From assembly GCF_030064895.1 (NCBI RefSeq), contig NZ_JASJEB010000023.1, positions 1-42,239 of the forward strand: 42,239 bases of DNA. Reading direction: 5' to 3'. This stretch comes from Crocosphaera sp. (lineage in GTDB: Bacteria > Cyanobacteriota > Cyanobacteriia > Cyanobacteriales > Microcystaceae). The notes beneath the pieces were generated by a model that was given only the letters and a program-made list of their open reading frames with translations, was not told the origin of the DNA and ran no database searches. The translations under genes and the position numbers were made by a program. The number at the start of each line of letters is the position of its first letter. The first letter of the stretch is position 1. Shown here one piece after another: positions 1-42,239 of the stretch.

Positions 1-1
1 A

Positions 2-94
2 AAAGCGATGCAGCGCGGTCTTGGGGGTTTCCCCCATGAGCGACTGCATCAAGAAGCTTGTGGAGTCGGTCGGACGGGGGTGTTAAGAAATTAG
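2..94 (+). pseudogene. C-terminal tail of an IS200/IS605-type tnpB, cut by the window edge
   Basis: Reading from position 2, the frame encodes a tail containing QRGLGGFPHERL and then CGVGRTG, ending at TAG (92-94). The QRGLGGFPHERL block is the same as in the clear TnpB C-terminus at the other end of the window. The rest of the gene lies outside the window, so it is not possible to say whether the full gene is intact. The tail is followed at once by a right-end hairpin (130-161), the usual arrangement for tnpB and its omegaRNA region. Confidence 0.6.
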
Positions 95-169
95 CATCTA
101 GTTACGAGGCAATCTGAAAGAAGCAAGAATCTCCCGTTACAATCTTTGATTTAACGGGAGAGTGTCAAA
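56..169 (+). repeat. IS605-type right end / omegaRNA-like segment, copy 1
   Basis: This about 114-nt segment recurs at 767-880 with only two differences seen. It covers the last tnpB codons and a perfect 10-bp hairpin (TCTCCCGTTA at 130-139 with TAACGGGAGA at 152-161), then ends in AGTGTCAA. In TnpB systems the 3' end of tnpB and the element right end encode the omegaRNA scaffold, and the flanking DNA serves as guide. That role is inferred here from position and shape only. Confidence 0.6.
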
Positions 170-299
170 ACTCTTACTCATTTATCACCCTTGCTAAATC
201 ATTTATTACTGTTACAAAATGATTAACTCTCATTACTCACTTCTTTCTCCTGCCTCATAAGACTATTTCTTATTAATAGCTAGATAGATCGTGTTTAAA

Positions 300-374
300 G
301 TAGGTTGGGTTGAGGCACGAAACCCAACACCCATAAGCTTCTGTTGGGTTTCACTATCGTTTTACCCAACCTAC
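300..374. repeat. Dispersed cyanobacterial palindrome (GTAGGTTGGG family)
   Basis: GTAGGTTGGGT at the left and ACCCAACCTAC at the right form long inverted arms, with an internal AAACCCAACA / TGTTGGGTTT pair. This is a dispersed palindromic repeat common in cyanobacterial intergenic DNA. It sits beside the broken ribbon-helix-helix gene and encodes nothing visible. Confidence 0.7.
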
Positions 375-407
375 CAAGTTTCCAATTACTTTTACAAAAC
401 GATTGAT

Positions 408-545
408 CTATCTTAAATGGTAAACGTTTAATATAATCACGAATAACCTCGCCAGACAGAAAACCATGCCAGATTTAGCGTAAAGTGTAATACGTTCAAA
501 TTCGTCGTCGGTTAACCTAACTTTAATGCTTTTATCCCTGGCCAT
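408..545 (-). pseudogene. Frameshifted ribbon-helix-helix (CopG/Arc-like) small DNA-binding protein
   Basis: The minus-strand frame begins MARDKSIKVRLTDDEFERIT, a typical ribbon-helix-helix N-terminus: a beta strand with alternating basic and hydrophobic residues, then helix 1. It runs 45 codons to a stop at 408, but after about residue 26 the sequence stops looking like the family. In another frame the expected second helix appears (GFLSGEVIRDYIKRLP), so one indel has broken the gene. Upstream is an AT-rich promoter-like stretch. It lies between two IS605-type right ends, so it may be cargo or a neighbour of the decayed element. Such proteins are usually antitoxins, plasmid-copy or mobilisation regulators; no partner gene is visible. 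Confidence 0.6.
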
Positions 546-766
546 GTTCCCTTGATTGGAGTACAATAATCATTATAACCGAGTGACCAGTAATGTGGGC
601 CGGTTAATACACAAAAACAAAAAAAGTACCATGAAAACTGAAGAATCAAAGTATAGGGTTTTTACCACTAATCCCTGGTAATGTAAAACTTTGAGGGACT
701 AGAAAAACTGATACTTTTTGCGGTCGGGCAGCCCGTGTTATGGATAGAAACCAGGAAACAGAAAAG

Positions 767-880
767 GCTTGTGGAGTCGGTCGGACGGGGGTGTTAAGAA
801 ATTAGCGTCTAGTTACGAGGCAATCTGAAAGAAGCAAGAATCTCCCGTTACAATCTTTGATTTAACGGGAGAGTGTTAAA
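767..880 (+). repeat. IS605-type right end / omegaRNA-like segment, copy 2
   Basis: Second copy of the 56-169 segment, including the 10-bp hairpin (841-850 with 862-871) and a terminal AGTGTTAA where copy 1 has AGTGTCAA. A short upstream frame (CGRAARVMDRNQETEKACGV) joins it, looking like another decayed tnpB tail ending near 805. The 20 nt after the end (about 881-900) abut the argB stop codon, so a guide read from this end would match the argB 3' flank. Function is inferred. Confidence 0.55.
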
Positions 881-899
881 TCCTTAGATTACTTCTAGC

Positions 900-1793
900 T
901 TAAGACTGATATTCTGATGCTACAATCATAGATCCAATACCCCGATCGGTAAAAATTTCCAAAAGAATAGAGTGGGGGATACGACCATCGATAATGTGGG
1001 CAGCTTTAACCCCTTGAGCCAGCGATCGCACACAACAATTTACTTTCGGGATCATCCCTCCGCCCACAATACCTTGAGCGATTAAGTCTCTAGCTTGTTT
1101 AATATCTAGTTTGGTTAAGAGTGTATTGGGGTCTTGATAATCTTCGAGAATACCTGCGGTATCGGTCAACAAGATTAATTTTTCTGCACCCAAAGCTGCG
1201 GCTATTTCCCCTGCTACAGTGTCGGCATTAATATTATGAGCTTGTCCTATTTCATCGGCAGCGACTGAGGAAATAACGGGGATATAATTATTATTGACTA
1301 AAGCATCAACAATTTTGACATCGACTTTGCTAACCTCTCCAACGAAGCCAATATCTTCTTTGTCCACACGACGGGCTTTAACTAAGTTACCGTCTTTTCC
1401 GCATAGTCCCACACCTTGGCCGCCGGCTTTATTAATTAAAGAGACTAATTCTTTATTAACCCGGCCAACGAGTACCATTTCTACTACATCCATTGTTGCA
1501 GCATCGGTGACCCTTAAGCCGTCTTTGAATTGGGGTTCAATGCCTAATTTACCTAACCAACTGTTAATCTCGGGTCCACCGCCATGAACAACTACAGGAT
1601 GGACTCCTACACAAGCTAGAAAAATAATATCCCGAATGACTTTATCTTTGAGGGAACTATCTTTCATGGCAGCCCCTCCATATTTAATCACAACGGTGCG
1701 TCCAGCGAATTGTTGGATGTAGGGAAGGGCTTCGCTCAAAACTCGGACGCGGTTGGCATCGGCTTCTTGAATATACTCGTTTTCGCTACTCAT
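900..1793 (-). CDS. argB: Acetylglutamate kinase
   Basis: ArgB phosphorylates N-acetylglutamate with ATP, the second and in cyanobacteria the arginine-inhibited step of arginine synthesis; it acts in the cytoplasm. The 297-residue product has the usual family length. The kinase N-terminus [10 protein letters not shown] (about residues 34-43) supplies the phosphate-binding lysine and glycines. HGGGPEIN (about 70-77) binds acetylglutamate, and the C-terminal half carries [12 protein letters not shown] and the GGMIPKV nucleotide-binding segment. Cyanobacterial ArgB is known to be activated by the nitrogen-signalling PII protein GlnB; nothing in this DNA tests that. It is a lone minus-strand gene, and its 3' end abuts an IS605-type right end about 20 nt away. 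Assignment is secure. Confidence 0.97.
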
Positions 1794-1923
1794 AAATTAA
1801 TGGTTATAACTCACATAGCCTTAAAAATGATAGCATTGTTAAGGCTAATTTTGTCAGAAATTTAATTATAAAATATTCTTAAATTATTTTTTGTTTTAGA
1901 ATTGTTCCTAAACAAAATATTAA

Positions 1924-2036
1924 GTAGGGTACGTTAGGCAAACTATAATTTTTTGAGCATTTGCTATACTTTTTTTATGTCGTAAAGCACCAAAAAAAAC
2001 TATTTTTGTTTGTTATGCCACGCTAATACACCCTAC
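1924..2036. repeat. MITE-like inverted repeat with GTAGGGT ends
   Basis: The segment starts GTAGGGTACGTTAGGC and ends ACGCTAATACACCCTAC. The terminal 7 nt are a perfect inverted pair and the next bases pair imperfectly. The arms resemble the GTAGGGTGCGTTA-type dispersed repeat of cyanobacteria (compare 28283-28313). The core is AT rich and has no open frame. It separates argB and coaX. Confidence 0.5.
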
Positions 2037-2095
2037 AATTATCTTAGCATAGTCAATAAAATAAAGATAAAAAAGAAAAGATTGTGAACAGTAAA

Positions 2096-2851
2096 ATGTC
2101 GGAAGAATGGTTAGCTTTAATGATTGGTAATTCTCGACTACATTGGGGCTATTTTAAGGGGGAATTTTTACATAATACTGGTGATACTCTTCATATTCAG
2201 CAAATGGTTAATCCTTTGAGATTGCCTGATAATTGTTTTAGTTTTCCTCTGGCTGATTCTTTACCTTTAATGCTTGCTTCTGTGGTTCCATCTCAAACTA
2301 AATTTTGGCAAAGTTATCAAAATGTTAATCTAATTAGGTTAGAGGATGTTACCTTAAATAATCTTTATTCAAGTATGGGCATTGATCGAGCTTTAGCTGC
2401 ATTAGGTGGGGGAGAAATGTATCAGTTTCCTTGTTTAATTATTGATGCTGGTACGGCTTTAACTTTGACGGGTATTGATAGAGATCGCACTTTTATTGGG
2501 GGAGCTATTTTACCTGGATTAAAGTTACAATTTGATTCATTATCTTCAAAAACAGCAGCTTTACCTAATATTAGTTTACCGAAAAAATTAAGCGATCGTT
2601 GGGCTAATAATACGGAGAATTCTATTATTAGTGGGATTTTATATACGGTTTTAAGTGGAATTAAAACTTTTATTGATGATTGGTTGCTCAAATATCCTGA
2701 AAGTAAAATTATTTTAACTGGTGGTGATGCTACTCAATTATATGATTATTGGCAACAAGAAAATTATGAACAATTAGAACAAATAATAGTTGATCATAAT
2801 TTAATCTTTTGGGGAATGCGATCGCTTTATGTTTCAGGTTTGTACTTTTAA
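2096..2851 (+). CDS. coaX: Type III pantothenate kinase
   Basis: CoaX phosphorylates pantothenate, the first step of coenzyme A synthesis. The family motifs are in order: MIGNSRLHWG near the N-terminus (the D/GNS nucleotide loop), GIDRALAALGG (substrate-binding G-x-D-R), IDAGTALTLT (the D-A-G-T-A motif) and GGAILPGL. Length of about 250 residues is normal for the type III family, which is distinct from CoaA and PanK-II. I chose ATG 2096; an in-frame GTG at 2084 would add four residues, and neither has a strong ribosome-binding site. The 3' end runs to 21 nt before the NACHT gene start, suggesting read-through transcription. Confidence 0.93.
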   Translation: MSEEWLALMIGNSRLHWGYFKGEFLHNTGDTLHIQQMVNPLRLPDNCFSFPLADSLPLMLASVVPSQTKFWQSYQNVNLIRLEDVTLNNLYSSMGIDRALAALGGGEMYQFPCLIIDAGTALTLTGIDRDRTFIGGAILPGLKLQFDSLSSKTAALPNISLPKKLSDRWANNTENSIISGILYTVLSGIKTFIDDWLLKYPESKIILTGGDATQLYDYWQQENYEQLEQIIVDHNLIFWGMRSLYVSGLYF

Positions 2852-2871
2852 GAGTTTATCTATTTTTAGTT

Positions 2872-5151
2872 ATGATCAAACAAAAATATTTACTACGTTT
2901 ATTTATCCTAACTTTGAGTTTATCGATTTTCTTGGGTTCGGTTAGTTCTTCTTATTCTCAAAATCCTTCTTCTAACCTTTCTAGTAAGCAAATGGTAATT
3001 AAGGAGATTAAAGGATATGCACAGCGTCATGTTGATAATAATGAGAACATGAAAACTGAGGTTATTATTGAGCTTTATAAGGACAATACTATTGGACTGA
3101 CAAAAGTAACAATTGCTGAAATTTATGAAACAGAGTATGCTCGACTAAAACAAGTAAAAAATCAAGATAGTAACAGTATTTTTTCACAATTACCTAAAGG
3201 TTTATATGGATGGATTGTTGCTGCTGTTCTTTTTATTTTATTGATTATTAGAGATTTAATTAAGGAGTTGCTAAAAACATCATTCAAGAATATAAGTAAC
3301 TGGGTTTATCAGCAATTTTCGGGAACAGCTTTTTTTGAAGATATAAATCTCAAAAGTTATCGTCAAGCTTTGATTAAAAAATATGAAAAACTGAAGATAA
3401 TTTTTCGTCCTAATTATCCTTTAGATATGAGAACAGTTTATGTTCCTTTGAAAGTTTCAGGAAGCAAAGAGTATAAATCAATTGAAGTTGATAATGCACT
3501 TAAAGATTATAAGCGTTTAGTAATAAAAGGTGCGCCTGGTTCTGGGAAATCAATGTTTTGTAGATATTTCTGTCTGTCTTATGCGGAGGGTAAATTAAAC
3601 TATTTATTGGATAAACCTATTCCTATTTTATTGGAATTACATAGTTTAAAACATTCTAATCTGACTGTGGAAAATTTAGAAAAAATTTTAGTCAAAGTCT
3701 GTGCTTTAAATGATTTTCCTAAAGCAGATCGTTTTATTACTGAAGGTTTGAGAAAGGGAAGGATATTTTTATTATTTGATGGCTTAGATGAGGTTAATAT
3801 TTCTGCACGCTCATCGGTTATTGAGGTCATAAAAAACTTTTTAGATACTTATGACAAATGCCGAGTTATTATTACTTGTCGTACAGCAGTTTATCAGAAT
3901 CAATTTTTTGATGTTGTGGATCAAACTTTAGATATAGAAGAGTTTAGAGATAAACAAATTCGAGATTTTCTCAAAGAATGGAAGTCTCAAATGTCTCCTG
4001 GAAAATCAGTGGAACAACTGATGGAACAATTGCGAAAACGACCGAAAATTATGGAGTTAGCAAGAAACCCTTTATTATTAACTATGATTGCTTATCTTTA
4101 TACTGATACACCTTTTATTTTGCCTCATTCTCGTATCGAATTTTATCAAAAAGCAACGGATACTTTACTTGAACTTCGAGATCAAATAAAAAATATACGG
4201 AATGAATATGAAGGAAAGAATAAAAGACGTATTTTACAATCTCTTGCTTTATATCTTTCTAATTCTCCACAACAAGATCGTCGTGAAATATCTTATGACA
4301 TCATAATAAATAAACTTAAAGAAGTTCTCCCAAGTCTTAATTTAAGTCCCAGTGATACCAACCCTATTATCAAAGAAATTTGCGATCGCAGTGGTTTATT
4401 ATTACGTATTGACGGAGGAGAAAATTATAAATTTGCTCATCTTAGCTTACAAGAATATTTTGCAGCAGAAGCATTAAGAGGGAGTGAACTAGAATTGATT
4501 AATAAGTTTAAAATTGATACAGTTGCATGGCGAGAAATTGTTAAATTATGGTGTGGTTTAGCCACTGATAGCACTAACTTAATTCGAGAAGTTTATGAAA
4601 AAGATCCTTTAGCAGCGTTGGAATGTTTAGCAGATGCTCAACTTGTTGATGAAACCCTAGCTAACAAAATTATCGAACATTTTAAACAAGAACTTCTCAA
4701 TCAAGAAGATACAGAAAATATTGCCAAAGCTTTAGCTGCTGTTGCTGCTGATTATCGTCCCAGGGGAGAAGCTTTATTACAGTTTTTAGTTGACATTATG
4801 AATGAGGATGATAACTCTAGTCATAAACAAGCAGCAGCGAAGACATTATCTTACACAAATTTACCTAAAGCAGTGTATATTTTAGCTGAATACTATCATC
4901 AACCTCATTTATTACAAGTTCGTCAGGAATTAATTAGAATGGGTGACTTGGCTGTGTCAACCCTGGAATCTATTGCTATGGAAAATTGTGTCCAAGCAAT
5001 GGATGATTTAGTTGCTATTGGAACCCCTGATGCTGCTGATACTTTAGAGAAATTCCTGCATAATCCTCAATTAAAAGAAGAAGCTGCTTATCGGGTGGCT
5101 GCTGTTTTAGATAAACTTAAAGAAGATGAAAATAGTAGCGGTCGCCTTTAA
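2872..5151 (+). CDS. Membrane-anchored NACHT-family NTPase with HEAT-like C-terminus
   Basis: NACHT proteins are STAND NTPases acting as signal-responsive switches, several of them in antiphage defence. From ATG 2872 the protein is 759 residues. Residues 1-29 look like a signal peptide or first span. Residues about 30-108 form a charged soluble segment and about 110-130 a hydrophobic span. Then come Walker A GAPGSGKS (about 220-227), Walker B LLFDGLDEV (about 300-308), the ITCRT sensor and the NACHT winged-helix motif FAHLSLQEYFAAEAL (about 521-535). The last 170 residues read as helical HEAT/PBS-lyase-like repeats with repeated Ala-Ala and Leu. The frame opens upstream at 2809 inside coaX, but ATG 2872 gives a sensible leader. 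No effector enzyme domain is fused. Family is sure; whether it serves defence or another signal is unknown. Confidence 0.9.
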   Translation: MIKQKYLLRLFILTLSLSIFLGSVSSSYSQNPSSNLSSKQMVIKEIKGYAQRHVDNNENMKTEVIIELYKDNTIGLTKVTIAEIYETEYARLKQVKNQDSNSIFSQLPKGLYGWIVAAVLFILLIIRDLIKELLKTSFKNISNWVYQQFSGTAFFEDINLKSYRQALIKKYEKLKIIFRPNYPLDMRTVYVPLKVSGSKEYKSIEVDNALKDYKRLVIKGAPGSGKSMFCRYFCLSYAEGKLNYLLDKPIPILLELHSLKHSNLTVENLEKILVKVCALNDFPKADRFITEGLRKGRIFLLFDGLDEVNISARSSVIEVIKNFLDTYDKCRVIITCRTAVYQNQFFDVVDQTLDIEEFRDKQIRDFLKEWKSQMSPGKSVEQLMEQLRKRPKIMELARNPLLLTMIAYLYTDTPFILPHSRIEFYQKATDTLLELRDQIKNIRNEYEGKNKRRILQSLALYLSNSPQQDRREISYDIIINKLKEVLPSLNLSPSDTNPIIKEICDRSGLLLRIDGGENYKFAHLSLQEYFAAEALRGSELELINKFKIDTVAWREIVKLWCGLATDSTNLIREVYEKDPLAALECLADAQLVDETLANKIIEHFKQELLNQEDTENIAKALAAVAADYRPRGEALLQFLVDIMNEDDNSSHKQAAAKTLSYTNLPKAVYILAEYYHQPHLLQVRQELIRMGDLAVSTLESIAMENCVQAMDDLVAIGTPDAADTLEKFLHNPQLKEEAAYRVAAVLDKLKEDENSSGRL

Positions 5152-5176
5152 TTTTTCTAATAACATGATATTATTT

Positions 5177-5216
5177 GAGTTCGGAGTTCGGAGTTCGGAG
5201 TTCGGAGTTCGGAGTT
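5177..5216. repeat. Heptanucleotide tandem repeat (GAGTTCG)5
   Basis: Five head-to-tail copies of GAGTTCG plus a partial sixth, just after the NACHT stop codon. Heptanucleotide short tandem repeats (STRR) are a known feature of cyanobacterial intergenic DNA. Copy number is probably variable between strains. Confidence 0.9.
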
Positions 5217-5965
5217 GTTATTTTGTTAAGGACATAATAGGAGTTTGAGACTTGAAGCTTATTAGTAAGCTATCCATAAATTCCCTTTCGTCCAACTCAA
5301 GTCATCAATTATGACTACAAATAAACCCGTTTAATTGAACATAATTTCAACAGTCCGTATCTAATCACATATTTACTCTATTTTATCAAGATATACTTTA
5401 CAAAAGTTATCTATGGGTAAAAATGAACTATAAAAAATGAATGTTAGAATCTTGAAAATTTGTGGGGATATCAAGACAAAAAGTTAATTCAAGAACGGAG
5501 TAATTACTGTTACAAGGGGAAAGCCTTATTTTCGGATATAGTTAAAGCCCATCCTACCTAAAATATTTATAACACGAAAATAGCAAAAATGCAAATATCG
5601 GGCAAATTTAGTTAAAATATGGCAAAATTGCTTAATTATTAAGTTGTGTAAAGAGAGCAATTTGATTGAAAAATATCATATTTTTACTCAAAAAGTATAA
5701 TCTTTAATTATATAAAATTAGCTAACTAAATCTTTCTGTTTTTATAACGGATAGAAAATTTATAGTCAATTATGATATTTATAACAATCAGTAATGATAT
5801 GTGAGAAGCGAGAATATATCAGGACATAATAGTATTATCTCCCTACTATTGCCTCCTTGTAGGGGTTTAACACCGTGTTTTACCCAGAAAGCTAATGTTC
5901 TCACAACTGAAACCTGATTGCTATAGATAACAATTCTATTATAAGCCATCGAACTGGTAGAAATC
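5217..5965. other. AT-rich gap without a recognisable gene
   Basis: No convincing coding frame on either strand, and no tRNA or transposase remnant recognised. It is very AT rich, with several TATAAT-like hexamers that probably include the promoter of the membrane protein at 5966. A weak imperfect palindrome lies near 5863-5887 (GGGTTTAACA then TGTTTTACCC). Either regulatory DNA or decayed sequence. Confidence 0.4.
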
Positions 5966-7258
5966 ATGAGAATTAATAGTTTACAGCTATTTAATAGACG
6001 AAGACGCAGACAAACAACAGAATATTTATCTAATGAAGATTATAGTTGGATTTGGGAACCTTTTAAAGACGCTAAAGATTCAAAGTTAGCTAAAACAGCT
6101 TGTTTAGTTTCGGAAATTATTGCTAATAGTTCCCCCGATAAAATTCCTAAAGTTCCTTTCAATCTTGATCCTCGTATTGTCATTCCTTTATGTGCGATTG
6201 TTCTTCAAAAGGATCTTAATAATCTTGGTCAAGTCAATATAGAAGAATTTTCTTCTAGAAACGACGCTGTTAATTACTTTCTTTTAAAAACACAACCTAG
6301 TTCTCGTTGGCTATATTTATTTGATAGTCTATCTCCTCAATTACAATATAATTTATGTTATATTTTTAGTCATTATCGTCTTTGTAATAAGAACGATTGG
6401 CGCAATTTATTCAAGCATAACAATTATGAATTTAATACAAGCTGGCATTATTATTTCATCCTTGCTATTTTCTTAGTTATTTCTGTAATAGCTATGATTA
6501 GAGGATTTGTTTTTATCAGAATTACTGTTAATATATTTCTGCGTATATTTGTTATTTTTAATTTTATTATACTCATTGCTTTTTGGTTTTATTGGCGAAA
6601 ACATGGTTTTAAATTAACATCTTTAAAAGATATAAACCGGAATCATGAATTTATTAATTTTATTTATGATATTGGATTAATAGTATGTGGATTAGGAATA
6701 TTAATTGAGATTTTTTTTCTTGAGATGTTTCTAGTAATCAGTAATATAACAAGCGAACCAAACTGGTTCGCACTTTCAACTTTTTTTGTCTCTTTCATTG
6801 GATTTATTACAAGTTTATTAATCAAAAATATTATCATCAAATCCAAAATAAGAAATGATTTTATAGCTGTGAATATTGGTGTAATTATTATTCTTGGTGG
6901 GATTCTTGGTGGGATTCTTGGTGGGATTCTTGGTGGGATTATTATTGTTGGTGTAATTATTGAAGGGATTATTATTGTTGGTGTAATTATTGAAGAGATT
7001 ATTATTATTGTTGAGAGAATTATACAATCCTTGAAACCTTTATGTATGTTAATTATTATGTTTTCTCCTTTTATATCTAGTCTTTATTTTGTCAACTATA
7101 CTCTCATTAATTTATTATCTTTGGGATGGATAGAAATATTGCTATTTTGGTTAACTACTTTAGGAATAGGTGGGATACTTTACTGGAGAGGAAAGACCCT
7201 TGATTATAAAGCGAGAAACCCCTTAAAAGGAATATTAGATAATACAATCATTCAATAA
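5966..7258 (+). CDS. Unknown multi-pass membrane protein with in-frame tandem repeats
   Basis: I do not recognise this 430-residue protein. Residues 1-155 are soluble-looking, with a basic RRRRR stretch at 11-15 and a conserved-looking block around residues 111-137 (SSRWLYLFD, then LQYNLCYIFSHYRL). From about 160 to 405 there are roughly six to eight hydrophobic spans. Residues 309-344 are encoded by tandem repeats: four 12-nt units giving (LGGI)n, then two 30-nt units giving GIIIVGVIIE. These add or remove whole Leu/Ile/Gly membrane segments without breaking the frame. The ATG at 5966 follows a long AT-rich gap and has no clear ribosome-binding site. The gene stands alone between the NACHT gene and an oppositely oriented coiled-coil gene, so context gives no function. 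Confidence 0.7.
   Translation: MRINSLQLFNRRRRRQTTEYLSNEDYSWIWEPFKDAKDSKLAKTACLVSEIIANSSPDKIPKVPFNLDPRIVIPLCAIVLQKDLNNLGQVNIEEFSSRNDAVNYFLLKTQPSSRWLYLFDSLSPQLQYNLCYIFSHYRLCNKNDWRNLFKHNNYEFNTSWHYYFILAIFLVISVIAMIRGFVFIRITVNIFLRIFVIFNFIILIAFWFYWRKHGFKLTSLKDINRNHEFINFIYDIGLIVCGLGILIEIFFLEMFLVISNITSEPNWFALSTFFVSFIGFITSLLIKNIIIKSKIRNDFIAVNIGVIIILGGILGGILGGILGGIIIVGVIIEGIIIVGVIIEEIIIIVERIIQSLKPLCMLIIMFSPFISSLYFVNYTLINLLSLGWIEILLFWLTTLGIGGILYWRGKTLDYKARNPLKGILDNTIIQ
6890..6997 (+). repeat. Coding minisatellite: 12-nt x4 followed by 30-nt x2
   Basis: Four perfect copies of ATTCTTGGTGGG (6890-6937) are followed by two nearly identical 30-nt units (6938-6967 and 6968-6997), all in frame within the membrane protein. 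Unit lengths are multiples of three, so copy-number change would alter a membrane segment but keep the reading frame. Confidence 0.9.
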
Positions 7259-7302
7259 TGGATAATGGATAATGGATAATGGATAATTGATAATTGATAA
7301 TT
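7254..7302. repeat. Heptanucleotide tandem repeat (GATAATG/GATAATT)
   Basis: Seven 7-nt units: AATAATG, three of GATAATG, three of GATAATT. They overlap the stop codon of the membrane protein and end 12 nt before the stop codon of the convergent coiled-coil gene. This is the same heptamer class as at 5177 and 36609. Confidence 0.85.
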
Positions 7303-7314
7303 AAACTATGAAAA

Positions 7315-7659
7315 TTATTCATCATCTTGTTTGTTTCCACGTATTAAAAAACGTACCTCTTCAAGTAAGACATTAAATCTTTTATCACTGTCAGCTTGTC
7401 GTTGTTTCATCAACTCCATTTCTTCAGCGTGTTTTTGCTGTTGTTGTTTCATTAAGGCCATTTGTTCGTCAAACATATCCATTCTCTGTTGAGTTTGAGC
7501 AGCTACTTGTAATAAAGCTTGTGCCGTAACTCTCAACCCATCAACACTATCTTTAACTTCACTAATACTTTCTCGCATTTCTGTGATACTCTCTTTCATT
7601 TCACCCACAGAAGAAGCCAACTCATCCAACATTTCATCATTCCAACGTTCTGTCGTCAT
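7315..7659 (-). CDS. Small coiled-coil protein, function unknown
   Basis: This 114-residue protein is almost wholly helical. Residues about 14-45 contain heptad-like repeats (VGEMKESITEMRESISEVKD), and residues about 66-95 are Gln/Met/Lys rich (MKQQQQKHAEEMELMKQR). The C-terminus is conserved-looking (FNVLLEEVRFLIRGNKQDDE). There is no signal peptide or membrane span. Similar short coiled-coil proteins with this ending are widespread in cyanobacteria without assigned function. An AGGG ribosome-binding site lies just before the ATG. It is divergent from clpB, leaving 214 nt that hold both promoters and a direct repeat of AACTGTTCA-type sequence near 7780-7810. Real gene; role unknown. Confidence 0.75.
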   Translation of the reverse strand: MTTERWNDEMLDELASSVGEMKESITEMRESISEVKDSVDGLRVTAQALLQVAAQTQQRMDMFDEQMALMKQQQQKHAEEMELMKQRQADSDKRFNVLLEEVRFLIRGNKQDDE

Positions 7660-7818
7660 AGCATTTCCCTGATTTTGAATTCTTGCTTTATTTTACCAAC
7701 TAACTAGAAAAAATATTATTGGCTGTAAACTAATTAACCTTCTTGTTTTCCCCTCTTCCAGTAGGAGATGAAATATTTTAACTGATAACTGTTCACTGAT
7801 AACTGTTCAAGACCAACA

Positions 7819-7849
7819 TTGATATACTATGCTTATAGATTGCTATTAT
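7819..7849 (+). promoter_or_regulatory. Possible vegetative promoter of clpB
   Basis: TTGATA at 7819-7824 and TATTAT at 7844-7849 resemble sigma-70 -35 and -10 boxes, but the 19-nt spacer is longer than the ideal 17. They lie 25 nt upstream of the clpB start. No CIRCE-type inverted repeat was seen. Weak evidence. Confidence 0.3.
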
Positions 7850-7873
7850 ATTGAGGGATAAAATTAGCCACTA

Positions 7874-10540
7874 ATGCAACCTACTGACCCCGACCAGTTT
7901 ACCGAACAAGCCTGGGATGCGATCGTAAAATCCCAAGAAGTCGCGCGACGCTTTAAAAATCAAAACTTAGAAGTTGAACACCTTGTTTTAGCCCTTCTAG
8001 AACAGGAAAAAGGCTTAACTTTGCGTATTTTAGAACGGGCCGAAATAGATATCCCTCGGTTGCAACAACAAGTGGAAACATTCACCAACCGACAAGCTAA
8101 ATTTGCTACCGTCGAGCAGCTATATTTAGGCAGAAGCTTGGATATTATGACCGATCGTGCCGAAGCATCCCGTCAGAGTTGGGATGATAAATATATTTCA
8201 GTAGAACATCTCTGGGTTGGTTTTGCAGAAGACGAACGTATTGGACGAAAATGTTTACGCAGCTTTAACCTAGATCCTCAAGATTTAGAACAGGCCATAA
8301 AATCAGTGCGAGGGACTCAAAAAGTCACCGAAAAAGATCAAGAAGATCGTTACGAAGCCTTAGAAAAATATGGTCAGGATCTCACCGAAGCAGCAAGAGA
8401 AGGCAAGTTAGACCCTGTAATTGGTAGAGATGAAGAGATACGCCGAGTAATTCAAGTTTTATCCCGTCGTTCCAAGAATAACCCCGTTTTAATTGGAGAA
8501 CCAGGTGTCGGGAAAACTGCGATCGCCGAAGGGTTAGCACAACGGATAATTAACGGAGATGTGCCGGAATCATTGAAAAATCGGCAATTAATCTCCCTAG
8601 ATATGGGTAGCTTAGTTGCAGGGGCAAAATTACGGGGACAGTTCGAGGAACGCTTACAAGCTGTGATGCGAGAAGTCACCAACTCCGACGGTCATATCAT
8701 CCTCTTTATCGACGAACTCCACAACGTGGTAGGAACAGGGTCACGGGAAGGTAGTTCTATGGATGCAGGGAACCTCTTAAAACCCATGTTAGCACGGGGA
8801 GAATTGCGCTGTATCGGTGCAACAACCCTCGATGAGTACCGTAAGCACGTTGAGAAAGATCCTGCCTTAGAACGGCGTTTTCAGCAGGTGTATGTGAAGC
8901 AACCCTCCGTAGATGACACTATTTCAATTCTTAGGGGACTCAAAGAACGCTACGAAGTACATCATGGGGTCAAAATAACCGACTCTGCCTTAGTTGCTGC
9001 GGCCACCTTATCAAACCGTTATATTACTGATAGATTCCTCCCCGATAAAGCCATTGATTTAGTAGACGAAGCTGCTGCAAAATTAAAGATGGAAATTACC
9101 TCTAAACCCGTGGAATTAGAAGATGTAGATCGACGCTTAATGCAGCTACAAATGGAAAAATTATCTTTAGAAGGAGAAGAACAAAGAGGAATTTTAGTTG
9201 TTGACAAATCGTCCAAAGAAAGATTAGAAAAAATTCAACAAGAAATTAAAGAATTAGAAGAGATACATGAAAAATTAGGTAGTCAATGGCAATCTGAAAA
9301 ACAGATGCTAGAGGAAATAAATTCTCTTAAAGAACAAGAAGAGCAATTACGCCATCAAATTGAACAAGCAGAAAGAGATTATGATCTTAACAAAGCTGCT
9401 CAGTTAAAGTATGGGAAATTAGAAGGGTTGCAACGAGAATTAGAATCTAAAGAAACACAATTAATTGATATTCAAGACCAAGGAGAAACCCTATTAAGAG
9501 AACAAGTTACCGAGTCCGATATCGCTGAAATTGTAGCAGGATGGTCTGGCATTCCTGTTAACCGTTTATTGGGGTCAGAAAGGCAAAAATTATTAGACTT
9601 AGAAGGTCATTTACATCAACAAGTTATCGGTCAAGAAGAGGCAGTTTCAGCCGTTGCAGCAGCCATCCGTCGCGCTAGGGCCGGGATGAAAGACCCCTCT
9701 CGTCCCATAGGTTCCTTTTTATTCATGGGTCCAACAGGAGTAGGAAAGACAGAATTAGCGAGAGCATTAGCAGCCTTTCTCTTTGACTCCCAAGATGCCA
9801 TGATTCGCATTGATATGTCCGAATACATGGAAAAACACGCCGTTTCAAGGTTAATTGGTGCGCCTCCTGGTTATGTCGGTTACGATCAAGGAGGACAACT
9901 ATCAGAAGCCGTTCGCCGTCGTCCCTACTCTGTCGTGCTTTTAGATGAAGTAGAAAAGGCACACATCGACGTTTTTAACATTTTATTACAAGTGCTTGAC
10001 GATGGACGCATTACCGATTCTCAGGGTCGTGTCGTCGATTTTCGTAACGCTATCATCGTTATGACCAGTAATATTGGTAGCGAATACATTTTAAATTTAG
10101 CCGGAGATGATGATAATTATGAAGCCATGCGTAAGAAAGTTTTACAAGCATTACGGAAGCATTTTCGCCCTGAATTTTTGAACCGTATTGATGATTTAAT
10201 TATCTTCCATACCCTCAAGAAACAGCAATTAAGAAGTATTGTTACTTTGCAACTTAAACGCATTGAAAGGTTATTAGAAGAGCAAAATATTGCCATAGAA
10301 TTGAGTGATGCTGCCCTTGATTATATCGTTAATTCTGGTTATGATCCTGTGTATGGTGCGAGACCTTTAAAAAGGGCGATTCAACGAGAGTTAGAAAACC
10401 CTATTGCTACTAAAATATTAGAAATGACTTTTGATTCTGGGGATACTATTTTTGTTGATTGTAAAGACAATAATTTGCTTTTTAATAAAGAAAAGAAAGA
10501 TGAAGAAGTTCCCAATGTTGAGGTTGAAGTAGTTTCTTAA
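7874..10540 (+). CDS. clpB: ATP-dependent disaggregase ClpB
   Basis: ClpB is a hexameric AAA+ chaperone that threads aggregated proteins with DnaK; cyanobacteria carry more than one copy. The 888-residue product has all the parts. A Clp N domain spans about 1-150. The first AAA+ domain has Walker A GEPGVGKT (208-215) and Walker [10 protein letters not shown] long coiled-coil middle domain (about 415-540) is the ClpB hallmark. The second AAA+ domain has Walker A GPTGVGKT (619-626) and Walker [12 protein letters not shown]. The C-terminal D2-small domain includes the [12 protein letters not shown] sensor. No ClpP-binding loop is evident, as expected for ClpB. Which paralogue (B1 or B2) this is cannot be settled here. 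The gene is monocistronic, with a hairpin right after the stop. Confidence 0.96.
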
Positions 10541-10542
10541 TA

Positions 10543-10567
10543 GTAGGGTGGGCAATGTCAACCCTAC
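10543..10567 (+). terminator. Probable terminator after clpB
   Basis: A 7-bp perfect stem (GTAGGGT with ACCCTAC, 11-nt loop) begins 3 nt after the clpB stop codon and is followed by a T-rich stretch. It could equally be a short member of the GTAGGGT repeat family that has been used as a terminator. Confidence 0.5.
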
Positions 10568-10680
10568 GATTTATTGTTCTTATTTTTAATATCTTCTTTT
10601 AATTGTTTAAGCTGTGTACATTCAGGTTGATCTGTAAACATTTCTCTAGCCCAATGTTCACAATATAATTTCCTAGATAT
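10564..10680 (-). pseudogene. Possible 3' remnant of a lost gene
   Basis: The minus strand has an open frame of about 38 codons after an in-frame stop, with protein-like composition (RKLYCEHWAREMFTD, then lysine and asparagine rich to the stop). It has no start codon near its beginning. It could be the surviving C-terminus of a deleted gene or chance. No family recognised. Confidence 0.25.
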
Positions 10681-10796
10681 TATTATATCTCAATCACTCT
10701 ACTGTACGCAAAGTGGTGTAATTACATAAAAATTTTTAAATTTGTTAGTAGCTTATGAGTATAATTTCGTAAATTTCTCAAGATTCAATAAAACCA

Positions 10797-11189
10797 TTAA
10801 ATAAGTAAACTTCCAAACTTCATCAATTTTTCAGCTTCTGAAGATGTTATTTTTCGTTTACCTTGTAACACATCTAAAACGACTTTCTCACTATCAAATA
10901 TCTCTAAAAAATCTTGAGGAGATAGATTATCTTCTTCTATTAAAGCTTTAAGTAACTCAAACCCTTCTAATTTTGGAATAGGTTCAGAATTGTCTTCATA
11001 TTCATAAATTAACATTCCTAATACTCTTACATATTCTCGATCTTCTGGTTGTAATATTCCTTGATCTAAAATAAAATTAACTCTATTTTGAGTTGCCATT
11101 AATTCCTCATCATTTTTAATGGGACGAGGGGGAAACTCCATTACTAACTGTAAATAATAATTATTAGCTTCTTTTAAACCAGTCGTCAT
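10797..11189 (-). CDS. higA: HigA-like antitoxin
   Basis: Predicted antitoxin of a type II toxin-antitoxin pair; it binds the toxin and represses the shared promoter. It is 130 residues. The first 75 are acidic and helical (toxin-binding region of the larger HigA2-type antitoxins). Residues about 78-126 form a helix-turn-helix of the XRE type (LIEEDNLSPQDFLEIFD followed by VLDVLQGKRKITSSEAEKL). It lies downstream of and overlaps the toxin gene by 26 nt, the toxin-first order characteristic of higBA loci. Family assignment rests on the HTH and the partner; exact subfamily was not tested. Confidence 0.85.
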   Translation of the reverse strand: MTTGLKEANNYYLQLVMEFPPRPIKNDEELMATQNRVNFILDQGILQPEDREYVRVLGMLIYEYEDNSEPIPKLEGFELLKALIEEDNLSPQDFLEIFDSEKVVLDVLQGKRKITSSEAEKLMKFGSLLI

Positions 11190-11472
11190 TTTTCCAAGAC
11201 TCCTTACTATAGTTTGCGTGAGTTAAAACTGCCCGAATAAAAACTAATTGTGCGTCATAATCAATATAAGTGATTAAACGGTAATTATTACCACTAATAT
11301 TGAAAACTGTAAAATTTCCAACAACATCTGCTGAAGGAAAGACTTGACGTAGTTCAACAAAATTAAAGAAGTTATACTTAGATATCCTCTCATACCATAG
11401 TAGCAACCCTGGCTTGGCTGTAGCGTGTTTTTCCCAAAATTCTCGCAAGGTTCTTCGACTAATAACACGCAT
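11164..11472 (-). CDS. higB: HigB-family mRNA-interferase toxin
   Basis: This 102-residue protein matches the HigB toxin family (RelE superfamily). It opens MRVISRRTLREFWEKH and has the WYERISK segment. It continues with DVVGNFTVFNISGNNYRLITYIDYD, which forms the family's central sheet, and ends RAVLTHANYSKESWKND, where the conserved histidine lies. Such toxins cut mRNA at the ribosome. It precedes and overlaps higA. The 67-nt gap to the divergent Uma2 gene holds an AT-rich TATAAT-like promoter, presumably autorepressed by the HigBA complex. Confidence 0.88.
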   Translation of the reverse strand: MRVISRRTLREFWEKHATAKPGLLLWYERISKYNFFNFVELRQVFPSADVVGNFTVFNISGNNYRLITYIDYDAQLVFIRAVLTHANYSKESWKNDDWFKRS

Positions 11473-11539
11473 TTTAGTTTTATTGCTTCGATTTTCTTAA
11501 ATAATTATATAATAAAAAGAAAGTCAGACAACGAAACCA

Positions 11540-12100
11540 ATGGTTAAAACACCATCTAAACCTTTAACCCTAGAAGAATTTTTAAACCTCCCTGAAACAA
11601 AACCAGGGACGGAATTTATTCAAGGAAAAATTAGACAAAAATCTATACCACAAGCAGAACATAGTTTATTACAAGGTGAACTTTGTTCTGTTATCAATAA
11701 TATAACAGAAGAGGAAAAAATTGCTTATGCTTTTCCAGAATTACGTTGTACCTTTGGGGGAAATTCTATTATTCCTGATGTCTCTGTGTTTCGTTGGTCA
11801 AGAATTCCTATAAATTCATCAGGAAAAATTGCCAACCGTTTTGAAACATATCCTGATTTGTCAATTGAAATTTTATCCCCTCGTCAAAGTTTAACGAGAG
11901 TATTAGAAAATCTGTTATATTGTTCTCAATATGGAACAGAATTGGGTTGGTTAATTGATCCCGGAGAAAAAAGGATTTTAGGTGTTTTTCCTGAACAAAA
12001 AGTACAATTATTTCGAGGTGATCAAGAATTACCAATTTTAACAGGAATCGATTTACAGTTAACCGTTGAACAGATATTTAATTGGTTAAAATTTTCTTGA
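11540..12100 (+). CDS. Uma2-family (DUF820) PD-(D/E)xK nuclease-like protein
   Basis: This 186-residue protein belongs to the Uma2 family, which is massively expanded in cyanobacteria and has a restriction-endonuclease-like fold of uncertain biological role. Landmarks are LTLEEFLNLPETKPGTEFIQGKI at the N-terminus, the catalytic-type IIPDVSVF (about 77-84), PDLSIEILSPRQS (105-117) and GTELGWLIDP (132-141). After the EILSP strand, the usual downstream Lys is replaced by the variant ENLLYCSQYG, a common cyanobacterial subfamily, so activity is uncertain. It is divergent from higBA and 77 nt upstream of the ATPase gene. Confidence 0.9.
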   Translation: MVKTPSKPLTLEEFLNLPETKPGTEFIQGKIRQKSIPQAEHSLLQGELCSVINNITEEEKIAYAFPELRCTFGGNSIIPDVSVFRWSRIPINSSGKIANRFETYPDLSIEILSPRQSLTRVLENLLYCSQYGTELGWLIDPGEKRILGVFPEQKVQLFRGDQELPILTGIDLQLTVEQIFNWLKFS

Positions 12101-12177
12101 AGTTTACCTAAGAATTACTATCTGCTATAATAAAAATAGTTGAAACTTAAACTAAAACATTATGGATTAGTGAACCG

Positions 12178-13296
12178 ATGAAAAATTTAGAAAGTCTTAC
12201 TATTCATCAGTTCCGAGGTTTAAAAGATGTCAAACTTGAAAACCTGGGTCAAATTAATGTCTTGGTTGGGTTTAATAATTCAGGTAAAACAAGTGTACTT
12301 GAAGCGATTCAAATTTATTGTAATCCTTTAAATATTAGAGTTTGGTTAAATGTTGCTAATCAAAGAAAACAAGATATAACTCTGCTAAAAAGATTATCAA
12401 TAGAAGCTTTACAATGGTTATTTCCTGGTAGTAAAAAACCTATCATGATAACAACTCAAGGGATGTTTATCATAAAAAAAATTTATGTAAATTATAAAGC
12501 TGTAGAAGAAATAGGATTTTTTGATCGCAGAAGTGATCACCAATTAATGCTCGAAAATATTGAAGATATTGAAGATGATGATCTAAGAGAATCTAGAAAT
12601 GTTGTTAAATTAAGTATAGAAGTGGGTTTCAATAATGATCAAAATGATCCTCAATTATTTACTATGACCAAAGAACTTGAAATACGTGATAAACATCCTA
12701 TTTCTATTGATAGTAAATTTTATAGTTTATCCAGTATTTTCATTTCTGCCTATTCTCATATATCTGAAAAGGGTCTTTCTCGTTTATTATCGGAAGTAAG
12801 AATGCAAGACTTTAAGACAAATGTTCTTGAATTATTACAACAAGTTGATCCTAATATTTCTGATTTAGAAATTTTAAATTCACCTAGTTCAACTTCTTCT
12901 GGATTTGAAGTTTATATTCAACATGATCAACTGGGACTAACTCCAGTAAGTAATTTAGGGGATGGTCTTCGTCGTTTACTCTATATTTCTTTAATTATTA
13001 TTCAAGCAAAAGGAGGAGTTCTTCTTATTGATGAAATTGAGTCATCAATTCATACCGAAGCGTTAAAATTTTCCATGCAATGGTTAGTTAAATGGTGTAA
13101 AGAATTGGATATACAATTATTTGCTACTACTCATAGTTTAGAAGCAGTTGACGCAATTTTAGAAGTAACAGAACCCACAACAGATTTAGTGTTTTATCGC
13201 TTAGAAAATAAAGAAACATACACTAAAGTTGTCAGACATCCTGGAGAAAGATTAAAAAGATTAAGAGAAGAGTTAGGCCAGGAGGTTCGTTGGTGA
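12178..13296 (+). CDS. OLD/AAA_15-like ABC-type ATPase, partner of the TOPRIM protein
   Basis: This 372-residue ATPase belongs to the SMC/ABC-like AAA group found in OLD nucleases and in antiphage systems such as PARIS and Gabija relatives. It has Walker A GFNNSGKTS (31-39) and a long insertion with coiled or charged segments (about 60-230). The ABC-signature-like SNLGDGLRR (258-266), Walker B GVLLIDEIESS (280-290) and H-loop ATTHS (316-320) follow. It ends RW-stop, with the stop codon overlapping the GTG start of the next gene in GTGA, a sign of coupled translation and a functional complex. Split ATPase plus TOPRIM pairs usually act as DNA- or RNA-targeting immune modules. The exact system name cannot be set from sequence alone. 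Confidence 0.88.
   Translation: MKNLESLTIHQFRGLKDVKLENLGQINVLVGFNNSGKTSVLEAIQIYCNPLNIRVWLNVANQRKQDITLLKRLSIEALQWLFPGSKKPIMITTQGMFIIKKIYVNYKAVEEIGFFDRRSDHQLMLENIEDIEDDDLRESRNVVKLSIEVGFNNDQNDPQLFTMTKELEIRDKHPISIDSKFYSLSSIFISAYSHISEKGLSRLLSEVRMQDFKTNVLELLQQVDPNISDLEILNSPSSTSSGFEVYIQHDQLGLTPVSNLGDGLRRLLYISLIIIQAKGGVLLIDEIESSIHTEALKFSMQWLVKWCKELDIQLFATTHSLEAVDAILEVTEPTTDLVFYRLENKETYTKVVRHPGERLKRLREELGQEVRW
13280..13285 (+). promoter_or_regulatory. Strong Shine-Dalgarno fixing the GTG start of the TOPRIM gene
   Basis: AGGAGG lies 7 nt before GTG 13293 inside the ATPase 3' end. An alternative TTG at 13290 is in the same frame, but the spacing favours GTG. Confidence 0.75.
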
Positions 13297-14057
13297 ATCG
13301 TCAATATGCTTTAATTGGAGTAGAAGGAAATCATGATCAAGTATTTGTGGCCAAAGTTCTCAAAGAACTTTTCAACTTTCAGGAATTTAATGGTGATGAG
13401 TTAGAATTAGAAAAATTTTGGAAAAAATTTGTTCCTACTTATCCCCCTAAAAATGGTAAACTTTATAAGAGATTAGATATGCCCTCTATCTTATTTAATG
13501 ATAAATTATCGGTGGGAATTTATGTAGGAGAAGGGGCGAATTTAATTAAAAACTTGACTCTAAAATTATCTGATATAGATATAGACAACCTGAGTGTTTT
13601 TGCTATTGTTGCTGATGCTGATGAAAATAGTCCTCAAGAGGTCGTTCAAAGTTATTATGATAGATTAAAAGAGTATTTTCCTAATTTTCCTTTAAACCCA
13701 GGAGAAATTGTCAATAATACACCACGTTTAGGAATTTATATCTTACCAAATAATTCTAATCAAGGAGTCTTAGAAACATTACTTTTTCAATGTGGAGAAG
13801 TTGCTTATCCTGACTATATAAAAAGAGCAAATAATTATATCGATCAATTTACTGAAGAAGAAAGAAAAAAATTAAAATTAAAATGGAAACCTTTTGATAA
13901 ACAAAAAGCGATAATTGCTACAATTGTTAGTGTCCTGAAACCAGGAAAAACCAATACGGTAAGCATTAAAGATAATAAATGGATTAGTAAAACTACTAAA
14001 GAACAAGTCCCTGAATTAGCAAATTTTGTGAATTTTTTAGAAGAATTACTCAAATGA
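13293..14057 (+). CDS. DUF3226/TOPRIM-like protein coupled to the ATPase
   Basis: This 254-residue protein reads as a TOPRIM-fold, DUF3226-type nuclease candidate. The N-terminal strand-glutamate motif is LIGVEGNHDQVFVAKVLKE (Glu about 10). The second acidic motif is FAIVADADEN (DxD), and GVLETLLF carries a further acidic residue. These are the metal-binding positions of TOPRIM proteins (OLD, topoisomerase, RNase M5). The preceding gene overlaps it by 4 nt (GTGA). By analogy with OLD-like two-gene immune systems, the ATPase would sense or be triggered and this protein would cut nucleic acid. That is inference; DUF3226 itself has no settled activity known to me. Confidence 0.8.
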   Translation: MNRQYALIGVEGNHDQVFVAKVLKELFNFQEFNGDELELEKFWKKFVPTYPPKNGKLYKRLDMPSILFNDKLSVGIYVGEGANLIKNLTLKLSDIDIDNLSVFAIVADADENSPQEVVQSYYDRLKEYFPNFPLNPGEIVNNTPRLGIYILPNNSNQGVLETLLFQCGEVAYPDYIKRANNYIDQFTEEERKKLKLKWKPFDKQKAIIATIVSVLKPGKTNTVSIKDNKWISKTTKEQVPELANFVNFLEELLK

Positions 14058-14113
14058 GAGAGATTCCTCCGAATAAAAAAGATAGAAATAAAAGGAATAA
14101 CAAGTAAAAAATT

Positions 14114-14143
14114 GGGGGTGACATCAACCCGCATCACACCCCC
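14114..14143. terminator. Bidirectional terminator-like hairpin
   Basis: GGGGGTG (14114-14120) pairs with CACCCCC (14137-14143) between the convergent TOPRIM and DUF3370 genes. The flanks are AT rich but lack a clean T run. Confidence 0.4.
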
Positions 14144-14156
14144 TACACCAACACAT

Positions 14157-15587
14157 TTATTCAGGACGATTACCATAGAATAGTTGCATAGTTTCCACAG
14201 TTAAAACTTGGGGAGGAGTTGCATCGGGAGGATAAAGAAAATCAACCTCAACATTTCTTTGTTCCCCTGGTTTCAAATTAAATCTGACCAAAGGTTCCCC
14301 TTTTTGTCCTTGTCGCTGTACTAGGTGGAAGAAGCGTTGTTGATTGCTTCCATCCCGATCTTCATAATTCACCTGTACTGTTCCACGAAAGAACACTTGA
14401 CCTTGAGGACGACGGGAAAACATCAAGCGATCGGCGTATTCATTTTTCTTAAAAGGAGTTTGCAAAGTTACAGCAACCGTTTGGGGTTGATTAGTTTTAT
14501 TAACCAAAGGAAGGGTTAAACTATAATGGACCCCATAGTTTCCGTGGGCTTGATAAGCGGTATCAGGATAACGTACTAACATAGGTGCGCTTTGTATTTG
14601 TCGAGTCCCGTGGGTTCCTGTTGTCACCGTACTCAGGGGATAAGAAAACGCCCCACCCCGTCGAGGAATACTCAAGTAAGGTTTACCAGGTCCATCGCTT
14701 AATCTTGCTTCCCATTCCGACCCCACAGAAATACCAGCAACACGGCCATAGATGGTTTTATCACCATAGTCTATATTTGGGGGAGTGGGTGCTAAGTCCC
14801 TGGGATAGATTAAACCACCTTTAGTAACAATCTGTCGCCATTCGTTGAGGTTGGGTTGTCGATAAGAAATCTTGACCTTTTCTTTTTCCCCTTCTTCATA
14901 TTTAATTTGTTCTGCCACCTCATAAAGGGCTAAATTAGCCATATAAAGCGGTCCATCGCTATACACCTTCAAAAAAGTAGAACGCGCGCTACTCGGTTGA
15001 ATAGGGAGGGTAAATAGCATCCGACTTTGGTAAGGTGGGATAACAATACGACGGGATAATTCTTTTTGGTTAACCCCTCGGAGAATGTCACCCATTAAAC
15101 GGGAACCTGGGCCAGAAAACACTTTTCCTGATGGGTCTTCAACTATGGGAGGAAGATTAATAAAGGGTGCATCAGAAGAGTTGAGGTAACTAGCTCCTTG
15201 TTTAATATTAACCGTTATGGTCTTAGACGTGGGGTTATGTACCAAAAGACCTTGATAAAGGGTTTTGTTGCCTTGGGCCGGTCGAGAAATATGATGTGTG
15301 AAAACATCAAAACGGCCTTGTACAGGATGATTTAGATGCGCTTGAGGCTGTATTTTGCCATTGCTAGGAAAGGTAGATAATAAGACACCTTCCCGAGAAA
15401 CAACTTCCGGACTATTGCTATTGAAAACGAGAACGTCATTAAGTTGCCCAGGTAAAGGGCGTATCTCTTGAGGTTGAGTGATAAATTGAGGATTCCTTTC
15501 CCTATAGGTTAAGGGATAGGACGCTGTTTGTGCGATGAGAAGTGATGATAGTAATGAAAGCATAGATATAAAACCAGCAATTTTCAA
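14157..15587 (-). CDS. Exported DUF3370 protein
   Basis: This 476-residue protein belongs to a cyanobacteria-specific family (DUF3370) of unknown function. An N-terminal signal peptide is clear (MKIAGFISMLSLLSSLLIAQ, with cleavage likely soon after), so it is periplasmic or on the outer surface. The mature part is beta-rich, with conserved stretches such as EIRPLPGQLNDVLVFNSNSPEVV, TLYQGLLVHNPTS and a glycine-rich YGRVAGISVGSEWEARLSDGPG. The family length is normal. It is monocistronic, convergent with the TOPRIM gene. Its upstream side contains the 15783-15938 tandem repeats. Confidence 0.85.
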   Translation of the reverse strand: MKIAGFISMLSLLSSLLIAQTASYPLTYRERNPQFITQPQEIRPLPGQLNDVLVFNSNSPEVVSREGVLLSTFPSNGKIQPQAHLNHPVQGRFDVFTHHISRPAQGNKTLYQGLLVHNPTSKTITVNIKQGASYLNSSDAPFINLPPIVEDPSGKVFSGPGSRLMGDILRGVNQKELSRRIVIPPYQSRMLFTLPIQPSSARSTFLKVYSDGPLYMANLALYEVAEQIKYEEGEKEKVKISYRQPNLNEWRQIVTKGGLIYPRDLAPTPPNIDYGDKTIYGRVAGISVGSEWEARLSDGPGKPYLSIPRRGGAFSYPLSTVTTGTHGTRQIQSAPMLVRYPDTAYQAHGNYGVHYSLTLPLVNKTNQPQTVAVTLQTPFKKNEYADRLMFSRRPQGQVFFRGTVQVNYEDRDGSNQQRFFHLVQRQGQKGEPLVRFNLKPGEQRNVEVDFLYPPDATPPQVLTVETMQLFYGNRPE

Positions 15588-15782
15588 ACAGAGTTAATTA
15601 TTTTAACTTTTTTTCACATTGCCGTCATTGACTGGAATTTGTCAATCCCTATATAGAAAAGAACTAAAACAGGACAAATTAGTTCCCATTGCTCTTTTAA
15701 ATCACTTCGAGCTAACAGAAGCTTTCCTTGAAGCGTTAGGATTGTTCCATTGAAATTTTAAATCTTAACTATAGAGAGAGAC

Positions 15783-15862
15783 GGGGAGATGGGGAGATGG
15801 GGAGACGGGGAGACTGGGAGATAGGGAGACTGGGAGACTGGGAGACTGGGAGACGGGGGAGC
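15783..15862. repeat. G-rich 8-nt tandem repeat, ten units
   Basis: Units of GGGGAGAT, GGGGAGAC and TGGGAGAC in tandem, with runs of three to four G every eight bases, compatible with G-quadruplex formation on the plus strand. Confidence 0.85.
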
Positions 15863-15893
15863 GAAATACTTATATTATTTCTAGTGTTCAGAT

Positions 15894-15938
15894 ACTTCCC
15901 ACACTTCCCACACTCCCCACACTCCCCACACTCCCCAC
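15894..15938. repeat. C-rich 9-nt tandem repeat, five units
   Basis: Two units of ACTTCCCAC and three of ACTCCCCAC, immediately downstream of the guaB3 stop codon on its coding strand. Confidence 0.85.
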
Positions 15939-15950
15939 CCGTCCCACACT

Positions 15951-17114
15951 TTACTTACCCATACCCAACTGTTGAGCTTTCTGATAAACTTTTCCTTCTG
16001 TCAACAAGGAGGGTGCAATAACTACTTCCACATCTTGCATTTCTTTGAGATTTTTGGCCCCTAAAGTTCCCATACTGGTTTGTAATGCTCCTAGTAAATT
16101 ATGGGTGCCATCGTCCAACTTTGCAGGGCCGGTGAGAATTTCTTGGATACTGCCTGTGGTTCCCACGTTGATACGAGTTCCTCTGGGTAAGACAGGAGAC
16201 GGGGTAGCCATACCCCAATGATAATCCTTTCCAGGGGATTCTGCTGCACGGGCAATGGGAGACCCTATCATCACTGCATCGGCACCACAAGCGATACATT
16301 TACAGATGTCTCCGCCGGTGACAATACCACCGTCAGCTACCACTGGAACATAACGGCCTGTTTCTCGTTGATAATCATCCCTGGCCGCCGCACAATCTGC
16401 GATCGCCGTTGGTTGGGGAACCCCTACTCCTAACACTCCGCGAGAGGTACAAGCTGCCCCCGGACCAATACCTACTAAAACGGCTGCTGCCCCTGCTTTC
16501 ATCAAGTTTAAGGCTACTTCGTAGGTGACACAATTACCAAAAATGACAGGCATAGGCATTTCTTGGCAAAATCCCTGTAAATCAAGAGGTGTAATCGATT
16601 CTGGGGATAAATGCGCTGTGGATACTACTGTTGCTTGGACAAATAATAAATCTGCTCCAGCTTCTGCTACTATCTTACCATATTTGGAAGCACCGGCCGG
16701 GGTTAAACTGACTGCGGCAATACCACCGTTGTTTTTAATTTCAATGATGCGCTGTTTGATTAATTCTGGTTGAACGGGTTTTGCGTATAGTTCCTGCATT
16801 AACCCCACAAACTCAGATTTGCCTACGGAGACAATGCGATCGAGAATTGGGTTAGGATCTTCGTAACGAGTTTGAATCCCTTCTAAGTTTAGAACACCGA
16901 TCGCTCCTAAGTCTGAGAGTAACCCGGCCATTTTCACATCCACCACACTATCCATAGCACTAGCTAAAATGGGGATACTCCGTTCAATTCCGCCAATTGT
17001 CCAGGACGTATCTGCTAAACTAGGATCTAGGGTACGAGTGCCAGGCACTAATGCGATTTCGTCTATCCCGTAAGCGCGTCGGGCTGTTTTGTTGCGACCA
17101 ATAATAATATCCAC
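15951..17114 (-). CDS. guaB3: GuaB3-family IMP dehydrogenase-related protein
   Basis: This 387-residue (beta/alpha)8 protein is of the IMPDH/GMPR superfamily, GuaB3 type, found in cyanobacteria and actinobacteria. It has the N-terminal barrel strand with [18 protein letters not shown] and [10 protein letters not shown]. The catalytic-cysteine loop is [11 protein letters not shown] (Cys 222), and the phosphate-binding region is [27 protein letters not shown] (about 259-285). It is shorter than canonical GuaB because the CBS (Bateman) domains are absent. The family converts IMP to XMP or acts nearby in guanine nucleotide metabolism. The gene is a single minus-strand unit; its 3' end runs into the repeat region. 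Family is sure; the precise physiological role is less so. Confidence 0.9.
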
Positions 17115-17271
17115 TTCTATATTCCATTCCCTAAGTATTAGATTAGGCTACCAAATTTTTAGGGTTTTAGGGAAGGGGTTTAGTCTGCTAATGTTGATTT
17201 TACGGACTATAATGGACGCAGAAAATCTGATTAGTGATCAGTGCAATTCTTTGGTGGTGTAAGTAAGTATT

Positions 17272-20200
17272 ATGAAAATAAACCGTTCTCCGAAGCGACG
17301 GGACTATGGCTTACAATATGGTAAAAAGCCTAAACTCCACAGACAACATCATTCTTGGGCTGGTTGGGGTCTGGGTGTTGTTTTGTTAGGATTAGGGGGT
17401 GGAACGGTTGTCGGGAGTTTTTTGGTGCAAAAAAACCTGACTCCTGTGGTTGAAGGACAACTTAGTAATTTTCTTAATCGTCCTGTGGAGTTGGGAGAAT
17501 TAGAAACATTTTCTTTCAATTATATTCGCTTTGGTTCTACGGATCTTTTATCGACACCAACTGATCCGGCTAAGGTGTCTATGTCAGCTTTAAAAATTGC
17601 TTATAATCCTCTTAATTATATTATTAATGGCAAGTTAGAAATTGAAGTAACTGCTATTGAACCTTCTGCTTATTTAGAACAAGGGGAAAAAGGTGGGTGG
17701 TTAATAACTAAGTTTAATAAGTTAAATCCTAATAGTCCTATTCGTTTTAAACATTTGGTTGTAGAGAAGGGTGAAGCTATTGTTGTTTCTCGTTCTAAGA
17801 ATGGGGAAAAAGAACCGGCTATAAGTTTAGAAAATTTATCGGGTAAACTTCAACTTGTTAATAATAATATTGGAATCAAGTTTCAAGTTGATTCGGAAAT
17901 AATTGATAGTGGAAGTATTAATGTTTCTGGGATTTATAATCGTAGGAAAAAAGCAACTAATTTATTGGTTAGAGGGAATCAAATTAATGCTAATATAGTT
18001 AGTCAAATTCTGCCTCTTCCTATAGAGTTAGAATCGGGAAAAGTTGATGCTAATTTAGAAGTATCTTATGCGAATAAAAAAATAGAAAATTTACAAGGTG
18101 TAGCTAGGTTAAACCAGGTTGATACAAGGCTTAAGGGTTTACCTCAATCTTTGGTGGGTCAGGGAAAATTACGGTTTAAAGGCAGAGAAATTAAGTTTGA
18201 TGAGGTTGCTACTCAGTTTGGGGAAATAAGGGGAATTGTTAAGGGAAATATTGATTTAGATAAGGGTTTAAATTTAACAGCTAATACTGAAGTTGCTTCA
18301 ATTACAGATGTTTTTAAGACTATTAAGCAAGACCCTAAAAATATTTCGGTTTCTGGTAAGGTTGAAGGAGATTTAAAGGTTAAAGGTGCCTTTAGAAATC
18401 CGAATGTTTTAATATCTCTGAAGAATCAGGATGAGATAAAAATTGATCGTGTTAATTTTAGTGATGTAAGGGCAAGTTTAGGATTAAATAAATCTCAACT
18501 GACTATTAATGGTTTTCAAGCTGTTCCTATAGTGGGGGGACAAGTAATAGGAAAAGGAAATATAAAAATTAATTCTTCTTCTCCTCTCTATTCTATTGAT
18601 ATTGAAGGAAAAGGTCTTCCTACAGCTAGTTTAGCTAGTCTCTATGAAACGGATATTCCTAGTTATATTAATGAAGTTTCTACTTGGGTTAATTTATCAG
18701 GAAATATCAAGAAAACAGAAACTTTTAAAGCAAGAGGAAAGGCTGATTTTGAAGTGGAAAACGGTACAGTTAAGGCTGAAAATATTGTCTATAATAAGGG
18801 TAGTTGGCAAGGGAATGTTATTGTTTCTGAAATTGATGTAAATACTTTTAATTTGCCTCTTAAACAGGGTAAGATTCAAGGTAAATTTATTGTTTCTGGA
18901 AACAGTAGAAAACCGATCAAAGATAGTCTTAAAGCGGATGGGGAATTAACAATTAAAGTTAATGATAGTTTGATTAATGCTCAAAACATCAAATTTTCTC
19001 AAGGTAACTGGCAAGCAAAATTAGCGGTAAATAATACTAAAATTAGTCAACTTTTACCTCAAACTGCTTTTAAAGGTAGCTTAAACGGAATTTTTTATGT
19101 TGAGGGTAACTTAGAATCTAATATTAACAATATTCAAGGTCAAGGTCAGGGAAGTTTGAGCATTGGTGGCGGAAAAATTGTTGCTAATAATCTCTACTTA
19201 AATCAAGGTAAATGGTCAACTGAAATCACAAGTAAAAATGTTGATATTAGTAGTTTAACTAAGAAAGTTCCTGAACAATTATCAGGGAAATTAAACAGTA
19301 ATTTAACTCTAGCCGGAAATATTAACCCTGAGACTTTTATAAATAGTATTGAAGGAAAAGGTAACGCTACATTATCCCTATCTCAAGGGGCGATCGCAGC
19401 TAAGGATCTCACCATTACTCAAGGTGACTTTACTACTACTTTGATCCCTAGCTCTCTCCCTCTAAAGACAATATCTACTAATCTAACTGGAAATTTAGCA
19501 GGAAACTTAGAAATTGCAGGAAAATTAAACAAAATATCCCCAGAATATATACAAGCTAAAGGAAAATTAGAATTTAGTCAAGGATTATCCTATATCAACC
19601 GTTCTCTGACTACTGCTATGGAATGGGACGGACAAAGATTAACCCTAGATGATATTACAGCATCGGGTTTAACAGCAAAAGGATGGTTAGATGTTGATTT
19701 AAACAAAAAGAAAGATATATTAACAGCAATTAAAGCATTTTCTTTCGATATTGACTCAAAAAATTTTGATATAGCGAGTTTACCCTTATCTTTACCCGTT
19801 GAGAATGTAAACTATTCAGGAAAATTAGACTTTCAAGGGGCGATCGCTGGAACTCCTCAAAACCCTAATATTGAGGGAGAAATGGCCTTAATTAACTTAA
19901 AAGTAGAAGATATTAATTTTGAACCTGTAATTAGTGGAAATATTCTCAAAAATTCAGAAAAAGGACTAGAATTAGCTTTAAACGGCACAAAAGATCACAT
20001 CCATTTGCAACTTGATCCCCAACTCAACTCCCTTACTGTAGCTATTAAACAGGAAAACATAGATTTAGTAGCTAATAAACAAGATAAACAATGGAAAATA
20101 GATATCAGTTCCCTCTCCTTACCTATTATCCAAAAAATTGCTCAAACAAAGTCCAAAAATAATACTTTACTCCAACAACCCATGACAGGAAAAATATCCG

Positions 20201-22638
20201 GTCAATTTAGTCTAGACTTAGACAGTGGGGCGATCGCTGGTAAAACAGTTGCTATTCTTAATCCCATTATAGGGACAATTCAAGCTAAACAACTTAAAGG
20301 AAACTTTCACTACGTAAACCAAAGCTTAGCCATAAATAATGCTACAATTTTCACCCAAAACAGTCAATACGACCTAAACGGACAATTTAAACAAACCCCT
20401 AATGGTCCTGAAATAGCAGCTAATGTGAACATCGACCGAGGTAAACTCCAGGATGTTCTAGAAACACTACAAATTTTTGAAATAGAAGACCTAAAAAGAG
20501 GATTAACACCCCCCCAATACGCAAAAGCAGCCGATCTGTACCAAAACGACCAAAATTCCCAAACATCTCTGTTTAAAATAGACACAGCAAAACAGTCTCT
20601 AGGCGATCGCCTAGAAACCTTCGAGCAAATTACAGCATTATTAGGAAAAAATCAAAAGGAAAAACAAGAAAATAAAACTTTACCACCATTAGAAAGCTTA
20701 AAAGGAGATTTCGCAGGACAAATTGCCCTAAATATCACCCCAAAAACCGGATTAAAACTCAACTTTGACCTCATAGGACAACAATGGGAATGGGGAGAAT
20801 ATCAACTCACCCAGTTTCAGGCCAAGGGAAACTGGAAAGATGAAATATTGACCCTAGAACCCTTTAATCTACAATTACAAGATAGTTTAATCCAATTTGC
20901 CGGTAGTATTGGTCAAACAACCCAAAAGGGACAGTTACAGGTGATAAATATTCCCCTAGAAACCCTGTCCCAATGGGTTAACCTTCCCTCCCTTGTCACC
21001 TTGGGAGGACAACTTAACGCAAATATGAACTTAGGGGGAACCCGTGACAACCCTCAAGCATCAGGAAAATTAGTCATTGAACAACCTAGCATCAATCAAA
21101 CTCTGTTAGACTCTACTCAAGGACAATTTACCTACGAAAAAGGTCAATTTAACTTTATCGCAAGTAGTATTCTTGATCGCAAAAGTGAACCCTTAACCAT
21201 AGAAGGAACCTTTCCCTACGTTTTCCCCACATCCCAACAGCAACCCCAAAACGATCGCCTTTCCCTCAAGTTTCAGGCCAAAAATGAAGGGTTAACCCTA
21301 CTAAATATCCTCAGTCAAGGACAACTCGCTTGGTTAGGAGGAAGCGGAGAAGTACAATTAAACTTATCAGGAAAAGTTGACCCAAAACGGGGTATTCCTT
21401 ATGAACTACAAGCCGATGGTTTAGCCCTAATTAAAAACGCCACCATTGCCACCAAAATGATGCCTGAGAACCCATTTCAGCAAGTTCAGGGCAAAATTTT
21501 CTTTGACTTAGATACTATCTCTTTTGATGGTTTAAAAGGGAATTTTAGCGGTGGAAAATTTAATATTAATGGGTCTTTACCATTACTAAAATTAACCCAA
21601 AACAACCCATCTCTAACCGTTCAATTAAATAATTTAGCCCTCAAGCTTCCGCAAATATATCAAGGAGGAGTACAGGGAAACTTGCAGATTGGAGGAAGTT
21701 TATTAAATCCAGAAATTGGAGGAGAAGTCAATCTATTTTCTGGACAAATTTCACTTAAGGAAACTGGCAAGAAACCGCAGCAAAATAATTCTTTATTGAA
21801 AAGCACAAAGTTAAACAATTTGCAAGTAAATCTAGGAGAAAAACTGAGCATCAATAGGTTACCAATTTTAAACTTTTTAGCCACAGGAAATTTAGCCTTG
21901 AACGGAACATTAGCAAAACCAGAACCCAGAGGAACTATTAACTTAGAAAATGGCTTAGTTAATCTCTTTGCAAGTCAATTAAGATTAGCAGGAGGTAAAG
22001 ATAATACAGCACAATTTTTACCACAAAAAGGATTTGATCCTTACTTGAACATTAAACTATTTACTTCCACTACCGAAACAACACAAAATACTGTCAATAT
22101 TAATCCCAATTCTCCAGAAATACCTGAAACATTTAGTGCTGATAAAAATAGTTTAGAGACAGTCAGAGTTAAGGCCAGCGTAGAAGGATTTGCCAGTAAC
22201 ATCACCCAAAGTATTCAATTAAGTAGTCAACCGAAACGGAGTGAACAGCAAATTATTACCCTGCTAGGAGGCACTTTTCTTAATACATTAGGCACAGGAG
22301 AAACCACATTAGGATTAGCAAACTTAGCAGGAAACGCAGTTTTTGGACCATTTCAAGGGGCAATTGGAGAAGCGTTAGGGTTAAGCGAATTTCGTATTTT
22401 TCCTACTCCTTTAATCAACCAAGACGACTCCCTTGACACCTCTAATATTGGGTTTGCCGCCGAAGCAGGAGTCGATTTAACAGAAGATTTTTCCCTGTCT
22501 ATTCAAACCATTGTTAATGGCGATCGCCCTCCAAAACTAGGTTTACAATATCGTATTAATGAGAGTACAGTCATTAGAGGATCGAGTAACTTTTTAGATG
22601 ATAATCGAGGAAGTATTCGATTTGAACAACGATTTTAA
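17272..22638 (+). CDS. tamB: TamB-like translocation/assembly or lipid-transport protein
   Basis: A 1788-residue AsmA-like/TamB protein that in Gram-negative bacteria bridges inner and outer membranes and takes part in outer-membrane protein assembly or phospholipid transport. The N-terminal basic tail (1-28) is followed by one membrane anchor (about 29-53, WAGWGLGVVLLGLGGGTVVG). The middle is a long run of beta-strand repeats (for example SGKLNSNLTLAGNI and similar), as expected of the repeating-beta-groove fold. The last 350 residues are the conserved DUF490/TamB domain, ending in an aromatic FEQRF like an outer-membrane-targeting C-terminus. Length is normal for cyanobacterial homologues. 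The DMT transporter follows after 15 nt on the same strand. Several HIP1 octamers lie inside. Confidence 0.92.
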   Translation: MKINRSPKRRDYGLQYGKKPKLHRQHHSWAGWGLGVVLLGLGGGTVVGSFLVQKNLTPVVEGQLSNFLNRPVELGELETFSFNYIRFGSTDLLSTPTDPAKVSMSALKIAYNPLNYIINGKLEIEVTAIEPSAYLEQGEKGGWLITKFNKLNPNSPIRFKHLVVEKGEAIVVSRSKNGEKEPAISLENLSGKLQLVNNNIGIKFQVDSEIIDSGSINVSGIYNRRKKATNLLVRGNQINANIVSQILPLPIELESGKVDANLEVSYANKKIENLQGVARLNQVDTRLKGLPQSLVGQGKLRFKGREIKFDEVATQFGEIRGIVKGNIDLDKGLNLTANTEVASITDVFKTIKQDPKNISVSGKVEGDLKVKGAFRNPNVLISLKNQDEIKIDRVNFSDVRASLGLNKSQLTINGFQAVPIVGGQVIGKGNIKINSSSPLYSIDIEGKGLPTASLASLYETDIPSYINEVSTWVNLSGNIKKTETFKARGKADFEVENGTVKAENIVYNKGSWQGNVIVSEIDVNTFNLPLKQGKIQGKFIVSGNSRKPIKDSLKADGELTIKVNDSLINAQNIKFSQGNWQAKLAVNNTKISQLLPQTAFKGSLNGIFYVEGNLESNINNIQGQGQGSLSIGGGKIVANNLYLNQGKWSTEITSKNVDISSLTKKVPEQLSGKLNSNLTLAGNINPETFINSIEGKGNATLSLSQGAIAAKDLTITQGDFTTTLIPSSLPLKTISTNLTGNLAGNLEIAGKLNKISPEYIQAKGKLEFSQGLSYINRSLTTAMEWDGQRLTLDDITASGLTAKGWLDVDLNKKKDILTAIKAFSFDIDSKNFDIASLPLSLPVENVNYSGKLDFQGAIAGTPQNPNIEGEMALINLKVEDINFEPVISGNILKNSEKGLELALNGTKDHIHLQLDPQLNSLTVAIKQENIDLVANKQDKQWKIDISSLSLPIIQKIAQTKSKNNTLLQQPMTGKISGQFSLDLDSGAIAGKTVAILNPIIGTIQAKQLKGNFHYVNQSLAINNATIFTQNSQYDLNGQFKQTPNGPEIAANVNIDRGKLQDVLETLQIFEIEDLKRGLTPPQYAKAADLYQNDQNSQTSLFKIDTAKQSLGDRLETFEQITALLGKNQKEKQENKTLPPLESLKGDFAGQIALNITPKTGLKLNFDLIGQQWEWGEYQLTQFQAKGNWKDEILTLEPFNLQLQDSLIQFAGSIGQTTQKGQLQVINIPLETLSQWVNLPSLVTLGGQLNANMNLGGTRDNPQASGKLVIEQPSINQTLLDSTQGQFTYEKGQFNFIASSILDRKSEPLTIEGTFPYVFPTSQQQPQNDRLSLKFQAKNEGLTLLNILSQGQLAWLGGSGEVQLNLSGKVDPKRGIPYELQADGLALIKNATIATKMMPENPFQQVQGKIFFDLDTISFDGLKGNFSGGKFNINGSLPLLKLTQNNPSLTVQLNNLALKLPQIYQGGVQGNLQIGGSLLNPEIGGEVNLFSGQISLKETGKKPQQNNSLLKSTKLNNLQVNLGEKLSINRLPILNFLATGNLALNGTLAKPEPRGTINLENGLVNLFASQLRLAGGKDNTAQFLPQKGFDPYLNIKLFTSTTETTQNTVNINPNSPEIPETFSADKNSLETVRVKASVEGFASNITQSIQLSSQPKRSEQQIITLLGGTFLNTLGTGETTLGLANLAGNAVFGPFQGAIGEALGLSEFRIFPTPLINQDDSLDTSNIGFAAEAGVDLTEDFSLSIQTIVNGDRPPKLGLQYRINESTVIRGSSNFLDDNRGSIRFEQRF

Positions 22639-22653
22639 GGTATAAATTGGCTT

Positions 22654-23682
22654 ATGCTATCTTGGTTAAACAAAATTCCTGGTCGTGGCTATTTATTAGT
22701 AGGAGTTATGATCTTTGGTGTGGCTAACTCTGTGACTCGTAAACTGATGGATATAGGTGCAAATAATCTTATTGATGGTCGCAACCCTATTTCTTTTTGT
22801 AATGTCTTGTTTGTCGGAAATTTGTGTGCTTTAATCGCTTTAATTGGGTTTTATTATCCTCAACTAAAACCTAAATATTTTCGTAATTTATCCTCAAAAA
22901 GTTGGTCTTATTTGTTATTAGTGGCTTTATTATCTGGGGCCTTGGCCCCTGCTTTATTTTTTGGCGCGCTTGGACAAACAGCAGTCAATAACGTTGTCTT
23001 AGTTGGTCGCATTGAACCTCCTTTAATTTTATTTTTATCCGTTATATTTTTGCAGGCCAGGGTTAATGGTTGGGTAGTTAGTGGTGCAATAGTATCAGCG
23101 ATTGGCGTTGTCCTCACTGTAGTTTTACAACCCCCCCAAAACGAAATGATGCAAATGTCAGCGTTTCAACTAGGAATAGGAGAGACGATGGCAATCGCCG
23201 GGGCCATATTTTCAGCGATCGCTAATATTATCAGTCAAGTTAGCTTAAAAAATGTACCCTTGGGATTATTTAATGTAGTGAGAACTGGTTTTGGGACAGT
23301 TGTTTTCTTTGCGATCGCATCATCTTTATTTGGGATAGAACATTTCATGGATGTATCATCCCCTTTCTTGTGGAAATGGATGATTTTTTATGGAACAGTT
23401 ATCGTTGTTATTGGCCAGTTATCTTGGTTTGCTGGTTTAAAACGTAGCAACGCTTCTGAGGTATCTTTAGCTAACTCTTTTAATCCCATTGCCGGAGTTT
23501 TAGCTGCTTTTTTTGTTTTAGGAGAAACCCCAACAGCAGCGCAATATATGGGAGGTGTTGTGATTTTAGGAGGAATTATTCTTAATCAAATTGGAATTGT
23601 CAAGCAAAATAAGTTGTCTGTAAAACCTGATATTCCTTCATCTGAAAAGTTTAAATCATCTCCAGGTTTTAAAGGCGTTTAA
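22654..23682 (+). CDS. DMT-superfamily (EamA) transporter
   Basis: This 342-residue inner-membrane protein has about ten hydrophobic spans in two EamA repeats (about 8-150 and 170-310). Landmarks are LLSGALAPALFFGALGQT, RIEPPLILFLSVIFL and, in the second half, ANSFNPIAGVLAAFFVLGE, the typical conserved loop. EamA proteins export or import amino acids, metabolites or drugs; the substrate cannot be read. It is 15 nt after tamB and may be co-transcribed. The last 20 residues are hydrophilic (serine, lysine and proline rich), and their coding DNA overlaps, on the other strand, the remnant sulfatase frame at 23656. The C-terminus may therefore have been rebuilt by a deletion. Confidence 0.85.
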   Translation: MLSWLNKIPGRGYLLVGVMIFGVANSVTRKLMDIGANNLIDGRNPISFCNVLFVGNLCALIALIGFYYPQLKPKYFRNLSSKSWSYLLLVALLSGALAPALFFGALGQTAVNNVVLVGRIEPPLILFLSVIFLQARVNGWVVSGAIVSAIGVVLTVVLQPPQNEMMQMSAFQLGIGETMAIAGAIFSAIANIISQVSLKNVPLGLFNVVRTGFGTVVFFAIASSLFGIEHFMDVSSPFLWKWMIFYGTVIVVIGQLSWFAGLKRSNASEVSLANSFNPIAGVLAAFFVLGETPTAAQYMGGVVILGGIILNQIGIVKQNKLSVKPDIPSSEKFKSSPGFKGV

Positions 23683-23763
23683 AAATGAATAATTACTGGG
23701 TAAGTCTTCCGGTGCAAAATAGCGTTCTTGATCGGTCAGGATGAATAAAATATTGTAAGTCAT
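23656..23763 (-). pseudogene. N-terminal stub of a sulfatase-family gene
   Basis: The minus strand from ATG 23763 encodes MTYNILFILTDQERYF and then APEDLPSNYSF before stopping after 35 residues. NILFILTDQERY is the characteristic N-terminus of sulfatases and related alkaline-phosphatase-superfamily hydrolases, including the first metal-binding aspartate of the TDQ motif. The remaining 400-plus residues, with the Cys/Ser formylglycine site, are missing. The stub runs into the transporter's 3' end, so the rest was deleted. No function expected. Confidence 0.65.
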
Positions 23764-23860
23764 ACTAAGTGGTTGGACAAAATTAAAGTTAACTCTTAGA
23801 TATTACAACTTCTATGGGACTTTCGCTATAATCTGAACTCAATACAAAATTTTCTCACAT

Positions 23861-25213
23861 TCAAGAACGAATTATTAACCGATCTAAACTATTTTCTAAG
23901 TCTTGGGTTAAGCTACTTACAGCTTGACGACGACTCTTTTTATAGTCATCAAAACGATCGCTAACCGAGATAGGATCACCCACAGTTATCAATGCTTTTT
24001 GTTTACCTAGTTGCGGACGGAAAAAAGGATTTTCACCTTTAATTTTTGCCACAACATCCCACAATAATAATACGGTATCTGCAAACCTTTCCGCGCTAGG
24101 TTTATCCTTAACATAATAACCAGTTACTGCCACAAAAGACTCAACTAAACGCATATGCCACATTCTTAAACTAGCCTCTTCAGCAATGCGATCGCCTAAA
24201 CCTTTTTCCAGCGAAGATAATTTATTGATTTCCTTAAAATCATCCCGATAAATATAGTCCCATCCAGCTTGTTCCAAACGACGACAACGATCAATTACCG
24301 TTCCTTTTTGTTTAAGATTAAAGTAATTTTCTGCAACTTCTAAGCTAGTATTGAGTAATTTTTTTAACCTTTCTTGTAAAGTTTGCCCTGATTCCTCTGC
24401 TAAAGGTTGATGATAAAATTGTTGATAAAAATTTTCCATTACCCCTAAAAAATGTTCCCCTAATTGATATAATCTTTCGTATAATTTTGTTGTTTCTAAG
24501 GAATGATTTTTAGAAGAAATACCAGCATCCTTTTCTAACTGAGTTAATAATTTTTCAATCTCTTGCCAAGGAGGAGAAATATAGAAATATTGAATACCAA
24601 TAGGGACAATAAAAACATCTTCCTTGCGATTACTTTTACGCAAATCTTCTGCACACCAAAACCCCAATTGAGAGATCCCTGGTTCTAGGGGACTAATAAT
24701 TTCATTATGCCCATTTGTTGCCCCTTCTGGGGCTGCTGAAATAGGGAATTGACTATTAACAAATAACTCCCTTGCTGAACGTAAACCAGGAATATCTAAC
24801 TTACCCCTTTGTATAGATGTCCCCCCTAATTTAGAGTATAACCAACCCACAGCAGAACCTGCCCATAAAGGAATCCCGCGATCGTACATAAAATGAGAAT
24901 GAAGAGGATGTTTTAAACTAATTTTTTTTTCTTTAGCCACTTTTGGCAACAGTTTCCAAACTAAATATCCCATACAATAGGAATCGTTAACACTGGGGTG
25001 ACGAAAAGCCATTAAAAAGCGAACTTTCTTATCTTGAAATTGTTGATAATAATCAGCTAATCGTTCAATATTATTACCCTCAATTTCTTGAATTGTGGTT
25101 TGCCATTGTAACCATAAAGGTAAAAAAGTTTTCACCCCACCATAAAGCCAGGGGTTAAAATTAGGAGGAATATGTTCTAAAGGCGGTTGGGCGTGGATTG
25201 ATGTTTGATTCAT
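23861..25213 (-). CDS. PlsC-like glycerolipid acyltransferase
   Basis: This 450-residue protein belongs to the PlsC/LPLAT superfamily. The acyl-transfer HX4D motif is FRHPSVND (His72, Asp77) and the phosphate-binding EGTRS-like motif appears as PEGATN (162-167). This makes it a probable 1-acylglycerol-3-phosphate-type acyltransferase. The C-terminal 230 residues are a helical extension found in a long cyanobacterial subgroup. No signal peptide is seen; it is probably membrane-associated. It lies 9 nt downstream of the PspA-family gene on the same strand, a likely two-gene unit linking membrane lipid synthesis with membrane protection. Exact acceptor lipid unknown. Confidence 0.85.
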   Translation of the reverse strand: MNQTSIHAQPPLEHIPPNFNPWLYGGVKTFLPLWLQWQTTIQEIEGNNIERLADYYQQFQDKKVRFLMAFRHPSVNDSYCMGYLVWKLLPKVAKEKKISLKHPLHSHFMYDRGIPLWAGSAVGWLYSKLGGTSIQRGKLDIPGLRSARELFVNSQFPISAAPEGATNGHNEIISPLEPGISQLGFWCAEDLRKSNRKEDVFIVPIGIQYFYISPPWQEIEKLLTQLEKDAGISSKNHSLETTKLYERLYQLGEHFLGVMENFYQQFYHQPLAEESGQTLQERLKKLLNTSLEVAENYFNLKQKGTVIDRCRRLEQAGWDYIYRDDFKEINKLSSLEKGLGDRIAEEASLRMWHMRLVESFVAVTGYYVKDKPSAERFADTVLLLWDVVAKIKGENPFFRPQLGKQKALITVGDPISVSDRFDDYKKSRRQAVSSLTQDLENSLDRLIIRS

Positions 25214-25222
25214 TTTATTACT

Positions 25223-25918
25223 TTATAATTTATCTATTTTTGATCTAAGTTCATCGATTTCTGTCTGGGAATTTTTTTCTTTTAATTTAGCCATTTCTTG
25301 TTCTACTTTTTTATTATTTTCTAATTCATTAAATTTACTTTCTAGAGGATCAGGCATTTTACCCATCGTAGTTGATTGTGCTTCTAATTCTAATATTTGT
25401 TGATCAATCCTATCAAAAAGATTATCAGAATTATAAGGATCAAAATCTCCTAAAACTTCGTGAAGTTTTTGAGAAGCAATAGCAGAACGAAGTCGAGCCA
25501 AATAAAGACTTTTTTTCGCCTTAGCTTCTCGTTCCTTATGTTCAATTGTTCTTAACTCGTTTTTTAGTTTTTCAATAATCTCATTTTGTTCGATAAGTTG
25601 GCTTTCAATACTATCAGCTTGTTGTTTATAAGATTGACGTTTAAACAACGCTTCCCTAGCTAAACTTTCACCGCCTTTAGCCATAGCCAACTCCGCTCTT
25701 TCGTACCAAGTTGCAGCAGCTTTCTCGTAACGAGATAATTGACGTTCCGCGCTTTTATGGGTTGCGATCGCTTCTGCTAAAGCGCGACGCATAGCAATCA
25801 ATTCTTGTTCCATCTTATTGATGGCTTCATCTAATAATTTTTCAGGGTCTTCTGCTTCATGAACTAAACTATTCAGATGACCCTTCACAACCCTACCAAC
25901 TCTTTCTAACCATCCCAT
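25223..25918 (-). CDS. PspA/IM30-family membrane-remodelling protein
   Basis: This 231-residue helical protein is of the PspA/Vipp1 (bacterial ESCRT-III) family. The N-terminal amphipathic helix and first hairpin carry VGRVVKGHLNSLVHEAEDPEKLLDE (about 7-31), a hallmark of the family. It continues through long coiled coils to about 205, with the MAKGGESLAREALFKRQSY segment in the middle. It lacks the extra C-terminal helix that marks Vipp1, so it is closer to a PspA paralogue. It polymerises on stressed membranes. It precedes the acyltransferase by 9 nt, probably in one transcript. A second, more divergent PspA-like protein lies at 34288. Confidence 0.9.
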   Translation of the reverse strand: MGWLERVGRVVKGHLNSLVHEAEDPEKLLDEAINKMEQELIAMRRALAEAIATHKSAERQLSRYEKAAATWYERAELAMAKGGESLAREALFKRQSYKQQADSIESQLIEQNEIIEKLKNELRTIEHKEREAKAKKSLYLARLRSAIASQKLHEVLGDFDPYNSDNLFDRIDQQILELEAQSTTMGKMPDPLESKFNELENNKKVEQEMAKLKEKNSQTEIDELRSKIDKL

Positions 25919-26011
25919 TCTTGTTCTCCTAATCTTCTTTTATGGTCTCTAATAATAGTTTACCAAGATTTTGAATCCTAAGTAATTACAAAAAGTTATT
26001 AATAACAACGA

Positions 26012-27334
26012 TTACTTAATAGTCATATCCGATGAAGATTGTGAATCTAAAACCTCTCGTTGTTGTAGTTGTTCCATATATTTGACTTGTTGCGGTAATA
26101 GTGGCGAGGGAACTTGATTAAGGCCATTTTGCATTTCTAAACGGGTTTTATGATTAAATCCCAAGGGGATATCACTTTGATTATTTTCTTCCATATTCAA
26201 TTGTTGTTTAATAGATTGACGAAGTTGTTCCTCTTGGGAAACAGATGGGTTATTGACAGGAATTGGAGGGTTTTGAATTGTTACAGTGGGAGAGGTGGGA
26301 GGTTGAGGAGAAGGAGAAACAGCAGGAGAAGTTTGTGTTAACTGTTGTTGCATCACTTGACGAAGTTGTTCCTCTTGGGAAACAGATGTGTTATTGACCG
26401 GAGTTGGTTGAGATTGAACGGTTACAGCAGGAGAAGTTTGTGTTAACTGTTGTTGCATCACTTGACGAACCTGTTCTTCTTGGGAAACAGGTGGGTTATT
26501 GACCGGAGTTGGTTGAGATTGAATGGTTACAGCAGGAGAAGTCTGTGTTAACTGTTGTTGCATCATTTGACGAACCTGTTCGTCTCTCGAAAGCAGTTGC
26601 TTATTAATGGGAGGAGATGGGGGTTGAATAGAAGAAGGAAGGGGACGAGGAATCTCTGCAACAGGAATAGTAGAAGCTAAGGGGGCAGTTTTTGGCGGTT
26701 GAGGAACCTGTAAAGGGGTTATGGTTTGAGGTTGTAGAGAAGGGGGTAAAATGGCGTTAGTCAGGGTTAAAGGTTGATTAACATTAACCACCTTTCTGAT
26801 TGGGGCCGGAGGGATAGGAGAAGGTTTCTCGAGTTGTGGAGGAGACTGGGGGGAGATAGAAGCGTTAGAAACCGTACTTAGTCCATCTAAAGTGAACTGA
26901 TCAGGGGATTTTTTGGCAATATTAAGACTCTTGGGGATGAATAAGTCGGGGGAAGCCATTTCTAGGTTAACGGTGGCTGTAGGCGATTCTAGAGGGGTTT
27001 CCTGTATTTTCCATAGTTGTACCCCCACAATGGCCAGATTAGACAACAAAATTAATGAGAATGATCCCACTCCCCAACTGCTAGATACAGATGTTAACCC
27101 TTCTTCTAACCATAAGGATAAAGAATTATCGCTTTTTCGTTGGATAGGTTGGTTTTGTTCTAAAACAGGATCATAAGTCAGATTAATTATGTTTTCGTCC
27201 TCATGGTATTCATAAGTATTAGCAGGTGTTTCTGCAATGATTTCTGCATCAATGGGTTCTTCTATGAGTTTAGTTGTTTGGTAAGGGCGATTATAGCTAT
27301 TATTAGCAAAATTGGGATTATTATTAGGATTCAT
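26012..27334 (-). CDS. Single-span protein with Pro/Gln-rich periplasmic repeats
   Basis: Function not recognised. Of 440 residues, 1-85 are hydrophilic and Asn/Glu rich (cytoplasmic), 87-108 are a single membrane span (GVGSFSLILLSNLAIVGVQLW), and 110-440 are a proline, glutamine and threonine-rich tail like a periplasm-spanning stalk. About 255-395 consist of roughly four tandem 35-residue units of the form EEQVRQVMQQQLTQTSPAV followed by SQPTPVNN. The units are copied at DNA level, with long identical stretches from about 26220 to 26600. It recalls TonB- or cell-wall-linked stalk proteins without their catalytic ends. It sits 93 nt upstream of the PspA gene on the same strand. Confidence 0.7.
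   Translation of the reverse strand: MNPNNNPNFANNSYNRPYQTTKLIEEPIDAEIIAETPANTYEYHEDENIINLTYDPVLEQNQPIQRKSDNSLSLWLEEGLTSVSSSWGVGSFSLILLSNLAIVGVQLWKIQETPLESPTATVNLEMASPDLFIPKSLNIAKKSPDQFTLDGLSTVSNASISPQSPPQLEKPSPIPPAPIRKVVNVNQPLTLTNAILPPSLQPQTITPLQVPQPPKTAPLASTIPVAEIPRPLPSSIQPPSPPINKQLLSRDEQVRQMMQQQLTQTSPAVTIQSQPTPVNNPPVSQEEQVRQVMQQQLTQTSPAVTVQSQPTPVNNTSVSQEEQLRQVMQQQLTQTSPAVSPSPQPPTSPTVTIQNPPIPVNNPSVSQEEQLRQSIKQQLNMEENNQSDIPLGFNHKTRLEMQNGLNQVPSPLLPQQVKYMEQLQQREVLDSQSSSDMTIK
26220..26600. repeat. Coding tandem repeat, about 105-nt units
   Basis: Near-identical blocks such as GTTGTTGCATCA and GTGTTAACTGTTGTTGCATC recur about every 105 nt (one unit is longer by an insertion) inside the Pro/Gln-rich gene, in frame. 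Copy number is likely polymorphic. Confidence 0.75.
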
Positions 27335-27533
27335 GGTAATTCAGATATTCTTATTGGGAAGTTATATTATATTGTTTAGGTTTAACACATTCTAGTCTTA
27401 CTTATCTTTCTTCCAAAAGAAGACCCTCGGCTTTGCCGACGGGATGAATTTTGGGCAAGATATCTCGGCTCGTAATATAATGATATATATCTATAATAGA
27501 GTAATATAGTCGTACTTAAAGGCTTTTACGGAA

Positions 27534-28088
27534 ATGATCGCCGTTCCCCACTACATAAGTCCTCAAGAATATCTCGATATGGAACGCCAGAGTCAAATCC
27601 GCCATGAATATCGGCGCGGTTTGGTTTATGCAATGGCTGGCGGTACGGATAACCACGATCGCATTGCTTTTAACCTACTCAAACTCATTGATAATCAATT
27701 AGGAGACGCTACTGACTGTCGGTTTTACTCTGGTAATGTAAAAGTTAATTATAAAGATGATTTTTATTACTATCCTGATGCCTTTGTCACCTGTGATCCT
27801 CGCGATCGCCAAGATCGTTATCTTAAAAGGTATCCAAAATTAATTACTGAGGTTCTTTCATCGAGTACAGCTACTTTTGATCAAGGGGAAAAATTCAAAG
27901 ATTATCAACAGATTGAAACCCTAGAAGAATATGTTTTAATTAGCCAAGAAAGTCAGCGTGTAGAATGTCATCGTCTTAATACTACGGGGATCTGGGAAAC
28001 AACAATTTACGAGATAGGTGATCTCGTGACTTTACAAAGTATTGATCTTGAGTTTGCGATCGCTGATCTTTATCGTGGCATAGATTAA
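27534..28088 (+). CDS. Uma2-family (DUF820) PD-(D/E)xK nuclease-like protein
   Basis: Second Uma2 gene, 184 residues, of a different subfamily from that at 11540. It opens with YISPQEYLDMERQSQIRHEYRRG (the glutamate of the fold). Then come AMAGGTDNHDRIAFNL, the catalytic YPDAFVTCD (about 82-90), TEVLSSSTATFDQGEKFKDY (about 107-126, which includes the downstream Asp and Lys), and LEEYVLISQ. Here all PD-ExK positions appear present, unlike the other copy. The role of this abundant family in cyanobacteria is unsettled. It stands alone. Upstream DNA has a TCGGC-TTT-GCCGA hairpin (about 27429-27441) and AT-rich promoter-like sequence. Confidence 0.9.
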   Translation: MIAVPHYISPQEYLDMERQSQIRHEYRRGLVYAMAGGTDNHDRIAFNLLKLIDNQLGDATDCRFYSGNVKVNYKDDFYYYPDAFVTCDPRDRQDRYLKRYPKLITEVLSSSTATFDQGEKFKDYQQIETLEEYVLISQESQRVECHRLNTTGIWETTIYEIGDLVTLQSIDLEFAIADLYRGID

Positions 28089-28136
28089 CAGTTCAAAGAA
28101 TAATTATATAGACTTATATTTTAAAAAGATTTCTTT

Positions 28137-28247
28137 TTATTCAGCAAGCCAAATGATTAAATCTGATTGACTCTTAAAATCTAATAAAGCTATGCCAAGG
28201 TCTTCTAATTTTTCAACAGATAAACCCCTAATCGTAAATAATCATCA
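28137..28247 (-). pseudogene. C-terminal remnant of a DUF4351 (Rpn-like nuclease/transposase) protein
   Basis: An open minus-strand frame of about 36 codons without a start ends LSVEKLEDLGIALLDF and KSQSDLIIWLAE. This pattern (LSxEQLExLGEALLDF, then DLxxWL) is the DUF4351 C-terminus, usually fused to Rpn/PD-(D/E)xK recombination-promoting nucleases in cyanobacteria. The rest of the gene is absent. It lies between the Uma2 gene and a dispersed palindrome. Confidence 0.6.
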
Positions 28248-28282
28248 AAAAGCGGTAGTTTTGGATGAAAACAAGTTAATTT

Positions 28283-28313
28283 GGTGCATTACACTTCGTT
28301 AATGCACCCTACA
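28283..28313. repeat. Dispersed cyanobacterial palindrome (GGTGCATTA family)
   Basis: A perfect 9-bp stem, GGTGCATTA and TAATGCACC around an 8-nt loop, followed by CTAC. This is the widespread GGTGCGTTA-to-GCACCCTAC repeat. It could also end transcription of the flanking convergent genes. Confidence 0.7.
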
Positions 28314-28325
28314 ATATCAGCGATC

Positions 28326-29135
28326 TTACTTAATTGTGCATTGTCCATCAATCATTTCACAAGCTTTGTCGCTTTGTACTCCAGCTATACAAATCTCAGA
28401 CTGTAGTGGAGGTGTGCTGTAATAGGGACCACCATCTCCAGGTGTATCTCCGGCCATTCGGACGGGATGCGTGTATCCAGCACAGTGCATCATTTCATGA
28501 ATCAAGGTTTGAGCAATTTCCTGATCGCCCTGTGGGAAAAGTACATCAAAATTCACAAATATCTGGTTGCCTCCAACAAATGCCGAAGCATTAACGCCTG
28601 GTGTTGTATTTATGTCATGGTCTATTTGGCGAGTGTAGGCAATCCGCAAAGCCTCCTTTTGTTGATTGCTAAGATTACCGCAGACATTAATTTGACCGTA
28701 CGCAAACCGGTGACGTTCTTCTAATGTTGCTTGATGAGACGCTATAATACTGGGAGAGTATGTAAAATTGTCTCCGATATTAGCTGCATTCGGAAATATT
28801 GGAGACAATTCAATCCTGCCGGTATCCCCTCCCCCATCGTCTTGGTATCGGCCTGATGCAGAAACTGCAGTGACAATTCCACCCACCTGTATCTCTCTTA
28901 GATCCAATTGAACTTTGCCAGTATCACCGGTGGCTAGTCGAAAATTGAACTCTAGGCGACTGTTGCTAGGAAAGCTTGCACTAGTTGAGACGTAGCTTCC
29001 GTCTGGAACTCCATCCCTGAGAATGTTTCCTCTTACATTTGTATTTCCGTCTGAACGAGAAATGCGCATAGTCCCACTGAACTGCGGCTCATCAATGTAA
29101 CGTACATTCCAGGAGCGAAAAAAGTTATTATCCAT
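28326..29135 (-). CDS. Metzincin-like zinc metalloprotease with N-terminal beta domain
   Basis: This 269-residue protein has a perfect HExxHxxGxxH zinc motif, HEMMHCAGYTH (213-223), the metzincin signature; the three histidines bind zinc and Glu214 is the catalytic base. Residues 1-125 are beta-rich, with lipocalin/sandwich-like composition (SRLEFNFRLATGDTGKVQLDLREI). Residues 140-212 are a helical lead-in. There are four cysteines, three of them in the C-terminal 50 residues (CIAGVQSDKAC and CTIK). No signal peptide is visible, so it is cytoplasmic or secreted by a leaderless route. Base composition is visibly more GC-rich and codon use differs from its neighbours, suggesting transfer. It is not a family I can name. 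Confidence 0.75.
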   Translation of the reverse strand: MDNNFFRSWNVRYIDEPQFSGTMRISRSDGNTNVRGNILRDGVPDGSYVSTSASFPSNSRLEFNFRLATGDTGKVQLDLREIQVGGIVTAVSASGRYQDDGGGDTGRIELSPIFPNAANIGDNFTYSPSIIASHQATLEERHRFAYGQINVCGNLSNQQKEALRIAYTRQIDHDINTTPGVNASAFVGGNQIFVNFDVLFPQGDQEIAQTLIHEMMHCAGYTHPVRMAGDTPGDGGPYYSTPPLQSEICIAGVQSDKACEMIDGQCTIK

Positions 29136-29421
29136 TATTTTGTTTGTAGTTTGAGATGAGTATAAGAAGTTAGCTGGATGATATATTTCTGTCGAATGTT
29201 TATGATACCTCCTTTTTCCGTATAGTCAACCCCTAGAGAAAAAAACATAAACTTTCCGTATAATCCCTCTGTAAAGCATATTATGCAGAAACATTATGAC
29301 CCACATTCCGCACATCTTTTGTCCCATAAAAGATCATGGCTTGGAACCCCGCCAGAACGAAGTGGGCAAAGAATAGAAAAATCTTTATTTATTGCCCACC
29401 TATTTTCTTTATTCTCAATAC

Positions 29422-31743
29422 CTACTCTTCTTCATCAGTAGCTACTTCCTCAACAATTGTTCCTTCTGGAACTTTATCTGGATCTAACTTAAGAATTAAC
29501 ACAGACAAAGGTGGTAAACATAAATCTACTGAATAAGGTTTACTATGAAATGCCCATTCATCAGCCCATTTACCCCCTAAATTACCCATATTACTACCCC
29601 CATATTTTTTGGCATCACTGTTAAATAATTCAACATAATATCCAGCTTCAGGAACTCCGATTCGGTAATGACTATGGGGTTGGGGAGTAAAGTTACAAAT
29701 CACAATTAAAGCATCATTAGGATCATCACTTTGTCGCACAAAAGAAACCACACTATGGTCTTGATCGTTACAATCAATCCAGTAAAATCCATGATAGTCA
29801 AAATCGTGGGTATATAATGCCGGTTCCTGTTTATAAAGGGCATTAAGATCGCTAAAAAATTGTTTCAGTTGTTGATGGGGTTCGTACTGTAATAAATGCC
29901 ATTCTAAATCACCCCAAACATTCCACTCACTCCACTGGCCAAACTCCATACTCATAAACATGGTTTTTTTGCCAGGATGGGTGTACATATAGGTAAATAA
30001 AGCCCGAACGTTGGCGTATTTTTGCCATTCATCCCCAGGCATTTTACCCAACATATTACTCTTTCCATGTACTACCTCATCATGGGATAACGCCAACATG
30101 AAATTTTCGTTGTAATAATACAACATACTAAAAGTGACGTTATTTTGATGATATTGACGGTAAAAGGGATCGATGCTGAAATAATCTAACATATCGTGCA
30201 TCCAACCCATATCCCATTTAAGATTAAACCCTAAACCACCATCATAAATAGGCCGAGAAACTTTCTCCCATTCTGTAGATTCTTCAGCAATAGAAAGAAT
30301 ACCTGGGAAATACTCGAATAATAAAATATTGACTTCCTTGATAAAATTAACCGCTTCTATATGTTCATCCCCACCATATTCATTAGCAATCCATTCCCCC
30401 TCCTTACGCAGATAGTTACGGTATAACATAGAAGCCACCGCATCTACCCGAATACCATCAATATGATACTTATCAAACCAAAAAAGAACATTAGCTACCA
30501 AAAAGTTTTTCACTTCATGACGGCCATAGTTAAAAACTAATGTCCCCCATTCCTTATGTTCACCAATGCGAGGATCTTCGTGTTCATAAAGATGAGTCCC
30601 ATCAAAATAAGCTAAACCGTGGGAGTCTTTGGGAAAATGCCCCGGAACCCAGTCTAAAATCACCCCAATACCATTTTCATGACATTTATCCACAAAATAC
30701 ATGAAATCTTCCGGACGACCAAACCGAGAAGTGGGAGAATAAAATCCAGTAACTTGATACCCCCAAGATCCGTCAAAAGGATGTTCTGCGATTGGTAACA
30801 CTTCGATATGGGTGTAACCCATCTCCTTAACGTAGGGGATCAATTTTTCTGCCATTTCGTAGTAACTGAGAAAACGGGCCCCAGGGTTCCATTCTGAGAC
30901 TATGACGGGATCAGCTTCTCCGTTGAGTAAAGGCATTTTTTCGTCGGCAGAAGCGTGTAACCAAGATCCTAAATGTACCTCATACACAGACACAGGTTGC
31001 TTGAGAGGATCGCTATTACGTCGTTTTTCTAACCATTCCTCATCATTCCACTGGTAAATATTATCTATATCTACGACAATAGAAGCGGTATCGGGTCGAA
31101 CTTCCCGATAAAAGCCATAAGGATCGGATTTTTCGTAGATATGACCTTCACTATTTTTGATCTCGTATTTATAAACAGTCCCGGCCCCTATTTCTGGTAC
31201 AAATAACTCCCAGATGGTATTGTTGCGTTTACGCATCTGGTGTTCTCCACCATCCCAGTTATTAAAATCACCAATAATAGAAACATTACGCGCATTGGGG
31301 GCCCATACCGCAAAATAAACCCCTGCAACTTGGTTAATTTTACCCACATGGGCCCCTAATTTTTCATAAATGCGGTGGTGGTTTCCTTCAGAAAATAAGT
31401 AGATATCCTCGTCAGTTAGATAAGGGGAACTAAAAGCATAGGGATCGTAGATGACTTTTTCGTGTTCCCCTTCCTTAACTTTCAGTTGATAATTATTCAG
31501 TTCAGGGGTTTCGATAATACACTCAAAAAAGTTAGGATGATGAACCGAGTTCATGGCATCTTCTTTTCCTTCTGTGGGACGGATAACCCATGCTGCTTCT
31601 GCTTTCGGTAAATAAGCCCTGACTACCCATTTTTTAGTCTTTTTACCATCTTCTAGAAGATGACAGCCTAAAATCTCAAAGGGATTATTATGTAAGTTAT
31701 AAACAATCTGATTAACTTGATCGGCGGAAATAGTGGTGGTCAT
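29422..31743 (-). CDS. glgB: 1,4-alpha-glucan branching enzyme
   Basis: GlgB forms alpha-1,6 branches in glycogen or semi-amylopectin. The 773 residues are N-terminal domain N1 (about 1-110), CBM48 (about 115-230, VAGVYFAVWAPNARNVSIIGDFNNWDG), the GH13 catalytic barrel and a C-terminal beta domain. The GH13 motifs are all there: VILDWVPGHFP, GIRVDAVASM (nucleophile Asp434), AEEST (acid/base Glu487, exactly 53 residues later, as in E. coli GlgB) and ALSHDEVVHGK. Length is normal for type 1 cyanobacterial enzymes. The gene is monocistronic. A GTGGGCAA/TTGCCCAC inverted repeat lies downstream (about 29365-29402). Confidence 0.97.
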   Translation of the reverse strand: MTTTISADQVNQIVYNLHNNPFEILGCHLLEDGKKTKKWVVRAYLPKAEAAWVIRPTEGKEDAMNSVHHPNFFECIIETPELNNYQLKVKEGEHEKVIYDPYAFSSPYLTDEDIYLFSEGNHHRIYEKLGAHVGKINQVAGVYFAVWAPNARNVSIIGDFNNWDGGEHQMRKRNNTIWELFVPEIGAGTVYKYEIKNSEGHIYEKSDPYGFYREVRPDTASIVVDIDNIYQWNDEEWLEKRRNSDPLKQPVSVYEVHLGSWLHASADEKMPLLNGEADPVIVSEWNPGARFLSYYEMAEKLIPYVKEMGYTHIEVLPIAEHPFDGSWGYQVTGFYSPTSRFGRPEDFMYFVDKCHENGIGVILDWVPGHFPKDSHGLAYFDGTHLYEHEDPRIGEHKEWGTLVFNYGRHEVKNFLVANVLFWFDKYHIDGIRVDAVASMLYRNYLRKEGEWIANEYGGDEHIEAVNFIKEVNILLFEYFPGILSIAEESTEWEKVSRPIYDGGLGFNLKWDMGWMHDMLDYFSIDPFYRQYHQNNVTFSMLYYYNENFMLALSHDEVVHGKSNMLGKMPGDEWQKYANVRALFTYMYTHPGKKTMFMSMEFGQWSEWNVWGDLEWHLLQYEPHQQLKQFFSDLNALYKQEPALYTHDFDYHGFYWIDCNDQDHSVVSFVRQSDDPNDALIVICNFTPQPHSHYRIGVPEAGYYVELFNSDAKKYGGSNMGNLGGKWADEWAFHSKPYSVDLCLPPLSVLILKLDPDKVPEGTIVEEVATDEEE

Positions 31744-32040
31744 GGGACTCGCTATATTTCAAGAAACTGAAGGAAGACGCTTATTATTAATGTCAGAATC
31801 TAGTAGTCAGAAGTTTCCTCTGTTTAAGCAAAAATAAGGGCTATTCTTACCGAAGACTATAGTATTACAAAAAATGGTTAGGACAAATAGATGTTTGTTT
31901 TAGGGAACAGGGAATAGAAGAACAGGTAAGACCAAATAAATAAAAAGTCCTAACATTAATGCGTAGGTCTATAGAAGTACAAAGCTAGACTTTAGACAAC
32001 AATATCTGTTTTAGTGCATCTTACAACAGTTTGGGACAGA
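31744..32040. other. Intergenic region upstream of glgB, nothing recognised
   Basis: 297 nt between glgB and the TPR gene, both on the minus strand. It presumably holds the glgB promoter. No small gene, remnant or strong hairpin was seen. Confidence 0.4.
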
Positions 32041-32763
32041 TCAATGATCCCCCTCGATATTTGATTGCGAAATAATGGGTTTTAATACTTTAGCTAACCA
32101 TTTCATCACTTTTTGCTGATAACGATCGCCTTGGGGTAAACAGGACAAAGCGCGACGGTAATCTGCGATCGCATAATTCCAATCCCCCATCAAATAATGA
32201 GTATAACCCCTTTCTGCATAAATACGCCCCAAGTATTGATCGGAGATCATTTTCGCTAGTTCCAGGGTTTCAATGGCTAATGAATAGTCCCCTAGTTCTC
32301 TGAGGGTGATACCTTGATTAATCCACACTTTCTGGTTATAAGGATTAATATCTAGTGCCTGTTCGTAGTTTTCTATGGCTTTGCTCAAGTATCCTTGATG
32401 GGCATAGCAGTTACCTCGATTATTATAAGCCCGATCTAAACTAGGGTTAAGGGCTATCGCTTGATCAAAATCAGACATCGCTTGCTCATAATCAGCCATT
32501 TTCAGGTACATTAAACCCCGATTATTATAGTCAATGGCACTATGGGGAAGACGGGCAATCAATTGGTCCAGAATAGCGATCGCCTTTTGATAATTCCCCT
32601 GATTAGCTTCTTGTTTAATAATAATCCTTAAACGTAAATCAGAAAGCTCTTTCTTTTTAAGTTGAGTGGCCATGGCGGCTTTTATACACTCCTCTTCTGA
32701 CACCGATGGCATCGGAAGGGATGATGAGGAAAGTTTATTATAGTTAGTTATATTATCATTCAT
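32041..32763 (-). CDS. TPR-repeat protein
   Basis: This 240-residue soluble protein begins with a hydrophilic leader (1-48). Five tetratricopeptide repeats follow (about 52-225), seen in the repeating YNNRGLMYLKMADYEQAMSDFDQAI, YNNRGNCYAHQGYLSKAIENYEQAL and WINQGITLRELGDYSLAIETLELA patterns. TPR proteins are protein-interaction scaffolds; the partner is not indicated. No signal peptide or membrane span. Cyanobacteria carry similar short TPR proteins in many processes, including photosystem assembly. Monocistronic; it is divergent from the gene at 33007. Confidence 0.85.
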   Translation of the reverse strand: MNDNITNYNKLSSSSLPMPSVSEEECIKAAMATQLKKKELSDLRLRIIIKQEANQGNYQKAIAILDQLIARLPHSAIDYNNRGLMYLKMADYEQAMSDFDQAIALNPSLDRAYNNRGNCYAHQGYLSKAIENYEQALDINPYNQKVWINQGITLRELGDYSLAIETLELAKMISDQYLGRIYAERGYTHYLMGDWNYAIADYRRALSCLPQGDRYQQKVMKWLAKVLKPIISQSNIEGDH

Positions 32764-33006
32764 AATAGCAGTATTAAGGTGCTTATTGAAAACACTGTAC
32801 TGAATAGTTTGATGCTTAATGGTAAAAAATGTGTCACTCTGGTAACTGTCTCAACACTTTTACCTTGCTCTTCAATCTTCCTAACTATTTACCATCGGGA
32901 GTTTCCCCATTTTATAAAATTTTCCTTAAGTTTTTGGACTTTTCCTAAAGTATGAAGATCACTGATAAAATTAGATTATATGAATCATAAGGAGTTACTC
33001 TTACTC

Positions 33007-33471
33007 ATGTCTACTACTACATTATTAGCTAATAATTCTGATATCTCTACGGATAGTTATTGTGTATTTGGGTTAGCAACTTGTTTTTTAAAGGAAGATG
33101 GAGAATTTCATCAAGTTCGTGTTATTGAACCGATTCCTTCTGCTGCTTTAGAAACTATTTGTCAGGGAATTCCTACTTCTTATGAATTGGTTTCTGCTAA
33201 GTCTATTGCAGACATTTTAACAGGAGAAACGTTAACTAAAACTTCTGATTTTCCTGATGATGCTCAGTTTTGTGATGACTTTATTGAACGAACTTTAGCA
33301 GCAGTTAGAACTTATAAAAATCGTCCTTCTGCTCAATCTTTAATTCCTTTGGGAACAGTTAAAAAAGACTTGAATTTTTCTTTAGAAAAAAAACGAATTT
33401 TAAATGCAGTTAATGTGGTAAAAACTGAAGACAACGTTAAACAACATTCCCATACTCATCAAGTTTTATAG
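33007..33471 (+). CDS. Conserved cyanobacterial protein of unknown function
   Basis: I do not recognise a named domain. From ATG 33007 the protein is 154 residues, soluble and slightly acidic in the middle. Blocks such as YCVFGLATCFLKEDGEFHQV and VIEPIPSAALETI look well ordered, and the tail is histidine-containing (KQHSHTHQVL). An in-frame ATG at 32980 would add nine residues. I prefer 33007 because AAGGAG (32989-32994) lies upstream of it, though 12 nt away. The reading frame has normal codon use for its neighbours. It is convergent with the small gene at 33484. Confidence 0.65.
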   Translation: MSTTTLLANNSDISTDSYCVFGLATCFLKEDGEFHQVRVIEPIPSAALETICQGIPTSYELVSAKSIADILTGETLTKTSDFPDDAQFCDDFIERTLAAVRTYKNRPSAQSLIPLGTVKKDLNFSLEKKRILNAVNVVKTEDNVKQHSHTHQVL

Positions 33472-33483
33472 GCTGTAAATTAT

Positions 33484-33660
33484 TTACAATTGGGGTTTAC
33501 ATTTTCCTGCACGAATTAAGCCAACACGACGAGCGATCGCTTCTTCTTTCGAGGAAAAAGGACCCCAATAATTTGTATCTTCTCGGACTTGATTGGAATC
33601 AAGTTCTAAAATTTCACATTGTTCTTTTTCTGTTTTAATAATATACCAAGTGTTGCTCAT
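33484..33660 (-). CDS. Small conserved protein, 58 residues
   Basis: A short minus-strand gene encodes MSNTWYIIKTEKEQCEILEL and ends SSKEEAIARRVGLIRAGKCKPQL. It has a regular alpha/beta look, with one HIP1 octamer inside, and resembles the many short cyanobacterial proteins that pair a WYII strand with an EEAIARRVGLIRAGKCKP tail. No known function. Its stop codon is 13 nt from that of the convergent gene at 33007. Confidence 0.7.
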   Translation of the reverse strand: MSNTWYIIKTEKEQCEILELDSNQVREDTNYWGPFSSKEEAIARRVGLIRAGKCKPQL

Positions 33661-33742
33661 AATAACTAATAATTATGTCCAATAAATAATTGAATATTAT
33701 AAGAGATGGCTCTCCCGTACCTGTGGTGATAAGCACGGCTTA

Positions 33743-34056
33743 TTAAAACAAGCAAGCTAGTAGTTTTTCTCTCATAGTATCGAAATCTTTAAATCCATAG
33801 CTTTGACGAAGAATTAGTTTTATTTTATTGTTTAATCCTTCCATAACACCACTGGTAGTTCGATTAATAAAATAATGACAAATTTCTTGGATATGTTTGT
33901 TAATATTCTGTCCCGCAAACCCAATTCACGACAATATTTTCTCTGGTTGGCGATCGCATCGCTTAACAAAACTTCCAGTTGCCCTGCGATCGCCCTATCT
34001 TCCATCATGGGACGTTGTTGCCGTTTGGCATGATTACGGTTCATTTTTCGACTCAT
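33743..34056 (-). pseudogene. Chimeric transposase remnant (IS4-type N-terminus joined to ISL3-type C-terminus)
   Basis: From ATG 34056 the frame reads MSRKMNRNHAKRQQRPMMED and on through IANQRKYCRELGLRDRIL, the N-terminus of an IS4-type transposase. Near 33895-33905 it changes to unrelated sequence. In another frame the minus strand then encodes HIQEICHYFINRTTSGVMEG and NKIKLILRQSYGFKDFDTMRE, ending at TAA (33743-33745). That is the C-terminal DDE region typical of ISL3-family transposases. Two different insertion-sequence genes have thus been joined by deletion. No intact transposase remains. Confidence 0.65.
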
Positions 34057-34209
34057 TTAAGTTAATTATAGCTTATCACCTCTTATTTTAGAAAAAGTTA
34101 TTTCCTTCTTCCCGATCTGCCTAAAATCGCTGTTTAACACCTCTTGACATCGGCTTCATTCTCTTAACTTGTCACAAATGCCCCCCATCTCCCCGTCACC
34201 CCGTCACTA

Positions 34210-34238
34210 TGTAAACTTTTGTTAATAATTTCGGATTT
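34210..34238 (+). promoter_or_regulatory. Shared upstream element, copy A (before the PspA-like gene)
   Basis: TGTAAACTTTTGTTA followed by ATAATTTCGGATTT matches, at 26 of 29 positions, the sequence at 36746-36774 upstream of the sigma-like gene. A further AGATAA follows both. It lies 78 nt before ATG 34288. It is a candidate promoter or operator for the PspA-like/sensor pair. Confidence 0.55.
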
Positions 34239-34287
34239 ATGGGTGTCTTTTCCAGATAACTCAATAGGCGTTATTCAAAAAGGCAAC

Positions 34288-34977
34288 ATGAAAAATAAAA
34301 TTGTGAAAGGACTCTTAGGTGAAAAGGCTGGCAATACAGTTATAGCTGTATGGCGTTGGGCTTGGGGTTTACCCATTGAAACAGGGGGCAAAGTTGCTAA
34401 AAATGTAGCCCAGCAGTCTTTACAAGATATGAACGAAAAAATCCAACAGCTTGCTGCTGGAGTAGCTAAAGTGGTTGCTGCCCATGATAAAGCTAAAACC
34501 AAATATCTGGAGAAACGTAAAGAAATTGACTATGCAAAACAACAGGCGAAAATTGCTAACGACAAAGGCAATAAAGATGCGGCCAAAATTGCCATAACCA
34601 AAGTTATTATGATGGAAAAGATCATGCCTAAATTGGAAGAAATGGTGAATAAATCAGAAGAAATAATGACTACGGCACAAGATAATCTTCAGCGAGAAAA
34701 AGAAAAATTAGAAACCTATAAATTAGAACTTGCTAATTTATCAACTCTCACAGAAATGAATGAAGCAATGAATAAAATTTCTGCTACTACTAATAGCTTG
34801 GATTTGGGTTCAGCAACGAGCCAATTTACTGAAGCTCAAAATGCCATTGAAGGTAGATATTTGGAGGAAATGTCTGTGATTGAATTATCAGAAAATTCCA
34901 CAGACAAACTAGGTCGTCAACTGGATGATTTAACTTTAGAAGACGAAATTAGTAAGCGTTTAGAAGAGTTAAATTAG
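34288..34977 (+). CDS. PspA/IM30-like coiled-coil protein, first gene of the CHAT-sensor cluster
   Basis: This 229-residue, highly helical protein resembles the PspA/Vipp1 (ESCRT-III-like) fold, more divergent than the copy at 25223. Residues 1-45 hold a weakly amphipathic start (GEKAGNTVIAVWRWAWGLPIETGGK). Long coiled coils run from about 45 to 165 (HDKAKTKYLEKRKEIDYAKQQAKIANDKGN). The C-terminal acidic part ends EISKRLEELN. It would act on the inner face of the membrane. I chose ATG 34288, preceded by AAGG; the frame opens upstream without a good start. The sensor gene follows after about 114 nt on the same strand. Family placement is probable, not certain. Confidence 0.7.
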   Translation: MKNKIVKGLLGEKAGNTVIAVWRWAWGLPIETGGKVAKNVAQQSLQDMNEKIQQLAAGVAKVVAAHDKAKTKYLEKRKEIDYAKQQAKIANDKGNKDAAKIAITKVIMMEKIMPKLEEMVNKSEEIMTTAQDNLQREKEKLETYKLELANLSTLTEMNEAMNKISATTNSLDLGSATSQFTEAQNAIEGRYLEEMSVIELSENSTDKLGRQLDDLTLEDEISKRLEELN

Positions 34978-35091
34978 TTTGTCTTCAATCAAGATTATCT
35001 AGTGTAATAGCAGTTTTATACTAAATACAATTAACTGAAAACTGCTGTGAATAAGTCAAGTCAAACACAAAAATATTGGAGTAATGCAGCC

Positions 35092-36456
35092 ATGACAACT
35101 AGCAACACAAAAGGGTTTAAAATACCTCCCATTATTTGGATAATTTTAGGTGTTATTCTTATCTTGAGTATTCCGAGAATAATGTCATTTATTAAGTTTC
35201 CAGATACAATATTTGTTGAGGATAATAATGATAATAATGATATAGGTATTCTGGGAACAATAACCGAGACAAAACAACAGGCAGTTGAAGCCTATAGCAG
35301 AGGAGACTTTCTGGCTGCACAAAACTATTTTCAATTATCACTTGCTCAGCAAAGAAATGATCCAGAATCTTTGATTTACTTAAATAATAGTCGGGCAAAA
35401 GAAAGCGTAAATTTACTCAAATTAGCTGTGGTTGTTCCTATTGGCAGCAACTTAAATATTGCTCAGGAAATCTTGCGAGGAGTGGCACAAGCGCAAAATG
35501 AAATAAACGATAAAGGGGGAATTAATGGGCAATTTTTACACATTACAATTATCAATGATAATAACGATCCAAAAGTTGCTAAAAAAGTTGCTAAAAAATT
35601 AGTTAAAAACTCAGATATTATGGGAGTAATCGGTCATAATGCTTCTACCGTTTCTCAGGAAGTTGCTCCTATTTATCAAAAATCTGGGTTAGTTATGATT
35701 ACACCAACCAGTTCAGCTAAAGGTATTCCCGATGTAGGAAATTATATCTTTAGAACCCTACCTAATACGAATGCGATGGCTCAAACTTTAGCCAACTATG
35801 CCCTAGAAAATAGTCAAAAATTTGCTATTTGCTATGATTCAACATCCTTATTTTCTCGGTCTTTTAAAAACACATTTAGCACAATTATTTTGCAAAATCA
35901 AGGACAATTATCACCTACTGTTTGTGACTTCTCAGCAGTGAATTTTAACGGAGATAAAGAAATAAGAGAAGCCTTGAATAATGGGGCTGATACTATGGTC
36001 ATCATTCCCCATATTGATGGAATAGAAAAAGCTAATTTGTTGGCAGTAAAAAATAGAGGAAGATTAAACTTTTTAGGAACAAGTGTCTTAAATACTATTA
36101 AAACATTGGAGGTCGGAGAATCAATGGAAGGGTTATCTATTGTTGTTCCCTGGAGTGCCAAAAATCCCTTAAATCAGCTATTTGCTACCTCTGCACGACA
36201 ACTTTGGGGGGGGAATGTAAATTGGCGTACAGCAAGTGCCTATGATGCTACAAATACCTTCATTGAAGGGTTAAGGCAAGGTCAAACTCGCGATACTTTG
36301 CAACAAGCCATAGAAAACCCTCAATTTAGCACTAATACTATCAATGGGATAGTGAAATTTTTGCCCAATGGCGATCGCTCTGTTAAGGGCATTATAGTAC
36401 AAGTTCAACCCTCTAAACATCAGACAGGTTACGATTTTATTCCTATTGAACCATAA
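35092..36456 (+). CDS. Membrane-anchored TPR-like/periplasmic-binding sensor
   Basis: This 454-residue protein has a short cytoplasmic N-tail and one membrane span (about 12-33, PIIWIILGVILILSIP). A TPR-like helical pair follows (about 62-105, ETKQQAVEAYSRGDFLAAQNYFQ). The rest is a full periplasmic ligand-binding domain of the amino-acid/amide type (Peripla_BP_6, about 112-450). Landmarks are VVVPIGSNLNIAQEILRGVAQAQ, IGHNASTVSQEVAPIYQKSGLVMITPTSS and YDATNTFIEGL. It lacks a lipobox and no ABC permease is nearby, so it is a sensor rather than a transporter part. It is a clear paralogue of the C-terminal part of the CHAT protein at 39180. GTG 35047 would add 15 residues; I prefer ATG 35092. 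Confidence 0.82.
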   Translation: MTTSNTKGFKIPPIIWIILGVILILSIPRIMSFIKFPDTIFVEDNNDNNDIGILGTITETKQQAVEAYSRGDFLAAQNYFQLSLAQQRNDPESLIYLNNSRAKESVNLLKLAVVVPIGSNLNIAQEILRGVAQAQNEINDKGGINGQFLHITIINDNNDPKVAKKVAKKLVKNSDIMGVIGHNASTVSQEVAPIYQKSGLVMITPTSSAKGIPDVGNYIFRTLPNTNAMAQTLANYALENSQKFAICYDSTSLFSRSFKNTFSTIILQNQGQLSPTVCDFSAVNFNGDKEIREALNNGADTMVIIPHIDGIEKANLLAVKNRGRLNFLGTSVLNTIKTLEVGESMEGLSIVVPWSAKNPLNQLFATSARQLWGGNVNWRTASAYDATNTFIEGLRQGQTRDTLQQAIENPQFSTNTINGIVKFLPNGDRSVKGIIVQVQPSKHQTGYDFIPIEP

Positions 36457-36486
36457 GTTCGGCTACAGATTCCTATAGGGAGGGGT

Positions 36487-36516
36487 CATTTCATTTATCA
36501 TTTATCATTTATCATT
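36487..36516. repeat. Heptanucleotide tandem repeat (TTTATCA)
   Basis: Three perfect TTTATCA units with a degenerate flanking copy, after the sensor gene. Confidence 0.75.
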
Positions 36517-36586
36517 CGTTTGGAAGTAGGCTTGAAACCTCTCCCAAACTTCTTTCTCCCTAAAGGGGGAGGCTTGAAACCAAAAT

Positions 36587-36607
36587 GAAAGATGAAAGAT
36601 GAAAGAT
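36587..36607. repeat. Heptanucleotide tandem repeat (GAAAGAT)3
   Basis: Three perfect GAAAGAT units directly before the longer TTCAATG array. Confidence 0.75.
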
Positions 36608-36608
36608 G

Positions 36609-36713
36609 TTTAATGTTCAATGTTCAATGTTCAATGTTCAATGTTCAATGTTCAATGTTCAATGTTCAATGTTTAATGTTCAATGTTCAATGTTCAATGT
36701 TCAATGTTCAATG
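36609..36713. repeat. Heptanucleotide tandem repeat (TTCAATG)15
   Basis: Fifteen 7-nt units, nearly all TTCAATG with two TTTAATG variants, in the gap between the sensor gene and the sigma-like gene, about 30 nt upstream of the shared element. It is the longest of several heptamer arrays in this window. Confidence 0.92.
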
Positions 36714-36745
36714 TCTGGTCAACAACCCTTGACCCCTACAATCTT

Positions 36746-36774
36746 TGTAAAGTTTTGTTAGTATTTTCGGATTT
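36746..36774 (+). promoter_or_regulatory. Shared upstream element, copy B (before the sigma-like gene)
   Basis: TGTAAAGTTTTGTTA followed by GTATTTTCGGATTT; three mismatches against copy A at 34210. It begins 119 nt before ATG 36865. It could be a recognition site for the sigma-like protein encoded just downstream, or a common promoter. Confidence 0.55.
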
Positions 36775-36864
36775 GGAGTGCTTTAGTCTAGATAAAAGAG
36801 TAGGGACAACCTGAAAGGTAACTGTTAAACTGCCTTAAGCTAGGATTAATTGTGGAAATTAATT

Positions 36865-37509
36865 ATGTGCGAAGTCGATGAACAATTAAAGCAACTGCTT
36901 GAAAAAGCTATGGGAGAAAATCCTAATAGCCAAACCTACAAACTCCTATTTCAGCAAATTATGTTTCAGATGCAACAGTCAGGCAAAATATTGCAACGTA
37001 GTCATAATGTAGACATTGATTCTTATCAGAATGCTATCCTGAAAAATTGGGAATGGTTACGGAAGAAATTGCCAGATTATGATCCAGACATAGGTAGGAT
37101 TTATTCATGGTTCAACAAGACATTATACTACCGAATTAAGGATGAACAAAGCATACTATTCAATCAACAAAATAGTGAAGCTTATCCTCTTTTTGATTAC
37201 CAAAATGGACAATGGACTAATCCTCTTGATTTAATTCCTGCACCTCCTAAAAACTATGATTTATTGCAAGAAATTGAAGTATTTTTAGAGAAAAATAGAA
37301 GTAAACTAGAGTCTAATTATCCTCAAAATTGTCCTCAAGGTAACTGCTATTATTTACTTAACAATCGTCTTCCCATGGGAGAAATTAAACCTTGGAATCT
37401 CTTGGCAGAAGAGTTAGAGAGTAATCCAAAAACCTTGAACAGTCACTATCAAAAGAAATGTCTAGAATTCTTAAGAAACTGGCTAGAAAAGCAAGGATAT
37501 AAACTTTAA
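36865..37509 (+). CDS. Sigma-70-like protein of the CHAT/DUF1822 type
   Basis: This 214-residue protein resembles the divergent sigma-70-like proteins that in cyanobacteria often precede DUF1822 and CHAT genes. A region-2-like segment (about 45-105) contains SGKILQRSHNVDIDSYQNAI and LPDYDPDIGRIYSWFNKTLYYRIKDEQ, with the fold's aromatic-basic face. A region-4-like helix-turn-helix lies near the C-terminus (WNLLAEELESNPKTLNSHYQKKCLEFLRNWL). Regions 1 and 3 are absent. It could be a specialised sigma or a DNA-binding regulator that uses the fold. ATG 36865 is preferred over TTG 36850. DUF1822 follows after 41 nt. Confidence 0.75.
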   Translation: MCEVDEQLKQLLEKAMGENPNSQTYKLLFQQIMFQMQQSGKILQRSHNVDIDSYQNAILKNWEWLRKKLPDYDPDIGRIYSWFNKTLYYRIKDEQSILFNQQNSEAYPLFDYQNGQWTNPLDLIPAPPKNYDLLQEIEVFLEKNRSKLESNYPQNCPQGNCYYLLNNRLPMGEIKPWNLLAEELESNPKTLNSHYQKKCLEFLRNWLEKQGYKL

Positions 37510-37550
37510 ATGAATACCCTAGAGCACTGCATTTTTCAACAATAAAGGCC

Positions 37551-38651
37551 ATGAATAATTCTCAAACAAATTTCTTACAATCTATTACCATTCCCTTAAC
37601 CAAAAGCGATCATAATATTGCTTTAAAACTGGCAACACCACAAATTAGTAAAAGTAAACAACAACAGGTTTATGTTAATGTTCTTTCTGCTTTAGTTGTT
37701 AAACACTATTTAGATATTTTTGACATCGAAACAGATTTTGATAATAGTTACGTTTCTCAAGCTTTTTATCATCTAACTTGTGATGTTGCTGATTTAAAAA
37801 TCATCGATAATCATTTAGGAAAACAAGGACATTTAGAATGTCGTCCTTTAATGAAAGGTGATAGTGATATTTATATTCCCTTGGATGTCTGGGATGATCG
37901 CATTGCCTATGTTTTTGTTCAATTGGATGATTATTATAGAAACGGATTAATTATAGGATTTTTGCCTACTATTGATCAAGAAATTATTCCGCTTAATAAA
38001 CTAAAACCTCTTACTGATTTTCTCGAATTTATCTATATCAAATCTGTCAATTTAAGAGAATGGCTGAATCATCAATTTAGTGATTCTTGGCTCTCCTTAG
38101 AAGAGATGATAAAATCTTCTCAAATTGAACCTCAAATGACCTTTCAATTATTTCCTGCTTTTCGTTCTTTGCCTATAAATGGACTTCAGCAACAATTGAG
38201 AAAATTAAGTGATAGTATTAACTTAGAAAAACCTATTAATGATATTGTTAATATTATTAAAACTACGGAAAATGAAAAGAAATTTTGGGAAGCAGTAGAA
38301 CTTTTAAGACTGTTGGAACCATCTCATCCAGCTATGGGAATTAGCAGAATTAAAGAACTTGAAACCTATTTAGCAAGTCCCTTAATTATGATGATACATA
38401 TTGTTGAGAAAACAGAGGAAACAATGGCTATTGCTTTACAAGTTAATTCCTTAAGTCTTGATAATAAATTGCCCCCTAACCTAACCCTAAGTCTTTTTGA
38501 AGGCACTGATAAACTACTAAAAGAGATTGTTACCAATTCCGATCCCTTGGATATGAATATTAAGTTAAAATTTAGTGCAGTGTTAGGTGAGCAATTTACA
38601 GTTAAACTAACATTAGGGGATAAAGTTTTCAGTGAACACTTTATTGTATAA
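37551..38651 (+). CDS. DUF1822-family protein
   Basis: This 366-residue soluble protein belongs to a cyanobacteria-specific family (DUF1822) without known activity. The family core is visible: ALVVKHYLDIFDIETDFDNSY, then CDVADLKIIDNHLGKQGHLECRPL, PLDVWDDRIAYVFVQLDDYY and IGFLP. The second half is a helical linker followed by an Ig-like beta domain (about 275-366). Members usually sit between a sigma-like gene and a CHAT gene, as here, so it is probably an adaptor or sensor of that module. It is 13 nt upstream of the CHAT N-terminal gene and probably in the same transcript. Confidence 0.85.
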   Translation: MNNSQTNFLQSITIPLTKSDHNIALKLATPQISKSKQQQVYVNVLSALVVKHYLDIFDIETDFDNSYVSQAFYHLTCDVADLKIIDNHLGKQGHLECRPLMKGDSDIYIPLDVWDDRIAYVFVQLDDYYRNGLIIGFLPTIDQEIIPLNKLKPLTDFLEFIYIKSVNLREWLNHQFSDSWLSLEEMIKSSQIEPQMTFQLFPAFRSLPINGLQQQLRKLSDSINLEKPINDIVNIIKTTENEKKFWEAVELLRLLEPSHPAMGISRIKELETYLASPLIMMIHIVEKTEETMAIALQVNSLSLDNKLPPNLTLSLFEGTDKLLKEIVTNSDPLDMNIKLKFSAVLGEQFTVKLTLGDKVFSEHFIV

Positions 38652-38664
38652 ATAGGATCTGCTT

Positions 38665-39156
38665 ATGGATAAAAAGATTATTCTGCAAATTATTGGAGGT
38701 AGTTTTCAAGAAGGATTTTCCGTCATTGTACAAATTAGTAAAAGAGGACAATCTCTACAATCTAATTATCAGGGTAAACTACCTGGAAACATGGAGATTA
38801 TGTCCGCTTATCAACAGTGGCAAAATGATTATTATTTGAGTCCGATGATTCGTTCTGCCGGTATCAGAAATCCTCGTATTAAACTATCCAATGAATTAAC
38901 GGAGGTAGTGTCTGAAAATGATTATATAAATAGTCAAGAAAACTTACAAACAATGATGAAAAACTGGTTAGATTCCAGAGATTTTAGAGAGATTAAAGAA
39001 CATATTTGTGACGAGGTTAATAAAGATGAATCAGCACAACTAATTATTACTACAAATAATGTAGATTTACAACGTCTCCCTTGGCAAACTTGGAACTTAT
39101 TTAAACGTCGTACTCTGATAGAAGTTAGTTTTAGTTCAGCTAATTTCTATCATTAA
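38665..39156 (+). CDS. Stand-alone N-terminal half of a CHAT protein
   Basis: This 163-residue protein matches the N-terminal domain normally fused in front of the CHAT protease domain in this cyanobacterial family. It has the opening KKIILQIIGGSFQEGFSVIVQI, the PGNMEIMSAYQQWQNDYY segment and the closing QRLPWQTWNLFKRRTLIEVSFS, which in one-piece homologues leads straight into the protease core. Here a stop (39154-39156) ends it, and the protease gene starts in another frame 11-23 nt later. Frame and codon use look intact on both sides. It is either a natural split or a gene broken by an indel. It probably binds the CHAT part. Confidence 0.7.
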   Translation: MDKKIILQIIGGSFQEGFSVIVQISKRGQSLQSNYQGKLPGNMEIMSAYQQWQNDYYLSPMIRSAGIRNPRIKLSNELTEVVSENDYINSQENLQTMMKNWLDSRDFREIKEHICDEVNKDESAQLIITTNNVDLQRLPWQTWNLFKRRTLIEVSFSSANFYH

Positions 39157-39179
39157 TTTAATTTTAGTTGAAAATAACA

Positions 39180-41222
39180 ATGGCAGTTAAAACAATTAAG
39201 AATCCGAGAATTTTAGTGATTTTTGGAAGCGATCAAAATCTCAATTTACAGAGAGATCAAGAAATTATTGAAACCTTGAAGAAAAAAGGAGCTAAAATAA
39301 CCTGGTTACAGGAATCAGATACAGAAAAAATAACCAAGAGAAAGTTAATTAACCTATTGTCAACTAAACATTGGGATATTTTGTTTTTTGCTGGTCATAG
39401 TTACTCATGTTATGATCAAGATAATCAAGAAAATGGGATAATTTTACTTAGTGAAGATGAAAATATTTCTTTAAGGGAGTTACAAACTTCTCTAAAAAAA
39501 GCAGCAAAAAAAGGACTAAAAATTTGTATTTTTAATTCTTGTGATGGATTATTTTTAGCTCGAAACTGTGCTAATTTTGGCATTCCTAAAATTATTTTTA
39601 TGCGAGAACCTATTCCTGATAAGGTTGCCCATGATTTTTTAGAAGCCTTTCTTTTACAATTTTCTCAAGGAGAATCTTTAGAATTATCTCTTCGTCATAG
39701 CCGAGATATTTTAAGAGACAAATACGAACAAAATCATCAAACTTTACCAGGAATTAGTTGGTTACCAACCCTTTATCAAAACCCTACCAGTCCTTTAATA
39801 ATTTGGAAACAAATTAATATAATTAAGCAAAGGATTATTGCTGCTATAATTACTATATTTTTAATACCTTTACCAATATCTTTCTCCATCTATCTGTTAT
39901 CACTAATAAACGGTTCTTCTGAAAATATTACTGCTTCTACTCTAACAAATACTTTTATTCATACTATTAATCCTCGTTTTAGTGGAGGCGAAAGCAGTTT
40001 ATTGAAATTCAATAAAGATCATAAATTAATCCAAGACGCAAACAAATATTATCAACAAAAAAAATGGAAATTAGCTAAAGATAAGTTTCAAGAAGTTTTA
40101 GAGAAAGATAACAATAATCCTGAAATTATGATTTATAAAAATAATGCTCTAGCTGAACTGAATGAAGAAAATATTAAAATTGCAATTGTTATTCCTGTAA
40201 ATAACCCTGATATTGCTCAAGAAATGTTGCGAGGAGTGGCACAGGCACAAGAAGAGATAAATCAAGAAGGTGCTATTAATAGTAAACTTTTACATATTAC
40301 TATTGTTAATGATGATAATGAGCCACAAATTGCTGAAGAAGTAGCTAAAAAATTAGTTAAAAATCCAGAAATTATCGCAGTGATTGGTCATAACTCATCA
40401 GAAGTATCCTTAAAAGCAGCTAAAATTTATCAAAAAGAAGGCTTAGTTATGATTAATCCAACTAGCTTAGCCTATGGTATAACCGATGTCGGTAATTATA
40501 TCTTTCGTACCTTACCTAAGATTCAAAAGATGGCTGAAAAGTTGGCTGAATATGCAAAAATAAACAATCAAAAAATCGCTATTTGTTATGATTCGCAAGC
40601 CTTCGCCAGTAAATCTTTTAAAGACCAATTTACAGCAGCTTTGGGAGAAGAAAAAGATCGATTAGCTAATAGTATTTGTGATTTGCATTTACCCTTTTTT
40701 AATGCTAGTCAAGAAATAGATGAAGCCGTCAAATATAAAGCTAATACCATGCTGATACTTCCCAACATTCAGCAACTGGAAAAAGCCTATGAACTAGCTA
40801 AAGCCAATCAAGGACGATTAAACTTGTTAGGAGAAATTACTCTGGTTACTGGAACCACCCTTGATCAAGAAAACTCTATGGAAGGACTGACCTTGCTTGT
40901 ACCCTGGAGTCCTAAAAATTCAGAAAATCAGCCCTTTGCCGCCTCTGCTCGACAATTTTGGGGGGGAGATGTGTCTTGGCGTACAGCAACGACCTATGAT
41001 GCTACCTATGTGGTGATTAATGGCTTAAAAGAAGGTCAAACCCGTGAAAGTTTACAAGAGAGGTTAAACAAACCTCAATTTAGCAGTAAAACTATTAATG
41101 GAGAAGTAAAATTTTTGTCCAACGGCGATCGCCAAGGGGAACCCTTTCTGGTTCAAGTTCGACCTTCTAAAAATCACCCCACAGGTTATGATTTCCAAAT
41201 GTTAGATCCGAAAAAAAACTAA
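39180..41222 (+). CDS. CHAT caspase-like protease fused through a membrane span to a periplasmic ligand sensor
   Basis: This 680-residue protein has three parts. Residues about 1-205 are the CHAT (caspase HetF-associated with TPR) domain. The catalytic histidine lies in DILFFAGHS (His73) and the cysteine in CIFNSCDG (Cys121), both present; REPIPDKVAHDFLEAF and LPGISWLPTLYQNP are also family blocks. One membrane span follows (about 218-243, IIAAIITIFLIPLPISFSIYLLSL). Outside lie a TPR-like helical segment (about 284-325) and a Peripla_BP_6 domain (about 333-675). The latter is closely similar to the sensor at 35092 (for example EMLRGVAQAQEEIN and VGNYIFRTLP). Predicted topology puts the protease inside and the sensor outside, so ligand binding could control proteolysis. 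TTG 39168 is an alternative start. Confidence 0.85.
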   Translation: MAVKTIKNPRILVIFGSDQNLNLQRDQEIIETLKKKGAKITWLQESDTEKITKRKLINLLSTKHWDILFFAGHSYSCYDQDNQENGIILLSEDENISLRELQTSLKKAAKKGLKICIFNSCDGLFLARNCANFGIPKIIFMREPIPDKVAHDFLEAFLLQFSQGESLELSLRHSRDILRDKYEQNHQTLPGISWLPTLYQNPTSPLIIWKQINIIKQRIIAAIITIFLIPLPISFSIYLLSLINGSSENITASTLTNTFIHTINPRFSGGESSLLKFNKDHKLIQDANKYYQQKKWKLAKDKFQEVLEKDNNNPEIMIYKNNALAELNEENIKIAIVIPVNNPDIAQEMLRGVAQAQEEINQEGAINSKLLHITIVNDDNEPQIAEEVAKKLVKNPEIIAVIGHNSSEVSLKAAKIYQKEGLVMINPTSLAYGITDVGNYIFRTLPKIQKMAEKLAEYAKINNQKIAICYDSQAFASKSFKDQFTAALGEEKDRLANSICDLHLPFFNASQEIDEAVKYKANTMLILPNIQQLEKAYELAKANQGRLNLLGEITLVTGTTLDQENSMEGLTLLVPWSPKNSENQPFAASARQFWGGDVSWRTATTYDATYVVINGLKEGQTRESLQERLNKPQFSSKTINGEVKFLSNGDRQGEPFLVQVRPSKNHPTGYDFQMLDPKKN

Positions 41223-41282
41223 GAAGCAGTGACCATCAAGCTAATTCTCCCTAAAATGATTGTTATAGTAACAGAGAAAATC

Positions 41283-41627
41283 ATGTCAAAAAATAACAAT
41301 AGCGGTTTATTTGTAGTCGGGGTAGTTTTGGGCAGTATGGTGGGAACCGTTACCGGACTACTATTAGCCCCCCGTTCCGGAAAAGAAACCCGACGCATTA
41401 TCAAAAAATCTGCCGATGCACTGCCAGAAATGGCCGAAGACTTATCCACCAGTGTGCAACTACAAGCCGATCGCCTCTCAGAGTCCGCACAAAAAAACTG
41501 GGATGGAACTCTAACCCGACTCAAAGAAGCGATCGCAGCCGGCATAGAGGCCAGCCAACTGGAAAACCCTCCTGTGGACTCTCCCCGCGATATCACTCCT
41601 CAAACCAACTCTTCCAACAATAATTAG
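41283..41627 (+). CDS. YtxH-domain small membrane protein
   Basis: This 114-residue protein has the YtxH signature: a short hydrophobic glycine-rich span near the N-terminus (about 9-31, LFVVGVVLGSMVGTVTGLLLAPRSG) ending in the LLAPRSGKETR motif. A helical charged tail follows (about 32-95) and then a low-complexity Ser/Asn end. YtxH/gas-vesicle-like proteins are membrane-associated and often stress-related; the role is unknown. I chose ATG 41283; an in-frame start at 41229 gives an unlikely leader. It follows the CHAT-sensor gene by about 60 nt on the same strand, but its more GC-rich codon use suggests a separate unit. Confidence 0.8.
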   Translation: MSKNNNSGLFVVGVVLGSMVGTVTGLLLAPRSGKETRRIIKKSADALPEMAEDLSTSVQLQADRLSESAQKNWDGTLTRLKEAIAAGIEASQLENPPVDSPRDITPQTNSSNNN

Positions 41628-41638
41628 GGAAAAATTTG

Positions 41639-41687
41639 ACATCCTCACGCGCCCTCCGCTACGCTAAAGGACGATGATTCCTAAATC
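41639..41687 (-). repeat. IS605-type right end of the truncated tnpB
   Basis: On the minus strand, beyond the tnpB stop, a GGAATCATCGTCC arm, a partly paired GGAGGGCGCG arm and a terminal GATGTCAAAT give the same layout as the ends at 130-169 and 841-880 (GAATC, hairpin, TGTCAA). Stem sequence differs from those, so it is another element subtype. Confidence 0.5.
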
Positions 41688-42095
41688 TCACGATCTAGGT
41701 TTCTGCTTCAATGCAGTTGCCTTCCGAGATTTACTCTCTTCAGGTCTTACACTCGCTCCACAGACTGACACCCCAAAGGGGTTCGGCAGTCGCTCATGGG
41801 GGAAACCCCCAAGACCGCGCTGCCTCACCGCAAGCCCTGCGGCCAAAATATTGCCACTGGCGTTAATGTCACGGTCATGGTTAGTCCCACATTTAGGACA
41901 TTCCCATTCCCTAATATCTAACGACAGTTTATCTACAATGTGACCACAATTTCCACAGCGTTTACTACTAGGAAAATAACGGTCAATTTTGACTAATTCC
42001 TTGCCATACCATTCACATTTATACTCTAGTTGGCGGTTAAATTCTCCCCAACTAGCGTCACTAATTGACCTAGCTAACTTATGGTTCTTGACCAT
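41688..42095 (-). pseudogene. tnpB: N-terminally truncated TnpB (IS200/IS605 family)
   Basis: The frame encodes the last 135 residues of a TnpB RNA-guided nuclease. It opens VKNHKLARSISDASWGEF. A Cys4 zinc ribbon follows (CGNCGHI at about 47-53, CPKCG at about 70-74), then DRDINASGNILAAGL with the RuvC-III aspartate. Full proteins are about 400 residues. The RuvC-I aspartate and RuvC-II glutamate are missing, and a stop lies shortly upstream, so it cannot cut DNA. The tail contains QRGLGGFPHERL, shared with the tnpB tail at 2-94 in inverted orientation. It is a decayed insertion. Confidence 0.85.
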
Positions 42096-42239
42096 ATTTC
42101 TAATAGCTAACCTGCATTATTCATGAGAGAATTGAGAACAAGCCTGAAAGCCTTATATAATAAGGAATATGGAGATTTGACCCCAATAACAGTCTGTAAT
42201 TTTTATCTATTACTAACTATTGATTATTTAATGATTAAA
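42096..42239. other. Terminal AT-rich stretch without a gene
   Basis: No tnpB N-terminal sequence continues here and no other frame was recognised. The tnpB truncation point lies close to 42100. Confidence 0.35.

Follow-up and report, generated by a model that had tools for sequence, protein, structure and literature searches.

Six neighbouring genes of a Crocosphaera sp. genome appear to make up an EACC2-caspase (CHAT)/ECF-sigma/DUF1822 system of a type that carries a periplasmic sensor. They lie on the + strand at 34288-41222 of the window, the whole 42,239-nucleotide stretch of DNA that was analysed, and their CHAT protein ends in a binding domain of the Leu/Ile/Val type. The core kind of system has already been described, contrary to the original prediction, which took the combination to be undescribed: proteins joining an alpha+beta domain to a caspase (EACC2), with receptor C-termini that vary and with genes for an ECF sigma and DUF1822 alongside, were published in 2021 (eLife, PMC8195603). 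By comparison, the form with this sensor and the gene pair attached to it look new. The mechanism proposed for the window, in which an outside ligand would lead CHAT to cut DUF1822 and so free the sigma factor, is given a little less than even confidence. If true, it would connect a metabolite outside the cell with a caspase-like protease and a sigma factor in cyanobacteria, and would constitute a bacterial ligand-to-caspase-to-transcription pathway operating without a kinase or RNA guide.

All six predicted genes are present as intact open reading frames (ORFs) without internal stops. The first encodes a PspA/IM30-like protein of a distinct subfamily (229 aa; 34288-34977; Pfam PspA_IM30 3e-13) and the second a membrane-anchored sensor with TPR-like and Peripla_BP_6 parts and no protease (35047-36456, start GTG 35047 or ATG 35092; Peripla_BP_6 3.9e-30). 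These are followed by a sigma-70/ECF-like protein assigned via its relatives (219 aa; 36850-37509, start TTG 36850 or ATG 36865), a DUF1822 protein (366 aa; 37551-38651; PF08852 9.8e-51), a 163-aa protein resembling a stand-alone EACC2 domain (38665-39156), and the CHAT-TM-TPR-like-Peripla_BP_6 receptor (684 aa; 39168-41222, start TTG 39168 or ATG 39180). The prediction of a single module holds as a conserved neighbourhood, within which the genes probably form two transcription units separated by 393 bp. A 7-bp tandem repeat (ATGTTCA, 15.6 copies, 36606-36714) lies between the units, and an Rfam scan of the window returned nothing at the gathering score.

The CHAT domain of the receptor (39204-39812; Pfam CHAT 1.2e-12) retains its predicted catalytic dyad, His77 (codon 39396-39398) and Cys125 (codon 39540-39542) when numbered from TTG 39168, or His73 and Cys121 from ATG 39180. 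Both residues occur in 44/44 rows of an alignment of the window protein with 43 others of 600-940 aa, which omits 4/47 proteins of that size (L097 and three near-copies from Microcystis) as well as seven larger proteins, about 1240 aa long. In the predicted structure H77 directly follows the strand at 71-75 and C125 the strand at 119-123, and a CHAT-only profile matches the solved CHAT chain 8tl0_A (E 7e-5). Fifteen CHAT proteins exceed the Pfam cut-off in this Crocosphaera genome. HetF is a cyanobacterial CHAT-family protein; its model (NF045509) gives a weak match (E 0.0072, 14.6 bits) far under the cut-off of 1200, and we know of no PBP or sigma-DUF1822 partners for HetF.

As predicted, CHAT is fused to a ligand-binding domain across a membrane segment; hydropathy places a single hydrophobic span (about residues 218-248, 39819-39911) between CHAT and the TPR-PBP part. 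The structural model has helices at 218-232 and 238-248, with low confidence there. Lysine or arginine residues precede the span (K214, K220, R222) and the next is R270, a charge pattern that predicts CHAT inside and the PBP outside. A short TPR-like linker follows (about residues 285-331, 40020-40160), with three helices in the model and weak Pfam TPR matches below the cut-off, and then the Peripla_BP_6 sensor domain (40170-41210; Pfam 2.8e-22). The best Foldseek match of the model, 4q6b (E 7.9e-21, TM-score 0.87 by target), has the PBP fold, and the matches listed are of PBP type only. Ser79 and Thr102 are taken here to be ligand contacts of LivJ. The equivalent of Ser79 is S411 in the window receptor and Ser in 42/44 rows, while that of Thr102 is Leu in the window (T in 22 and F in 13 of 44 rows); the ligand may therefore not be an amino acid.

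CHAT proteins with a periplasmic-binding domain turn up repeatedly among cyanobacteria, one culturable carrier being Fischerella muscicola PCC 7414 (locus L096). Among 80 loci fetched, 47 encode CHAT-PBP proteins and 33 encode CHAT without a PBP fusion. A DUF1822 gene occurs in 40/47 CHAT-PBP loci (directly upstream on the same strand in 37/47) and in 27/33 loci without the fusion, and a profile-matched sigma gene in 28/47 CHAT-PBP loci. Because of these frequencies the association is not a matter of chance. The co-localisation in relatives that the original prediction had singled out beforehand is thus conserved, and most relatives have sigma-like, DUF1822 and EACC2-CHAT genes side by side. 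The sigma-profile match is absent from 19/47 CHAT-PBP loci and DUF1822 from 7/47; in ten loci without a sigma match (5 fused, 5 unfused), the gene upstream of DUF1822 matches TIGR02937 in 8/10 and does not in 2.

The sigma-like protein of the window, searched alone, matches no Pfam family at E 1 and neither TIGR02937 nor Sigma70_r2. It is classed as sigma-70-like through its relatives: among 37 aligned members, that of the window counted, TIGR02937 recognises 17 at E <= 0.1 (best 9.6e-9), Sigma70_r2 recognises 7 (best 0.00075) and NF041236 CAS_III-E_sigma 4 (best 4.4e-6), and the alignment profile weakly matches RpoE/ECF SigE 2q1z (E 0.0043). The adjoining DUF1822 gene is the one PF08852 match in its genome. 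Its predicted structure (pLDDT 90.4) has a beta sandwich at the C-terminus; nothing in the PDB matches it at E <= 0.001, and the 50 matches listed do not include Csx30. Nine NCBIfam families are matched by 57 members, none of these families being Csx30, for which NCBIfam may hold no model.

Two published systems provide the closest comparisons. EACC2-caspase proteins were proposed to sense stimuli and act via the coupled ECF sigma (PMC8195603). The window shares with them the variable C-terminal sensor, which is either extracellular with a TM or intracellular (here TM, TPR-like and Peripla_BP_6 parts), the adjoining DUF1822 gene and the adjoining ECF sigma, as assigned through relatives. It differs in having a Leu/Ile/Val-type periplasmic-binding sensor, an EACC2-like part encoded by its own gene and an attached pair of PspA-like and anchored PBP genes. 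The main text of PMC8195603 mentions small-molecule-binding domains, and the terms 'periplasmic' and 'Peripla' are absent from it. The second system is Craspase (type III-E CRISPR; Science 2022, PMC10028731), in which, in the parts of the paper considered, the CHAT protease Csx29 cleaves Csx30, a protein that inhibits an ECF-like sigma. Both Craspase (Csx29 TPR-CHAT, Csx30, CASP-sigma) and the window combine a CHAT protease, an ECF-like sigma and a third protein, whereas sensing is by guide RNA in the former (PMC10028731) and would be transmembrane in the latter if the model holds. DUF1822 is without detectable kinship to Csx30 among the matches listed, and Craspase serves here as a functional analogy only. 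By gene order and this analogy, DUF1822 would be a more natural CHAT candidate substrate than PspA.

In the proposed mechanism, a small molecule would bind the Venus-flytrap PBP outside the cytoplasmic membrane, and the PBP would close, perhaps as a dimer whose partner may be the PspA-linked PBP encoded nearby. The TPR-like linker and a single helix would relay this closure to CHAT in the cytoplasm, where EACC2 may be bound to CHAT as a non-covalent subunit in the window lineage. Active CHAT would then cleave DUF1822, which is theorised to keep the sigma-like factor inactive in the manner of Csx29, Csx30 and CASP-sigma; the model thus predicts that DUF1822 is both substrate and sigma inhibitor. 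The freed sigma factor would turn on its target genes; both units of the module are plausibly among these, by way of the upstream element they have in common. The anchored PBP and the PspA-like protein could respond to this signal too, as a second arm that likely protects the membrane. A fuller form of this model is held more tentatively: a one-protein transmembrane receptor protease in which the outside Venus-flytrap drives the inside caspase-like CHAT to cut DUF1822 and free sigma, a PspA-like membrane-repair arm is coupled to a twin of this sensor and to a common promoter element, and the sensors of the two arms are kept alike by gene conversion or repeated duplication.

The same receptor protease could instead have another target, or CHAT itself could be cleaved, with cell death or growth arrest under stress or phage as the result and the sigma factor regulating only expression of the module. 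Roles in conflict and programmed death are widely attributed to CHAT/caspase systems, and cell death is a possible outcome here. Activation by autopeptidase was also proposed for EACC2-caspase proteins in the parts of PMC8195603 considered. In the window, however, EACC2 and CHAT are separate genes, so activation in this lineage cannot come from a cut of the linker between them. Furthermore, Pfam gave no match to a toxin or pore family in the module, and in PADLOC none of the six proteins had a match below E 1e-3 (the strongest was PglZ, 0.0018, for gene 5). This explanation is regarded as unlikely.

The PspA_IM30 domain of the PspA-like protein scores 50.3 bits, above the Pfam cut-off of 33.9, while the score for TIGR02977, the equivalog model of the phage shock protein PspA, is 24.4 bits against a cut-off of 242.95. 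At E 1e-25 the subfamily turns up in 72/388 genomes sampled from the class. In 27/30 loci read, the PspA-like gene is followed by a PBP gene (21 of the 27 of PBP_like_2 type), also in stretches without a nearby CHAT gene. Its pairing with a binding-protein gene is thus conserved, CHAT or not, and the pair looks new. The suggestion that PspA is a substrate of the protease finds nothing in its favour here; PspA-like genes occur in this pairing without CHAT nearby. Unlike the PSP/PspA partner systems in the portions compared from mSystems 2024 (PMC11237479), the window partner is a binding protein and the module contains no ABC parts; the pair is not described in those passages. Searches of an open-access literature collection yielded no description of this pair or of CHAT-Peripla_BP fusions, and DUF1822 occurs in two of its papers. 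The subfamily and its adjoining binding-protein gene would link a membrane-remodelling family to ligand sensing, CHAT aside.

Such pairs raise an alternative in which the PspA-like and anchored PBP genes and the EACC2-CHAT-PBP genes are two independent adjoining sensor systems that share a ligand type and no pathway. The pair exists without CHAT, and PspA occurs in just 8/47 CHAT-PBP loci, 5 of them Microcystis; against this, it is found in 0/33 loci without the PBP fusion, a comparison whose rows are not independent. The anchored PBP, which has a hydrophobic span within residues 21-52, is sister to the CHAT-fused PBP of the window in the sensor tree (100/96). Among the 10 loci with both PBPs that were entered in the tree, the two sensors group as nearest relatives in 4 (the window and 3 more) and are not strict sisters in 6, showing that the sensors evolve as a pair in part of the loci. 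In addition, two genomes of another genus (g10) retain a pspA fossil fused to a PBP tail directly before the sigma gene.

The two units of the window also share an upstream element, a 62-nt direct repeat with 71% identity, at 34207-34268 before the pspA-like gene (core TGTAAANTTTTGTTANTANTTTCGG at 34210-34234) and at 36743-36804 before the sigma-like gene (core 36746-36770), both on the + strand. With the core pattern written from the two window copies themselves, one further place in the genome lies within 3 mismatches, at exactly 3, so the element has no other close match there. When upstream regions of pspA were compared over 40 nt with those of sigma or DUF1822 (5 plain shuffles per pair), the window alone gave a clear excess (30/40 against 21-26 in shuffles). 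In 10 other loci the values were 21-26 for both, revealing no shared stretch between the pspA and sigma units, as independent systems would have it. The alternative of two independent systems is considered improbable, and the model of one signalling module with two units is preferred. The recurring PBP version, the PspA-PBP pair, the sister sensors and the one element before both units are the parts that look new.

The element resembles the HLR1/RpaB site, using the consensus as given in the part of PMC13421787 consulted, and is a candidate RpaB site or a candidate own promoter of the linked sigma. HLR1-like sites with <=2 mismatches were found in 27/57 sigma or pspA upstream regions against 46/640 other ORFs of the same loci, and with <=1 mismatch in 11/57 against 23/640; the 57 regions include near-duplicate loci, so Fisher values are not usable as probabilities. 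Such sites are absent upstream of the CHAT-linked pspA in two loci (L079 and L100) and from 25/30 pspA upstream regions of a wider set.

The 163-aa protein encoded between DUF1822 and CHAT, originally called a CHAT N-domain, is better described as a separated N-terminal part, encoded in one ORF with CHAT in most relatives. Alone it matches no Pfam family even at E 1 and no PDB sequence at E 10. It does match the N-terminal part of fused CHAT proteins and looks like a split-off form of the EACC2 domain described in PMC8195603. EACC2 lies in the same ORF in 51/55 CHAT-PBP ORFs of the named relatives' loci. The other 4/55 are not counted as splits of the window type: the ORF of L085 starts at a contig edge, those of L074 and L078 seem to be interrupted within CHAT or within EACC2, and in L097 CHAT is distributed over two ORFs. 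The split is common to the window and the two g10 genomes, which form one clade (100/96), and dN/dS between the two g10 genomes is about 0.02/0.14 and 0.02/0.12 for the two halves, both of which are under purifying selection there. A frameshift artefact was therefore rejected. Decay of the window copy, in which the CHAT gene would have come apart and the module lost its function, is very improbable: EACC2 and CHAT do lie in different reading frames and the window branch in the EACC2-CHAT tree is long (1.16), but neither part has an internal stop, the His and Cys are kept, and the split is shared with the other genus, where both halves are under selection.

Six intact genes lie on the + strand at 34288-41222, as the original prediction held, and together they form a real and conserved module. 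Pfam assigns four of them: a PspA_IM30 protein (gene 1, 34288..34977), an anchored Peripla_BP_6 protein (gene 2, 35047..36456), DUF1822 (gene 4, 37551..38651) and CHAT plus Peripla_BP_6 (gene 6, 39168..41222); the others are a sigma-like gene (gene 3, 36850..37509) and a 163-aa EACC2-like gene (gene 5, 38665..39156). The six probably make up two transcription units (genes 1-2 and genes 3-6), separated by 393 bp that contain 15.6 copies of ATGTTCA (36606-36714). Further 7-bp arrays occur in the window at 5177-5216 and 7255-7301. The combination had been thought undescribed; its underlying kind was published in 2021 (PMC8195603, available text), and what looks new here is the periplasmic-binding receptor, the split EACC2-like gene and the attached PspA-PBP pair.

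The gene 6 product was modelled with AlphaFold from a 44-row alignment (mean pLDDT 88.7, pTM 0.65), which gave a type I PBP, three helices at 285-331 and weak confidence near the membrane span. Both residues of the predicted catalytic dyad are present, H77 and C125 being kept in 44/44 alignment rows. H77 directly follows strand 71-75 and C125 directly follows strand 119-123; His and Cys following strands are the expectation for a caspase-type fold. Foldseek sets the PBP domain among Leu-binding proteins (4q6b, E 7.9e-21), a result that bears on the PBP part, since the 50 listed rows hold PBP-type matches. A CHAT-only profile matches the solved CHAT protein 8tl0_A at 7e-5. Hydropathy predicts a single membrane span, with K214, K220 and R222 ahead of it and R270 as the next K or R, and by the positive-inside rule this placement predicts CHAT inside and PBP outside.

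In a PBP-domain tree that took in ten loci with both PBP kinds (L059 duplicates L040), the two PBPs of the window are sisters (100/96) and 57% identical, with dS 0.88 and dN 0.33. Stand-alone and fused PBPs are strict sisters in four of the ten loci (window, L040, L048, L083), and they do not pair in L042, L044, L066 and L079. In L100 one fused PBP branches next to the stand-alone PBPs of its own locus and of L079, and the L086 pairing is weak, its sequence being a fragment. The window groups with g10, another genus of the same family, in the EACC2-CHAT tree but not in the PBP tree; the sensor part therefore has a separate history, which may reflect gene conversion or repeated duplication within loci. 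A related Peripla_BP_6 (2.9e-5, below cut-off) is fused to a Ser/Thr protein kinase elsewhere in the window's own genome (L175:5277-7472, C183), the same sensor cassette with a different output. Two to four EACC2-CHAT-PBP genes per locus were seen in L058, L079, L080, L100 and L102.

The best family match of gene 5 is at chance level (IS4 transposase, 0.055; Pfam/NCBIfam, E 1). Comparison with relatives identifies it as the putative split-off N-terminal domain of the CHAT protein. Among 55 CHAT-PBP ORFs of the named loci, 51 carry the EACC2-like part within the same ORF (42 of 792-929 aa, seven of 1230-1250 aa and two that reach the contig end). In the window and in two g10 genomes (L038, L039) the EACC2-like part is encoded separately (163 or 166 aa), ahead of a CHAT-PBP gene whose product has 684, 663 or 666 aa. 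The EACC2-CHAT tree unites all three in a single clade (100/96), whose sister is the fused protein of L048 (100/99). When the two g10 genomes are compared, the short gene has a dN/dS of ~0.02/0.14 and the long gene one of ~0.02/0.12. The clade of three and the low dN/dS indicate that the split is old and maintained and that the covalent EACC2-CHAT link is dispensable, which argues against activation by cutting the EACC2-CHAT linker, at least in this lineage.

Gene 3 is sigma-like as judged through its relatives. Searched alone, the window protein finds no family in Pfam or NCBIfam at E 1, nor does it match at E <= 0.1 as a member of the sigma alignment (37 members, 36 of them relatives from fetched loci). 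At that threshold TIGR02937 (sigma70-ECF) matches 17/37 members (best 9.6e-9), Sigma70_r2 7/37 (best 0.00075) and NF041236 (type III-E CRISPR sigma) 4/37 (best 4.4e-6). Against the PDB, the sigma profile matches RpoE/ECF SigE weakly (E 0.0043), with a designed helical protein ranked above (0.0016). Loci without a sigma-profile match contained 19 ORFs just upstream of DUF1822; ten were scanned and eight matched TIGR02937 at 3.1e-9 or better, five of them exceeding the family cut-off, while those of L094 and L129 gave no TIGR02937 match.

Conservation was read from the best 80 of 568 relatives, one genome per species; because the selection went by similarity to the CHAT-PBP query, the shares are not frequencies in nature. 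By profile calls, 47 loci have a CHAT-PBP fusion and 33 a CHAT unfused to PBP. The expected co-occurrence was borne out for DUF1822 (40/47 fusion loci, directly upstream on the same strand in 37) and sigma (28/47); L063 and L085, two of the seven fusion loci lacking DUF1822, begin inside the CHAT gene at the contig edge. The non-fused loci have DUF1822 in 27 and sigma in 10. Stand-alone PBP occurs in 12/47 fusion loci vs 1/33 non-fused loci. PspA, also expected, accompanies the fusion in 8/47 loci, vs 0/33 non-fused loci. As five of the eight are Microcystis, the CHAT-linked PspA pair represents about seven lineages: the window, G012 (same gene order, EACC2 fused), G055, Microcystis, Pseudanabaena ULC068bin1, Microseira/UBA11372 and, as a fossil, g10. 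In eight other genomes of the window's genus (79-100% complete) no match among those listed spanned CHAT and PBP, and a search for close PspA-like copies was negative; the module looks accessory. PF08852 has one match in the window's own genome.

The PspA-PBP pair is independent of an adjacent CHAT gene. At E 1e-25 the profile of the PspA-like subfamily picks out 72/388 genomes of the class, and in the best 30 of 74 matches by score a binding-protein gene lies directly downstream on the same strand in 27 (six Peripla_BP_6, 21 PBP_like_2), the exceptions being L193, L200 and L201. The PBP_like_2 type was named on four proteins (N-terminal hydrophobic span in three, lipoprotein-like signal in one) and extended to the rest by a profile made from them; in L185 the gene is broken into two ORFs. 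At least five of the 30 loci are CHAT-linked; L184-L209, L169, L170 and L172 include PspA-like and PBP_like_2 pairs, from many cyanobacteria, with no profile-matched CHAT in the stretches read. The pair is not given in the available text of a PSP survey (PMC11237479). In L038 and L039, a PspA-like start runs into a stand-alone PBP tail immediately before the sigma gene (L038 about 5400-5640; L039 about 12008-12226, L166:1384-1602). The L039 fossil is a 72-aa ORF matching both profiles, and L038 and L039 probably descend from an ancestor with the gene order of the window. We know of no description of such a PspA-like/binding-protein pair.

A 62-nt repeat, its copies 71% identical, precedes gene 1 and gene 3. 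A 25-nt core pattern, which necessarily finds both copies from which it was written, has one further site in 5.5 Mb within three mismatches (at three), and the reversed control also has one. The element is similar to HLR1 (KTTACAWW-N2-KTTACAWW, PMC13421787), the site of RpaB, a high-light regulator. HLR1-like sites (within two mismatches) occur in 27/57 sigma/pspA upstreams of other CHAT modules vs 46/640 background ORFs, the rows not being independent; they are absent before pspA in L079 and L100 and before 25 other pspA genes of a wider set. The units' upstream regions showed no shared stretch in the ten other loci compared. The element may serve as a light/redox operator or as the linked sigma's promoter.

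The published view of EACC2 proposes stimulus sensing, peptidase activation and output through a coupled sigma (PMC8195603, available text), and in type III-E CRISPR a CHAT protease achieves this by cutting a sigma inhibitor (PMC10028731, as far as available). As in that system, a CHAT gene here is encoded together with a sigma-like gene, and DUF1822, encoded between the two, is the obvious candidate inhibitor that CHAT would cut. The DUF1822 model is confident (pLDDT 90.4) and a structure search points to no clear known fold apart from a beta sandwich, so we infer this step from gene order and analogy.

Around the module, 33760-34050 may hold a transposase-like remnant, and a TnpB-type C-terminal fragment lies just after the last module gene (41688-42095, - strand; Cas12f1-like_TNB, 1.4e-26). 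A YtxH-like protein (41229-41627) starts either at GTG 41229, 6 bp downstream of the CHAT-PBP gene, or further on at ATG 41283. The same contig also encodes a STAND-type NTPase, a NACHT/nSTAND3 plus HEAT protein, at 2809-5151.
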